DNA of 44,521 nt, from positions 1 to 44,521 of IMG/VR virus record IMGVR_UViG_3300028595_000023, one strand, 5' to 3'. Position 1 is the first letter of the stretch; each line of letters starts with the position of its first letter. The notes beneath the pieces were generated by a model that ran no database searches, was not told the origin of the DNA, and worked only from the letters and a program-made list of their open reading frames with translations. The translations under genes were made by a program, and so were the position numbers. Shown here one piece after another: positions 1-44,521 of the stretch. Source of the stretch: a virus.

Positions 1-141
1 GCCTTTTTAGTTTTTTTTTAAATATAGCAACTAAGAATCTTATATATCAAAGGGGCCTTTTGTTTTTTTCTAAGTGGAGTGTGGGAGTATCCCTACTAGT
101 ACTAAGGGGTATCCCCCAGGGGGGGGTGATCCTCCGAGACC
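1..141. repeat. left copy of direct terminal repeat
   Basis: The first 141 bases recur at 44380-44521. The copies match exactly for 126 bases, then differ only in a G tract (8 G here, 9 G on the right). The repeat holds two T-rich tracts, a GGGAGTATCCC motif, the palindrome TACTAGTA (94-101) and GGGGTATCCCCC followed by A and the G tract. It is either a genuine T7-style terminal redundancy or the overlap of a circular assembly; the indel means it is not a simple exact k-mer overlap. Confidence 0.9.
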
Positions 142-168
142 ACCTACACACGCAAAGCAACAGAGTTA

Positions 169-201
169 ACATAAGATATATTATGTGACATAGTTTCTAT
201 G
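169..201. other. two adjacent hairpins beside the terminal repeat
   Basis: ACATAA (169-174) pairs with TTATGT (181-186), and CATAG (189-193) pairs with CTATG (197-201). They lie between the terminal repeat and the probable small terminase gene, a place where a terminase recognition or transcription signal could sit. The function is inferred only from position. Nothing else in 142-292 was interpretable. Confidence 0.4.
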
Positions 202-292
202 CAATCCAGTGATAACAAGAGATCCAACGTATCGAGAAGTATCTATATATTAGCATATCCGCCATGATTAGACAACTATCCCTATTTCGGAA

Positions 293-991
293 CTACAATA
301 TAGAGTATTCGGTATCTATAATGCTCTCATTGCTTTGTAATTGCTCCAGCTGCTCAAGTTTCTTTGAATGAGTATCAATCGCTATGTTAATGTTGAAATC
401 CTTTTGAATGCCGTTTCTGATTTCCATCGATCTTTGGGTGTAGATCCCTGAAGCTTTGGCGAGATCCAACATGGAGGCCTTATCAATCTTTTCTGGATTC
501 ATTGATTCAACAGCGCATGTGTTAGCATTCATGGCGAATATTAGCGAGTTCCTCTTTTCAATAGCTTCTGCCTGTTGGTATATATCACTATTCATATCAC
601 CCTGTGTACATATTCTTGACACTGTGGAAGCAGAACGACTGAAAGCTTTTGATATCTCTGTAAGACTTGCACCTGCTTGCCTGAGAGCTAACATTGCATT
701 TTGTTCCTCTTGGCTTACATTGCGATATCGTTGCTTCAAGATCCGCAATTTCTTTGAATTGTCTTGTAATTGCTTCAATTTCTTAGCATCCATATTAGAG
801 ATGTTGTATGTTTTTGAATCGTGATTGTAATAATCATCTATGAGTGATAGTTCTTTCAATTCGTGTATTGATAATTCTGAATCACCCAATTCTTTTTGTA
901 AGTGCTGTATATGTTCGTCTTCAACAGTTGTTTCATAGTACGCTTTTGTTGGTTTTGAATCTTTCAGGTAGTCTTTTTTTTTGTATTTCAT
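293..991 (-). CDS. probable terminase small subunit (HTH DNA-binding protein)
   Basis: 232 residues. The centre (about 94-130) contains a helix-turn-helix-like segment with the core SLTEISKAFSRSASTVSR, preceded by a charged helical N-terminus and followed by a helical region and a Gln/Glu-rich tail (LEQLEQLQ). A DNA-recognition HTH with a helical oligomerisation region is the usual small terminase layout, and the gene is next to the genome end, where packaging starts. The large subunit lies about 5 kb away around the circle on the same strand. A promoter overlapping a palindrome lies upstream at 1100-1127. It could instead be a transcriptional regulator; I favour TerS from context. Confidence 0.5.
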   Translation of the reverse strand: MKYKKKDYLKDSKPTKAYYETTVEDEHIQHLQKELGDSELSIHELKELSLIDDYYNHDSKTYNISNMDAKKLKQLQDNSKKLRILKQRYRNVSQEEQNAMLALRQAGASLTEISKAFSRSASTVSRICTQGDMNSDIYQQAEAIEKRNSLIFAMNANTCAVESMNPEKIDKASMLDLAKASGIYTQRSMEIRNGIQKDFNINIAIDTHSKKLEQLEQLQSNESIIDTEYSIL

Positions 992-1099
992 AGTTGATAT
1001 ATATCCTTTTCATTAATCTCATATCGCTTGTTTGTGAGCCTTACCAGGCATTCATAGTTTCTTTGCTTTTTGTAGCTGCCATAAGCAGATATATATAGG

Positions 1100-1127
1100 A
1101 ATACAGTTATACTGTATAGGGTGTCAA
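1100..1127 (-). promoter_or_regulatory. promoter with overlapping operator palindrome upstream of the TerS-like gene
   Basis: Reading leftward, TTGACA (1122-1127) is followed after 16 bases by TGTATT (1100-1105). The -10 region lies inside the 17-base palindrome ATACAGT-TAT-ACTGTAT (1101-1117), a typical place for a repressor or autoregulator to bind. The leader to the start codon at 991 is about 100 bases and contains a small GCCT/AGGC hairpin (1038-1049). Confidence 0.5.
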
Positions 1128-1287
1128 TGGTTTCGGGGATTGTGTTTTTTGGGTGTTTGTATGTTGCGTGGTTGTTGGCTTAGAAGCTTATCTAATTTTC
1201 TTGGTTTGTTTGTTTTGCTTTGATTATTCAAGAAGTTGAATATAGTTATGTAGCTAATATATCAGAAAAACTTCATGTTTTATATCG

Positions 1288-1316
1288 TTGCAATTGAAAC
1301 ATATTAGTAGTATAGT
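1288..1316 (+). promoter_or_regulatory. rightward promoter of the early plus-strand genes
   Basis: TTGCAA (1288-1293), a 17-base spacer and TATAGT (1311-1316). Seven bases after the -10 comes GGTGACAA (1324-1331), the box that also follows the strong promoter at 15196-15224. The transcript would run through the hairpin chain before the first gene at 1536. Confidence 0.5.
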
Positions 1317-1329
1317 TCTCTTAGGTGAC

Positions 1330-1455
1330 AACGAGAATTCATATATATCTCGTTGAGAAATTGATAATAATAGCCATAATTGGCTATTCCTAGTACTGTG
1401 GCAAGTACTGGGCTTGCTATAGCCGTTTCTTACTCCTATTGAGTTTCACAACTCA
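1330..1455 (+). other. chain of four hairpins in the early leader
   Basis: Stems: AACGAGA/TCTCGTT (1330-1354), AATAGCCA/TGGCTATT with loop TAAT (1369-1388), AGTACT/AGTACT (1392-1409) and TGAGTT/AACTCA with loop TCAC (1440-1455). Four stems in 126 bases suggest a structured 5-prime leader, a small RNA or an origin element. No T-tract follows any of them, so they do not look like ordinary terminators. Confidence 0.5.
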
Positions 1456-1535
1456 TAAGTCGATTGAGTATAATCATCGTCTTGCCTGTAAGAATCCATA
1501 GCGTAAGCATGGCATGGCATAATAGGAGAAAAATC

Positions 1536-2069
1536 ATGGATAGAAAAGAAAAAATAATAAGAAAAAAAATCTCTAAAGCGTTGAAGGGTCTCTATGATGA
1601 TACAGAAAGTACTTATTACTTTTCAGTATCGTCGTATGACCATGAATTAAGGTTATACGACTATCTACCAAAGCAGTTGCATAATAGTATGATGAATCGA
1701 GAATTGATATCTGATATCTGTTTTGAGATATATTCAAAACAGATATCAAAATTTGTGGAAGATACTGGTGACATGTATGCACCTGGAGAAAGTATTGCAA
1801 GGTGTAAATGGAGACTTAGATATAAAAGGCACCTAATAACTGACTCTCTTATGAGTAAAGTTATGAGAAATCACTTTGCAAAAAGAGTATTGCCGATTAT
1901 TAAAAATGCTGAATATTTAGACGGGAATAATTTTCAGCATTTGCGAATATCCGATGAAAATTTGAGAGTAATTGAAAGACTTTCAAAGTATAATAAGCAA
2001 CTACAAAAAGAAATAATTGCTTATAAAGAAAAAATCAAGAAACTCAGAAAACTAGCATACAAAAAATAG
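1536..2069 (+). CDS. hypothetical protein, first early gene
   Basis: 177 residues from the ATG at 1536, chosen because AGGAG lies 8 bases upstream; an upstream in-frame ATG at 1464 has no ribosome site. The protein is very basic, with a Lys-rich N-terminus (DRKEKIIRKKISKALKG) and a Lys-rich helical C-terminus, probably coiled coil. No family recognised. It is first behind the rightward promoter and is followed by a terminator at 2101-2137, so it is its own short transcription unit. The basic ends suggest nucleic acid binding, but this is inference. Confidence 0.75.
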   Translation: MDRKEKIIRKKISKALKGLYDDTESTYYFSVSSYDHELRLYDYLPKQLHNSMMNRELISDICFEIYSKQISKFVEDTGDMYAPGESIARCKWRLRYKRHLITDSLMSKVMRNHFAKRVLPIIKNAEYLDGNNFQHLRISDENLRVIERLSKYNKQLQKEIIAYKEKIKKLRKLAYKK

Positions 2070-2100
2070 TTAGTTTTTTGGAGTAAGAAACAAAATAAGG

Positions 2101-2137
2101 AACGGTTATAGTCAATAGATTATAGCCGTTTTTTTTT
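2101..2137 (+). terminator. rho-independent terminator after the first early gene
   Basis: ACGGTTATA pairs with TATAGCCGT with one G-T pair, followed by a run of T residues. It would end or attenuate the first early transcript. Confidence 0.75.
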
Positions 2138-2163
2138 GCATAAAAACAGTGTAAATCTACACT
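2136..2163 (+). promoter_or_regulatory. possible promoter with operator-like palindrome
   Basis: A weak TTGCAT (2136-2141), a 16-base spacer and TACACT (2158-2163). The -10 lies within the palindrome AGTGTA-AATC-TACACT (2148-2163). It sits just after a terminator and before the next gene run, so a regulated restart of transcription is plausible. Confidence 0.25.
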
Positions 2164-2204
2164 AGCGTTTTGCGTTGGGTAGTAGCTGTGTAAGGGGTTA
2201 GAAC

Positions 2205-2357
2205 ATGTGGGAATACGATATCATAGATAGCAAGTTAAATACAGAATATAAGATAGGATACAAAACGTCGGTATCTGCTCACAAAGTAGCTGAAAAATTG
2301 AATACTGAGTATGGGGCAGAACGTTACTATGTTAGACAAGTTTTGGTAAGTGAATAA
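2205..2357 (+). CDS. small HTH-like protein
   Basis: 50 residues with a good ribosome site (AAGGGG). The segment SVSAHKVAEKLNTEYG followed by YYVRQVLVS looks like a short helix-turn-helix of the kind found in phage regulators. First gene after the 2101 terminator. Function not known. Confidence 0.55.
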   Translation: MWEYDIIDSKLNTEYKIGYKTSVSAHKVAEKLNTEYGAERYYVRQVLVSE

Positions 2358-2376
2358 TAAATAGGAGGTAATTAAA

Positions 2377-2601
2377 ATGAAAAAAATAAACGTAGATGAA
2401 ATAATAGAAAAATGTGAACAGGAATTTGAGTTTGAAGTTCCTGATCACCTAGAAGGGAAGCATATCTGGTTGAATGTATCACCAGTATATAGAGATGGGG
2501 ACGAAAATAAGGAATTAATCGGGGTACACTCTTATATCACCGATGGAAATAATGATCTAGGTGTAGTTGATGACTTCATACCGATAGAAGAGGTTATATA
2601 A
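2377..2601 (+). CDS. hypothetical protein
   Basis: 74 residues, strongly acidic, preceded by a near-perfect ribosome site (AGGAGG). No family recognised. Part of the early run. Confidence 0.65.
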   Translation: MKKINVDEIIEKCEQEFEFEVPDHLEGKHIWLNVSPVYRDGDENKELIGVHSYITDGNNDLGVVDDFIPIEEVI

Positions 2602-2602
2602 C

Positions 2603-2707
2603 ATGACATTAGAGACTGAGTTACAACTATTATTCTGGAGTGCAAAGAATCAATTCATTGATTGGATCTTAGAAGGACCAACCCCAGAGTATATTTTTAA
2701 TCAATAA
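2603..2707 (+). CDS. hypothetical 34-residue protein
   Basis: Starts one base after the preceding stop and ends just before the next gene's ribosome site. The translation (MTLETELQLLFW...) is helical with aromatic residues. It fills an otherwise empty gap in a tightly packed gene run, which is the main support. Confidence 0.45.
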   Translation: MTLETELQLLFWSAKNQFIDWILEGPTPEYIFNQ

Positions 2708-2726
2708 AGAAAGTGAGGGAATAATA

Positions 2727-3617
2727 ATGAAAACTATAAACGAACTAGATGATTATAAATACGCTTGGCATGCCTCAAGCTTTGATCCTGATAAAAGATT
2801 CAATAATTTTAAAGAATATATTACGGAAGTATTAGACAACTTAAAAACATTCTGTAATGACAATAACTATGATCCTGAATATATTAACGACAAAATAATA
2901 GATTGCGCTTGTGATTATTTGCATAGTCAATCTAGCTGTATGAATTGGGCAGTAACAGGACCCGCAAATTTTCCAGTATCAAGGAATGAAAAAAGAATGG
3001 CAGCAACAGAAAAAAAACACGAAAAGCTAGCGTATTATTGCAATGAATACAAAAAGATACTCAAAAAGAAATTTGATGCAAAACTAACAGAATCCGACAA
3101 GGTTTCTAATTGGAAAAAAGAAATTGAGATATTAAAAGATCTTCAAGAAACTTATAAAAAAGTTAATATTCTAATACGCAAACATAAACTTAATAATATC
3201 GAAGACTCTTTAAAAGTAGAAGATTTAAAAAAGATCTTTGATAATTACCCTAAAATTAAGAGTGATTTAGAATCTAGCTTGAGGATCAATTATCCTTTTA
3301 AAATCCATGGGTTTAAGCTTACGAATAATTTAGCGAACATTAAACGCTTAGAATCTCAAGTGAGACATTCTGAGAGAACAAAAGAAAACAACCATGACGT
3401 ATCATTTAACTGTGATTTTGTAAAAGTAGAACATGATGATACAGAGTTAAGATGGAACCTTTACTTTGACGGTAAGCCAAGTTTTGAGATAAGAAGTATT
3501 TTGAAGTCTAACGGTTTTAAATGGAGCCCAAAAAGAACAGCCTGGACAAGGTTTTCAAAGTCTATGGATAAAGAACGACTTGAGAATATTTTATATCAAT
3601 TAAGTGAGGTTAAATAG
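2727..3617 (+). CDS. phage protein with a GFKWSP-type C-terminal domain
   Basis: 296 residues. Two conserved-looking parts: NWAVTGPANFPVSRNEKR (about 73-90), then a long Lys-rich coiled region; and a C-terminal segment with FEIRSILKSNGFKWSPKRTA and an aromatic/basic end (about 249-275). From memory, this pairing belongs to a widespread family of phage and plasmid proteins of unproven function. The start has a GAAAGTGAGG box. It is the largest protein of the 2.2-6 kb run. DNA binding or host interaction is plausible but unproven. Confidence 0.7.
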   Translation: MKTINELDDYKYAWHASSFDPDKRFNNFKEYITEVLDNLKTFCNDNNYDPEYINDKIIDCACDYLHSQSSCMNWAVTGPANFPVSRNEKRMAATEKKHEKLAYYCNEYKKILKKKFDAKLTESDKVSNWKKEIEILKDLQETYKKVNILIRKHKLNNIEDSLKVEDLKKIFDNYPKIKSDLESSLRINYPFKIHGFKLTNNLANIKRLESQVRHSERTKENNHDVSFNCDFVKVEHDDTELRWNLYFDGKPSFEIRSILKSNGFKWSPKRTAWTRFSKSMDKERLENILYQLSEVK

Positions 3618-3619
3618 TT

Positions 3620-4036
3620 ATGAGTGTACAAGTAGTAAATAAAAAAGTATTGAATAAAATTGTTTCAGGATTATTGAAAGAATCTGAATATGTAATAGGA
3701 GAATTCAGGCATTTTGTAAACGATTTTAAAAACTATAACGATATAAAAAGCTGGGAGAGCGCATTAATTTGTATGATGTATGATCTAAACGTTAAAACGT
3801 ATAACTACAGGTATCGAATGGAGCAAGAAAAGATTGATAAAAGCTTATGTTTTGAACAAATAGAAGTATCTAAACTTGAATTTATAAAATCACTAGATTA
3901 CTACATATATCAATGTAGCGAATCAATAAATGACGATTCTAAGTTATTGAAACTTTTAAAACAGTTACAAACTAACGTTAGAGATTTTTATATATCTAAT
4001 TTAGAAGCGTATAAAAACTTACCATGGGGAGAATAA
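3620..4036 (+). CDS. hypothetical protein
   Basis: 138 residues, mostly helical. It begins two bases after the previous stop, with GAGG about 10 bases upstream. No family recognised. Confidence 0.65.
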   Translation: MSVQVVNKKVLNKIVSGLLKESEYVIGEFRHFVNDFKNYNDIKSWESALICMMYDLNVKTYNYRYRMEQEKIDKSLCFEQIEVSKLEFIKSLDYYIYQCSESINDDSKLLKLLKQLQTNVRDFYISNLEAYKNLPWGE

Positions 4037-4040
4037 AAAA

Positions 4041-4304
4041 ATGAACAAAGAAACAAATATTAACATAGAATGTATGGATTATAACGAACTTATTTCAGAT
4101 TTTAATGATTCGGGATTAAAAAAGCTAATAAATAGCTTGTTCTATCCTTTTACTAGCGGAACGCTAAAAGAACTATTCAAAAAAATTGAAGACTCAAAGA
4201 TAAGTACTTTAATTTCAGATTGGAATTGCAAAATTGACGATTTTAATAAAGTATCTGACGGATATAATGTCAGACCACTAAATTTATTAAATTATGGAGA
4301 ATAG
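4041..4304 (+). CDS. hypothetical protein
   Basis: 87 residues, starts four bases after the previous gene with GGAG upstream, and overlaps the ribosome site of the next. Acidic N-terminus. No family recognised. Confidence 0.6.
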   Translation: MNKETNINIECMDYNELISDFNDSGLKKLINSLFYPFTSGTLKELFKKIEDSKISTLISDWNCKIDDFNKVSDGYNVRPLNLLNYGE

Positions 4305-4308
4305 ATCA

Positions 4309-4479
4309 ATGAACAAACAAGAAACAAAACAATCAATATTAAAAGATTTAAAAGCACAACGGATCAGTCTACAGTCATTAATTAACATGATTAGAAAACA
4401 TGATACTAAAAAGTTAACGGTCGATATTAGTAATCATGGGGAATTGATATTTTTGACTAATTTGACAAGTTTAAATTAA
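4309..4479 (+). CDS. hypothetical protein
   Basis: 56 residues from the ATG at 4309, chosen because GGAG (4296-4299) is correctly spaced for it and not for the upstream in-frame ATG at 4294. Basic first half, short hydrophobic end. Unknown. Confidence 0.55.
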   Translation: MNKQETKQSILKDLKAQRISLQSLINMIRKHDTKKLTVDISNHGELIFLTNLTSLN

Positions 4480-4494
4480 TAAAGGGATAACACA

Positions 4495-4683
4495 ATGAGG
4501 CAAGAAAACATAGAAGCTGAAGCGTTAACCAAAAATCCTAAAGAGCGATTATGTTATATAGCCGGTTATAGATCATGTTTGCAAAATTTAAAACAATGGT
4601 TATTAAAAGAAAATAATGGAGAACATATTAGCTCGATTTATGATTTTATAAATGAAATGGAGAAAAAAAATGAAAACAAATAA
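4495..4683 (+). CDS. hypothetical protein
   Basis: 62 residues with AGGG upstream. Charged and helical, ends in EMEKKNENK, and overlaps the next gene by 14 bases. Unknown. Confidence 0.6.
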   Translation: MRQENIEAEALTKNPKERLCYIAGYRSCLQNLKQWLLKENNGEHISSIYDFINEMEKKNENK

Positions 4684-4894
4684 GGATTTAATAATAAAAA
4701 AGGGGCTTTACTCTTGCTTGCCTGGCAATTGTTTTGAAATACCAAAGGGATCTCGAGTTAAAAGGTTTGACGGTAGATACATTTTAGATGATACAAGCGT
4801 ACTAAAGTATTCAATTGATAGGCATGATGCGACTTATTACGGAGTTGATATTAATGAATGTGATATAGATTTTGAAGGAGAAAAACAAAAATGA
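4670..4894 (+). CDS. hypothetical protein
   Basis: 74 residues from the ATG at 4670, which has GGAG correctly spaced inside the end of the previous gene; an in-frame ATG at 4652 lacks a ribosome site. Rich in Asp and Tyr; beta-rich by appearance. Its stop overlaps the next ATG (ATGA), so translation is probably coupled. Confidence 0.6.
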   Translation: MKTNKDLIIKKGLYSCLPGNCFEIPKGSRVKRFDGRYILDDTSVLKYSIDRHDATYYGVDINECDIDFEGEKQK

Positions 4895-5052
4895 TTGAAC
4901 CAGATAAGTTAATTAGGATGCTTAATAGAGGTATGACGCATCAAGAAATAGCCGATGAGTTAGGCAAAAAAAGACAATCAATTACCAGGAAAGTAAAAGA
5001 GTATGAAGGCAAAGGATTAATAGAAAAAAAGTGGAGAACGTTAAATATTTAG
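4891..5052 (+). CDS. small helix-turn-helix protein
   Basis: 53 residues. THQEIADELGKKRQSITRKV (16-35) is a clear helix-turn-helix of the winged/sigma-like type, followed by a short basic end. It begins on the stop of the previous gene (ATGA), with GGAG upstream. Probably a DNA-binding regulator. A promoter-like sequence follows it. Confidence 0.65.
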   Translation: MIEPDKLIRMLNRGMTHQEIADELGKKRQSITRKVKEYEGKGLIEKKWRTLNI

Positions 5053-5072
5053 ATATTCTGTTTTATTTGATT

Positions 5073-5116
5073 TTGAATACTAGAATATGAGACTATTATA
5101 AAAAAAGAGGTGACAA
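5073..5116 (+). promoter_or_regulatory. possible promoter plus GGTGACAA box
   Basis: TTGAAT (5073-5078) and TATTAT (5094-5099) are only 15 bases apart, so this is a weak match. GGTGACAA (5109-5116) follows, as it follows the promoters at 1288 and 15196. Here the box also contains the ribosome site (AGGTGA) of the gene at 5118, so the resemblance could come from that. Confidence 0.3.
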
Positions 5117-5117
5117 C

Positions 5118-5591
5118 ATGCAAAAAACAACATTAAATGACATAAAAAAAGAAAAACCTTGTGAAGAAGGCTGGAAGAAACTATTAAAAAGTTTAAATAA
5201 AACTAAACCAGATCCAGAAATATTAACATTAGAACACATATTAAATAGCAACGGATTGTCTGATGCGTGCTGGGTTGCAGGTATAGTACTTGGGCTAAAG
5301 AGAGAATTAAGATTATATTCGTACTGGGTTGCAAAACAGGCTAAAAAATATGTAAAAGATAAAAATAAATACAATAAAATTATTAATACGGTTAATTTAT
5401 CTGCATATGGATATGTTATGGCATCTTCTTTGGAATCTGCTAGGGCATCTGCATTGGCATCTACTATTGAACCTGCTAGGGCATCTGCATTGGCATCTGC
5501 TAGGGAATATGCTTGGTCATCTGCATGGGCATCTGCTTTGGAATCTGATTACAATAAAGGGATTAAGTTATATAGTAATAAATTCATATAG
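5118..5591 (+). CDS. Ala-Ser-Arg repeat protein
   Basis: 157 residues. The first 95 are ordinary and helical; the rest (about 101-146) is built of short units such as SARASALAS. The DNA repeat is 36 bases (12 codons), with 26 identical bases at 5437-5462 and 5473-5498. Such A-S-A-R-A-S runs occur in other phage early proteins, where they resemble regular solenoid or amphipathic helices; no function is established to my knowledge. Repeat number could change by slippage. Confidence 0.7.
   Translation: MQKTTLNDIKKEKPCEEGWKKLLKSLNKTKPDPEILTLEHILNSNGLSDACWVAGIVLGLKRELRLYSYWVAKQAKKYVKDKNKYNKIINTVNLSAYGYVMASSLESARASALASTIEPARASALASAREYAWSSAWASALESDYNKGIKLYSNKFI
5437..5498 (+). repeat. 36-base tandem repeat inside a coding region
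   Basis: The 26-base unit starting CTGCTAGGGCATCTGC occurs at 5437 and 5473, offset by exactly 12 codons, so copy-number change would keep frame. Degenerate copies extend to about 5550. Confidence 0.75.
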
Positions 5592-5603
5592 ATAGTATGT
5601 AAT

Positions 5604-5643
5604 GGCAAATTGCCAAAAATGGTTAAAACAAAAAACCATTTTT
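5604..5643 (+). terminator. hairpin terminator and small palindrome
   Basis: AAAAATGGTT (5615-5624) pairs perfectly with AACCATTTTT (5634-5643), giving a stem that ends in T residues. Directly before it is the 11-base palindrome GGCAAATTGCC (5604-5614), possibly an operator. Together they separate the repeat protein gene from the PadR-like gene. Confidence 0.55.
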
Positions 5644-5668
5644 AGATTATGAATAAGGAGAAAAGCAA

Positions 5669-6127
5669 ATGAGTGTAATAGATTTTATTATATTGGGAGA
5701 AATTCAGAACGGAAACAAACATCCGTATATCATAGCTGATAAGGTGGTTAATTTTGACATGGTTAAAATTAGTAAACCAGCTGTATATAAAAATGCAATT
5801 AAACTTCATGATAAAGGTTTTTTAAATCGTGAAATTGAACAAAAAACAAAAATGCCAGCAAGGAAAGTTTATTCAGTTAATTATGAAGGGGAAAAAGAGT
5901 TTAAACGGTTGGCAAAAGAAATAATCAAAAATCCTTTAACTGGAGAATTCAACGCTATATTTATTTATTCTGCATTTGTTGATTTTAATATATTGGTAGA
6001 TGAATTATTGAAAAATTTAAACAATCTAAAAGATAAATATAAGAATAAAGAAGATATTTTTATTAAACAGAAATATTTATTAGTTCTTACGTATATTAAT
6101 TGGATTGAATGGGTGTTACAGGGGTAA
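5669..6127 (+). CDS. PadR-like transcriptional regulator
   Basis: 152 residues. The N-terminal 75 residues fit a PadR winged helix: FIILGEIQNGNKHPYIIAD (helix 1-2), SKPAVYKNAIKLHDKGFL (recognition helix) and a beta-wing ending in YSVNYEGEKEFKRL. The C-terminal half is a helical bundle, as in PadR dimerisation domains. GGAG upstream. It may act on the nearby palindromes (5604 or 1101). Assignment is by pattern. Confidence 0.7.
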   Translation: MSVIDFIILGEIQNGNKHPYIIADKVVNFDMVKISKPAVYKNAIKLHDKGFLNREIEQKTKMPARKVYSVNYEGEKEFKRLAKEIIKNPLTGEFNAIFIYSAFVDFNILVDELLKNLNNLKDKYKNKEDIFIKQKYLLVLTYINWIEWVLQG

Positions 6128-6131
6128 ATTT

Positions 6132-6302
6132 ATGAGCGAAAAAGTATTCGAAATAGTTATAGTGCCAAAAAAAGCGTATAAGATTACATTGAGTCATAAA
6201 AACAGGTATGCTGCTATGTCACAGGCTTACAAATTAATGATGGATGATTTTAAAACTCAGAAACTAAGAGCATTTAATTATTCGATTAAAGTATATAAAT
6301 GA
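6132..6302 (+). CDS. hypothetical protein
   Basis: 56 residues from the ATG at 6132, which has AGGGG upstream; an earlier in-frame ATG at 6105 lies within the PadR-like gene. Small, basic, beta-alpha-beta looking. Unknown. Confidence 0.6.
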   Translation: MSEKVFEIVIVPKKAYKITLSHKNRYAAMSQAYKLMMDDFKTQKLRAFNYSIKVYK

Positions 6303-6311
6303 GGTGAAGAA

Positions 6312-6596
6312 ATGAATAAAAGACTTAAACAAAAAGATATAATAATTCCTGTCTCTAGTACTATTAGACAAAATATGGGGATAAGCATTGTATGCCTTGT
6401 AGATGATGATGATATATATTCATATAATCAATATGGTCATCAGTGCATAACTCCAAAAAATTACACTAAGTTTAGGAAAATTGGATATGTTAATATTGAA
6501 GATATAGAAAATATTATGACTGCAAATAAAACAGAAATTCCAAGGGTAGTAAAAAAGGCATTAATGGATAATTTAGATAACTTACAATTAATCTAA
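6312..6596 (+). CDS. hypothetical protein
   Basis: 94 residues with AGGTGA upstream. It has an Asp cluster (VDDDDIYS) near residue 32. The stop overlaps the next ATG (TAATG). Unknown. Confidence 0.6.
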   Translation: MNKRLKQKDIIIPVSSTIRQNMGISIVCLVDDDDIYSYNQYGHQCITPKNYTKFRKIGYVNIEDIENIMTANKTEIPRVVKKALMDNLDNLQLI

Positions 6597-6706
6597 TGAG
6601 ATGTGGTGTATGCGGAAAAATAGTATTTCTTAGTGATTATTATAGATATTTACCTGATGGGTGGATAATTTGTATTAATTGCGAGTTTAAACATAAGGGG
6701 AGATGA
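6596..6706 (+). CDS. zinc-ribbon mini-protein
   Basis: 36 residues with two Cys pairs, CGVC (3-6) and CINC (26-29), spaced like a small zinc ribbon. Starts on the stop codon of the preceding gene, so it is probably translationally coupled. Confidence 0.55.
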   Translation: MRCGVCGKIVFLSDYYRYLPDGWIICINCEFKHKGR

Positions 6707-6707
6707 A

Positions 6708-6917
6708 ATGTCAAACAAAACTATTATTTTATTTTTATTAGGTTTTACAATCATTGCGTCATTAGTCATCTTAAATTTGAACAGACTAACTAATAACAAT
6801 TTCTTTGGAATGATCGAGCATAAAATTTGTGTACCAAATATGTATGATCGAAAGCAGCATCATGCATTAAAGAGTATGAAACCTAAAGACCATCAAGTGT
6901 TAAAAGGAGTAAGATAA
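6708..6917 (+). CDS. single-pass membrane protein
   Basis: 69 residues. Residues 5-24 (TIILFLLGFTIIASLVIL) form one transmembrane helix; the rest is basic. GGGGAG upstream. Its stop TAA overlaps the next start (TAATG). Unknown role. Confidence 0.65.
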   Translation: MSNKTIILFLLGFTIIASLVILNLNRLTNNNFFGMIEHKICVPNMYDRKQHHALKSMKPKDHQVLKGVR

Positions 6918-7081
6918 TGAATAATATAAATAGAAATTGCAACTCTTGCGACTCTTGCAACTCTTGCAACTCTTGCGACTATTGCGACTATTGCTACTAT
7001 TGCAACTCTTGCAACTCTTGCAACTCTTGCAAAAACTTAAGAATGACTGAATATAATATTTTTTGTTATTCAGAACAATAG
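6917..7081 (+). CDS. Cys-every-third-residue repeat protein
   Basis: 54 residues. Cys occupies residues 8, 11, 14 and so on to 38 (eleven copies in strict period 3), with Asn/Asp then Ser/Tyr between them (CNS, CDS, CDY units). A normal tail with an NLRMTEYN core and one more Cys follows. GGAG lies upstream and the ATG overlaps the preceding stop. The regular spacing suggests metal binding or a Cys-lined solenoid. Similar Cys-Asn repeats occur, from memory, in other phages, without known function. Confidence 0.65.
   Translation: MNNINRNCNSCDSCNSCNSCDYCDYCYYCNSCNSCNSCKNLRMTEYNIFCYSEQ
6938..7030 (+). repeat. 9-base tandem codon repeat (TGC-AAC-TCT)
   Basis: About ten copies of a 9-base unit, TGCAACTCT or close variants (TGCGACTAT), in frame in the Cys-rich gene. 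Length variation by slippage would preserve the frame. Confidence 0.85.
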
Positions 7082-7097
7082 AGGAGAAATAGGGATT

Positions 7098-8243
7098 ATG
7101 AACGTATTAAGTTTATTTGATGGGATTAGTTGCGGTATGGTTGCTTTAGATAGAGCTGGTATAAAAGTTGATAATTATTATGCTAGTGAGATTGATAAGT
7201 ATGCTATACAGGTATCTAAAAATAATTATCCTAGCATAATTAGACTTGGTGATGTAACGAAATGGAGAGAGTGGGATATAGAACATCCTGATTTAGTCAT
7301 AGGTGGTAGCCCATGCCAGGGTTTTAGCTTTGCTGGTAAGCAATTTAACTTCGATGATTCTAGATCAAAATTGTTCTTTGAGTTTGCGAATATTTTGAAA
7401 TATTATAATCCAAAATATTTTCTACTAGAAAATGTTAAAATGAAAAAAGAATACCAAGACATTATAAGTGGTTTTTTGGGTGTGCACTCTATAGAAATTA
7501 ATAGCTCTTTAGTTTCTGCTCAAAACAGGAAGCGGTTATATTGGACAAATATTCCAGGAGTAACTCAGCCAAAAGATAAAGGCATTATGCTTAAAGATAT
7601 TGTGCATGAAAATGTGGATATATGTTCGTTATCTGCTAAAGAAATTGGGTATATGTTACGTGGAAATGAGAAATGGCAGCAAGCAGGTAAATGCAGATTA
7701 GATAGGTATTTACAATATCCAGAGGGTAAATCTTTTTGCGTTACGAAAAATATATCCAAAGGGGTACCATACAATTGTCTATTTGAGGAACTCGCTTCAT
7801 ACATTGTACCATTCGATAAAACGATAAAGATACTCGATAAAGAAGTGGTGCGTGGTAAAATTGGATATTTTCGGAAAAACTCTCAGGCTAACCGAGTCTA
7901 TTATATCCATGATAAAGCAATAACCCTATGTGGTGATGCGGATGTTGGATCCGCAGGAAAAGGTAATTTGTTATTTGGATGCATCACTCCAGACAGAATC
8001 AACAAAAGGCAAAATGGCCAAAGATTCTCAGAAGGAAAGAAGTTCTATACATTAACAGCTCAAGATCAACATGGGATTCTAGTCGAAGGATACATTAGAA
8101 AACTCACACCTATCGAATGTGAGCGGTTACAAACTCTACCAGACGGGTACACGGAAGGTGTATCAAACACTCAGCGATATAAGATGTTAGGTAATGGATG
8201 GACTGTGGATATTATTTCTTGGATACTTTCTTTTATGAAATAA
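7098..8243 (+). CDS. dcm: DNA (cytosine-5-)-methyltransferase
   Basis: 381 residues, full length. It transfers a methyl group from S-adenosylmethionine to carbon 5 of cytosine in DNA. Motif I is DGISCGMVALDRAG (8-21), the catalytic PCQ loop is GGSPCQGFSFAGK with Cys73, the ENV motif is LLENVK, motif VIII is QNRKRLYW and motif X is LGNGWTVDII near the end. The variable target-recognition region lies between about 150 and 330. No restriction enzyme gene is adjacent, so it is an orphan, most likely protecting phage DNA from host restriction or marking it for packaging or gene control. Target sequence unknown. Confidence 0.93.
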   Translation: MNVLSLFDGISCGMVALDRAGIKVDNYYASEIDKYAIQVSKNNYPSIIRLGDVTKWREWDIEHPDLVIGGSPCQGFSFAGKQFNFDDSRSKLFFEFANILKYYNPKYFLLENVKMKKEYQDIISGFLGVHSIEINSSLVSAQNRKRLYWTNIPGVTQPKDKGIMLKDIVHENVDICSLSAKEIGYMLRGNEKWQQAGKCRLDRYLQYPEGKSFCVTKNISKGVPYNCLFEELASYIVPFDKTIKILDKEVVRGKIGYFRKNSQANRVYYIHDKAITLCGDADVGSAGKGNLLFGCITPDRINKRQNGQRFSEGKKFYTLTAQDQHGILVEGYIRKLTPIECERLQTLPDGYTEGVSNTQRYKMLGNGWTVDIISWILSFMK

Positions 8244-8276
8244 ATGTTATATCGCATATCTTGAAAGGATTGCTAA

Positions 8277-8390
8277 ATGAAAACTAAAATAATAAGTTTA
8301 TGCGAATTCAGCCGACCATTTAAGACGTGGGATGATCTTGTAAAGTTAGCAAAAAAGAAAGCGAGGGTGATGAATGAAACTAATAGATAA
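8277..8390 (+). CDS. hypothetical 37-residue protein
   Basis: AAAGGA upstream of the ATG. Basic helix-rich peptide. It overlaps the start of the next gene by 17 bases and contains that gene's GAAAGCGAGG box. Confidence 0.45.
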   Translation: MKTKIISLCEFSRPFKTWDDLVKLAKKKARVMNETNR

Positions 8391-8604
8391 AATACAAAAA
8401 TATAACGATTTATCTGTTCAATTATTTGAAATAGAAAGAGAATTGACTGATTATTGCATTAATAAAATTAGAAAAATAGGAGTCAGAGAATTTGCAAGAA
8501 AGATAAAATATTCACCTAGTTATATTTCAGATATAGTCAACAGAAAAAGATATTTCCCAGATATTTTTTATAAACATTTTATAGAAGAAAGCGAGGTTAA
8601 ATAA
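8374..8604 (+). CDS. small HTH protein (Cro/XRE-like)
   Basis: 76 residues. VREFARKIKYSPSYISDIVNRKR (about 37-59) reads as a helix-turn-helix of the XRE kind, with a helical N-terminus. It ends in ESEV, encoded by the ribosome box of the next gene. Possible early-gene regulator. Confidence 0.55.
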   Translation: MKLIDKIQKYNDLSVQLFEIERELTDYCINKIRKIGVREFARKIKYSPSYISDIVNRKRYFPDIFYKHFIEESEVK

Positions 8605-8777
8605 TGGAAGAATTACTAAAGGCGTTATCTGAATTAGATTGCGGAGATAATAGTTGTTTGTTTGCAAGTAAAAAAGTAGGAATGAGAACAAATGGTGGAT
8701 GCCGTTGCATAAAAGAATTACCGACAAAACTACAATTAGCAATTAAAAAAATATGGTGGGATTACAAAAATAGATAG
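8604..8777 (+). CDS. Cys-containing small protein
   Basis: 57 residues, four Cys (DCGDNSC and GGCRC), start overlapping the previous stop and GAAAGCGAGG upstream. Possibly binds metal. Unknown. Confidence 0.55.
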   Translation: MEELLKALSELDCGDNSCLFASKKVGMRTNGGCRCIKELPTKLQLAIKKIWWDYKNR

Positions 8778-8865
8778 TGATTGTGAATAAAATTATATAT
8801 GACAGCAATATCACATATAATAAATTGATAATTTTATAGATGATTAAAGAAAGCGAGGTAAGAAT

Positions 8866-9120
8866 ATGTTAAAAATTTATAAAGTTGATAGAGGTAAAGT
8901 GCCAGTTACAGGAACAAACCTAAATCCACATAAGTTTGGTATGACATTAGAACACGATTATTATATATCTGGAAATAAAGATAATGCATTTATTGATTCA
9001 GAATATGTAAATAATACTAATAATATGACTTATTTTTTAAAAAAATTGAGAGAAGTTATGAAAATAGAAGGATTCCAGTTTTCAGAAGATCAATTACAAT
9101 ACAGGAGGAATCATATTTAG
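8866..9120 (+). CDS. hypothetical protein
   Basis: 84 residues with the GAAAGCGAGG box upstream. Mixed alpha/beta, no recognised family. Confidence 0.6.
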   Translation: MLKIYKVDRGKVPVTGTNLNPHKFGMTLEHDYYISGNKDNAFIDSEYVNNTNNMTYFLKKLREVMKIEGFQFSEDQLQYRRNHI

Positions 9121-9135
9121 AAAGCGAGGAATAAA

Positions 9136-9375
9136 ATGAAAATAACTAACTGTGATATATGTGGTAAAGAAATGGATGATGTTATGGATTATGATTTAGA
9201 CTTTGCAAGTATTGATAACGAGGATATACGATTATTATTTGATTGTGATATTTGTATCAAATGCCTACATAAAGCGTATTTAGTTACATATAGAGCATTA
9301 AAGACGCATTTCTATAGCAACATTAAGATACAAGGAACTTGGAATAATTTTAGTCTATTAGAAAGTGAGGGATAA
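9136..9375 (+). CDS. putative zinc-binding protein
   Basis: 79 residues. CDIC (6-9) and CDICIKC (36-42) give Cys pairs suitable for one zinc site. GAAAGCGAGG box upstream; the end (LESEG) is encoded by the next such box. Unknown function. Confidence 0.55.
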   Translation: MKITNCDICGKEMDDVMDYDLDFASIDNEDIRLLFDCDICIKCLHKAYLVTYRALKTHFYSNIKIQGTWNNFSLLESEG

Positions 9376-9444
9376 ATGAAAGATAAAATAACAATAAATG
9401 TATCAAGCCTAGATGAGGTAAGTGATAAAATATGTATAAATTAA
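9376..9444 (+). CDS. possible 22-residue peptide
   Basis: Short ORF starting immediately after the preceding stop, with GAAAGTGAGG upstream. It overlaps the start of the membrane protein at 9432. It may be a coupling leader rather than a functional product. Confidence 0.3.
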   Translation: MKDKITINVSSLDEVSDKICIN

Positions 9445-9581
9445 TTTATTCTATAATTATTGGGATTGGGTTTGGATTACTCCCTATCAACATAAAACTA
9501 AAAATAGCTATTATATTTATTGTTATAGGATCAATAGGATTAATAGTACATTGGTTTGATTTGTTAATGAAAAAAAAATAA
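9432..9581 (+). CDS. two-helix membrane protein
   Basis: 49 residues, almost entirely two hydrophobic segments (about 5-19 and 23-41) with a KKK end. GAGG upstream. The topology resembles small holin-like or membrane-insertion peptides, but its position among early genes argues against a late lysis role. Confidence 0.5.
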   Translation: MYKLIYSIIIGIGFGLLPINIKLKIAIIFIVIGSIGLIVHWFDLLMKKK

Positions 9582-9598
9582 ACAAAGGAGTATGAGTA

Positions 9599-9829
9599 AT
9601 GAAATTTAAAGCAGGTTGTTCTCCAATAACAAGCACTATTTATGTTGGTAATGTTAAAAAAGATGGGGTTTGGGCTCCTAATAAAAAAGATATAACAAAA
9701 TCAGCTGTTTCTGCTGTTGCACAACATTTATTGCAACTCAACCAGAAAATGCAGTTTAGTTATAATGGAAAGAAGTATGAGCTATTAGTAAGACAAATAA
9801 ACGATAAAGAAAGTGAGGGCAAGCGATGA
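9599..9829 (+). CDS. phage protein of the GCSP-T-IYVG type (DUF7446-like)
   Basis: 76 residues. The opening KFKAGCSPITSTIYVG and the later AVAQHLLQL segment match my memory of a small conserved phage family (DUF7446). AAAGGAG upstream. It ends in ESEGKR, encoded by the next gene's box. Function unknown. Confidence 0.5.
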   Translation: MKFKAGCSPITSTIYVGNVKKDGVWAPNKKDITKSAVSAVAQHLLQLNQKMQFSYNGKKYELLVRQINDKESEGKR

Positions 9830-10005
9830 GTAGATTACGTTTTGATACATTATATATTGATTCAGAAATAGATTTAAGAGAATACAAAGACGAAATAATT
9901 GATTGGGTAAAAGTGAACTATGAAGCAGAAGAAGTATTTGATACAAGTGATCTTGAGGAATGGGCTATGGATAATGGATTTGTCAAAGAAAGCGATGGTG
10001 AGTAG
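9826..10005 (+). CDS. acidic hypothetical protein
   Basis: 59 residues, about one third Asp/Glu. ATG overlaps the previous stop (ATGA) and GAAAGTGAGG lies upstream. Acidic small proteins can mimic DNA, but nothing else supports that here. Confidence 0.55.
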   Translation: MSRLRFDTLYIDSEIDLREYKDEIIDWVKVNYEAEEVFDTSDLEEWAMDNGFVKESDGE

Positions 10006-10007
10006 AT

Positions 10008-10457
10008 ATGAACTTAAAACCAAAAGATGTAGTAAGAATAAATGGTAAGTATGAAACGGTTGTTGATGTAGATTATAATGTAGCAGATTTTACAGTATTT
10101 TGGTCGAATTGTTATGAGATTGACGACATAGACAAAGATGAAAACGGTAATCCTATAATTCTTATATATGGAGAAGATGTAGACGTTGGAAGTAAAGAAC
10201 AGTTTATTGGATATTTTCCTGAAATAAGAAAGGATTATCCGTTCCATACTGTTGACGGTCATTATAGAGAAGCTAGACCAATACAAGAGAAGAAAGAAGT
10301 TGAGCCAGTACACACATCTATTGAAGATATAGATATATCTATAAAGAACATTAATAAAAGGCTTGGAGAGATAGAAAATAAACTTGGAAAAGCATCTAAG
10401 TTGATTCATGAACGGATTTATAATTTAGTAAAAAGAGTAGATGATTTGGAGGGTTAG
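10008..10457 (+). CDS. hypothetical protein with C-terminal coiled coil
   Basis: 149 residues. The first 90 are beta-rich (MNLKPKDVVRINGKYETVVD...), resembling a small SH3-like barrel; residues 105-149 are a heptad-like coiled coil. Good ribosome site GGTGAG. Unknown. Confidence 0.6.
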   Translation: MNLKPKDVVRINGKYETVVDVDYNVADFTVFWSNCYEIDDIDKDENGNPIILIYGEDVDVGSKEQFIGYFPEIRKDYPFHTVDGHYREARPIQEKKEVEPVHTSIEDIDISIKNINKRLGEIENKLGKASKLIHERIYNLVKRVDDLEG

Positions 10458-10675
10458 TGGTGAATTGTTGTCAAGAAGATAAATGCCCAGTATGTGACTC
10501 ACCAGTAGTAATACATGGTAGAGTAATAAAACATTTTACTGTTGATTATTCAGAGTTAAAGAATCAAATAATTAAGAAAATGTTGAATTATATTATAGAA
10601 ACAAAAGATCAAACTAAATTAATAAAAACATACGATATACTTAAAATACTAGATGAAGTGTTAAGTAATGAATAG
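10457..10675 (+). CDS. Cys-rich small protein with GTG start
   Basis: 72 residues. The start is GTG, either at 10457 or the adjacent GTG at 10460, with GGAGG just upstream; no ATG is available. The N-terminus has NCC and CPVC, suggesting a metal site. Overlaps the preceding stop. Confidence 0.55.
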   Translation: MVNCCQEDKCPVCDSPVVIHGRVIKHFTVDYSELKNQIIKKMLNYIIETKDQTKLIKTYDILKILDEVLSNE

Positions 10676-10763
10676 GTGCGAGGAATGCAAACATGAATCA
10701 TATTGCACATCTATATTGAAATATTTTTCATACTGTGTTTGTGCTAGATTTATAAAAAACTAA
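10668..10763 (+). CDS. Cys-rich mini-protein
   Basis: 31 residues with five Cys (RCEEC, YC, YCVC). It starts inside the end of the previous gene and its stop overlaps the convergent ssb stop by four bases. It is the last plus-strand gene. Confidence 0.4.
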   Translation: MNRCEECKHESYCTSILKYFSYCVCARFIKN

Positions 10764-11110
10764 AAAGGTGGAGAGTCGTTTTCTTCCTCACTATTAAATG
10801 CAACATCTGCTACTTTTTTAGAGTCCAAGTATATTAACTCGTTAACTCGTAACTCATAATATGTTTGCTCTTTATACTCCCTTGTTTCCATTCTTCCTAC
10901 AACTAGAATTTTCCTTCCTTTTGTCAAAAAATCAGCATTCTTATCTGCTATTTCATGCATCAAACAACAGTATATCCAATCAGTTTTCTTTTCTTTTTTA
11001 TATATTCTATTAACAGCAAGAGAAAACTTAACACAACAAATGTTTTTAGCACCTATATAGCTAATTTTTGGCTCTGATATATTTCCGATAAACATACACT
11101 TATTTAACAT
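10760..11110 (-). CDS. ssb: single-stranded DNA-binding protein
   Basis: 116 residues. OB-fold opening LNKCMFIGNISEPKISYIG, then FSLAVNR, a WIYCCLMHEIADKNADFLTKG segment in place of the bacterial W-x-P version, and VVGRMETREY. The acidic tail ends in DSPPF, the type that recruits repair proteins in bacterial SSB. It coats ssDNA during phage recombination and replication. Last gene of the leftward recombination operon. Confidence 0.88.
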   Translation of the reverse strand: MLNKCMFIGNISEPKISYIGAKNICCVKFSLAVNRIYKKEKKTDWIYCCLMHEIADKNADFLTKGRKILVVGRMETREYKEQTYYELRVNELIYLDSKKVADVAFNSEEENDSPPF

Positions 11111-11252
11111 CTTTTACACTCCCTTTCCAGTGATCCTTAAAAAAAGATACCGATTCAAATATTTTATCCATAAAACTCATTTCTGACTCGTATTCCATTA
11201 AATAATCAATAAATTCACTTAATTCTATTAATAGTGGATCTGTACTATACAT
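11100..11252 (-). CDS. hypothetical 50-residue protein
   Basis: Fills the gap between the resolvase and ssb genes, overlapping both (8 bases and 11 bases). Acidic first half, basic second half. The overlaps suggest coupled translation. Unknown. Confidence 0.5.
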   Translation of the reverse strand: MYSTDPLLIELSEFIDYLMEYESEMSFMDKIFESVSFFKDHWKGSVKDVK

Positions 11253-11706
11253 AATTCATATATCCAAATTTAGCCAATAATAACGCATCAGCAGAGTAAT
11301 TTCTTATAGTTATCAATGGGAATAATCTCTGCGCCTCTTTTTTTAACCTGTTCTTGAACTGCGTCTTACTCTCATCATTGCTTTTCTTTGGTATTTTAAG
11401 AGCTTTTTGCCATTCTAAAGGTCTTGGGTTATACCATTCTATCTCAAGAGCATATAAAGCCATTTCTAATCCATGATAATTACCTGAAAAAGACCAAGCA
11501 GAAACAATACCCTGTCCTGGCATTGAGTTAACTTTTTCAAGAACGGCAACTAACCTATCTTCACCGCTTTTGTTCTTTAATTCTTTGATTAGCAAATAGA
11601 TATCTTTTGGGGTATCAGGCATCTTATAAGCTTCATATTCTTTATTATCTTTTAGAAAAGCAATTCCACCACTAGAAGACCCTGGATCTATTCCTATAAC
11701 ATTCAT
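11245..11706 (-). CDS. RuvC-like Holliday junction resolvase
   Basis: 153 residues with the RNase H-like RuvC fold: GIDPGSSSGGIAF with Asp7, LEKVNSMPGQG with Glu57, and YSADALLLA with Asp140. These acidic residues would hold the metal ions for cutting four-way junctions. Length suits phage RuvC-like enzymes. It would resolve branched DNA before packaging. The gene starts directly after the exonuclease stop with GGTGG upstream. Confidence 0.88.
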   Translation of the reverse strand: MNVIGIDPGSSSGGIAFLKDNKEYEAYKMPDTPKDIYLLIKELKNKSGEDRLVAVLEKVNSMPGQGIVSAWSFSGNYHGLEMALYALEIEWYNPRPLEWQKALKIPKKSNDESKTQFKNRLKKEAQRLFPLITIRNYSADALLLAKFGYMNYV

Positions 11707-12591
11707 TTAAGCACCACCATATAGTTGCCATCTAGTATACAAAGTTGTTCCTGTCACTTTTTTAGTTGCTCTACAATAATCACATTCCTCACACCTTATA
11801 GGCTTCTCTCTACCCTCTTTCACATCTTTATACCTTGGCAATTTATGCTTTACAACTCTTAATTGATATTCCACAAACTCTTTAAGTGTCCTATCAATAT
11901 CTTCTTTACTTGTTCCATATTGGTCTGACTTAAAGCTAACAATAACCTTATCAGGGTATTTCTGCTTTGTTACAACAGATATTAATGGTTCGTAATAATC
12001 TTCCTCATCTCTACCATTTGACAATGCTTCTATTTTTGCATATAAAGAAACTTGCCTGAAATACTTATAATACTCAAAAACACTTTCATAAATACTTAAC
12101 TCATTATTCCATTCTTTAGTATCTAAAGAAGCTAATACTTTAAGATCAGAAAATCTTTTTCTTTCCTTCATGTATGAATCTATCAGGATTTTCCATTTAA
12201 CACCTAACCATTCAGCAGTAAAAACTTTCTCTTTTTCTCCAGATAGAGAATCCATAAAAACTTTGTCATTTTTTATAACGTCAATTATATTTTCCATGTC
12301 TGCATATTTAGCATAAAGCGTGCCACCTTCTTTATACAAATCAGGATTAGATGCTTTGAATTGGTCGAGCCTTCCCTCGTTCCAAGCATGAACATATTGA
12401 CCTTGGATCATTGCGCCCACTTTTTTATCTTCCCAATATATCGTCTCTTCTTTTCCATCGATTTTCTTTTTATATCCAAATATTTTAGCCATAGCATACG
12501 CTTCGCACTTTTCAAAATCAGAAAACTGAGAATTACTAAAATACTCTTGATTAGTTTCTTTGTCATAATAGTTCTCCCTAGTTACAATCAT
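11707..12591 (-). CDS. PD-(D/E)XK exonuclease (RecE/ExoVIII C-terminal-like)
   Basis: 294 residues. It begins with YFSNSQFSDFEKCEAYAMAK, a typical opening of the RecE-like nuclease group, and has GQYVHAWNEGRL. The nuclease core is Glu127, Asp138 and DLK (149-151), the PD-(D/E)XK pattern. A CEECDYC cluster near the end may bind metal or an iron-sulphur cluster. The expected role is resecting double-strand ends to give ssDNA for the annealing protein encoded upstream in the operon. Confidence 0.82.
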   Translation of the reverse strand: MIVTRENYYDKETNQEYFSNSQFSDFEKCEAYAMAKIFGYKKKIDGKEETIYWEDKKVGAMIQGQYVHAWNEGRLDQFKASNPDLYKEGGTLYAKYADMENIIDVIKNDKVFMDSLSGEKEKVFTAEWLGVKWKILIDSYMKERKRFSDLKVLASLDTKEWNNELSIYESVFEYYKYFRQVSLYAKIEALSNGRDEEDYYEPLISVVTKQKYPDKVIVSFKSDQYGTSKEDIDRTLKEFVEYQLRVVKHKLPRYKDVKEGREKPIRCEECDYCRATKKVTGTTLYTRWQLYGGA

Positions 12592-12775
12592 TTATTTTCT
12601 CCTCTTTTAACTTTCTTACTAGTTTATTTAAACTAGCATGTACATATTCAAGTCTGGCTTCATATGCACCTAGCAACATATATTTATCAAGTTTATAATC
12701 ATCATGATTACTTTTGATTCGGGTTTCAATTTGCTCTAATGCTCCAATTATATAAGCTCTTGTTAACATATCCAT
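12578..12775 (-). CDS. hypothetical helical protein
   Basis: 65 residues, charged and helical, between the ATPase and exonuclease genes and overlapping the latter by 14 bases. Start uncertain: ATG at 12775 or the in-frame ATG at 12769, which has better AGG spacing. Unknown. Confidence 0.55.
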   Translation of the reverse strand: MDMLTRAYIIGALEQIETRIKSNHDDYKLDKYMLLGAYEARLEYVHASLNKLVRKLKEEKINDCN

Positions 12776-12777
12776 AC

Positions 12778-14226
12778 CTATAGCTTAACTATCTCATACT
12801 CTGAATCACAAACCTTTGTCATAAAATATTGTAGCCCAGATTTTTTACATGCTTCTATAAAGCTATTTTGGCTATCAGTATCTAAGCTTTCTAGCCTATC
12901 AACAAGTATCACACCTAGCTCACCAGTTAATTTTTTCGCTATTTCCACTGATAATTCAAGCTGCTCACCAGTACTCATGTTTTGTATTGGTAGGCCATTT
13001 ATCAAAGGCACTCCATCCTTAACACTTAAACCCTCTATCGGGGACTTAACCTTTTTTAATAATTCAGATGGCAATGACCTAGCTATCTCGATCTTCTCAG
13101 TAAGTTTATGAGACTCTAACACTAGCTCCTCTACCTGCTTATGGTAAGACATTGCATTATCATATTCACTAATATAGGACTTCATTTTCTCTGCAAAGTC
13201 AGCCTCTTCTTGCAATGGCTCTAATTTTATTTCTTCTTCTTTTATCAGCTTAGACTCTTTAACTTTGTTTTCTAAGTCTCTTATATCAATCTCCATTGCA
13301 CCGTTATTTGTTTTTATTTGAGATTCCATATCAGACTTTTTTTCTTTCACATCTAATTCAATCAACGACAACTCTTCTTTTAGCTGGTTAATTCTATTCT
13401 GGATAGATGAGTACTCTTCTCTTTTTTGACTCTCATATAAAGAGAAATTACTTCTTAGGTCTGCGTTAATCTTTGCATACTTTCCCTCAATAGAATCTTT
13501 TTTATCATTGAACCCCTCTGCAATATTTTTTGCTTCCGTTATTTTATTGTTATGCTCTTGCGCCTTGGTTATTTTAGAATAATATTCGCCAAGCTTAATA
13601 TCTCTCCATTTTTCTGCATTATAGTTTTCAGGTATATTTTTTAGTATATCTGCTGCAATTGCTTTTTTATTTTTTATTTCTCTGTTCTTATCTTCCCTAG
13701 TTAAGTAATATGATCCTCTTTTAGATTGAATATCATCTAATATATTTAAAATATGTTGCTCATAATTAATGTTTTCTGGTATCTCTCCAAACCATTCTTT
13801 TATATCATCCATTGACCACTCAATATCAACCATCCCTAGCAATATTTTGTTTTGCTCTTTTGTACTTGCTTCAATAAATGATATAGGTCTGAATTGCTTG
13901 TCATTAAATAGCGTCCTAAGATAAGTTTCTGGAGATCCTATTATAGAATCATTCTTCACAGTTATTTTATCTGACTTCTCTAAATTCTTTACTCTATCTA
14001 TAATTGTCCCATCTGAAAGCTCTATAAACATAGAAGCCTCTTTTTCTCCTTTTCTTATAAACTCAGACCTTATATTTTTATTTGACAAAGCTTTTTCAAT
14101 AGCCTCTAATATAGACGTTTTTCCAGTTCCCTTTTTACCAGATATTATATTAATTTGCTTTGGATCAAGAGTTATTTCCTCAATCCCTAATGTGTTTTTT
14201 AAAACTATCCTCTTTATTGTTTTCAC
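12778..14226 (-). CDS. SbcC/RecF-like AAA ATPase
   Basis: 482 residues. Walker A is GKKGTGKTS (30-38), then a globular part, a central coiled coil (about 200-370) and the ABC signature MSTGEQLELSVEI near 410, followed by Walker B VILVDRLESLD. This is the layout of SMC-type DNA repair ATPases. The start is GTG at 14226, overlapping the upstream TGA (GTGA) with AAGGAGAT upstream. No SbcD/Mre11-type nuclease is present, so it may work with the PD-(D/E)XK exonuclease of the same operon. Confidence 0.88.
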   Translation of the reverse strand: MKTIKRIVLKNTLGIEEITLDPKQINIISGKKGTGKTSILEAIEKALSNKNIRSEFIRKGEKEASMFIELSDGTIIDRVKNLEKSDKITVKNDSIIGSPETYLRTLFNDKQFRPISFIEASTKEQNKILLGMVDIEWSMDDIKEWFGEIPENINYEQHILNILDDIQSKRGSYYLTREDKNREIKNKKAIAADILKNIPENYNAEKWRDIKLGEYYSKITKAQEHNNKITEAKNIAEGFNDKKDSIEGKYAKINADLRSNFSLYESQKREEYSSIQNRINQLKEELSLIELDVKEKKSDMESQIKTNNGAMEIDIRDLENKVKESKLIKEEEIKLEPLQEEADFAEKMKSYISEYDNAMSYHKQVEELVLESHKLTEKIEIARSLPSELLKKVKSPIEGLSVKDGVPLINGLPIQNMSTGEQLELSVEIAKKLTGELGVILVDRLESLDTDSQNSFIEACKKSGLQYFMTKVCDSEYEIVKL

Positions 14227-15068
14227 TTCTTATCTCCTTTCTTTTCTTCACCGCTTTCATTATTATCAATACTTGAAACTGGATTAGCTCCAGATTTCTC
14301 TTTTTTAAACATTTTAAACCAATCAGACCTTTTACTCATTCCATCTTTAAGTGAATTATATATACTAATCAACTCCGCATAATCTATTTCGCTAAGCGCC
14401 TCAAGATTATAACCAAAGTACTCTTCAATCATTTCTTTTTTAACGCTAAACTCATCATCAAATACAGCAACCATTTTTTTAGCTCTATCAATCAATGGAT
14501 CTTTATGTGATCCTTTTAGAGTTTCATGGCATGTATTCACAGCATCCTCAACAACATCTCCTGGAATAACAGCAAGAATACAAGCTCTTACTCTTCTTGC
14601 ACCTAGATTGCTAGTCATTTCATATATATCCCTAGGATCTGTTAATTTTGTATTTCCACCTTTTTTTTCTCTGATATGCTGAACTGTAAAAACCTGAGTC
14701 CTTCTAGTATTAGTTTCTAAATCCCAAGCATAAGCCATCATTTCAGACGATCCATAGTTTCGAGATAACTCAACTAAACCATAATCAATATTTCCCCAAT
14801 GTTGAGCTACAGATTCAGCAAGTCTAATACTTGCCCCAGTCACCCTCTTTCCACCTCTAGGATAACTATATTCTGCTTTTTCTGCTAAACTTTTTCTCTG
14901 GCATGACTTTCTGATCCTATTACAAGCATCGATTTCATCCCTTGGAAATTTCTTTGCTATTGTCATAGCTGCCTGTATCTCTTGCATCTGCTTATTTGAT
15001 ACGATTTCTGTTGTAGAAGTTGTCACCATATTTTGCTTAACTTCCATAATTTCTCTCACATCATCCAT
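14223..15068 (-). CDS. putative ssDNA annealing (recombinase) protein
   Basis: 281 residues from the ATG at 15068, which has AAGGAGG six bases upstream; a GTG at 15104 is in frame but lacks a site. Conserved-looking core: YPRGGKRVTGASIRLAESVAQ, then WDLETNTRR and a SNLGARRVRACILAVIPGDV stretch; the C-terminal tail is charged (GEEKKGDKK). The family is seen in phages, but I cannot name it with certainty. First in an operon with exonuclease, SbcC-like ATPase, resolvase and SSB, it is the best candidate for the annealing protein. Confidence 0.6.
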   Translation of the reverse strand: MDDVREIMEVKQNMVTTSTTEIVSNKQMQEIQAAMTIAKKFPRDEIDACNRIRKSCQRKSLAEKAEYSYPRGGKRVTGASIRLAESVAQHWGNIDYGLVELSRNYGSSEMMAYAWDLETNTRRTQVFTVQHIREKKGGNTKLTDPRDIYEMTSNLGARRVRACILAVIPGDVVEDAVNTCHETLKGSHKDPLIDRAKKMVAVFDDEFSVKKEMIEEYFGYNLEALSEIDYAELISIYNSLKDGMSKRSDWFKMFKKEKSGANPVSSIDNNESGEEKKGDKK

Positions 15069-15116
15069 ATTAAGCCTCCTTTTTTTTGAAAAAGGCTTAC
15101 TCACGACTATGGTTGC

Positions 15117-15187
15117 GGTGACAACGAAAGGAGTGTCGCTTTCAGCCTCTTTTTTTAAGATAATAATTGTTGATTTTTATTGTCACC
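15117..15187 (-). promoter_or_regulatory. structured leader of the recombination operon
   Basis: Directly after the -10 box, leftward RNA begins near GGTGACAA (plus 15180-15187), which can pair with TTGTCACC (plus 15117-15124) 55 bases later. AGGCT and AGCCT elements inside and beyond can form further stems, ending near the AAGGAGG site. The leader is about 120 bases, long for this compact genome. Confidence 0.45.
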
Positions 15188-15195
15188 TTGAATGA

Positions 15196-15224
15196 ATTAT
15201 AGTTTAATTTATTTAATATGTAAA
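15196..15224 (-). promoter_or_regulatory. strong sigma-70-type promoter for the recombination operon
   Basis: Leftward TTTACA (15219-15224), 17-base spacer, TATAAT (15196-15201): the best promoter match in the window. Eight bases later is GGTGACAA, as at the early promoter at 1288. It would drive 15068 to 10760. Confidence 0.75.
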
Positions 15225-15238
15225 CATATATTTTTAGG

Positions 15239-15269
15239 TAGGGTATAGAGAGAACGGCTCTATACCCTA
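15239..15269. other. perfect 12-bp hairpin
   Basis: TAGGGTATAGAG (15239-15250) and CTCTATACCCTA (15258-15269) pair perfectly across a 7-base loop. It lies between the end of the late genes and the recombination promoter. No T-tract follows on either strand, so it is either an atypical terminator that insulates the promoter or a protein-binding palindrome. Confidence 0.6.
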
Positions 15270-15293
15270 TAGAAAAAGGAGGACTTTCTTACG

Positions 15294-15641
15294 TCACTTT
15301 AGTTCCTTAATTTCTTTTATTATTTCTTTTTTCACAGCATCTATTATAATATCGTCAAAGTTTCCTTTAATTGTTTTTTTAAGTCCATCACATAATGTTT
15401 CAATCATTTTTATAGACTCTTCCGTATTTAAGCCTTTTATTGATTCATAGAGAAACTTTTTAACATCTGTTTTAATTTCTTTGCTTGGTATTAAATTGAC
15501 CAACCCCTCAACATTATGCACACCTATCTTTATTATAGAAGATATAACCCTGCTTATTATTGGACCAATTACAATACCTAGAAAAAGCACAACAACGTAA
15601 GATCCAGCACCACCAATTATTTGTTTTATTAGTTCATCCAT
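15294..15641 (-). CDS. membrane protein, candidate holin
   Basis: 115 residues. One clear transmembrane segment (about 12-37, SYVVVLFLGIVIGPIISRVI) and a charged, helical C-terminus rich in Lys. GGAG upstream. It is the last gene of the late run, where lysis genes often lie, and its size fits class III-like holins, but no endolysin is adjacent. Confidence 0.5.
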   Translation of the reverse strand: MDELIKQIIGGAGSYVVVLFLGIVIGPIISRVISSIIKIGVHNVEGLVNLIPSKEIKTDVKKFLYESIKGLNTEESIKMIETLCDGLKKTIKGNFDDIIIDAVKKEIIKEIKELK

Positions 15642-15653
15642 TTATATTCTCCT

Positions 15654-16265
15654 TTATAGGTTTATCTCTACACCAATAGATCCAGCTTGATAAAATCCAT
15701 TATAACTTTCCCTAAAATCTTTATATATAACATTAATGTTTTTATTTAGTTTGTAACTTAACTTAGTCTCAATATTCCACGTGTATCCTAAATGAAATGC
15801 AATTAAATTCCATCCAAATTTATTATAATATCCTTTAAACTTATGTCTCCAAGAAACAACCGTTCCATTTACCTTACTATCTTCTATCAGAGCAACACTA
15901 AACTTATGCCTGAATGGGAAATGTAATACATTATCGTTTAATAGCGCAGCAATCCCAACACCAGTTCTAACAGATTTCATATCATTAATTTCATTCCTAC
16001 TATATCCAATAAACATAAAAGGGCTTAATCCATTAGTCGTCATCCAATCAGCCCCCATGTAAAAATCGTCTTTATTCTTATTTCCCATAAGAGTATTTGA
16101 GTATCTAATACTATACTCATTATCTTCATCTAAAAAAGTATATGAAGCACCAGCATTTCTAAAATAACTCGTACCATCAGAAAAAGAACTATAATCTATT
16201 TTTAAATTATAACCCCACGTAAAAGATATTAATAAAACCGCTAATAATTTAATTATTGTTCTCAT
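15654..16265 (-). CDS. predicted outer-membrane beta-barrel protein with signal peptide
   Basis: 203 residues from the ATG at 16265, which has GGAGG upstream (an earlier in-frame start at 16340 covers the tiny gene before it). Signal peptide RTIIKLLAVLLISFTWG, then alternating hydrophobic/polar strands ending with a characteristic C-terminal strand (SIGVEINL). That pattern is typical of a small outer-membrane barrel. Such proteins are rare in phages; receptor masking, superinfection exclusion or envelope disruption are possible roles. Confidence 0.65.
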   Translation of the reverse strand: MRTIIKLLAVLLISFTWGYNLKIDYSSFSDGTSYFRNAGASYTFLDEDNEYSIRYSNTLMGNKNKDDFYMGADWMTTNGLSPFMFIGYSRNEINDMKSVRTGVGIAALLNDNVLHFPFRHKFSVALIEDSKVNGTVVSWRHKFKGYYNKFGWNLIAFHLGYTWNIETKLSYKLNKNINVIYKDFRESYNGFYQAGSIGVEINL

Positions 16266-16284
16266 AATAAGTCCTCCAAGTAAT

Positions 16285-16347
16285 CTATTTTTTCTTTCTA
16301 CGACTTTTATTTTTAGTCTTTTTATATCCTTTAGATCCACATGGCAT
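16285..16347 (-). CDS. tiny basic protein (20 residues)
   Basis: MPCGSKGYKK followed by Lys/Arg-rich residues. Although very short, it has a near-perfect ribosome site (GGAGGTGA) and sits exactly between the ejection-protein stop and the barrel gene. Similar tiny MPCG-type basic proteins follow ejection genes in other podoviruses, from memory. Probably a nucleic-acid-binding or virion peptide. Confidence 0.6.
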   Translation of the reverse strand: MPCGSKGYKKTKNKSRRKKK

Positions 16348-16348
16348 A

Positions 16349-18517
16349 TTATTCACCTCCCTGTTTTGTAAGATCGCTATGTTTTTCATCTCGAATCATC
16401 ATATCTGACAATTTATTAAAAAAACCTATAACAGATTTCTCAGCACCATATCTAATCGACGGCTCTAGCCCACCAAGTTTTCTAACTGTTAAGCTTTTTA
16501 TAGCACCCATCCCTTTCAACGCTGTATCTATTGACATTCCTCCATATTTTTTAAAAGCAAGCATCAACATCCCAAGATTTAAAGCACCCCTAACAGGTGG
16601 TATCATTCTTCCTAAGTCATTCGCCATTATATTTGTACCAATAATACTAATATCTCCGTGATCTAATATTTTCTTTTCTAACTCCCTGCCCTCCTCCACA
16701 AATTTCCATAATACATCATTTTTTACTCTTTCTAATTTCCCCTTAGCTTTAGTTAAAGACTCTATAACTGGTGATATTTCTTTCATTACTTCTTTTTTAA
16801 CTCCTGTTCTAATAGATTCTGCTTTTAAAGATTCAAAGGTTTTTTTAGCCTTACTAAATACATTTTTATTATATAGAGAATTAGAAATTTCACCCATTTG
16901 ATTCATTATGTCATCAGCTGCCAAATCCATTCCGTTATCCCTTAAATACTGTACCTCTGTAAGGATACCTCTTATCTTATCATTTGCTAATAAGAATGAT
17001 TTATCTGTTATATCCTGACCCTCTTTTATACCTGCTTCAAGCTGAGACATAACTCCTTTGATTCCTTTTCTTTGTCTAAATAAAGTGTTTTCTACTTTTC
17101 CTAAAAGAGAATCGAGATTCTTTTCCATCCCAAGCATTTTCCCCCATTTACTACCTAGTTTTCCATATTCTCCACCAACCGACTCATCTACACGACTTAT
17201 CAAACTGTTTGCGATATCATCCAATGCAAAAGCAAATTCTTGATTAGATGCTTTTGACTTCATTGAACTAGCAAAATCCCTAAAAGCTTGTTTTATAAAA
17301 TGAACATCTCTTAATTCTAATTTCGTGCCAACATTTCTCTTTCTCTGTATTTTACTTAATATTGGAACTAATTCTTTTTTTGTTGTCCCTGATAATTCAG
17401 GCATTATTGATTTTATAAAACTAGTTAATTTTGATTTTGCGGAATTTCCAGACGTAGAAAGTATCCCCATTGACCCTAATGCATTATCCAATATATCGCC
17501 AACCTCTATTAATGTATCGCCAGTCTTAGTTTTTAATATATTATTATATTCCTCACTTAACGCTGACCTAACGTCATCAGTCCCCTTAACTATTGTGTCT
17601 GAAAAATTAGCCATTTTCTTTCCAATATCTTCTTTAATTAAATCCAATGACTCACTTGCCTTTTCAAGATTTTTAGAGTTTTGAGTAATCTTATTTTTAA
17701 CTTTTTTTTCTATTAAATCATTAGCAGAACTTTTTGCACTTTCTATTTTATCCTTAAGTCTATAAACTGCTAACTGAGTCCTTCTCTGAAGATCTTGTTT
17801 CTTTAAAATTAGTCCTTGCTGTGCTTTTTTAGCAAGTTCAGATTGAATATATGGATCAGCTAGTTTTCTAGCTTTTTTTCCAACCGCGGAAACTCCTTTT
17901 TTTAGATATGGTGCAGCTTTCTCAACCCCCTTCCCAGTTAAAAAAGTACCAGCCCCAGTTATTAGCCCTTTGCTTGCAGCATCTTCTATTTCTTCGCCTT
18001 TCGCTAATTCTTCACCGATCTTAGATATTCCAGCTATTGTTGACATCGCTTTCAAACCACCGCCAGTTAAAAATGGAGCAGCATGAAATACTTGCCTTAA
18101 TGATTCTTTTGTATGACTCTGCAACTTTGACATTAAAATCTCTGCTTCTGATAGTCCGCTATCTCTTAATTTATTTTCATAAATAAAATTTTCTCTCACC
18201 TGCTCAGGTAGCGGCATTTCTCCTGTTATAAATCTTTTAGGAGTAGTAATAAAAGACCCAATTCTTTGAATAGGATCTTTTCTCATTCTTGACACAACTT
18301 GTTCTTGCTCTGGAGTTAATGCGTCTTTTTTTTCATAACCAGTATAACTATCTCCATCAAATATGCTTGGTTTCTCAACCTCTTTTTTTTCTTGCTTATA
18401 TCCAATTATTGTATTTATTTCATTCTGTATTTTTTCTGGCTGAGATTGATAAAATTTCTGGAAATCCTCTTTACTCATACTTTTTAACTTGCTTGAGAAA
18501 TCTTGGAAGCTAGCCAT
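16349..18517 (-). CDS. putative DNA ejection protein (P22 gp16/gp20-like position)
   Basis: 722 residues, largely helical. N-terminal FQDFSSKLKSMSKEDFQKF, then a Gly/Ala-rich stretch around 150-200 that could insert in membrane, long charged helices and a hydrophobic segment near 660 (GALNLGMLMLAF). Last and largest of three proteins after the hub genes, matching P22 order 7-20-16. Such proteins leave the virion to form a channel across the envelope. Confidence 0.65.
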   Translation of the reverse strand: MASFQDFSSKLKSMSKEDFQKFYQSQPEKIQNEINTIIGYKQEKKEVEKPSIFDGDSYTGYEKKDALTPEQEQVVSRMRKDPIQRIGSFITTPKRFITGEMPLPEQVRENFIYENKLRDSGLSEAEILMSKLQSHTKESLRQVFHAAPFLTGGGLKAMSTIAGISKIGEELAKGEEIEDAASKGLITGAGTFLTGKGVEKAAPYLKKGVSAVGKKARKLADPYIQSELAKKAQQGLILKKQDLQRRTQLAVYRLKDKIESAKSSANDLIEKKVKNKITQNSKNLEKASESLDLIKEDIGKKMANFSDTIVKGTDDVRSALSEEYNNILKTKTGDTLIEVGDILDNALGSMGILSTSGNSAKSKLTSFIKSIMPELSGTTKKELVPILSKIQRKRNVGTKLELRDVHFIKQAFRDFASSMKSKASNQEFAFALDDIANSLISRVDESVGGEYGKLGSKWGKMLGMEKNLDSLLGKVENTLFRQRKGIKGVMSQLEAGIKEGQDITDKSFLLANDKIRGILTEVQYLRDNGMDLAADDIMNQMGEISNSLYNKNVFSKAKKTFESLKAESIRTGVKKEVMKEISPVIESLTKAKGKLERVKNDVLWKFVEEGRELEKKILDHGDISIIGTNIMANDLGRMIPPVRGALNLGMLMLAFKKYGGMSIDTALKGMGAIKSLTVRKLGGLEPSIRYGAEKSVIGFFNKLSDMMIRDEKHSDLTKQGGE

Positions 18518-18519
18518 CT

Positions 18520-19815
18520 TTATTTTCCTCCAGACTGAAAGCTTTCAAAAGCTTTCATTAGATCATCACTAACAACTTGACTAGATGAATCATCTTTAAG
18601 ACCATATTTTTTCGCAATACTTGGTAGTCTCTCTATTTCAGATTCAGGATCAATCTCTAACTCTAACGTTGATAAAAATAACTCTTTAAGCATCTTCATT
18701 TTCTTAATAGCTGTATCCGGATCATTAAACCAGCCAGGAGTAAATAAGGAATCATAAAACTTAACCTCTTCTTTATTTAAAGCAGCTCCAGTTCTAATCC
18801 TTGTTAATATGTCCTCCGCATTTCTAATTGCTGTATTAAATATTGCAGCATCTCCACGACCTAATTTCTTCTCAATCCAGTCTCTATATATATATCGATC
18901 ATCCTCTATCATATTAAGTGCTTGATCTATTGAGTTCAATCCTTGTTTTGCTTTTTGATATTCTGGAGACCTAACTGCTGCCCTATATTCTTGCCTAAGC
19001 TTCTTTTGCTCTTTGATATCTTCTTTTACTTGCGTTTCTGCTGGTATCTGTTTTTCTGCTCTAGGCGGAACTGTTACAGTAATAGCATCATCACCATATC
19101 CTATCTCTACCGTTTTAGGTTTTTGTGTTACATCTGCTTCCTTTAGAGCCATTGATAGCTGTCTCTGCATCATCCTGGTATCTCTTTCTTGAACTTGCTG
19201 AGTTGTTTCAAAAAACACATCAGGAGATTTCCCCGATTTAGTTAGATCGTATATTTCTTGCTTAGTTCTGCCTTCCAATTTCTCCCCTATTATATTCCCT
19301 TTATCATCATATCTATTAGCTCTATATACGTGTATATCATCCCCATTTGCCGAAGTCCCGATTTTCAAACCTTCTGGAACTTTAGCCATCATTTCGCTAT
19401 ATTGAGGATATGCTTCCGCAATATTCTCAAAAAACTCATTTATTTGTTTAGTATCGCCTCTCTTGACCATTTGATTAAGCATTGGTTGATTAAGTTTATA
19501 AAAATTCAAAAACTCCTGTTGCTTCTTTTCTTCTTCTAACTTTAGTTTTTGTTGCTCTAATACTTGTTGTTCTTTCATCTTTTGTTGCTCTAATACTTGT
19601 TGTTGATAAACATTACCATAAGCAGTCTGCGGAGATATTCTAGCCATTACTGGTGTTAATTGAGTCATTTGCTGCTGAGGTGTCATACCTTGTTTCCCTA
19701 GGATATCAACCATCTTCTTTGCAGCACCTATTTTCTGTATATTTTCTAATACTTGTTGTTGAGATGCTAGGTTTTGCCAGTAATCACCTCGTCCTTGACC
19801 TAATAATCCAGCCAT
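18520..19815 (-). CDS. putative internal virion/ejection protein
   Basis: 431 residues. The N-terminal third is Gln-rich coiled coil with repeats of EQQKLK and QQQVLEQQ; the rest is helical and charged. GGAG upstream. Position between the gp7-like and the large ejection-like genes suggests the gp20 role. Sequence family not recognised. Confidence 0.6.
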   Translation of the reverse strand: MAGLLGQGRGDYWQNLASQQQVLENIQKIGAAKKMVDILGKQGMTPQQQMTQLTPVMARISPQTAYGNVYQQQVLEQQKMKEQQVLEQQKLKLEEEKKQQEFLNFYKLNQPMLNQMVKRGDTKQINEFFENIAEAYPQYSEMMAKVPEGLKIGTSANGDDIHVYRANRYDDKGNIIGEKLEGRTKQEIYDLTKSGKSPDVFFETTQQVQERDTRMMQRQLSMALKEADVTQKPKTVEIGYGDDAITVTVPPRAEKQIPAETQVKEDIKEQKKLRQEYRAAVRSPEYQKAKQGLNSIDQALNMIEDDRYIYRDWIEKKLGRGDAAIFNTAIRNAEDILTRIRTGAALNKEEVKFYDSLFTPGWFNDPDTAIKKMKMLKELFLSTLELEIDPESEIERLPSIAKKYGLKDDSSSQVVSDDLMKAFESFQSGGK

Positions 19816-19834
19816 TAAAATCTCCTTTCATTAT

Positions 19835-20647
19835 TTAAAAATAATTCATACCAGTACCTATAGTACCCAATATTCCACCATAATCAGGCTGTCCATAATA
19901 TGATTGTTGAGCCTGTCTCTCTCCAAGTCCAGTATATGCACTAGCTATCGGTGAAGCATATTGACCTAACAAACCAGCTTGTGTTTGCCCTAAACCAGTT
20001 GCCAAATTAGCTAAGTTAGAATATCCCTGCCCCATAGCACCGCCAAGTCCAGTTTGAAGACCAGCCATTTGACCAGCTTGTCCAGTGTATAGATTTGCTA
20101 GGTTTCCAGTAGCACCATAACCTAAATTTATAAGCGGCATTAATGCACTTTGTTGTCTCTGAACTAAACCAGGAAGTAATGCAGCTTGTAATTCTGCTTG
20201 AGCTGATGGTGATGCACTCATTCCACCAGCAGATAATTGTTGCATTCCAAGATTCAGTTGCCTTTGATATGCTGGATCAGTTTCTAATGGAACCGCCCCA
20301 GTGGCTATATCAGTGTATTGTTGCAATGGAGAAATGCCAGTTTGAGCATATGGACTATAACCAGATATAGCTTGTTGATATCCAGTTGTAATATCTTGCA
20401 TTCCTCTCTTGTAATAATCCTCAAGAGACTTCATTCCTTCGCCAAGAAAGTCTTCTGCTCTACCATATTGTTCACCAGTAACATTAAGACCCATCTGCTG
20501 TGCACCTTTTAAATAATCAATAGCTGATTGCTGACCACTAGCTGCCTTACCATAGGCATCCCCTTTATCACTAGCACCCATTACATCAGATAATACTTTA
20601 CCACCAGTCGTTAATAAACTTGCAAAACTTACGGGATCTATTGGCAT
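19835..20647 (-). CDS. putative DNA transfer protein (P22 gp7-like)
   Basis: 270 residues, rich in Gly, Ala, Gln and Tyr: repeats such as GYGATGNLANLYTGQAGQMAGLQTGLGGAMG. The opening SFASLLTTGGKVLSDVMGA and its position as first ejection gene are typical of gp7-type DNA transfer proteins. In P22 this protein is ejected with the DNA. Overlaps the end of the acetyltransferase-like gene's spacer by one base. Confidence 0.65.
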   Translation of the reverse strand: MPIDPVSFASLLTTGGKVLSDVMGASDKGDAYGKAASGQQSAIDYLKGAQQMGLNVTGEQYGRAEDFLGEGMKSLEDYYKRGMQDITTGYQQAISGYSPYAQTGISPLQQYTDIATGAVPLETDPAYQRQLNLGMQQLSAGGMSASPSAQAELQAALLPGLVQRQQSALMPLINLGYGATGNLANLYTGQAGQMAGLQTGLGGAMGQGYSNLANLATGLGQTQAGLLGQYASPIASAYTGLGERQAQQSYYGQPDYGGILGTIGTGMNYF

Positions 20648-21103
20648 TTATCTCAACTCCTTTGCGTATGATTTTTCTATATAATTAAACCCTTCTCTTT
20701 CAAGCATTTTACCCATAGAATTTTTTATGTTTGCACCAATACAGAAAACTTTACACTTCTTTCTTTTAGCCCAATCATCCATATGCTTTAACAAAGCCCA
20801 CTGAACTATTATTCTTTTTTTCTTAGATAATTCAGGATCACTATGCCAAATAAACTCATAAGCCCACATTTCTCTTAAATTACATATATTAGAAACGATA
20901 GAAATTCCAGCAATTCCATATATTTCTTTTTTTTCCTCAAGAATAAAAACTTCCTTTTCTCTATTCCCAATAACACCAGCTAGAATTATTTCAACACTAT
21001 TTCTGTCAAAACCTTGCTTTTCTTTTGGCATCTCTGTTACACATTTCTCTAAAAAATTTATGACATTAAAAATATCTTTACCATCTAGTTCACGTATTTT
21101 CAT
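20648..21103 (-). CDS. GNAT-family acetyltransferase-like protein
   Basis: 151 residues from the ATG at 21103 (AGAGG upstream; the ATG 33 bases earlier lies in the previous gene without a site). Fold pattern: KIRELDGKDIFNVINFLEKC, a central strand IYGIAGISIVSN, and the acetyl-CoA region KKKRIIVQWALLKHM, ending with MLEREGFNYIEKSY. Placed between hub and ejection genes, where GNAT proteins occur in some podoviruses; target unknown, possibly virion proteins or host factors. Confidence 0.7.
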   Translation of the reverse strand: MKIRELDGKDIFNVINFLEKCVTEMPKEKQGFDRNSVEIILAGVIGNREKEVFILEEKKEIYGIAGISIVSNICNLREMWAYEFIWHSDPELSKKKRIIVQWALLKHMDDWAKRKKCKVFCIGANIKNSMGKMLEREGFNYIEKSYAKELR

Positions 21104-21299
21104 ATCCAGCCTCTCGCATCTCCTGAAGCAATTCATTAATTACTTTTTGCTGATTAGATATTATTCTGAATAAATAAGCAAGGTTTTCATCAATAGTTGA
21201 GTCACCAGTTATTTGAATTGGAGTTTCATTATCTATTGCACTCCAATCTCCTGATTGCTCTATCTTAAATGTCCTTTTTGGTATTGCTATAGCTCTCAT
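21090..21299 (-). CDS. small structural protein after the hub gene
   Basis: 69 residues. N-terminal RAIAIPKRTFKIEQSGDW, C-terminal heptad-like helix (NLAYLFRIISNQQKVINELLQ). It directly follows the gp10-like gene and overlaps the next start by 14 bases. Position is that of the P22 needle gene, but it is far shorter; may be a tail plug or assembly factor. Confidence 0.5.
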   Translation of the reverse strand: MRAIAIPKRTFKIEQSGDWSAIDNETPIQITGDSTIDENLAYLFRIISNQQKVINELLQEMREAGYENT

Positions 21300-22754
21300 C
21301 TAATAACTCCTACTAGTCTCACGAGCGTCTTCCCAAAACCCATTAAATACAATGTTTGCATTATCACCAAAAACAATCCTGTAAGTCCTAGTTTTATAAT
21401 AACCCATCGGCATTAATGGTCCAAACTTTTCTCTTTTACCAATAGCCCCTAAATCTAATTCGACATCATTTCCAAATATCTCAGTATCATTATCAGACCA
21501 TGATATATATGCTTTAGGCGCACTATATTTATCGTCAGACTTACCCTCTCCACGCTTTATGTCAACAAGAAGCTTCTTACTTACTTTATAGTTTTTTGAT
21601 CCAAGGTCATAGTTTCCAAATAATAATATTGTCTGCATCGCATCATTATTATCTTTGTAATAGTCAGGACTAAACTCATAAACAATACTATCATTTAAGT
21701 CACCCATAACATGGAAACCCCAGTCTTTACAGTAAGCATAAGATGCAGCAAGAAATCTATCATGATCTGTGTTATTCCAATTACCCCATCTATACCAAGC
21801 TTTAGAACCTGTATCATAAACAAATGTTTTATTTTGGTCTGTGAAGCTTATAATCCAATATTGACGACCACCGATTGTTGAAACAAATGTGGCCTCTGCA
21901 TCTCTAATAGGTCCAAGTGAATCAAATTCTTTTTGATATGCTTCTCCAATATAAACAGGAGTATAGCCATTAAGATAAACAGGCTGTCTATCTGAGTTAA
22001 GGAATATTACATTATCATAAAGTATCCCATAAGAATATGGAGAAGCAAGCCCAGTACTTATTATTGTGCCAACTGGAGCAAATGGAATAGTGTCACCCAC
22101 GTTATACCATATCTCAATACTTTCTCTACCGCATACGTAAATTTTATTATTCTTTCCGAACAAAGCGATAACATCATCAGGTATTCTTTGTGCAGCATAA
22201 GTTCTTGATCCGCTTCCTGAATCAAAGTTTGTAGGATCATTAACAACGGATTGCAAAAACTGAGCAGATTTATCAAGATCATTACACAATAAATATGTAT
22301 CTATTTGAGCAATATGGGTACATCTCGAAGGTGCATTATTTCCAGTTAATGTTCCAGCATTTACACCATTAGTCCAATATACAGCACCGCCATTTGCCAT
22401 AAACAATCTAGTCTCTGCATTTACAACATCGTAAACCTCGTCGAATATTACCTTTTGATTGACTATTAAATTAACTCCAATAATCTCATTTACCTCGCTG
22501 AAATCTTTTTTTGGAATTACATAACACTTACCATTAGTAACTGCAATTAGGGATGATATTGAGTCAAACCAGTGCAAATCAATCCTTGCACCCTCGCTTA
22601 AATCTTTAAGTTTTCTTAGCCCTGGTCTTCTCTGTAGAGAAACATTACTTTCTTGATCTACAATCATAATCCCATCTATAATTTCTCTCATAGAGTTAGT
22701 TATAGTGGTTTTATCTATGTTTTTATAAGGAGGTAATATTGGTAATTTTTTCAT
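21300..22754 (-). CDS. tail hub / packaged-DNA stabilisation protein (P22 gp10-like)
   Basis: 484 residues, beta-propeller-like with repeated WxxG and Tyr-rich strands. Opening LPILPPYKNIDKTTITNS and QRRPGLRKL resemble gp10-like proteins, which close the portal after packaging. The order (gp4-like before, short gene and ejection genes after) fits. The match is by general pattern, not by specific conserved residues. Confidence 0.65.
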   Translation of the reverse strand: MKKLPILPPYKNIDKTTITNSMREIIDGIMIVDQESNVSLQRRPGLRKLKDLSEGARIDLHWFDSISSLIAVTNGKCYVIPKKDFSEVNEIIGVNLIVNQKVIFDEVYDVVNAETRLFMANGGAVYWTNGVNAGTLTGNNAPSRCTHIAQIDTYLLCNDLDKSAQFLQSVVNDPTNFDSGSGSRTYAAQRIPDDVIALFGKNNKIYVCGRESIEIWYNVGDTIPFAPVGTIISTGLASPYSYGILYDNVIFLNSDRQPVYLNGYTPVYIGEAYQKEFDSLGPIRDAEATFVSTIGGRQYWIISFTDQNKTFVYDTGSKAWYRWGNWNNTDHDRFLAASYAYCKDWGFHVMGDLNDSIVYEFSPDYYKDNNDAMQTILLFGNYDLGSKNYKVSKKLLVDIKRGEGKSDDKYSAPKAYISWSDNDTEIFGNDVELDLGAIGKREKFGPLMPMGYYKTRTYRIVFGDNANIVFNGFWEDARETSRSY

Positions 22755-22755
22755 T

Positions 22756-24627
22756 TTAAAGTATCTCGTTACTTGATAAATTTACCTCTACAGAAATAGA
22801 ATTAGCACCATTTCCACCACTGCCAGCAGAAGGAGATCCAGCCCCGAAACTACCGCCAGTCCCACCATTCGCACTTAGGCTTATATTCCCACTACCAGTT
22901 TTAGAACCATAAACTAAAACAATTCCACCAGCACCGCCACCGCCACCGCCACCGCCTGACGCTTCTCCTGTTGTTCCAGTCCCATCACTACCATCATCCC
23001 CATCAGTTATTATAACTAGATCTTCATTTAGTATTAAGTTTTTTACAAATATAGCAACACCAGCACCACCATTTCCACCGTTACCACCAGAAGAACTTGC
23101 AGCACCATCATCTGTACCACCTGTACCACCACTACCACCTTGACCAAAACTTATTGGATTATTAATGAAATAGTTAAATGCAACATTATCTATATCAATA
23201 GCATCTTCTCCATCATTCCCAGCTGTATCACCACTCCCAGGAGAAACTCCAAGCGCACCATCTACGTTATTAATATTAAATAAACTAACCCACGCCTTAC
23301 AGTCTCCTGAATCACCACTAGTCCCAGTACCATCTGATCTATTACCAGAACCACCTGTGCCACCCTGACCACCAACACAATAACCAAATTCAACATCATC
23401 TGAATCAATAGAAGATCCACTACCAGTCGCACCACCTGTTCCAGCACTTCCACCCCTAACTGATTTACCCTTAGCGTTTATTGTCGCACCACCTGATTTA
23501 TTAACAATTAAAGTATCGGCTCTTATTACTAACCAACCAACGGAACTTGATACAGTTATGTTGCTATCGATTGTTATTGTTTTAAATAAATACTCACCAC
23601 CCATAGATGAATAAGCAGAGGATAAGTCATCGCCATGTAATCCATTTCCTATTTCAATATTAAAACTAGATATAATAAATCCATTATCTATATACCTAGT
23701 AGATATTGTATCGTTTTCTATATAATCAACATTCAAGCTAGATATGTAAGACAAATCAGAAGATATCACATCTGATTCTATGTAATCAGAATTAATAGTT
23801 ATCAATCTAGCATTTGAAGCATTTAACGAATCAATACTAGATGAAACTATTGTAGAAGTATTAATGCTAACAGTCCCAATATCAGAGTATGTAATATTAG
23901 CAATATCAATACTCGCATTATCATAATAAAGATTGTTTCCTGATATAGAGATTGCTGTTAATCCTGAATTACCTTCCCATTCGTCATAGTAAGAATTTTG
24001 GCTCAGAGTTATATCTCCAAGGCCAGTAAATATTTCATATTGACCAGCAAAAACATCACCCTGAACAATCATTGAAACGCCAGTAGATATATCAAACTTA
24101 GACCCATGTAAAACATAGAGCGTTACATTGCTTGGAAATGTTAGATTAGAAGCAACAGTATATGTATCTGAACTAAATAAAAAAGTAGCCTCGGTACTAC
24201 CTATATCAGTTATCGCATTTTCTAAAGCCGTGGTATTTGTTCCATACTCAGATTTTATATCAATAAAATTACTAGCAGTAACAATATCTCCATAACTAAC
24301 TCCGTCTATGGTCAAATAAGTAGTTCCATCGCTTTGCTTATAAACTACTTTGTAATAACCCTCTGCAAAAACTCCTATCGGATTAACACCATCTATTGCC
24401 TGACCATTAGAGTTTAAGTTGATTGGCTGGCTTAATACAGTTGTTTTATTAGCGTCTGAATAAACATCTTTATATGTAGAACTACCATCATTTTCAAAAA
24501 ACTCAACAGTTCCGTTACTTAAAAAAGAACCTGCGCCGTCACCAACACCAGATATTAAGTTATCTACTTGTTGAGTAGCAGCAAACAACAAACTAAATAA
24601 CAAACAAGCCGCTAATTTTTTAATCAT
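22756..24627 (-). CDS. signal-peptide tailspike/fibre with head-binding-like domain and polyglycine C-terminus
   Basis: 623 residues. A Sec-like leader (IKKLAACLLFSLLFAATQ) comes first, then a segment (about 40-110) resembling the P22 tailspike head-binding domain (LSQPINLNSNGQAIDG...GYYKVVYKQSDG). The middle (140-330) is a repetitive beta-helix with many Asp/Ser turns. The C-terminal third (about 385-610) is extremely Gly-rich (GGTGG, GGNGG), like polyglycine-sandwich adhesin tips. Likely a receptor-binding protein; the leader is unexpected. Confidence 0.7.
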   Translation of the reverse strand: MIKKLAACLLFSLLFAATQQVDNLISGVGDGAGSFLSNGTVEFFENDGSSTYKDVYSDANKTTVLSQPINLNSNGQAIDGVNPIGVFAEGYYKVVYKQSDGTTYLTIDGVSYGDIVTASNFIDIKSEYGTNTTALENAITDIGSTEATFLFSSDTYTVASNLTFPSNVTLYVLHGSKFDISTGVSMIVQGDVFAGQYEIFTGLGDITLSQNSYYDEWEGNSGLTAISISGNNLYYDNASIDIANITYSDIGTVSINTSTIVSSSIDSLNASNARLITINSDYIESDVISSDLSYISSLNVDYIENDTISTRYIDNGFIISSFNIEIGNGLHGDDLSSAYSSMGGEYLFKTITIDSNITVSSSVGWLVIRADTLIVNKSGGATINAKGKSVRGGSAGTGGATGSGSSIDSDDVEFGYCVGGQGGTGGSGNRSDGTGTSGDSGDCKAWVSLFNINNVDGALGVSPGSGDTAGNDGEDAIDIDNVAFNYFINNPISFGQGGSGGTGGTDDGAASSSGGNGGNGGAGVAIFVKNLILNEDLVIITDGDDGSDGTGTTGEASGGGGGGGGAGGIVLVYGSKTGSGNISLSANGGTGGSFGAGSPSAGSGGNGANSISVEVNLSSNEIL

Positions 24628-24652
24628 AATTTACCACCTTTCAACAAATAAC

Positions 24653-24991
24653 TTATTTTTGCTTTGAAGTTATTAGCTCCTTAATTCCATCTATATGAAC
24701 ACCTATAAATTCTCTTAGATCGTCCATCTTTCTATCAAAGTTTAACACATGCTCTTTAAATGCCTTCATTTCGACAAACGTATTATGCAGCTTTTCTCTA
24801 TCATAAAACTTGTAATCAATCGTCTCTTTATCTTTTTCATAATCATTTTTCAGAACAAAATCTCTCTCATATCTTTCCTTCGTTAATTTATATGCTATAG
24901 CACTTATGATTCCAGCAACAGCAAACAAAGCGAGTATTAATCCAAGCAAAGAGTAAAGCTGTTTAATATCTATAATCATCTGACCTGACAA
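24653..24991 (-). CDS. single-pass membrane protein with coiled coil
   Basis: 112 residues. Transmembrane helix at about 14-34 (LLGLILALFAVAGIISAIAY), then a charged helical tail. Size and layout fit an inner-membrane spanin or holin-like protein; it is part of a three-gene membrane cluster at 24653-25847. Confidence 0.5.
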   Translation of the reverse strand: MSGQMIIDIKQLYSLLGLILALFAVAGIISAIAYKLTKERYERDFVLKNDYEKDKETIDYKFYDREKLHNTFVEMKAFKEHVLNFDRKMDDLREFIGVHIDGIKELITSKQK

Positions 24992-25000
24992 GTTAATACC

Positions 25001-25459
25001 CTACAATGCTAATCCAGCTAGAAAAAAACCTATTGCTATAAATATAGGATTTTCCCAAAAGTTACGCTCAATTTTTCCTTCCATTATTTTATTATAATAA
25101 TCAGCTCGATCACGTATCTCGATATAACCATTTATAAACTCTTTTATGTCGGAATTTAATTTATCAATTTCTTTTTGTTGTTTTGATATTAAATTATCAT
25201 TATTCTGTATTTTATCAAACTGATCCAATATCTGTTTTTCTTTTAAAGATATATCTAGTTTTAACTCATCCTCATACTTAGTATCTCTAACAGGAACTTC
25301 AACCTTAACTTCTTTCTCAATAATGACTGGATCAATTTTTTTTCTTTCCACTTTTATTACAATATCATCATCTCTGTATATCTCACTCTCAATTACACCA
25401 CCTGCAAAAACTGTCCCAACAACCATAGTTCCAATTAATAATATTTTTCTAATTCTCAT
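25001..25459 (-). CDS. exported coiled-coil protein with C-terminal membrane anchor
   Basis: 152 residues. N-terminal leader or anchor (RIRKILLIGTMVVGTVFAGG), a basic/acidic VEVP-rich stretch, coiled coil (about 70-125), then a C-terminal hydrophobic segment (NPIFIAIGFFLAGLAL). Two membrane ends joined by a periplasmic coiled coil would suit a spanin-like role. Unproven. Confidence 0.5.
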   Translation of the reverse strand: MRIRKILLIGTMVVGTVFAGGVIESEIYRDDDIVIKVERKKIDPVIIEKEVKVEVPVRDTKYEDELKLDISLKEKQILDQFDKIQNNDNLISKQQKEIDKLNSDIKEFINGYIEIRDRADYYNKIMEGKIERNFWENPIFIAIGFFLAGLAL

Positions 25460-25472
25460 ACTTTTCTCCTTT

Positions 25473-25847
25473 TTAAAATTTTAATTCAAATACAACTAAG
25501 CCATATCCGAGATAATCAAACACCAAATCATTAATACTAAACCCTGTTTTATCAAGGTCAAATATTTCTTTACCAAAGAACAACAAAGACGCACCAAAAA
25601 ACAACAAACTCTTGTCTGCCTGAATGGCTATTAGCTCCTTAGACTCACTACAAGTTAATTGATACTCATATTTCTTTCCAACCTGTTTTAAATAATGATC
25701 TCTTCGCATTGCATTAATTGTCGCATCTGCAAACTTAGTGATACCAGCACTTAACACTGTGTGATTTGCAACATCCCTTTGCAAGCTTTCTGTACTGCAT
25801 AAACACATTGTTGACACTAACAAAATGGTAATAAGTATATTTTTCAC
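25473..25847 (-). CDS. exported protein, YfiM/DUF2279-like
   Basis: 124 residues. Leader KNILITILLVSTMCLC, then a periplasmic segment with DHYLKQVGKK, and a hydrophobic SLLFFGASLLFFGKEIFD followed by DLVFDYLGYG. The GKE-x-D and D-x-x-G spacing recalls YfiM-type envelope proteins, at low confidence. No clean lipobox is present. Confidence 0.4.
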   Translation of the reverse strand: MKNILITILLVSTMCLCSTESLQRDVANHTVLSAGITKFADATINAMRRDHYLKQVGKKYEYQLTCSESKELIAIQADKSLLFFGASLLFFGKEIFDLDKTGFSINDLVFDYLGYGLVVFELKF

Positions 25848-25903
25848 TATTCAAACCCTTTATACTCTTCGTTTACTTTTATTCCCATCTTATTTATCCT
25901 CCT

Positions 25904-27214
25904 TTACCAAGTAGCTATAGCTACCCGTTTCCAAGTATTTGTCGCAACACAAATGTATATATAATCTGAATCCCATGTAATAGTGCCTGTTGTTCCAGTA
26001 TCACTCGCCGAACTTGGTGTTTTAGTCGAGGCTATTATATCCCCACCTACTTCTAGATCCCCGTTAGTAACTCCGACATCACCTTGAAGACTTATCTCCC
26101 TTCCTGTGCCCACTATTATATTCACATCATTAGCCGGCGAAGATAAAGTTAAATCGTCTAACGGTGCGGTGATGGTTCCACCTGCCACACCAAGCAGTCC
26201 AATCCCACCACTGGTAACTGCTAGTGAAGCACATGTCATATCACCACCTACCTCTACATCAGAACCGACGTTCAAATCGCCATCGATATTCAATTCTTTT
26301 GAAGATAAGTTGCCAGTAATTAAATCACCTATGTTTAACTCATTACTAGCCCCTATATAACTTGGCTCGACATCATAACCAATTATTATATTACTATCCC
26401 CAGACTGAACATTGTCCCCAGAATAATTACCGACAACAACATTATTAATACCACCGTCTAGATTAGTAGCAGCGCCAACACCGATAATTACGTTGTCATC
26501 CTTATCTCCGCCATTAAAAGCAGCAGTATATCCAATAATTACATTATTATCACCCTCGCCTGGTGCAGCTGAGTATGCACCGACTATAGTATTGAAATCA
26601 CCACCAAAAGATATTCCTGCATTACTCCCAATAAATACACCTGCACTTGCTGTTATAACAGAACCACCAGCACTATATCCAACTGCCGTTGATTCTTGGC
26701 TTTGTTTTAAAACTCCAAGCGCACCATTTCCTATAGCCGTATGGTTAAGACCATTATTTTGCCTTCTTAATGCGTTTTGCCCAACAGCTGTGTGTCTACG
26801 TGTTGTTCCAGTAAACTCATCCAATGCATATTCGCCAAGCTTAACACTAGTTTGGTCAGAAGGATTTGTTCTTAGCTCTCCATATAGATTTAGTATCTGA
26901 AAATCTTTCCCACTTATATTATTTACTGACACAGAATCTGCTTCTAGTTCATTAGAAATAATATCGTTATCAACTTCTATAGAACCAACATTTAATGATG
27001 TTATTGCTGCTTTTGATATTACATTTTGAGATAATGCGCTCTCTACTGAATTAGCAATAGTAGCACTTCTATAATTAGCACTATCATCAGATATAAGTAA
27101 CAACTTTGAACTTGAGACAAATACTTCCTCTGTATATTCAGGTATTGTTTTTCTGGCACAATAACTAGTGCTTAGAAGTAATGATATCGCTAATAAACTT
27201 AGTGTCTTTTTCAT
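25904..27214 (-). CDS. signal-peptide fibre with YadA-head-like repeats
   Basis: 436 residues. Leader KKTLSLLAISLLLSTSYCA. Residues about 150-290 hold repeats typical of YadA/Hep_Hag adhesin heads (HTAIGNGALG, NTIVGAYSAA, NVIIGYTAAF, NVVVGNYSG), which form a trimeric left-handed roll. The end (TITWDSDYIYICVATNTWKR) is a common fibre C-terminus. A middle module (GGTITAPLDDLTL...ISLQGDV) is shared with the protein at 29537. Confidence 0.75.
   Translation of the reverse strand: MKKTLSLLAISLLLSTSYCARKTIPEYTEEVFVSSSKLLLISDDSANYRSATIANSVESALSQNVISKAAITSLNVGSIEVDNDIISNELEADSVSVNNISGKDFQILNLYGELRTNPSDQTSVKLGEYALDEFTGTTRRHTAVGQNALRRQNNGLNHTAIGNGALGVLKQSQESTAVGYSAGGSVITASAGVFIGSNAGISFGGDFNTIVGAYSAAPGEGDNNVIIGYTAAFNGGDKDDNVIIGVGAATNLDGGINNVVVGNYSGDNVQSGDSNIIIGYDVEPSYIGASNELNIGDLITGNLSSKELNIDGDLNVGSDVEVGGDMTCASLAVTSGGIGLLGVAGGTITAPLDDLTLSSPANDVNIIVGTGREISLQGDVGVTNGDLEVGGDIIASTKTPSSASDTGTTGTITWDSDYIYICVATNTWKRVAIATW
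26077..26243 (-). repeat. shared fibre module, copy 1
   Basis: About 165 bases clearly similar to 29828-29993 within another fibre gene, both coding GGTITAP-x-DDLTL and ISLQGDV. The pair points to domain duplication between fibre genes. Confidence 0.8.
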
Positions 27215-27249
27215 GATGTAAGTTCCTCCAATAGATTATGTATTAATTT

Positions 27250-27690
27250 TCATTTCCAACCACCAAAGCAATGACCTGACGGTGTAACCGTTATTTTGTT
27301 GCCGTCCGCATCAATAGCATCATACGGTTTAAAATAGTCTGTATCGTCTTCACATTCAAACTCTTTTAGTTCTTCGTCTCTTACTAATTTATAAGTAGCT
27401 GGATAAAATTCTTCACCTTCTGAGTATGCTTCTTTATTGATTACTTTTTTATACCCATAAGCAATACCGTCTTTATCAGTTACTGATATGATCTTAGGAT
27501 CTTTTTCTTTTACTATTTCAAACGCTTGATCTTTTTGTTCTAATGTCATAATTGCATGAAATAACCTTCTACCATTTTCTTCTCTACCAATAGGGAATAC
27601 TTGCGATATCCCTAGTTCAGAATATGCTTCTTTTTGTTCTTCTGTTAGTTTAGGTTCTATTAATTCACTCCATTTAAATTGATATATCAT
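27250..27690 (-). CDS. hypothetical protein, possible fibre-assembly factor
   Basis: 146 residues without a signal peptide, in contrast to both neighbours. Its ATG overlaps the previous stop (ATGA), so it is probably made in step with the 617-residue fibre, as fibre chaperones often are. N-terminus YQFKWSELIEPKLTEEQKEA. Family not recognised. Confidence 0.5.
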   Translation of the reverse strand: MIYQFKWSELIEPKLTEEQKEAYSELGISQVFPIGREENGRRLFHAIMTLEQKDQAFEIVKEKDPKIISVTDKDGIAYGYKKVINKEAYSEGEEFYPATYKLVRDEELKEFECEDDTDYFKPYDAIDADGNKITVTPSGHCFGGWK

Positions 27691-29540
27691 AGTGTTGTTT
27701 CTCCGATCATTAGGTTAGTTGGCAATTTACGCTTCCATATTTTTAGGTTCTTTATTGTTCCGTTTAATGGATTATCTCCATTATCTGCTCTAATACCTAT
27801 GCCTAATAAGCTCGCATCAAAATCATTATCAAAAGTACCTTGAATTGATGCTGTCCCGCTTTGAAATGTTGTAGCACTACTTCCACCCCAATTCGTCGCA
27901 ATCTTTTGTAAGGAGCTCGATCCAGTAAAACTATCTCCAGTTATATTATTTATTCCATCATACATTGCTAAATTACCATTCCTAATAAATGCTGCGTATC
28001 TATTAGGACCTACTGACAGTATTGTCTTATTATTAATCTGAGTTATCCACTCTGTCGTAAACTCTGCACTCATAGAACCTTTGGTTGAATCAATAACTCC
28101 ACTGCTTGTATAGCTCAGTATGTCTGCGTTTCTTGTTTTTGTTGTTGCTTCGGTTGGTATGTAGCTTGTTGCGTGTACTCCTTGTTCTAGTTGTATATTT
28201 TTAATGTAAAACCCTTTTGTTACGTCTCCTAAGTAAGTATTAGTAGTTCCGCTAGGTGTACCTGTATTACTTGGTTGAATAGTTATAGCATCATTCCCTG
28301 CCGTTCCTATTTTACTAACCAATATACATTCATAATATCCAGCTTCAGATAATACATTCATTGTTGCATTTAGTATTACCCCAGTACCATTAGTATCTTG
28401 CTCGGATATAGTCCCATTAGTAAAATCGTATGTAGCATAACAATAATTATCTCCCCATTCGTTTGTTAAAACTAAATAATCTCTACCAATAGATTTGGCT
28501 ACTACTCTTAAAGAATGATAATCTGTCTCAGACGATTGTATGTTTAACTGAGCTATTTTGTGTACATTATTTACAGCTGTTTCTAATATTTTATCCGTTG
28601 ATGCTGTAACATTTGTATCATCCCATTGTGTTAAATCATCTGAATAAGTAACTAAATTAGTAGCTTGATTCTCTATCATCACCCCTTTAAGCGTTGAATG
28701 TGGGATATCCGCTCCTCTTGCTTCAGTTACTACATTGCTCGCTACGGTATTTCCATTCTCATAAGGGAAGTATTTCACTCCATCAACGTTACAGCCATGA
28801 TACGGTGCTGATAGTACCCCTGTTGATACGTATTCGCTAGGATTCTGGTTGGATTGTCCTGTTACTTTCTCAACTTGCCAATCTGTAATATTTAAAACTA
28901 CCGCATCACTTACTCTAATATTTGGGTATAGTTCAGTTCCACCAGCATCTGTTGTTACTTCAATCGTAAATCTTGCAGAACCTAGATTATATAATTGCAT
29001 TCCAACGAATCCTATTGTAGCTGGGACAGCATCCCCTATCATTCTAATCATTACCCCACCATCACCACTAATATTACCAGAAACAAGTTCTATATTAACC
29101 GAAAACACATAGGTATCGTAGTCGTTATTATCTACAACTATTGGATAAGTGCCTAGTATAGGATTTAAGTCTACATTAGCAGTCCCATCAAAAGAAACTT
29201 GTGTTGCAGAATTTATTGTTCCACCTGAATCTATCGTATACCCAGAAGTCATATCCTCTGAGTTAACCGCCATTAGATTCTCAACACGTCTAGCACATTT
29301 ATGCCTTGACTCTCCGATTTTAACTTCTCTAATTATGCCTTCAAAATCTTCAAAAGTTGCCGTTGTCGCTCTTGTGAAACTTGGAGTTGAGTCTCCACGA
29401 TCAGGTACAATAGTATGAGTTAATTTCGCTTCTAACCCATCAGGATGCTCAAGCACCCAATTATGAACACCACCTGTAAAGTTAGAAAAACTTAATGTGG
29501 CTATAAGTATGGATAATAATATTCGTTTAAACTTAATCAT
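27687..29540 (-). CDS. large signal-peptide fibre with carbohydrate-binding-like domains
   Basis: 617 residues from the ATG at 29540, which overlaps the upstream TGA. Leader IKFKRILLSILIATLSF. Two segments resemble phage-fibre carbohydrate-binding modules (ending DWQVEKVTG and IQLEQGVHATSYIP), and the C-terminal 150 residues look like a LamG/concanavalin-type sandwich (GSMSAEFTTEW ... LKIWKRKLP). Likely a receptor-binding or surface-glycan-binding protein. Confidence 0.7.
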   Translation of the reverse strand: MIKFKRILLSILIATLSFSNFTGGVHNWVLEHPDGLEAKLTHTIVPDRGDSTPSFTRATTATFEDFEGIIREVKIGESRHKCARRVENLMAVNSEDMTSGYTIDSGGTINSATQVSFDGTANVDLNPILGTYPIVVDNNDYDTYVFSVNIELVSGNISGDGGVMIRMIGDAVPATIGFVGMQLYNLGSARFTIEVTTDAGGTELYPNIRVSDAVVLNITDWQVEKVTGQSNQNPSEYVSTGVLSAPYHGCNVDGVKYFPYENGNTVASNVVTEARGADIPHSTLKGVMIENQATNLVTYSDDLTQWDDTNVTASTDKILETAVNNVHKIAQLNIQSSETDYHSLRVVAKSIGRDYLVLTNEWGDNYCYATYDFTNGTISEQDTNGTGVILNATMNVLSEAGYYECILVSKIGTAGNDAITIQPSNTGTPSGTTNTYLGDVTKGFYIKNIQLEQGVHATSYIPTEATTKTRNADILSYTSSGVIDSTKGSMSAEFTTEWITQINNKTILSVGPNRYAAFIRNGNLAMYDGINNITGDSFTGSSSLQKIATNWGGSSATTFQSGTASIQGTFDNDFDASLLGIGIRADNGDNPLNGTIKNLKIWKRKLPTNLMIGETTL

Positions 29541-30118
29541 ATCGCTAACCACTGAGTCCCATCGGATACTACCGTTATTGTATCTCCTTGAGTTGTTAAT
29601 GTTTGTATCAACTCAAATTCTACTTCCTCACTTAAATAACCATCAATAGTGACATTATTCGTTGTTGAATCTATTTTCTTTATCGTGTACTGCAATGACT
29701 CTGCTGCTGGAAATAATGTTATAGTTGTCGCACCATCTGTCGCATCTACAAATATAATCTGCTTGGTTGATGCTTCATAGTTTTCGGTTACTGTTATTTG
29801 ACTTAACTTTAATCTCCTAGTAATTTCAACATCACCTTGAAGACTTATTTCTCCTGTCCCAGCAATAACCTCCACATCATTAACTGGTGAATATAAAGTT
29901 AAATCATCTTGTGGAGCAGTTATAGTTCCACCCGAAGCACCAAGCAAACCAACACCACCACCGCTGACTGATAGAGAATCGCATGTCATATCTTCTACTT
30001 GAACATCGCCACCTACTTTCAAATCACCTACCCATTCTCCACCATGAACGCCAAATAGACGACCATAATTACTAAAACTAATTGTTAACAATATTAATAA
30101 TAGAAGTGTTTTTTTCAT
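29537..30118 (-). CDS. signal-peptide fibre-like protein
   Basis: 193 residues. Leader KKTLLLLILLTISFS. It carries the module shared with 25904-27214 (about 45-95) and a C-terminal domain with DATDGATTITLFPAAES and VVSDGTQWLAI, the typical end of phage fibre and capsid-fibre proteins. Coupled to the next gene by ATGA overlap. Confidence 0.7.
   Translation of the reverse strand: MKKTLLLLILLTISFSNYGRLFGVHGGEWVGDLKVGGDVQVEDMTCDSLSVSGGGVGLLGASGGTITAPQDDLTLYSPVNDVEVIAGTGEISLQGDVEITRRLKLSQITVTENYEASTKQIIFVDATDGATTITLFPAAESLQYTIKKIDSTTNNVTIDGYLSEEVEFELIQTLTTQGDTITVVSDGTQWLAI
29828..29993 (-). repeat. shared fibre module, copy 2
   Basis: Counterpart of 26077-26243, with clear nucleotide similarity along its length. 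Confidence 0.8.
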
Positions 30119-30133
30119 TTATTTTCTCCCTAT

Positions 30134-30589
30134 TTAGTCATCCCAAGCCTTAATATTAATACTAACAACAGCATCTGCATTCGCAGACGGATTTTCAATC
30201 TTTATCCTAGCTCTCATGCTTTCTAATGTAGTGACAATACTATTAAAATCAACAGTCTGAACATTTGAAGATGCTAGACTATCTTCAGGATCACTTGAAT
30301 CAAAAGGATTAAGCCATGTTATAGTGTAATTAGTTAGTGGCACGCCAGAATTTCCAACAACATCAACTTTAATTCCATCCCAATGTAATATCCCCTCAAT
30401 ATCTAGCTCAATATAATTCTCATCTCCTGTTGGTATTGTGTACCCATCAGTGTAAAATTGAAAAAACTTATCATTATATGCTCCATGAATTGAACCATCA
30501 GAAGGAAAGACGCTATTTACTTTAGGTCCTTGAGTCAAATAACCTAGTGATAATGTTAGTAATAAAAGTAATACCATTGTTTTTTTCAT
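30134..30589 (-). CDS. signal-peptide protein of the tail module
   Basis: 151 residues. Leader KKTMVLLLLLTLSLG, then a beta-rich body (YIELDIEGILHWDGIKVDVV) with no Cys. AGGAGG upstream. It sits between the gp4-like gene and fibre genes. Probably a beta-sandwich; role unknown. Confidence 0.65.
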   Translation of the reverse strand: MKKTMVLLLLLTLSLGYLTQGPKVNSVFPSDGSIHGAYNDKFFQFYTDGYTIPTGDENYIELDIEGILHWDGIKVDVVGNSGVPLTNYTITWLNPFDSSDPEDSLASSNVQTVDFNSIVTTLESMRARIKIENPSANADAVVSINIKAWDD

Positions 30590-30604
30590 TTTATTTCTTA
30601 CCTC

Positions 30605-31537
30605 CTATTGATATAAATATGGGTGAAAACTAACATCCCCACACTCTTCATTTAAGCCTTCTAATTGTTGCTCGGCTTCTAACATATTTTCTTTTAATTG
30701 ATTGTATTTACTATCTGATAATGCACCATAATTCAAGTGAACCTCTACCCCTAATTTCAAATGCCAATACCTAACTGCCTCTCTCAAGAAATCAATCTGT
30801 TTAGTTAAGTCGCTAGTTATCCTATCGCTAAATCTATAAACCTCTAATCCAATATTAAAATCTATTGATGTTGGATATGGGTATAGCACAACTCTATTAA
30901 TTGGATCATTTTCTAATTTTCTTCGTCTATAATATATTGAATTTGGTCTTCCTACTGAATTTATCTTATTTCCATACCCGAAATAATTATCAGTAGTTAA
31001 GTTCGTAAACATCTCTCTATCATACGAGCTAGAATCTCTATAATAACCAGCTCCTATGCAAAAAATATTATCATCTAAATCTATTACGCTAATACTATTA
31101 TAACTTTCTCCTGATTCCCACTCGTCAGGCTCGTCATCTGATAAGATATTCCCATCACCATCAACAATAATAAAACCACTTCCATCAACTACAATATTAG
31201 CACCTGCACTATCTTCGGTGATCTCTTTCCAAAATCCTCTCCACTGACCACCTGACCCTGGTCTATTATCAAAAGATGAGGTGTGAGGATATACGCATTC
31301 ATAATAATTATCATCAATTTTTACAAAGTCAGATGGTTCAGGCTCTAAATATATCCAATCTGACTTAAAATTACTTCTATGATTCCCTGGGAAACTATCA
31401 ACTAATGAACTAAGTAGCTCTAAGCCTTCTGTTTTTTGTGCGGATGTTAAGTTTTGCCCATTAGCAATTAAGCCATTATGTCGATATGCTTGTTTTATAA
31501 CCTTATCTATGTTTAATGTTACTTCACTTGATGTCAT
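30605..31537 (-). CDS. head completion / tail accessory factor (P22 gp4-like)
   Basis: 310 residues. The opening SSEVTLNIDKVIKQAYRHNGL and LELLSSLVDSFP match the helical start of gp4-like proteins, which bind the portal and begin tail assembly. A middle insertion (about 75-140) with WRGFWKEI and VVDGDG is unusual and may be an added domain. The C-terminal helix region (FLREAVRYWHLKLGVEV) is also typical. Located between coat and hub genes as in P22. Confidence 0.7.
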   Translation of the reverse strand: MTSSEVTLNIDKVIKQAYRHNGLIANGQNLTSAQKTEGLELLSSLVDSFPGNHRSNFKSDWIYLEPEPSDFVKIDDNYYECVYPHTSSFDNRPGSGGQWRGFWKEITEDSAGANIVVDGSGFIIVDGDGNILSDDEPDEWESGESYNSISVIDLDDNIFCIGAGYYRDSSSYDREMFTNLTTDNYFGYGNKINSVGRPNSIYYRRRKLENDPINRVVLYPYPTSIDFNIGLEVYRFSDRITSDLTKQIDFLREAVRYWHLKLGVEVHLNYGALSDSKYNQLKENMLEAEQQLEGLNEECGDVSFHPYLYQ

Positions 31538-31539
31538 AA

Positions 31540-31746
31540 TTAATCAAACCTATGTGGCCTTTCTAGTGATCTCACTTTAACATAACTATTTTGATTCTCT
31601 GGAACATGAAACTCTTTCAAAACCCTAGCTTTTGTATCTTTATCAATTATCATATCAGAGCGATAACCGATAAGACCAGTTTGGTCACACCTTCTTAAGT
31701 GTGTGCCAGCTATATATCCTTTTTTTCTTCTTCTATATTTGACCAT
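31540..31746 (-). CDS. small basic structural protein
   Basis: 68 residues, Arg/Lys-rich (VKYRRRKKGY) with RRCDQTGLIGYRSDM. No Shine-Dalgarno sequence is visible; instead a hairpin (31757-31780) stands 11 bases upstream. Unknown. Confidence 0.55.
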   Translation of the reverse strand: MVKYRRRKKGYIAGTHLRRCDQTGLIGYRSDMIIDKDTKARVLKEFHVPENQNSYVKVRSLERPHRFD

Positions 31747-31756
31747 AATATTTAAT

Positions 31757-31780
31757 ACAGGACGGCATAAACCGCCCTGT
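31757..31780 (-). other. hairpin between coat and tail genes
   Basis: ACAGGACGG (31757-31765) pairs with CCGCCCTGT (31772-31780) with one G-T pair in the RNA. It could attenuate late transcription between head and tail genes or protect an mRNA end. No clean T-tract follows. Confidence 0.5.
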
Positions 31781-31791
31781 CAAAAAAACAC

Positions 31792-32259
31792 TTACTTGTT
31801 GTCAACAAAACTAACTTCAATAGCACTTACAGCTGTAGCATCAGTTGATGGTATCCCCATAAGCATTATTATATCGGATGGATCACTTAGCGTTCTAGTA
31901 GCACCACCTAAATGTAAAACATTGCTTTCTTGGAAAACAATATCTTGTGATGCTAGACTTGACCTAATAATAACTATATCTCCTGCATTAAGCTGAGAGA
32001 TGATATTTACTGTAGAGACAGCAGCGTCATCTTCAGTATCTATTTGGTTATAACTACCATATACGTTTAAAGTAGCTCCAGAAACATCAATAGAAGTCAC
32101 CCCATCTAATTTCAAATCCAAGTCAGGTAATTTTTCTAACGCAAAAAAACGTTGAGGCTTCAGATTATAGTTCTTAGTATAATCTCCTTGGCCTAATCGA
32201 TCTCTTGCGCCAAAAGACAACGCAAAAACAGCAATAAGAAGGACTAATATATTTTTCAT
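31792..32259 (-). CDS. signal-peptide protein after the major capsid gene
   Basis: 155 residues. Leader KNILVLLIAVFALSFGA with a plausible Ala cleavage site. The C-terminal half (LNAGDIVIIRSSLASQDIVF and later strands) resembles the C-terminal fold of phage fibre/head-fibre proteins. AAGGAGG upstream. Directly after the coat gene, so a head-fibre or decoration role would fit were it not for the leader. Confidence 0.65.
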   Translation of the reverse strand: MKNILVLLIAVFALSFGARDRLGQGDYTKNYNLKPQRFFALEKLPDLDLKLDGVTSIDVSGATLNVYGSYNQIDTEDDAAVSTVNIISQLNAGDIVIIRSSLASQDIVFQESNVLHLGGATRTLSDPSDIIMLMGIPSTDATAVSAIEVSFVDNK

Positions 32260-32273
32260 TTTAAACCCTCCTT

Positions 32274-33197
32274 TTACGCTCCTTGGTTTCCATACATTGA
32301 TCTAGGATCATAAGCACCAACACCTGAAGCAAAAACAGCAGACATACACATATCTTTAGAGTCAAAATCATTATCTTGGTCAAATGTAACCATGATAGAA
32401 TCTTGCCATACCCACTCATCCATATGATTAGTCTTAATAAAATAAGCATCATCATCTGTTAAGAAATCAAAAACAGTATAACCAACTACTCCATTTACTG
32501 AGTTTTTGTTGTTGTTATCTGTATCAGCTAACAAAGTTGACTCTAAGATTTCAGCAGCATCCCACTGTAAAGCAGGCGGAACGATTAATCTAGTTGGCCT
32601 TAACTGGATTTTCTTACCAGCACCATCTAAAGCAGCTACAGTCCTTATGTTTGTAAAGTCTTGCTTTAAAGAAGCTGGAGACAAATCAGCAGCTATTGAA
32701 GGCGTGTTTTGAATTACACTACTTGAAGCAGGAATTGGGTGATCTGTGGCAAAAATAGCTTTACCATCACCGATACTTGCTTTAGATGAATCAAAACCAT
32801 CATTAAATAAAGTCGCACCTAATACATTACGAGTATTATAAACAGATTGTTTTAATGCCTTTGTGTATCTAGTAGCTAACTTGTACTTATCGCTATAAGT
32901 TTTCATTTCTAATGTTACTCTAAAACCTAATGCATAAGTAATGTTTATAATTTGTTTCTGAGTACCAGCCTTAGAAGAATCATATTCGATATCCCCACCT
33001 TGTCTTTTAGCTTTCAATAGACCAAATGGCGTTACTTGTTGATAATCCTCATACGATCTGTCACTTTTTTGAATATCATAAAACTCTTTGTATTGCTCTG
33101 CATACATAGGATTTTCGTCGATATCCCATACTTTTTTTAATTGAACTGGACTAACGAGTCTTCCACCTGCTAATCCTGTAGTAATAGGGTTTCCCAT
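32274..33197 (-). CDS. major capsid protein (HK97 fold, Mu gpT-like)
   Basis: 307 residues. N-terminal NPITTGLAGGRLVSPVQLKK, then KQIINITYALGFRVTLEM, and KAIFATDHP, features of Mu gpT-like coat proteins. It forms the icosahedral shell on the scaffold. AAGGAGG upstream, as expected for the most abundant protein, and follows the decoration-like gene. Confidence 0.8.
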   Translation of the reverse strand: MGNPITTGLAGGRLVSPVQLKKVWDIDENPMYAEQYKEFYDIQKSDRSYEDYQQVTPFGLLKAKRQGGDIEYDSSKAGTQKQIINITYALGFRVTLEMKTYSDKYKLATRYTKALKQSVYNTRNVLGATLFNDGFDSSKASIGDGKAIFATDHPIPASSSVIQNTPSIAADLSPASLKQDFTNIRTVAALDGAGKKIQLRPTRLIVPPALQWDAAEILESTLLADTDNNNKNSVNGVVGYTVFDFLTDDDAYFIKTNHMDEWVWQDSIMVTFDQDNDFDSKDMCMSAVFASGVGAYDPRSMYGNQGA

Positions 33198-33215
33198 TTT
33201 TATTTACCTCCTTAA

Positions 33216-33743
33216 TTAGCTAGCTAATGCTGTTGAATCTTTAAAAATTTGGATTCTTGGCATAACAATAACTTGAGTATTATCAGTATTTCCATTAGCA
33301 GCTGCCCATGTATTACCAACTCTTTCATCAAGTCCAACAATAAAAAACTGGTCATCTGCTGCAATCGTACTAGATATTTGAGCAGTTGATTCTCCAGTAG
33401 TGGTGTTTCCAGCATTTGATGCTAAATCAGCAGATCCAAAACGATCAGCTTCAGCAATACCAGTTGCAGCCTCAACACTTATTAGCATATGCGGATCATA
33501 TACAACAGTAACCTCTCCAGCTGTAGAAGCAGGTAAGTAGCTTGTCTCAATCCCATCCGAGTTTCTCACCTCAATAACAACACCAAGAAACGCTGCACTA
33601 TTTGATCCATCCCAACCATCTACATTTCCATCTGCAACAGCAATAACTCCACCATTCTTAAAAATAGCAGTCGCATTACTTGAATCTACAGAGAATTTTC
33701 CAACATACTTCTCATCATAATTAACTAAATTCAAACCTTTCAT
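33216..33743 (-). CDS. head decoration-like protein
   Basis: 175 residues, Ala/Thr/Asn-rich beta protein (AIFKNGGVIAVADG...GIAEADRFGSADLASNAG). Position just before the coat gene and composition are typical of capsid decoration proteins or Mu-like head proteins. Ribosome site GGAGG. Confidence 0.6.
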   Translation of the reverse strand: MKGLNLVNYDEKYVGKFSVDSSNATAIFKNGGVIAVADGNVDGWDGSNSAAFLGVVIEVRNSDGIETSYLPASTAGEVTVVYDPHMLISVEAATGIAEADRFGSADLASNAGNTTTGESTAQISSTIAADDQFFIVGLDERVGNTWAAANGNTDNTQVIVMPRIQIFKDSTALAS

Positions 33744-33745
33744 GT

Positions 33746-33895
33746 TTATTTACCTCCATTTATAGGCTTTTTCATCAATACAGTTCCATTTGAATACTCT
33801 TTTTCAACTTTATAGCCTTTAGATTGAAATTTTTTAACATTAATATCTTTAGCTATATAGCTTTTGTATCCTGTTTTAGTTTTCTTACTAGCCAT
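33746..33895 (-). CDS. small basic head-module protein
   Basis: 49 residues, Lys-rich (ASKKTKTGYKSYIAKDINVKK). It begins just after the zinc-finger gene and ends two bases before the decoration gene start. Unknown. Confidence 0.55.
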   Translation of the reverse strand: MASKKTKTGYKSYIAKDINVKKFQSKGYKVEKEYSNGTVLMKKPINGGK

Positions 33896-33899
33896 AAGA

Positions 33900-34658
33900 C
33901 TACTCCTTGTTTATTTTGACTTCACCATATCCGACATCACCAGTAGCACTCTTAAACTCATCTTCAAAATCTTTAATAGATGGCTGAAGTCCATTTAAAT
34001 AATCGTTTCTTGACTCAACATACTGTGGAGGCAACCATAACAAGTACTGTCCATGTCTTTCAACTAAAGAGTTCTCAGATATACCTCCATTACCTTCTTC
34101 TAAAACGTGAGACTTAAATCTAGTTTCAAGATCACAATATCTCAAAGCTTTTGCCCCATTATCTATTCGGTATTGAGCCTTACTTGGTGAAGACCAATAT
34201 AATTTTCCTGTTGTTCTATATTCTTTTTTTACATTAACCATTAGAGGATTTTTAGGTCCCCAGACAACAGTATCGTTTTGTAAATATTCTTGTGCGTTTA
34301 ACGTAGCACTTTCTACACTTTTTACTTCATGACCTTCTTTAACCATTTCTTTTAAAGAGTCAATCTGTGCTTGCATAGCATCTAAATATTCTTTTGAAAC
34401 AACGACTTCTTGTCGATTAAGTTCAGGGCTATCTCCCTGTGAAGTTTCAGAACTTTCGTTCTGCTTTGATCCAGTATCTTTTACTGAGTCTACATTATTA
34501 TTAATATCATTTTTTTCTACTTTGTCAACATTACTACTCTTATTTTCCATAATTTTCACATCTCCTTTATAATCAGGATGCTTGTATTTCATATGTGTAA
34601 TTATTCCTGATTTACTAAACGTATCGCCACAAACAGGGCATTTTATTTTATTAGACAT
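33900..34658 (-). CDS. head-module protein with N-terminal C2H2 zinc finger
   Basis: 252 residues. Cys7, Cys10, His22 and His27 form a C2H2 finger (CPVCGDTFSKSGIITHMKYKH region). A low-complexity Asn/Asp/Ser linker (about 40-90), a short helix and a C-terminal globular part (YLLWLPPQYVESRNDYLNGL) follow. Located between scaffold and coat genes. The finger may bind DNA or act in capsid assembly. Confidence 0.65.
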   Translation of the reverse strand: MSNKIKCPVCGDTFSKSGIITHMKYKHPDYKGDVKIMENKSSNVDKVEKNDINNNVDSVKDTGSKQNESSETSQGDSPELNRQEVVVSKEYLDAMQAQIDSLKEMVKEGHEVKSVESATLNAQEYLQNDTVVWGPKNPLMVNVKKEYRTTGKLYWSSPSKAQYRIDNGAKALRYCDLETRFKSHVLEEGNGGISENSLVERHGQYLLWLPPQYVESRNDYLNGLQPSIKDFEDEFKSATGDVGYGEVKINKE

Positions 34659-34673
34659 ATTAAAATCTCCTTA

Positions 34674-35573
34674 TTAATAACGACCTGATTTTTTACCTTT
34701 TATCAACTGTTCCCTGATTTCATCATCAGTTTTTCGACAGCCTTTACCAATCAAATTTCTTACTTCGTCTATTTCTTCCTGACTTATAACTATTTCTTGC
34801 TTTGACTGATTTATCGGAGTTGTAATTCCACCCATTCCAGTATTAATTTGACTATTATTAAACTTGTGTACAAAATCAGCTTTAACTCGTCTTTCAATCT
34901 CATTTAGTTGTTGTTGCTTAGTCGCATTCGCCCACTCTGGCTCACTAACTATCCTTTTTGCGTACTCATTTGCTGTGCTTGTCATAGCTACATCTACGTT
35001 ATACCAATCTGAGTTCCTAGCAACAAACGCAATATCTTCAGGTGTATAATTCTGAGATGTTTGAGATCCCTGAGTGTACTGATTATTTTGCTGATACTGC
35101 TGAAATTGATTCTGAGACTGTTGTTGGTTCTGCTGCTGTTGTGGTTGATTCTGATTAAATTGATTATATACTGGAGGCTGTGGTTTATTTAATTCTAATA
35201 AATCACTTTGAAGTTTTGTAAAAGTAAAAGTATCTCCATCATCTAATGCTTTTTGCATTTGAGATTGTATTTCAGATTTCCTCTGGTTATTGAATGTACT
35301 AGTTAATTGACTAATCTGACTATTCATCGACTCTAATTGATTTTTAAGCTGGTCATTCTCACTCTTAAATGTATTCATCTGTCCCATTAACTGACTATTT
35401 TCATTCTTTAACTCATAGTTTTTACCAACCAACTGAGAGATCCTATCCTTTGCTGGTACTTTATTTTGATGTTCCACATCTTTGTGTTCTGTCGGAGAGA
35501 AATCAGTTACTGTTTCTTGCTGACCTCCTTGGCTTTGGTCATTATTTAATTCTTGATTATCTATTTGATCCAT
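34674..35573 (-). CDS. putative scaffolding protein
   Basis: 299 residues from the ATG at 35573, which has AGGAGG upstream; a TTG two codons earlier is less likely. Features: acidic Gln-rich start, coiled coil (about 45-105), a Gln/Asn-rich stretch (about 130-175) and a basic C-terminus (GKKSGRY). Scaffold proteins commonly have a helical body with a basic C-terminal coat-binding end, and this lies between portal and coat genes. Confidence 0.65.
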   Translation of the reverse strand: MDQIDNQELNNDQSQGGQQETVTDFSPTEHKDVEHQNKVPAKDRISQLVGKNYELKNENSQLMGQMNTFKSENDQLKNQLESMNSQISQLTSTFNNQRKSEIQSQMQKALDDGDTFTFTKLQSDLLELNKPQPPVYNQFNQNQPQQQQNQQQSQNQFQQYQQNNQYTQGSQTSQNYTPEDIAFVARNSDWYNVDVAMTSTANEYAKRIVSEPEWANATKQQQLNEIERRVKADFVHKFNNSQINTGMGGITTPINQSKQEIVISQEEIDEVRNLIGKGCRKTDDEIREQLIKGKKSGRY

Positions 35574-35991
35574 TATCAAAAACCTCCTGTTTTAGTCGAG
35601 TAAATAACTCGTTTGTCATGTTGATTTGACATATATCGCATTCTCTAATCTCTATATACTCATAATCTTCATCACCTTTTGTTCCTTCGTCACATAACCT
35701 TGCTCCATGAACAGGATATGAAACGTGCATTCCTTCTGATACTGCCGACTGACATCCTGGACCAATAGAAATAATAATCCCAGTCTGTCTCGCTCTTGAT
35801 GCTTTTTCTTTCATATCATCAGGAACTACTAAGCCAATATCTCGCATCTTTTCAATACTCTCTGATCTAACTTCTTTATCTTTAGATCTAATTAGCTTTA
35901 TATAATCATTAACTGGTTGCCAATCGTTATTTAATGCTATTGCATCCTCTTTTTTCATCGGTATTGAGTAGTTTATTTTTTTATTCGTCAT
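35557..35991 (-). CDS. GroES-like co-chaperonin
   Basis: 144 residues from the ATG at 35991, with GGAG upstream. The C-terminal two thirds match a GroES barrel: QPVNDYIKLI near the start, GIIISIGPG in place of the usual GxVxAVGPG, VSEGMHVSYP for VKVGDKV, and YIEIRECDICQI for YLILRESDILAI. Some phages (T4 gp31) supply such a co-chaperonin for folding their coat protein with host GroEL. Here it sits between portal and scaffold genes, consistent with a capsid-folding role. Confidence 0.75.
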   Translation of the reverse strand: MTNKKINYSIPMKKEDAIALNNDWQPVNDYIKLIRSKDKEVRSESIEKMRDIGLVVPDDMKEKASRARQTGIIISIGPGCQSAVSEGMHVSYPVHGARLCDEGTKGDEDYEYIEIRECDICQINMTNELFTRLKQEVFDNGSNR

Positions 35992-36253
35992 AATCGTTCT
36001 CCATTTCAAAGCATATATAGTCTATTAAAGATTCTATAGCAGTGATACTTGCTCTATGAAAAACTAATAACCTGATATATGAATCATCCATTTTCTCAAG
36101 ATCTGTTTCGCATATCAAAGAAATTAATCCTTTTTCCATCGACTCTTTATCGCTTTCAAGCACACCTAATAGTTTTTTTGTGTACTTATCATGCACCCAA
36201 CTATTAAATCCTTCTTTATATCTTTTTTCGTTCTCTTCGTTCTTACTCATCAA
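35981..36253 (-). CDS. hypothetical head-module protein
   Basis: 90 residues, acidic and helical. AAGGAGG upstream; overlaps the GroES-like gene start by 11 bases, so the two may be coupled. Unknown. Confidence 0.6.
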   Translation of the reverse strand: MMSKNEENEKRYKEGFNSWVHDKYTKKLLGVLESDKESMEKGLISLICETDLEKMDDSYIRLLVFHRASITAIESLIDYICFEMENDYDE

Positions 36254-36270
36254 AAGTCCTCCTTTTTATT

Positions 36271-38115
36271 TTACAAGCTTGGCAAAAAGCTTTGATTCCT
36301 CATTTGCATCATGGTTCCAATAACTTGTATTAACTGATTTTCCATACCTTCTTGCTGTGCTAATCTTTGTAATTTAGCCAGTTTATACATCTCGGCTAAT
36401 GGAGCTAATTGAAGTTCTAACTCTTGTTCATCTTCTATTATTGCCTCTAAGTAATTTCTAAGAGCTGGATAAACCATTTCTATATTTTGATTAGTGTATG
36501 GATTTGACATCACTGTTTGATATCTAGCAGCTGCACGTTGTTGTTTCTCAATCTTATTCATCATATTAGGATCAGATACAGGCTGTATTAATAAACCACT
36601 ATTAAAATCCTGTCTTGATATTGTTTTTTGCATCGGATCTCCTGAAACATCAGTAATATAAAAATACTTACTTTCTTCCAACCATATACCATTAAGCATA
36701 TATAACTTATTAAGCTCTTTCTTAAATGATCTATGTACTCTTTTTTGGATAGACGTAAATAGCTTCAAGCCTTGTTCCATCATTCTAATAACACCCTCAG
36801 ATCCAGTTCCAGATCTCGGAATATCACCTGTTTGAGTTTCAGTAACAGAAGTAACTCGATCTGCATAACCTTGTAGTACGTTGAGTAAAGCTAGTAATAC
36901 CTGACTAGGCTCTTTAAAATTAAGTGGCATAATCATGTCTGATAATCTAGCACCTAGTTTTACATTAATCTCTTTATACTGCCCCATTTTAAATTGAACA
37001 TCACCACGCTTAATTCCAGTTCCCTTTTTTATAAAACCACCCGAGGTATTATTTAAAACACCAGCGTCAATTAACTGATTTATTATCGTATTCTGAGTTT
37101 TATTAGTAGCTTGTAGTAATGTACCAAAACCAACCCTATAAAAAGATGAGTCAATATTAGGCAATAAGAAATACTCAACAAAGAAAGACATAGTTTCTCT
37201 TGTCTCAGGATGAACACGAGTCATAATTCTTACAACTTTTTTAGTTTGAACGTCTAACCAAACAATTACTGGATGCATTTTTTTATCATTTTCATTAAAC
37301 TTAATCCAAGTGTGTTGTTCTAATACAATTCTATCTGTATTAATAGCTGGCTCAAAAACACCTAATAACTCATTTGTGCTTTCTGTATATTCTTCCTCTT
37401 CTGGCATATTCACTGAATCAGACTCTATAATATCAATATTTAAGAAAATATCACTATCCATATATCTATAAAAAGAATCATAATCCATATTTATAACATG
37501 AGTTGCCCTTCTACAAGTTTCCATATTTTTAGTGTAATAATTTACAACGAAATTTTCATGATCCAATGCAATAGATTCATTTCTATTATTTGCATCGTTA
37601 TGACATACTTTTCTTACTGCTACACCACACGCACCCAACGCATGCATCGTTTGCTCAAATCCATCTGTAAAATATTCTTGCTCATCTGTTAATTGGTAAT
37701 TCATATAAGTCTGTACTCTATCGCACAACCCTTTTTGATTATTTTTTGGATTAGTTGGCATCGCTCTAACTAATTGTTTAGTATTAAACATCGCATCAGA
37801 CATCCTGGCACTAAACTGACAATTCGCTATCGCAGTTACAGGCAACACAATATTTGCAGCACCAGCCCAGGGGAACTGCTTTTCTTTAACTTCAGGCTTA
37901 ACTACTAACGCTTTTTTCCATTCCACATAATCATCCATCCAATCAGATCTACTCTCAACATCTTGCAGATATCCATCAGATACTTGAGTTGCAATTCTTT
38001 CTAATTGGTCGCTACTTATATCAACAGCTAGATTCCTGAAATGGTTTTCATAAGTTGATATACTAGACTCTGGCATGTCAAATTTTTGATCTTTTATTTT
38101 TTGTTTTTTTGCCAT
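36271..38115 (-). CDS. portal protein
   Basis: 614 residues, in the usual portal size range. Hallmarks are FPWAGAANIVLPVTAIANCQ near residue 80, a mixed central body and a long C-terminal helical barrel (LPLAEMYKLAKLQRLAQQEG region). It forms the dodecameric ring through which DNA enters. Sits directly after the large terminase gene. Confidence 0.85.
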   Translation of the reverse strand: MAKKQKIKDQKFDMPESSISTYENHFRNLAVDISSDQLERIATQVSDGYLQDVESRSDWMDDYVEWKKALVVKPEVKEKQFPWAGAANIVLPVTAIANCQFSARMSDAMFNTKQLVRAMPTNPKNNQKGLCDRVQTYMNYQLTDEQEYFTDGFEQTMHALGACGVAVRKVCHNDANNRNESIALDHENFVVNYYTKNMETCRRATHVINMDYDSFYRYMDSDIFLNIDIIESDSVNMPEEEEYTESTNELLGVFEPAINTDRIVLEQHTWIKFNENDKKMHPVIVWLDVQTKKVVRIMTRVHPETRETMSFFVEYFLLPNIDSSFYRVGFGTLLQATNKTQNTIINQLIDAGVLNNTSGGFIKKGTGIKRGDVQFKMGQYKEINVKLGARLSDMIMPLNFKEPSQVLLALLNVLQGYADRVTSVTETQTGDIPRSGTGSEGVIRMMEQGLKLFTSIQKRVHRSFKKELNKLYMLNGIWLEESKYFYITDVSGDPMQKTISRQDFNSGLLIQPVSDPNMMNKIEKQQRAAARYQTVMSNPYTNQNIEMVYPALRNYLEAIIEDEQELELQLAPLAEMYKLAKLQRLAQQEGMENQLIQVIGTMMQMRNQSFLPSL

Positions 38116-38131
38116 ATTAGCACCCCTTATA

Positions 38132-39949
38132 TTAGTAACCAGTTACAGAACTTCTCACTGGCTCTTGCTCATAATTCTCATTCTTATGACGATCATAGTA
38201 ACGCTCAATTATTTCAGGCTCTTCATACTCTGTATTTAATAATACTAATCGATATAAATTCTCGCACGCATCATCATTTTCCTTACTAGGATCACCATTA
38301 TCATCATACACCCATTCTTGTATCTGTGATATACAGTCGTTTTTCTGTGACTCATTCTGTGTTTTGAAAAAAAATAATGCAGGGATTCCATTTGGAGTAC
38401 TCAGTAACTCATTAATCTGAATAATTCCATCTGACTTCATTGACTTTAGAGGTGCTGCACTCTCTAACTCATATCCAAACTCACCCAATCGTTCTTCCAT
38501 TTTTTGAAACTCACTCTTTATCGCAATATTTAAACTCTTTTCACCAGTCTTTGATAACGGATCTGCAATTATACGATTAATTCTTAAACTATATCGATCA
38601 ACTGATTTAAGTATCTGATCTGCTATCCAATATCCGTCTCCATTTCCAACTATAGAATGACAAAAATACTTATAATTACGATCATCAGTCGCAAGCATAC
38701 ATATATACTGTTTTTTAGCTGGATGCCAGTCTATCGCAACATCTATCATCCAATGTCTCATGATATCTTTAGGTCCTAATCTTTTTAGATGTGTTTTATT
38801 ATCTATTTTTAATATAATACCTGATAAATAACTTGGAATACCTCTAATACGAGCATCCTTCTCATCATCTGTTAACTTATCAATATAATCTTTTAACCCC
38901 TCTTCACTAATACCATACCCAACGTTATCCCAAGATTCACCATTTACAGCTAAAACATCAGCTCTTGGCTCTCCATCTTCATCTACAGCGTTTACTACTT
39001 CTTTATTCACCCACGCTTCTTTTAATAACGTCATACAGAATATTTCAATACCATTATGATCAACTAGTCCACGAGCAGCAGCAATACGGTTATTTCTATT
39101 AGGCGGCTCATCGTAGAGTATAAAGTGAGTGTCAGCACCTTCAAACACTTCTGAATCAGATTTATTACTTAAAACCTCTGCTGTGCCAATTAATGCTTTA
39201 TTTTCATAAAACTCCCAATATGCTCTCACACCTAAACTATTTTTTTTACATTTAGATTCCCATGAATCAGGTAATAACTCATCAAATTTAGGTTCAATCG
39301 TTGTCTTAATATGTTTCTCCCAATCTTGGCCAACAATACGACCCTTAATTGGTAAATCATCGGTCCACCCATATTTTTCCCATACCCAACGACCTACTAT
39401 CCGCTCATCTTCCCAAGGAAAACACCCCTTTATACAACTCAACATCAAACAAAATCCTGTAAACGTTTTACTAATACGATTCCCACCTGTCATTACTATC
39501 GTCTTATAAAAAAACTGTCTTATAGCTGTAAATATTTGTTTCTGTATCGGATTGTATTCCCATTTTCCATTTCTTCCTAAATAGCCTTTTCTTGGATGAT
39601 TAAAAAATAACAACTTGTTTGCTTTCTCATATTTCTCAATCTCATTCTTTTTCTCTTTAGCTTCATGTTCAAGCTTGGCTCTCTCTAATGCCATTTTTTT
39701 CTTAACAGCAATCATGCACTTCTTAACAAGCTCAATTTCCTCATCTGTCATTTCTGCACGAGTTTTATATATCGTCGTTCCAGGAAGCCTAAACTTTTTC
39801 TCTATAAATAACTTCTTTTTATATTCAGGACTCAACGTCGCTAAACTAGGCTCTGGCGAATACTTCCTTATGTCTTCTGCTGTCAAAGAATTGATTTCTC
39901 TTAGAGATATAGAATTGTAATATTTGAAATAAGCGTCGTTGTGTCCCAC
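38132..39949 (-). CDS. terL: terminase large subunit
   Basis: 605 residues. Walker A variant TGGNRISKT (154-162), Walker B FILYDEPP with the acidic pair at 280-281, and a nuclease domain with DVAIDWHP (about 403-410) and a late DD pair (ENDDACENL). It pumps and cuts DNA during packaging. The start is GTG at 39949; an in-frame stop lies two codons upstream and no ribosome site is visible, while a promoter's -10 box stands 7 bases before, so the message may be leaderless. Confidence 0.93.
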   Translation of the reverse strand: MGHNDAYFKYYNSISLREINSLTAEDIRKYSPEPSLATLSPEYKKKLFIEKKFRLPGTTIYKTRAEMTDEEIELVKKCMIAVKKKMALERAKLEHEAKEKKNEIEKYEKANKLLFFNHPRKGYLGRNGKWEYNPIQKQIFTAIRQFFYKTIVMTGGNRISKTFTGFCLMLSCIKGCFPWEDERIVGRWVWEKYGWTDDLPIKGRIVGQDWEKHIKTTIEPKFDELLPDSWESKCKKNSLGVRAYWEFYENKALIGTAEVLSNKSDSEVFEGADTHFILYDEPPNRNNRIAAARGLVDHNGIEIFCMTLLKEAWVNKEVVNAVDEDGEPRADVLAVNGESWDNVGYGISEEGLKDYIDKLTDDEKDARIRGIPSYLSGIILKIDNKTHLKRLGPKDIMRHWMIDVAIDWHPAKKQYICMLATDDRNYKYFCHSIVGNGDGYWIADQILKSVDRYSLRINRIIADPLSKTGEKSLNIAIKSEFQKMEERLGEFGYELESAAPLKSMKSDGIIQINELLSTPNGIPALFFFKTQNESQKNDCISQIQEWVYDDNGDPSKENDDACENLYRLVLLNTEYEEPEIIERYYDRHKNENYEQEPVRSSVTGY

Positions 39950-39955
39950 ATGTTA

Positions 39956-39985
39956 TATATAGCAAAAAATGTATCAATAAGTCAA
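39956..39985 (-). promoter_or_regulatory. promoter of the packaging/structural genes, possibly leaderless
   Basis: Leftward TTGACT (39980-39985), 18-base spacer, TATATA (39956-39961). The GTG of terL lies only 6 bases beyond, so transcription would begin at or near the start codon. Confidence 0.45.
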
Positions 39986-40061
39986 ATATATTGCTTTTAG
40001 TTATCTATATTTTTATGTAGATACTGTATTGCTAAGTCTGTTATTCCCATATCGCATAACC

Positions 40062-40306
40062 CTTTATTTAAAATCGCTTAGGCACACTTTACCCCTACTT
40101 AGTAGTGCTATTACATAACCTACCAAGGGATAAAGATTAAGCTATTAGCAGCCTAGAACGCATTGTTCCACTTTACCACCGTCTCCCTCGCTATGGTCAG
40201 TGTGCGACCTTCCCGCTGTCCGAGTTTAGACCAAGTACTTTCATAGTCCAGCGTCCCATATATATCTATATGAGTTAGCCCCACTTTTATCGAGAAAGGG
40301 TGCTAA
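40062..40306 (-). ncRNA. candidate structured RNA of unknown class
   Basis: GC content is clearly above the genome average. Stems on the leftward strand: GGTC/GACC (40195-40209), CGCTG/CAGCG (40214-40253), GAAC/GTTC (40156-40168), GGTAAAG/CTTTATCC (40128-40177), and a closing hairpin at 40275-40306. The orientation is chosen because the leftward copy is purine-rich. It is not a tRNA, and I could not match it to RNase P, tmRNA, SRP or group I intron cores. Confidence 0.35.
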
Positions 40307-40473
40307 TCTATAACGATCTATATACATGTCAGAAAATTTAGTTTATAATAGACATGTTTATAATAGATATTCTAAGTATATCACTTAGACTTAAGAAGTC
40401 AAGTCTGCCTACCCTCTTCCCCCCCCTGGCAACTTGGCTTTTTTTGTGTCTTCAAAATATCATGAGAAACTAA

Positions 40474-40515
40474 TAAAAAGGCACAACGAAATGAGTACAT
40501 CAAAACACTGTGCCT
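40474..40515 (-). terminator. terminator of the accessory operon
   Basis: Leftward AGGCACA and TGTGCCT pair across a loop, followed by TTTTT. It ends the transcript from 44269 to 40525. Confidence 0.65.
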
Positions 40516-40524
40516 AAGAGTTAA

Positions 40525-40668
40525 TTATAAACTGGTTGAAACGCCTGATGAATATCCAAGCATGAAGCCTTTTGAATAACCTGACTTATATACTTGGCAT
40601 GCCATGAAGTAGCCAGACAAGGCTAATAACATGAAAGTGATAGTAAGTATTACATAAAATCTAAACAT
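40525..40668 (-). CDS. small membrane protein
   Basis: 47 residues, one transmembrane helix (YVILTITFMLLALSGYFM), then a Gly/Ser-rich end. GGAG upstream. Last gene before the terminator. Unknown. Confidence 0.5.
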   Translation of the reverse strand: MFRFYVILTITFMLLALSGYFMACQVYKSGYSKGFMLGYSSGVSTSL

Positions 40669-40670
40669 TT

Positions 40671-40790
40671 TTATTTACTCCATTTATAACTTATTGATAA
40701 AAACCCGAATGCTATTGTAATATCTTTAAACATAAAGCTGATACCAAATCCAAAATACCAGTTTTTAAAATCTATATCTAATCTGAGCAT
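40671..40790 (-). CDS. 39-residue hydrophobic protein
   Basis: Aromatic and Gly-rich (KNWYFGFGISFMFKD). It starts in the end of the MazG-like gene (13-base overlap). Small WYFGFG-type proteins are found in other phages, from memory; role unknown. Confidence 0.45.
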   Translation of the reverse strand: MLRLDIDFKNWYFGFGISFMFKDITIAFGFLSISYKWSK

Positions 40791-41077
40791 TCTCGTTTCC
40801 TATTTCGATCTTCTTTGTAAAATCCTTCTTCAATCAATTTAGTTGTTCTATTTATTTTGTTTAGCATGAGTTCATCATATTTAGATTTGTGTTTAAAATA
40901 AAACTGGAGCAAAACAACTAATACATCTGATGATTCTTCATAAAATTCATTACTAAGCTCTTTTCCCCAAACTAATTCCATTTCTAGTTCCATTATTTCT
41001 TCTAGCAGCTTTTTTAATTGAGTTTTTAAGCCCATATATTCAAAAATTCTTAAATACTCTTCTCGTCTATTTATCAT
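40778..41077 (-). CDS. MazG-like nucleotide pyrophosphohydrolase
   Basis: 99 residues. The metal-binding pattern of the MazG/HisE fold is seen: E27-x-x-E30 and E48-x-x-D51 (KLLEEIMELEMEL and EESSDVLVVLLQ). Such enzymes hydrolyse nucleoside triphosphates to monophosphates; phage versions may clean up nucleotide pools or lower (p)ppGpp-type signals. GGGAG upstream. Confidence 0.7.
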   Translation of the reverse strand: MINRREEYLRIFEYMGLKTQLKKLLEEIMELEMELVWGKELSNEFYEESSDVLVVLLQFYFKHKSKYDELMLNKINRTTKLIEEGFYKEDRNRKRECSD

Positions 41078-41331
41078 TAGTATTTTCTCCCGATTACTTC
41101 ATATCTGTTATATGGCTCTTTAGCACTTGCTTTAATAATACTATAATCATGAGTATTTTGAAGTTTATTAAAAAACAATCTACATTTGAGCATAAAATCA
41201 TAACTAATTGTCATATCATATTTTAATATATGGATCTCAGCCTCTTTGCCAATATCTTTTAAATCAATAACACTAATATTATCTTTTGTCAGTTGTATAA
41301 CATTCTTTTTTTGCTTCGTACGTAATTTCAT
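41077..41331 (-). CDS. hypothetical protein
   Basis: 84 residues, AGGTGA upstream, between the kinase-like and MazG-like genes and overlapping both. No family recognised. Confidence 0.55.
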   Translation of the reverse strand: MKLRTKQKKNVIQLTKDNISVIDLKDIGKEAEIHILKYDMTISYDFMLKCRLFFNKLQNTHDYSIIKASAKEPYNRYEVIGRKY

Positions 41332-41818
41332 TATGTTTCACCTCTTCTATAGCGTCATACCCTTCATCCATTGTTGGAGCTTGGTATTGATCTCTCAAAA
41401 TTTGATACACTCTAGCCCAGTAATACCTACTATACCCCCTATTGTCTTTCATTCGCCACTCTAAGTTATGACCATGTTCAATAAAATTTAAACACCGATA
41501 CTTTATTTCTAAATTAGTTGGGATTACTAGTCTTCTTTTTTCAATATATTTAATAATTTCTAATCTTTCTTTTTTTGTCATGTTAGCATCATCAAATATA
41601 ACGTTTTTTTTGAATTGTCTCATAAATGTAACACATAACTGGATAGCTATTTCATGGATCATTTTTTCTTGTTTTTCTCTGTAAATATATTCACCATGCA
41701 CCATTTCACGTATAGAGTCTTTTGACACAATACATGCGTTTAATCTTTCATAATTTTTAGCAGCCCATTTACTTTTACCAGAACCAACATTCCCAACTAA
41801 TATATAAACTCGTCTCAT
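41279..41818 (-). CDS. P-loop kinase, polynucleotide-kinase-like
   Basis: 179 residues. Walker A GNVGSGKS (9-16), then VSKDSIREMVHG and VIFDDANMTKKER, the pattern of AAA_33/T4 Pnk-type kinases that phosphorylate 5-prime ends of nucleic acids. There is no phosphatase domain, unlike full-length T4 Pnk. Its start overlaps the previous stop (ATGA) without its own ribosome site. Could take part in RNA or DNA repair after host nuclease attack. Confidence 0.75.
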   Translation of the reverse strand: MRRVYILVGNVGSGKSKWAAKNYERLNACIVSKDSIREMVHGEYIYREKQEKMIHEIAIQLCVTFMRQFKKNVIFDDANMTKKERLEIIKYIEKRRLVIPTNLEIKYRCLNFIEHGHNLEWRMKDNRGYSRYYWARVYQILRDQYQAPTMDEGYDAIEEVKHNEITYEAKKECYTTDKR

Positions 41819-42135
41819 TTTTTAAAAGGTAGAATATTAAAACTGTCACAAACACAACCTAAAGAATCACAAGGAATCAACCCTTCACTGCAAATATTCT
41901 CTTTATAATGAAAACATCTATTACACTCTGTTTCATTTAATTTATAATGTATGTCACAATATATCTGCATTCTTTTTATTTTTCCTTTTAACAAGTCTAA
42001 ATATTTAATTATTTTATCTGCATCATAAAAACAAAAATCTTCTTTATTTCGATTTTTTACGCTTAATTTCACGACTTTATTTCCACCAAGGCTATCAGAA
42101 ATACTAAGCTCTAATAATTTATAAATATTATTCAT
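41815..42135 (-). CDS. Cys-rich protein
   Basis: 106 residues. The C-terminal third has seven Cys (CDIH, ETECNRC, NICS, CDSLGCVCD), suggesting zinc or iron-sulphur binding. Coupled to the kinase gene by overlap. Unknown. Confidence 0.6.
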   Translation of the reverse strand: MNNIYKLLELSISDSLGGNKVVKLSVKNRNKEDFCFYDADKIIKYLDLLKGKIKRMQIYCDIHYKLNETECNRCFHYKENICSEGLIPCDSLGCVCDSFNILPFKK

Positions 42136-42144
42136 CTATATCTC

Positions 42145-42555
42145 CTATTTTTTCATCTTATTTCCATAAAACCAACGACAATGCTTCCTATTAATCACTC
42201 TATGCGTCCTCAATCTCTTACGACACCATTTTGAACCGTTATCATATGGACACCCTACACAATAACCATTCTCTTCAAACAACTTTTCATTAATATTCTC
42301 AATATACTGCTCAATATTTTTAATTTTATCGTTTAAACAATATACGTCTGTATTTAAATCATCATAATGTGCTTCTAATTTCTTTTTTAAACTCACGTAT
42401 TTTAAATACAGATCATCAGTATCAAGCTTCACTACTTTGATACAACTACTCGCAATACTCTTTAAATTAAATTCTTTTTGTTTTTTTAATTTTAAATATA
42501 CCAAAACATTCGTTATTAAAATAAATGCACATAGTATGCATACCACATAAACCAT
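42145..42555 (-). CDS. membrane-anchored coiled-coil protein with Cys cluster
   Basis: 136 residues. N-terminal helix (VVCILCAFILITNVLVYL), coiled coil (about 50-95) and a C-terminal cluster GYCVGCPYDNGSKWC followed by a basic end. Good ribosome site AAGGAG. Unknown. Confidence 0.55.
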   Translation of the reverse strand: MVYVVCILCAFILITNVLVYLKLKKQKEFNLKSIASSCIKVVKLDTDDLYLKYVSLKKKLEAHYDDLNTDVYCLNDKIKNIEQYIENINEKLFEENGYCVGCPYDNGSKWCRKRLRTHRVINRKHCRWFYGNKMKK

Positions 42556-42585
42556 CAGTTTTCTCCTTTCGTTGCCATAATTATT

Positions 42586-42741
42586 CTATAATACTGAAAC
42601 TGACACCACTTCATCACCATCTTGCAGTCTTACAGCCATCACACCGTTTACGTCTCTATGACTCTCTCTTACTTCATGCTCACTAAATTTCACAATCTTA
42701 CCTTTTTTTGTTACTATTACGATCATTTTTTCTGGAACCAT
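42586..42741 (-). CDS. single-blade protein resembling the DNA gyrase A C-terminal propeller
   Basis: 51 residues with GGAG upstream. Reading from residue 6, the sequence has MIVIVTKKGKIVKF, a Glu-Arg middle, NGVMAVRL and GDEVVSVS. GyrA propeller blades follow the same plan: hydrophobic strand, T-x-x-G-x-x-K, E-x-x-x-R, G-V-x-A-I-x-L, GD-x-VV. Only one blade is present, so it would have to assemble with itself or with host GyrA. It could modulate host gyrase. Assignment by pattern only. Confidence 0.6.
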   Translation of the reverse strand: MVPEKMIVIVTKKGKIVKFSEHEVRESHRDVNGVMAVRLQDGDEVVSVSVL

Positions 42742-42757
42742 TTTATTTCTCCTTTTT

Positions 42758-43231
42758 TTATTTAACTATTTCCCAATCCTCAGATAGCATGTCTGTTTGT
42801 GATGCAAGCCATGGGACAACCTTGTTGTCTGCTGTTTTCATGTAGATGTATGGTAGCCTTTGATATGTCTCTCCTTCTTTGCTTTCCCATTCTCCTTCTA
42901 CATTGCATAACCATAACCACATATTTTTTCCGTTCCATCCTTTTCTAGATACTTTACATCCTTTCTTCATAGAATCTATAGCTAAACCAAAGGTTAAAAA
43001 TTCTTCCACTCCTATCTTTCTATACGATCTTTCAAATACTTCTTTAGGACTCCATGAGACATATCCTTTATACTCTTTCGTATTCGCCTTTCCTCCATCG
43101 ATATACTCAACTAAATATCCTTCATCAGATCCATTCTCATCACTAGGCAATTCCCATCCTCTAAATTTGTTATACTCTAATCGATTCATTTCTTTTGCAT
43201 TAATTATTTTTACTCCAATATATCTTTCCAT
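42758..43231 (-). CDS. tad2: Tad2-like anti-Thoeris protein (DUF2829) with N-terminal extension
   Basis: 157 residues. The C-terminal half (about 79-157) is DUF2829: FGLAIDSMKKGCKVSRKGWN, MKTADNKVVPW and LASQTDMLSEDWEI. Members called Tad2 sequester the cyclic ADP-ribose signal of Thoeris defence. The N-terminal half (YIGVKIINAKEMNRLEYNKF...GYVSWSPKEVF) is a second conserved phage domain that often precedes DUF2829. Ribosome site GGAG. Confidence 0.8.
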   Translation of the reverse strand: MERYIGVKIINAKEMNRLEYNKFRGWELPSDENGSDEGYLVEYIDGGKANTKEYKGYVSWSPKEVFERSYRKIGVEEFLTFGLAIDSMKKGCKVSRKGWNGKNMWLWLCNVEGEWESKEGETYQRLPYIYMKTADNKVVPWLASQTDMLSEDWEIVK

Positions 43232-43241
43232 GATGTTTCTC

Positions 43242-43589
43242 CTAATTCTTTGATTCTTTTTGACAATCCTTCAATTCGTCGTATGCTTCTTCGTATATCT
43301 CTAACGCAGATGTCATGCTTCGAGAGAGAGACTCCACTACGTCCGAGATTTTGTCCGATACTTCCTTGCTGACTAAGGAGATTTGTCGACCTTGGTTCAT
43401 ATGTTTGCCGATAAGCAGCAACTTGAGCAAATCTAACAGCTTCACGCTGAGCTTGTAAAAAACCAACAGAATTACTAAAATTTTCATCATTCCGTATATC
43501 ACGTACGTCACGAGTCCACATAATCCAATAACACCTCCAGTCTTTATTAATTCAACTAACCCCTCCATAATCTTTACATAAATATCCAT
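43242..43589 (-). CDS. membrane protein with C-terminal helix
   Basis: 115 residues from the ATG at 43589, with AGGTGA upstream (the GTG at 43601 lies inside that site). Two hydrophobic stretches (about 15-30 and 37-60) then a charged helix. Holin-like layout, but in the accessory operon. Unknown. Confidence 0.55.
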   Translation of the reverse strand: MDIYVKIMEGLVELIKTGGVIGLCGLVTYVIYGMMKILVILLVFYKLSVKLLDLLKLLLIGKHMNQGRQISLVSKEVSDKISDVVESLSRSMTSALEIYEEAYDELKDCQKESKN

Positions 43590-43609
43590 ATAATTAATCA
43601 CCTCACTTT

Positions 43610-43813
43610 TTAATCAAATTTCTTTCCACCACATATATAATTTAACTTTATTTTTTCAATAGTCATTTTTAATGCATCACTAAACACCTCCCGACTTAAT
43701 ATATCCACTCTGTCAAATTTATCCCCAATATAACAATAATATTTACCACCACCACTTATTGTGATCACTGTATCTAAAATCCTCCCACCTTTTAAATCTG
43801 TAAACGAATTCAT
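43610..43813 (-). CDS. hypothetical protein
   Basis: 67 residues from the ATG at 43813, which overlaps the stop of the tiny membrane gene (TAATG). Contains a Gly-rich GGGKYYCYIG segment. Unknown. Confidence 0.55.
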   Translation of the reverse strand: MNSFTDLKGGRILDTVITISGGGKYYCYIGDKFDRVDILSREVFSDALKMTIEKIKLNYICGGKKFD

Positions 43814-43890
43814 TAAAAAAAGAACCACAAACAAAGTACGCCCATTAAAATTACAAACACTACTGCATCGTCTTTAGTATATAAATTCAT
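43813..43890 (-). CDS. 25-residue membrane peptide
   Basis: AGGGGG ribosome site, short polar start then a hydrophobic run ending FFF. Coupled to the next gene through TAATG. Unknown. Confidence 0.45.
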   Translation of the reverse strand: MNLYTKDDAVVFVILMGVLCLWFFF

Positions 43891-44079
43891 TTAACCCCCT
43901 ATATCTAATCTCTCCATCAATTCTCTATAACCATCTACTTGCCTCTGTAACTCTTGATTCTCTTCTCTTAACTCTATACACTGGTCAAGAAAACGATCCT
44001 TTGATTTTAACTCAGCTCTATATCTATGATAAAACACAAAACACACTATTATTAACATAAAAATTACTAAGTTTTTCAT
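43891..44079 (-). CDS. membrane protein with coiled coil
   Basis: 62 residues from the ATG at 44079, with AAGGAGAG upstream. N-terminal helix (LVIFMLIIVCFVFY), then a coiled coil (ELREENQELQRQV). Layout like small spanin or i-spanin proteins, unproven. Confidence 0.6.
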   Translation of the reverse strand: MKNLVIFMLIIVCFVFYHRYRAELKSKDRFLDQCIELREENQELQRQVDGYRELMERLDIGG

Positions 44080-44116
44080 ACTACTCTCCTTTCGCAATCG
44101 ATACATATGTATCCAA

Positions 44117-44269
44117 TCACATTTTATTTATAATCTCCTTTTCTTTAACATCCATCAGTAAGTCTCTAACACCTAACATCACTTTCTTATACCCAGAACT
44201 ATAGCCGCTTAAATAAAGCACAGCCACTAATACTATTATTATCATTATTATGAATACCGTTGCCACCAT
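44117..44269 (-). CDS. small membrane protein, first of the accessory operon
   Basis: 50 residues, one hydrophobic helix (VFIIMIIIVLVAVLYL) and a charged tail. No ribosome site; the -10 box of a promoter is 6 bases upstream, so it may be translated from a leaderless message. Confidence 0.5.
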   Translation of the reverse strand: MVATVFIIMIIIVLVAVLYLSGYSSGYKKVMLGVRDLLMDVKEKEIINKM

Positions 44270-44275
44270 AAACAC

Positions 44276-44304
44276 ACTATAACATATCAAAGAAGCTCAT
44301 ACAA
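44276..44304 (-). promoter_or_regulatory. promoter of the accessory operon
   Basis: Leftward TTGTAT (44299-44304), 17-base spacer, TATAGT (44276-44281). The first ATG follows after 6 bases. It lies near the right genome end, so the operon does not depend on transcription across the terminal repeat. Confidence 0.6.
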
Positions 44305-44313
44305 GTGATTTAG

Positions 44314-44346
44314 TACCCCTGGGAAACTTGATAAAACCCAGGGGTA
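44314..44346. other. perfect 10-bp hairpin near the right end
   Basis: TACCCCTGGG (44314-44323) and CCCAGGGGTA (44337-44346) pair across a 13-base loop. No T-tract follows on either strand. It shares the CCCAGGGG core with the terminal repeat, so it may be part of an end-recognition site. Confidence 0.65.
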
Positions 44347-44379
44347 TGCAAAAAAAAGTAACCAGCTATTACATAATAC

Positions 44380-44521
44380 GCCTTTTTAGTTTTTTTTTAA
44401 ATATAGCAACTAAGAATCTTATATATCAAAGGGGCCTTTTGTTTTTTTCTAAGTGGAGTGTGGGAGTATCCCTACTAGTACTAAGGGGTATCCCCCAGGG
44501 GGGGGGTGATCCTCCGAGACC
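44380..44521. repeat. right copy of direct terminal repeat
   Basis: 142 bases matching 1-141 except for one extra G in the G tract (9 instead of 8). Confidence 0.9.

Follow-up and report, generated by a model that had tools for sequence, protein, structure and literature searches.

Nine late proteins of the virus analysed here start with leaders of the Sec type, and in four of them, judged from sequence, the predicted leader is followed by a fibre or tailspike domain of virion type. We favour the explanation that virion fibres are genuinely exported through Sec, mature in the periplasm and join the particles at lysis, and we consider this reading to stand at about an even chance. Within it, export and cleavage of the leader-bearing fibres appear strongly supported, and the addition of the exported fibres to the virion at lysis is an inference.

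The window (the whole stretch of DNA that was analysed) is a complete IMG/VR virus record of 44,521 bases with a GC content of about 33%. Its late operon lies on the minus strand, from about 39949 down to 15654 (Table 1; genes are named by their lower coordinate). The gene order matches that of short-tailed phages of the HTVC027P/Pam1 type, in that the portal, capsid, adaptor and Hc3 genes by which membership is judged were all found in this order, followed by the downstream genes. The portal and capsid proteins are 24–34% identical to their counterparts in these phages. Single-protein scans of IMG/VR with the capsid, Hc3 and 22756 proteins found no near relative of the window. A single gene of replication type suggests a link to Firmicutes-like phages, and a low-GC diderm host, for example a fusobacterium, is only a guess.

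Table 1. Leader-bearing proteins and leaderless core and neighbouring proteins of the late operon
Gene	Coordinates	Strand	Length (aa)	Leader	Residues after leader	Description
31792	31792..32259	-	155	MKNILVLLIAVFALSFGA	RD	directly after capsid gene; remainder beta-rich
30134	30134..30589	-	151	MKKTMVLLLLLTLSLGYLTQG		
29537	29537..30118	-	193	MKKTLLLLILLTISFSN	YG	fibre-like protein
27687	27687..29540	-	617	MIKFKRILLSILIATLSFSN	FT	fibre
25904	25904..27214	-	436	MKKTLSLLAISLLLSTSYCA	RK	fibre; YadA-head-like repeats
25473	25473..25847	-	124	MKNILITILLVSTMCLC		GTG start
25001	25001..25459	-	152	MRIRKILLIGTMVVGTVFA	GG	coiled-coil-like middle; hydrophobic C-terminus
22756	22756..24627	-	623	MIKKLAACLLFSLLFA	ATQQ	tailspike-type protein; glycine-rich C-terminus
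15654	15654..16265	-	203	MRTIIKLLAVLLISFTWG		outer-membrane-barrel-like by eye only
36271	36271..38115	-		none		portal protein
32274	32274..33197	-		none		major capsid protein
30605	30605..31537	-		none		head-tail adaptor, core gene; hhalign profile match, probability 67%, to relatives' adaptor cluster
24653	24653..24991	-	112	no Sec leader		single-TM coiled-coil protein, possibly holin-like
21300	21300..22754	-		none		head closure Hc3 / gp10-like stabilisation protein

The initial annotation had proposed Sec-type N-termini on nine late proteins and none on the core genes, and both proposals were borne out. In all nine proteins, which are encoded on the minus strand, the N-terminus opens with one to three basic residues; an unbroken hydrophobic core and then small residues follow. 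The leader rule that was used recovered all of 14 textbook Sec leaders from E. coli; it replaced a stricter first rule that found only 7 of the 14. It fired on all nine candidates and on none of the 20 remaining late proteins. When the residues of each late protein were shuffled, a mean of 0.34 and a maximum of 3 proteins were rule-positive in 500 trials, against the nine observed. The features of type I Sec signal peptides (basic n-region, h-region, small residues at -3/-1) were likewise found by rule in 9/9, and the predicted cleavage sites of 29537, 30134 and 27687 depart from the ideal AxA. These calls rest on rules and on comparison. No leader ended in a clear lipobox (L-[AST]-[GA]-C); one rule flagged a cysteine within the leader core of 22756, at a position too early for a lipobox. 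Copying of one leader cassette among the genes is not supported by the DNA, as the leaders are mostly identical at 19–37 of 60 bases. Since the leaders are not DNA copies of each other, they were kept, or gained, separately.

Such leaders are rare in the same phage group. At 138 related loci, the 10 kb that follow the major capsid gene contain 731 ORFs of 100 aa or more; 14 of these were rule-positive, with two or fewer per locus and many of them false by eye, whereas 8 of 12 ORFs were positive in the matching zone of the window (Fisher p 7e-11). Under the stricter rule, none of the annotated fibre genes of P22, crAss001 (partial), Cellulophaga phi38:1 (partial) and Nonlabens P12024S scored.

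Five of the nine proteins carry leaders without fibre homology. For 31792 and 30134 no relatives were detected, including among the small proteins adjacent to the major capsid protein in related phages, and the single-sequence AlphaFold model of 31792 (pLDDT 39) was confident only in the leader helix at residues 2–17. Judged by eye and with no family match, 25473 is probably an exported envelope protein outside the virion. The features of 25001 suggest a spanin-like lysis protein; it does not fit a unimolecular spanin, as it has the hydrophobic C-terminus but no lipobox. No match to 15654 was obtained in Pfam, PHROG or phage proteins. By eye, these last three, encoded in the same operon, are probably normal exported proteins of the envelope or of lysis. 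As they have ordinary reasons for leaders, the surprising set comprises six proteins, four of which have tested fibre homology.

In these four proteins (29537, 27687, 25904 and 22756) the fibre or tailspike domains have leaderless relatives elsewhere. The most informative case is 22756, in which the leader directly abuts a tailspike N-terminal domain (residues 30–111). This region matched a profile made only from the tailspikes and fibres of other phages with an E-value of 2e-9, and in pairwise comparison the domain matched leaderless tailspikes and fibres with an E-value of 5e-7. It also matched PHROG_26190 (E 1.7e-6), and the mature N-terminus coincides with the start of that profile. Because mature 22756 and a leaderless tailspike (L017) match PHROG_26190 in the same N-terminal register, the leader would be an exact addition before the domain. 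No Pfam match of 22756 to the head-binding domain of the P22 tailspike (PF09008) was seen at E-values up to 5. The single-sequence AlphaFold model of the N-terminal domain had a pLDDT of 45 and, like that of 31792, was not used.

The initial annotation had described all four as fibre-like, which held, with one label revised: 27687, taken for a LamG-like protein, is better described by the head spike fibre domain of RcGTA, since its residues 310–486 match Rcc01080 (6tb9; 6tb9_F3) with an E-value of 1.6e-11. The protein also matches tail-protein PHROGs (E 1.8e-22). The repeats of 25904 and its common fibre C-terminus are also present in leaderless fibres of relatives; a shared fibre N-terminal motif in this protein was dropped after the profile had drifted into an unrelated family. 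The C-terminal domain of 29537 (residues 114–189) is common to leaderless structural or tail proteins of HTVC027P and 023Pt_psg01 and to the L017 tailspike, in a comparison set that was seeded from the window protein. Residues 31–101 of 29537, a stretch of about 73 residues, are 70% identical to part of 25904.

A search for the same leader-plus-fibre pattern in other phages, as the initial annotation had suggested, found it repeatedly in prophages of Acetobacteraceae. Prophages of Gluconacetobacter asukensis, dulcium, johannae and azotocaptans, which belong to the same capsid group as the window, share a leader-bearing tail fibre (52–62% identical) whose gene adjoins the adaptor gene and whose distal end varies among the four species. 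The leaders of these fibres have diverged in sequence yet are retained, with an exit of VSAWA-QYAPF or APAVA-QYAPF. The conserved AxA-Q site lends indirect support to the predicted removal by signal peptidase. About a dozen tail fibres of other Acetobacteraceae prophages also bear leaders. When 300 Acetobacteraceae genomes were searched with the first 120 fibre residues, five more fibres were found, all with leader-like N-termini; their matches begin mostly behind the leader, and in the clearest cases the fibre gene is found a short way downstream of baseplate genes. In 40 sampled stretches downstream of baseplate J, about seven had leader-bearing fibre-like proteins and many had leaderless fibres. 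Over their full length the fibres of L278 and L279 share 66% identity, and their leaders differ; a fibre N-terminal domain found behind a leader in L295 occurs without one in L293.

Proteins that are exported and disulfide-bonded are known to tend towards even cysteine numbers. An even count in the mature part was observed in 16 of 17 leader-bearing fibre-like Acetobacteraceae proteins, compared with 29 of 55 leaderless neighbours having any cysteine, in a sample where the fibres are partly related to each other and by a test conceived after the data had been seen. Between fibres with and without a leader the difference lay in parity alone, and cysteine density was no different. The even counts fit maturation in an oxidising periplasm, as support and not as proof. 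The four fibres of the window have 2, 4, 2 and 1 cysteines (one in 29537), too few for a parity test, and 30134 and 31792 have none.

The following sequence of events may account for these observations. Functional Sec signal peptides would sit ahead of the fibre and tailspike proteins, which would cross the inner membrane via Sec and lose the leader, so that the particle-binding domain is restored as the mature N-terminus. The fibres would then fold outside the cytoplasm, with disulfides forming where cysteines allow, and holin action and lysis would mix the compartments and let the fibres bind otherwise finished heads. P22 tailspikes reportedly add last, and also in vitro to particles lacking them, which makes a late addition physically reasonable. 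The periplasm in this scheme takes a diderm host envelope as an assumption. Addition could be inefficient in a dilute lysate, and receptor-binding proteins, once exported, might attach to the surface of the very cell that made them.

Among the options raised in the initial annotation (display on the infected cell, addition in the periplasm during lysis, anchoring in the virion), real export of virion fibres with periplasmic addition fits best, without being separated from surface display. Real export is favoured because a virion domain follows the leader, the Gluconacetobacter leaders are kept and the Acetobacteraceae cysteine counts are even. The more general proposal is a recurrent and so far undescribed mode of tailed-phage morphogenesis: receptor-binding fibres would be synthesised with a Sec leader, would mature in the periplasm, in some lineages with disulfide formation, and would be attached at lysis to heads built in the cytoplasm. 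Such a mode would have arisen several times by addition of leaders to ordinary fibre genes; we rate this proposal at somewhat under an even chance.

The main rival sees a different use for export: the target of the fibres would be the infected cell or lysogen, and they would not, or not mainly, be virion parts. Displayed or released, they might then hide receptors, exclude superinfection, stop adsorption to debris or serve as adhesins. Sec leaders as such would suit this role, as would the exported-looking 25473, 25001 and 15654 in the same operon, and the PblA and PblB proteins of phage SM1, virion parts and cell-surface adhesins at once, offer a precedent (PMC7600539). We nevertheless regard it as unlikely, at perhaps one chance in five, as the virion-anchoring N-terminal domain is retained right behind the leader of 22756, and the leader-bearing genes occupy the positions where relatives keep their virion fibre genes, with no leaderless copies in the window to act as a virion set. 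An intermediate view gives each protein two fates, the efficiency or timing of the leader leaving part of it in the cytoplasm for assembly and sending the remainder out for display. The dual location of PblA and PblB (PMC7600539) and the coexistence, in one phage group, of similar fibre domains with and without leader are in line with it; the even cysteine counts speak instead, at least for Acetobacteraceae, for export as the productive route, and we hold this view to be improbable.

Scarcely different in probability, and if anything a shade lower, is the idea that the hydrophobic N-termini are not signals and anchor the proteins in the virion by plugging into pockets of base proteins. It has a direct precedent in the head fibre of RcGTA, whose hydrophobic N-terminal anchor has leucines alternating with glycines and no described basic n-region (PMC7296036; also PMC10218006). 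That peptide starts with Ile-Ala, whereas the cores in the window are continuous, with basic residues before and small residues after them. Moreover, the probable envelope proteins of the operon bear the same type of leader, the leader of 22756 precedes a domain that elsewhere is itself N-terminal and presumably particle-binding, and the AxA-type site is retained in the Gluconacetobacter leaders.

That the leaders are artefacts of start choice or assembly, with the true starts downstream or the genes not of phage origin, is very improbable given the good Shine-Dalgarno sequences directly 5' of the leader ATG in 31792, 30134, 29537, 25904, 25001 and 22756, the packing of the genes within one late operon syntenic with relatives and the independent recurrence in cultured species, and it draws on 27687, where the Shine-Dalgarno is only weak. 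Seven of the starts first assigned were kept and two were corrected: 27687 starts at ATG 29540, which overlaps the stop of 29537, and 15654 at ATG 16265, which is preceded by GGAGG. The GTG start of 25473 has a weaker Shine-Dalgarno.

By the usual teaching, tailed-phage virions are assembled entirely in the cytoplasm. The present comparisons suggest that some viruses complete their fibres outside the cytoplasm, in which the remaining particle is built. Prior export of the fibres would move a late assembly step into another compartment and open periplasmic folding and disulfides to them; receptor-binding proteins of the virus could also be carried or shed by the lysing cell. For annotators, a signal peptide would not exclude a virion role. 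The idea is directly testable, as cultured Gluconacetobacter species harbour such prophages.

Signal peptides are known on lysis or conversion proteins of phages. Cleavable ones are also found on the coat proteins of filamentous phages, which are virion proteins assembled at the membrane during extrusion; unlike in the case proposed here, these phages do not belong to the tailed double-stranded DNA phages, whose heads are built in the cytoplasm. Literature searches, which covered open-licence papers, yielded no report of a Sec leader on the receptor-binding fibre of a tailed phage. HTVC027P/Pam1-like phages have the same order of portal, scaffold region, major capsid, adaptor, Hc3, GNAT-like gene and ejection genes, but unlike in the window their fibre-zone proteins are almost all leaderless. 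PblA and PblB of the streptococcal phage SM1 resemble the window fibres in being phage tail proteins with a further role beyond the cytoplasm; they differ in being released by holin and lysin, and no signal peptide is mentioned for them in the review cited (PMC7600539). Compared with the RcGTA head spike fibre Rcc01080, 27687 lacks the short N-terminal Leu-Gly anchor peptide and instead opens with a basic n-region followed by a continuous hydrophobic core. A further likeness is to P22-type tailspikes and PHROG_26190 proteins (e.g. the 'tail spike protein' of Caudoviricetes sp. MW202785): the N-terminal domain of 22756, whose gene adjoins the head-closure gene, is equally placed relative to the mature N-terminus, and to this arrangement 22756 adds a Sec leader of about 16 residues and the glycine-rich C-terminus.

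Two fibre-type proteins of the window that carry a Sec-type leader, encoded at 29537-30118 (-) and 25904-27214 (-), were found to have in common a 73-residue shaft stretch with 70% identity. The stretch lies close to the N-terminus in one of them and close to the C-terminus in the other. Among the leader-bearing fibres of Acetobacteraceae loci (L281, L282, L283, L288 and L294), a C-x-D-C ... W-x-D tip was conserved, which may be a disulfide-linked, receptor-binding fibre end.

Leader-bearing proteins were also observed downstream of the major capsid gene in related phages. For the single such proteins of L097, L095, L200 and L232, family searches gave no match that accounted for them. The L208 phage lies within the alphaproteobacterial single-cell genome AG-910-K03.

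Features of the window and of related phages (L, comparison loci)
Feature	Position	Strand	Evidence
Tiny, very basic peptide MPCGSKGYKKTKNKSRRKKK	16285-16347	-	strong GGAGG upstream
ORF, 54 residues, CDSCNSC-type repeats	6917-7081	+	sequence
Tad2-like domain (Thoeris anti-defence 2), C-terminal in protein	42758-43231	-	Pfam E 2e-25
DUF3799 PD-(D/E)XK exonuclease, AAA ATPase, possible annealing protein	11707-15104	-	
Acidic protein, 563 aa, with leader, fibre zone	L208:11790-13481		
Single leader-bearing protein, fibre zone	L097:13188-16277		
Single leader-bearing protein, fibre zone	L095:2398-2952		
Single leader-bearing protein, fibre zone	L200:15195-15581		
Single leader-bearing protein, fibre zone	L232:12014-12391		

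The gene of the basic peptide sits between the leader-bearing gene at 15654 and the last ejection gene, and the cysteine content of the 54-residue ORF is very high.

The late half of the window is a member of a proteobacterial/marine phage group. The closest match of the DUF3799 exonuclease was found in Paenibacillus phage PG1 (40%), and the early half therefore shows an affinity to Firmicutes-type phages.

What the first reader, a model, noticed from the sequence alone, without database searches (positions are those of the whole stretch)
42586..42741. Free-standing single blade of a gyrase A-like propeller
A 51-residue gene with its own ribosome site follows the blade pattern of the GyrA C-terminal domain, which wraps DNA. 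A one-blade protein might bind DNA, insert in host GyrA, or assemble as a ring. I know of no described phage gyrase modulator of this design.
Basis: partly seen in the sequence, partly recalled or inferred. Interest (0 to 1): 0.7.

Follow-up and report, generated by a model that had tools for sequence, protein, structure and literature searches.

The report
Phage gene for one gyrase blade
A virus of bacteria carries a tiny gene encoding just one of the six DNA-gripping blades of the host enzyme gyrase, a cut-down part also seen in a second virus, which may help the virus bind DNA or interfere with gyrase.

Summary
The 51-codon gene at 42586-42741 (-) is real and is a stand-alone GyrA beta-pinwheel repeat. 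Pfam DNA_gyraseA_C matches at 46.4 bits (cut-off 27). NCBI's whole-GyrA models place it at one spot, the fourth blade, and blade profiles built here agree (61 bits against 34 for the next blade). AlphaFold2 folds it like a GyrA blade with or without relatives. It keeps both blade-4 arginines that a Salmonella GyrA study found important for DNA binding. It sits in a tight operon beside a Tad2-like anti-defence gene, and the record shows no other gyrase part. A second, otherwise dissimilar virus contig carries the same design; no third single-blade gene was found in the scans run. As a by-product, two-blade versions turned up in 12 of 61 genomes of one bacterial phylum. Function is not shown. 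Because pinwheel blades swap a hairpin with the next blade, a lone blade needs a partner: itself (a DNA-binding ring or arc; my favourite) or the host's GyrA. New variant of a known kind.

The parts
42586..42741 (-). Free-standing single GyrA blade-4-like beta-pinwheel repeat, 51 aa (stop codon included in the coordinates)
   Evidence: PF03989 46.4 bits; NCBIfam gyrA position 650-696; AF2 and Foldseek/VIA; codon score
42749..42755 (-). Ribosome-binding site AAAGGAG, 7 nt before the ATG
   Evidence: read from the sequence
42655..42669 (-). Codons for R25 (42667-42669) and R29 (42655-42657), equivalent to S. Typhi GyrA R712 and R716
   Evidence: alignment with 5ZTJ; roles of R712 and R716 in PMC7210945; R29 in 44 of 44 and R25 in 39 of 44 rows of A2
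42758..43231 (-). Context: gene directly upstream, Tad2-like (Thoeris anti-defence 2-like), 157 aa
   Evidence: PF11195 89.5 bits; phrog_872 1.4e-59
42145..42555 (-). Context: gene directly downstream, 136 aa, unknown

Best explanation
It is a phage-encoded, detached fourth blade of the GyrA C-terminal pinwheel, kept as an independent gene. SHOWN: homology to GyrA blade 4, stand-alone gene structure, predicted blade fold, both DNA-contact arginines kept, recurrence in a second virus. INFERRED: in a pinwheel the middle two strands of each repeat complete the sheet of the next blade, so one repeat alone leaves this hairpin without its partner sheet. Several copies would therefore pass hairpins head to tail and build a small ring or arc of identical DNA-contacting blades. 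That mini-pinwheel would bind and bend phage or host DNA, and so either mask DNA from host gyrase wrapping or change local DNA shape during infection. My confidence is about 0.95 for the identity and about 0.4 for self-assembly with DNA binding; the figure given is for the whole statement.
For: Identity; fold. Both phage blades map to the same GyrA stretch (650-696 and about 652-700 in NCBIfam gyrA models). R29 (S. Typhi R716, whose alanine mutant lost DNA binding in gel shifts) and R25 (R712) are kept in both phage blades. Net charge 0 and +2 lies in the range of real blade 4s (mean +0.85, -5 to +8, n=39). Strands B and C of a pinwheel repeat belong to the next blade (PMC3797127, section read); with the alignment, AF2 gives strands only at 6-11, 16-20 and 45-50 and leaves 26-44 as coil. 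No other gyrase part in either virus record. Cells have two-blade stand-alone versions, so detached pinwheel modules can be retained.
Against: No oligomer or complex could be modelled, so self-assembly is inference. AF2 gives a fairly confident monomer (pLDDT 85.8 and 80.4), so a monomer may be stable enough. The single-sequence model has two short bridges inside residues 29-35. The window blade has no net positive charge and lacks the GyrA-box. A residue that is nearly always G in the family (position 28) is H here. [quoted passage not shown]
Confidence: 0.42

Rival explanations
1. Host-gyrase (or topo IV) modulator by hairpin invasion: the phage blade donates its hairpin to, or accepts one from, an open edge of the host GyrA/ParC pinwheel and acts as an extra or substitute blade, changing DNA wrapping and supercoiling.
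For: Same fold and same blade position as GyrA; pinwheels occur in open C-shaped or spiral forms with free edges (PMC3797127); small phage gyrase inhibitors of about 50 aa exist (Igy; PMC10886550 passages); neighbour is a Tad2-like counter-defence gene.
Against: No complex prediction was possible; the host is unknown, so its GyrA could not be compared; retained DNA-contact arginines are not required by this model.
Confidence: 0.3
2. Decoy or counter-defence role: the protein imitates gyrase to titrate a host factor (toxin, defence sensor or nucleoid protein) that recognises the GyrA C-terminal domain.
For: Directly beside a Tad2-like gene in a cluster of small genes.
Against: No defence system that reads the GyrA CTD is known to me; PADLOC has no match for it or the five neighbours and relatives tried; L001's blade sits in a different neighbourhood (primase-helicase, RNA repair genes).
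Confidence: 0.1
3. Non-functional captured fragment of a host gyrA gene, translated but without a role.
For: Rare: one other example found; phage and bacterial genes exchange readily (general knowledge).
Against: Good ribosome site, coding-like codon use, exact blade boundaries with no remnants of neighbouring blades, conserved core and arginines in two viruses, compact operon packing.
Confidence: 0.15

Closest known systems
GyrA C-terminal domain (PF03989 repeats; beta-pinwheel; PDB 1SUU, 1ZI0, 5ZTJ, 3L6V)
   Same: Sequence (best 53% identity over 45 columns to a GyrA blade 4), predicted blade fold, blade-4 DNA-binding arginines
   Different: One blade instead of six; no GyrA-box; not fused to the GyrA catalytic part; in a virus record without PF00521 or PF00204 matches
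Long GyrA-like genes of large phages (seen among viral contigs, e.g. L007, L023, L078)
   Same: Phage-carried, contain the same blade type
   Different: A-subunit-sized frames of about 780-800 aa; the window gene is 51 aa
Phage gyrase inhibitors Igy (LUZ24) and Gip (C. glutamicum prophage)
   Same: Tiny phage proteins tied to gyrase (PMC10886550, passages)
   Different: Igy is proposed to be a negatively charged DNA mimic acting on GyrB; the passages describe neither as a GyrA blade; no gyrase effect is shown here
Two-blade stand-alone pinwheel proteins of Armatimonadetes-type genomes (L163, L384-L394; found here)
   Same: Detached GyrA pinwheel repeats with own start, ending right after a blade
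   Different: Two blades (3+4 or 5+6 type), bacterial genomes, most beside a full-size GyrA frame
Beta-propellers assembled from identical short chains (Ph1500, engineered fragments)
   Same: Idea of building a ring from chains with few blades
   Different: True propellers, not pinwheels; known to me from passages and reference listing of PMC9218822 only

Membership tests
PF03989 DNA_gyraseA_C repeat | Profile score over the curated cut-off (27 bits) | tested here: met
   46.4 bits, E 2.6e-12, positions 2-46 of 48; the L001 blade 56.2 bits
PF03989 DNA_gyraseA_C repeat | Blade fold | tested here: met
   AF2 pLDDT 85.8 and 80.4 without relatives; Foldseek ranks 1-13 all GyrA/ParC; VIA ranks 1-15 all GyrA/ParC, Z 5.6 to 3.4, next 2.7. 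Z is low because the chain is short; prediction only
GyrA C-terminal domain (six-blade pinwheel) | Several consecutive blades | tested here: not met
   one PF03989 match in the record
GyrA C-terminal domain (six-blade pinwheel) | GyrA-box in the first blade | tested here: not met
   motif absent (the simple pattern used found the box in only 11 of 39 real blade 1s, so it is strict)
GyrA C-terminal domain (six-blade pinwheel) | Fused to the catalytic A-subunit part (PF00521) | tested here: not met
   no PF00521 match in the record; record may be incomplete
GyrA C-terminal domain (six-blade pinwheel) | Blade-4 DNA-contact arginines | tested here: met
   R25 and R29 align with S. Typhi R712 and R716
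GyrA C-terminal domain (six-blade pinwheel) | Binds and wraps DNA | not testable with these tools
   needs protein
Phage-encoded gyrase inhibitors (Igy, Gip) | Inhibits host gyrase | not testable with these tools
   needs assay; host unknown
Phage-encoded gyrase inhibitors (Igy, Gip) | Sequence relationship to Igy or Gip | not tested
   their sequences were not fetched
Oligomeric ring built from single blades | Homo-oligomerisation | not testable with these tools
   only single chains can be predicted here

The most novel reading that the evidence does not exclude
Detached gyrase blades are a recurring building kit: phages keep one blade, some bacteria keep two, and the copies self-assemble by hairpin swapping into homo-oligomeric mini-pinwheels that wrap DNA without any topoisomerase, or plug into the host's GyrA to reset supercoiling. 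The phage protein would be the smallest natural DNA-wrapping pinwheel subunit.
Probability: 0.3. Interest if true: 0.85.

Novelty: new variant of a known kind. Interest (0 to 1): 0.6.

Why it matters
A natural one-blade pinwheel makes two questions directly testable: whether a single GyrA repeat can fold and assemble by itself (and so how the six-blade domain may have arisen), and whether a phage can steer host DNA supercoiling with a 51-residue piece of the host's own enzyme. It would add a type of phage gyrase modulator different from Igy and Gip, and could give a compact DNA-bending module.

Tried and rejected
Remnant of a broken gyrA: rejected, one blade only and no PF00521 or PF00204 match in the record.

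Annotated phages as a source of relatives: tblastn of the window blade in INPHARED gave 4 weak records. The two I opened (H1, H4) lie in full GyrA frames of 824 and 839 aa; H2 and H3 were not opened under those ids. tblastn of the L001 blade gave 50 records: I opened 11; all 11 lie in frames of 203 to 727 aa, each cut by the stretch end. Of the other 39 (10 not even listed), some are annotated gyrA or terminase; the rest I did not check. Plasmids: two weak records, not opened.

L006 is a terminase-like gene that shares a short stretch by chance. Terminase search for relatives of the window phage: none in IMG/VR, one weak phage record; portal: 18 records at best 31% identity. No near relative of the phage was found, so conservation of the gene among close relatives could not be tested.

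Common ancestry of the window and L001 blades: unresolved; 46 columns, AU test p 0.42; their mutual score (107) is below each one's best GyrA score (125 and 123). Independent captures are possible.

My own blade profiles come from GyrAs found mostly with a motif derived from the query, which could favour blade 4; the independent NCBIfam models gave the same place.

Promoter and terminator scan 40000-44521: 34 promoter-like sites against 23.5 expected, one terminator-like site against 1.0; uninformative. Viral fold library: best rows unconvincing apart from topoisomerase A subunits. Single-sequence model in Foldseek: GyrA rows lead but E about 0.5 and mixed with unrelated small proteins. PADLOC: no match. 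Comparison of the two viral contigs: 345 against 240 frames, E 0.01 or better only for the blade and for one pair of frames that, I infer, run antisense to genes. The first genome-contig scan confirmed nothing.

Full report
OBSERVATION. The minus-strand ORF 42741..42586 encodes 51 residues. It has an AAAGGAG site 7 nt before ATG, lies 16 nt behind the stop of the preceding gene and ends 30 nt before the next ATG. Its codon log-odds (+0.34 per codon) match four neighbours (0.14 to 0.39), and the other five frames of the same DNA are negative. Pfam gives one confident family, PF03989 DNA_gyraseA_C, 46.4 bits against a cut-off of 27, E 2.6e-12, nearly the whole repeat. phmmer against the PDB gives 13 sequences at E 10 or better, 12 named DNA gyrase subunit A and one topoisomerase IV, the best at 2e-17. 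The spaced blade motif occurs once in the window and in 0 of 100 shuffles.

WHICH BLADE. The window blade scores 60.9 bits as blade 4, next best blade 6 with 34.1; the L001 blade 65.2 and 45.3. Most of these GyrAs had been found by a motif derived from the query, a possible bias, so an independent check matters: NCBIfam GyrA models TIGR01063 and NF004043 align the window protein to positions 650-696 and the L001 protein to about 652-700. In E. coli GyrA the matched stretch is 693-736.

FOLD. AlphaFold2 with 44 rows gives pLDDT 85.8, strands 6-11, 16-20, 45-50 and a short helix 21-25. Those rows are mostly GyrA and could steer the model; without them pLDDT is 80.4 with the same three strands. 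The second look aligns GyrA/ParC chains at ranks 1 to 15 (Z 5.6 to 3.4), then unrelated chains from 2.7. Foldseek on the single-sequence model has GyrA domains leading, but weakly.

DNA CONTACT RESIDUES. In S. Typhi GyrA, R716 (blade 4) to Ala lost DNA binding in gel shifts and R712 to Ala weakened it (PMC7210945, abstract and passages). The 5ZTJ alignment pairs R25 and R29 of the window protein with the two arginines four residues apart, which I identify as R712 and R716 from their spacing and from E. coli numbering. Both are kept in L001. Position 29 is R in 44 of 44 rows and 25 is R in 39 of 44. Net charge is 0 (window) and +2 (L001); 39 GyrA blade 4s average +0.85 (range -5 to +8).

CONTEXT. 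The record is a 44.5 kb virus record of unknown host. The gene upstream is Tad2-like (PF11195, 89.5 bits; phrog_872); further down the same strand are a polynucleotide-kinase-like gene, the 605-residue gene I take for the terminase (no profile match), and the portal gene. There is one PF03989 match in the record, and no PF00521 or PF00204 match in it or in L001's record.

RELATIVES. A scan of IMG/VR with the window protein returned one relative: contig IMGVR_UViG_3300017989_004145 (L001), 43% identical over 47 residues. There it is also a stand-alone gene (ATG at 2953, 53 aa, in a frame of 72), the only PF03989 match in its 21 kb record, near a primase-helicase, RtcB, a nucleotidyltransferase and an endolysin-like gene. 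A frame-by-frame comparison of the two contigs found little else in common. In 36,804 closed frames of 35-160 aa from all loci then held, 8 matched a blade profile: the L001 gene three times (same contig), the window gene, one two-blade frame (L163) and three decayed-looking frames of L247. In 99 Clostridia genomes all 63 matches lay in frames of 722 to 964 aa. These patterns need a particular start context and spacing, so more single-blade genes may exist.

TWO-BLADE COUSINS IN BACTERIA. L163, an Armatimonadetes MAG, has a stand-alone protein of about 101 residues from its likely ATG with two blades (GyrA 702-795). Among 61 genomes of its phylum, 12 hold a matching frame of only 98 to 140 aa; 10 of those 12 also show a frame of 830 to 1276 aa, the size of a full A subunit or more. 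The 11 fetched ones mostly have an ATG behind a GGAG-type site and end right after the second blade; three of them (L388, L389, L393) carry a blade-4-type second blade. L393 aligns to GyrA 605-695. In 81 genomes of a Paenibacillus-centred phylum sample none of the listed matches was in a frame under 394 aa, but that list was cut.

MECHANISM. [quoted passage not shown] A single repeat therefore lacks the partner for its hairpin; in the model with relatives residues 26-44 form no strand. Either copies swap hairpins among themselves or the hairpin goes into the edge of a host pinwheel. Retained DNA-contact arginines make the first, DNA-binding reading slightly more likely to me. Igy and Gip show that tiny phage proteins can control gyrase (PMC10886550, passages). 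None of this is shown for the present protein.

PRINT. Searches for phage with gyrase and DNA_gyraseA_C (3 papers, on other topics by their titles), phage-encoded gyrase inhibitors, pinwheel with single blade or gyrase, GyrA C-terminal domain with stand-alone (0), truncated GyrA propeller (0), PF03989 with phage (0), pinwheel with bacteriophage (15 papers, 12 listed) and phage proteins binding GyrA (5) gave no listed title or abstract describing a stand-alone blade. Only openly licensed papers are held, and most hits were seen as listings.

VERDICT. Real, rare, structurally well identified, functionally open. New variant of a known kind.

Noticed in passing
   Followed up: partly
L247 (minus strand, three short frames): Three short frames with decayed-looking GyrA blade-6 pieces beside normal gyrA-like frames: perhaps repeated partial gyrA copies.
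   Followed up: no
window 42758-43231 (-): Tad2-like (Thoeris anti-defence 2-like) gene with a long N-terminal part before the PF11195 domain, directly upstream of the blade gene.
   Followed up: no
viral contigs L007, L016, L023, L078 and others: Many viral contigs carry long GyrA-like A-subunit frames whose blade 4 lacks the first of the two arginines.
   Followed up: no
window 38132-39949 (-): 605-residue gene in terminase position without any PHROG or Pfam match and no IMG/VR relative found: a divergent phage.
   Followed up: partly
INPHARED records MT836067, MT838834 and similar: Unverified fecal 'Bacteriophage sp.' records contain full GyrA frames and look like bacterial sequence.
   Followed up: partly
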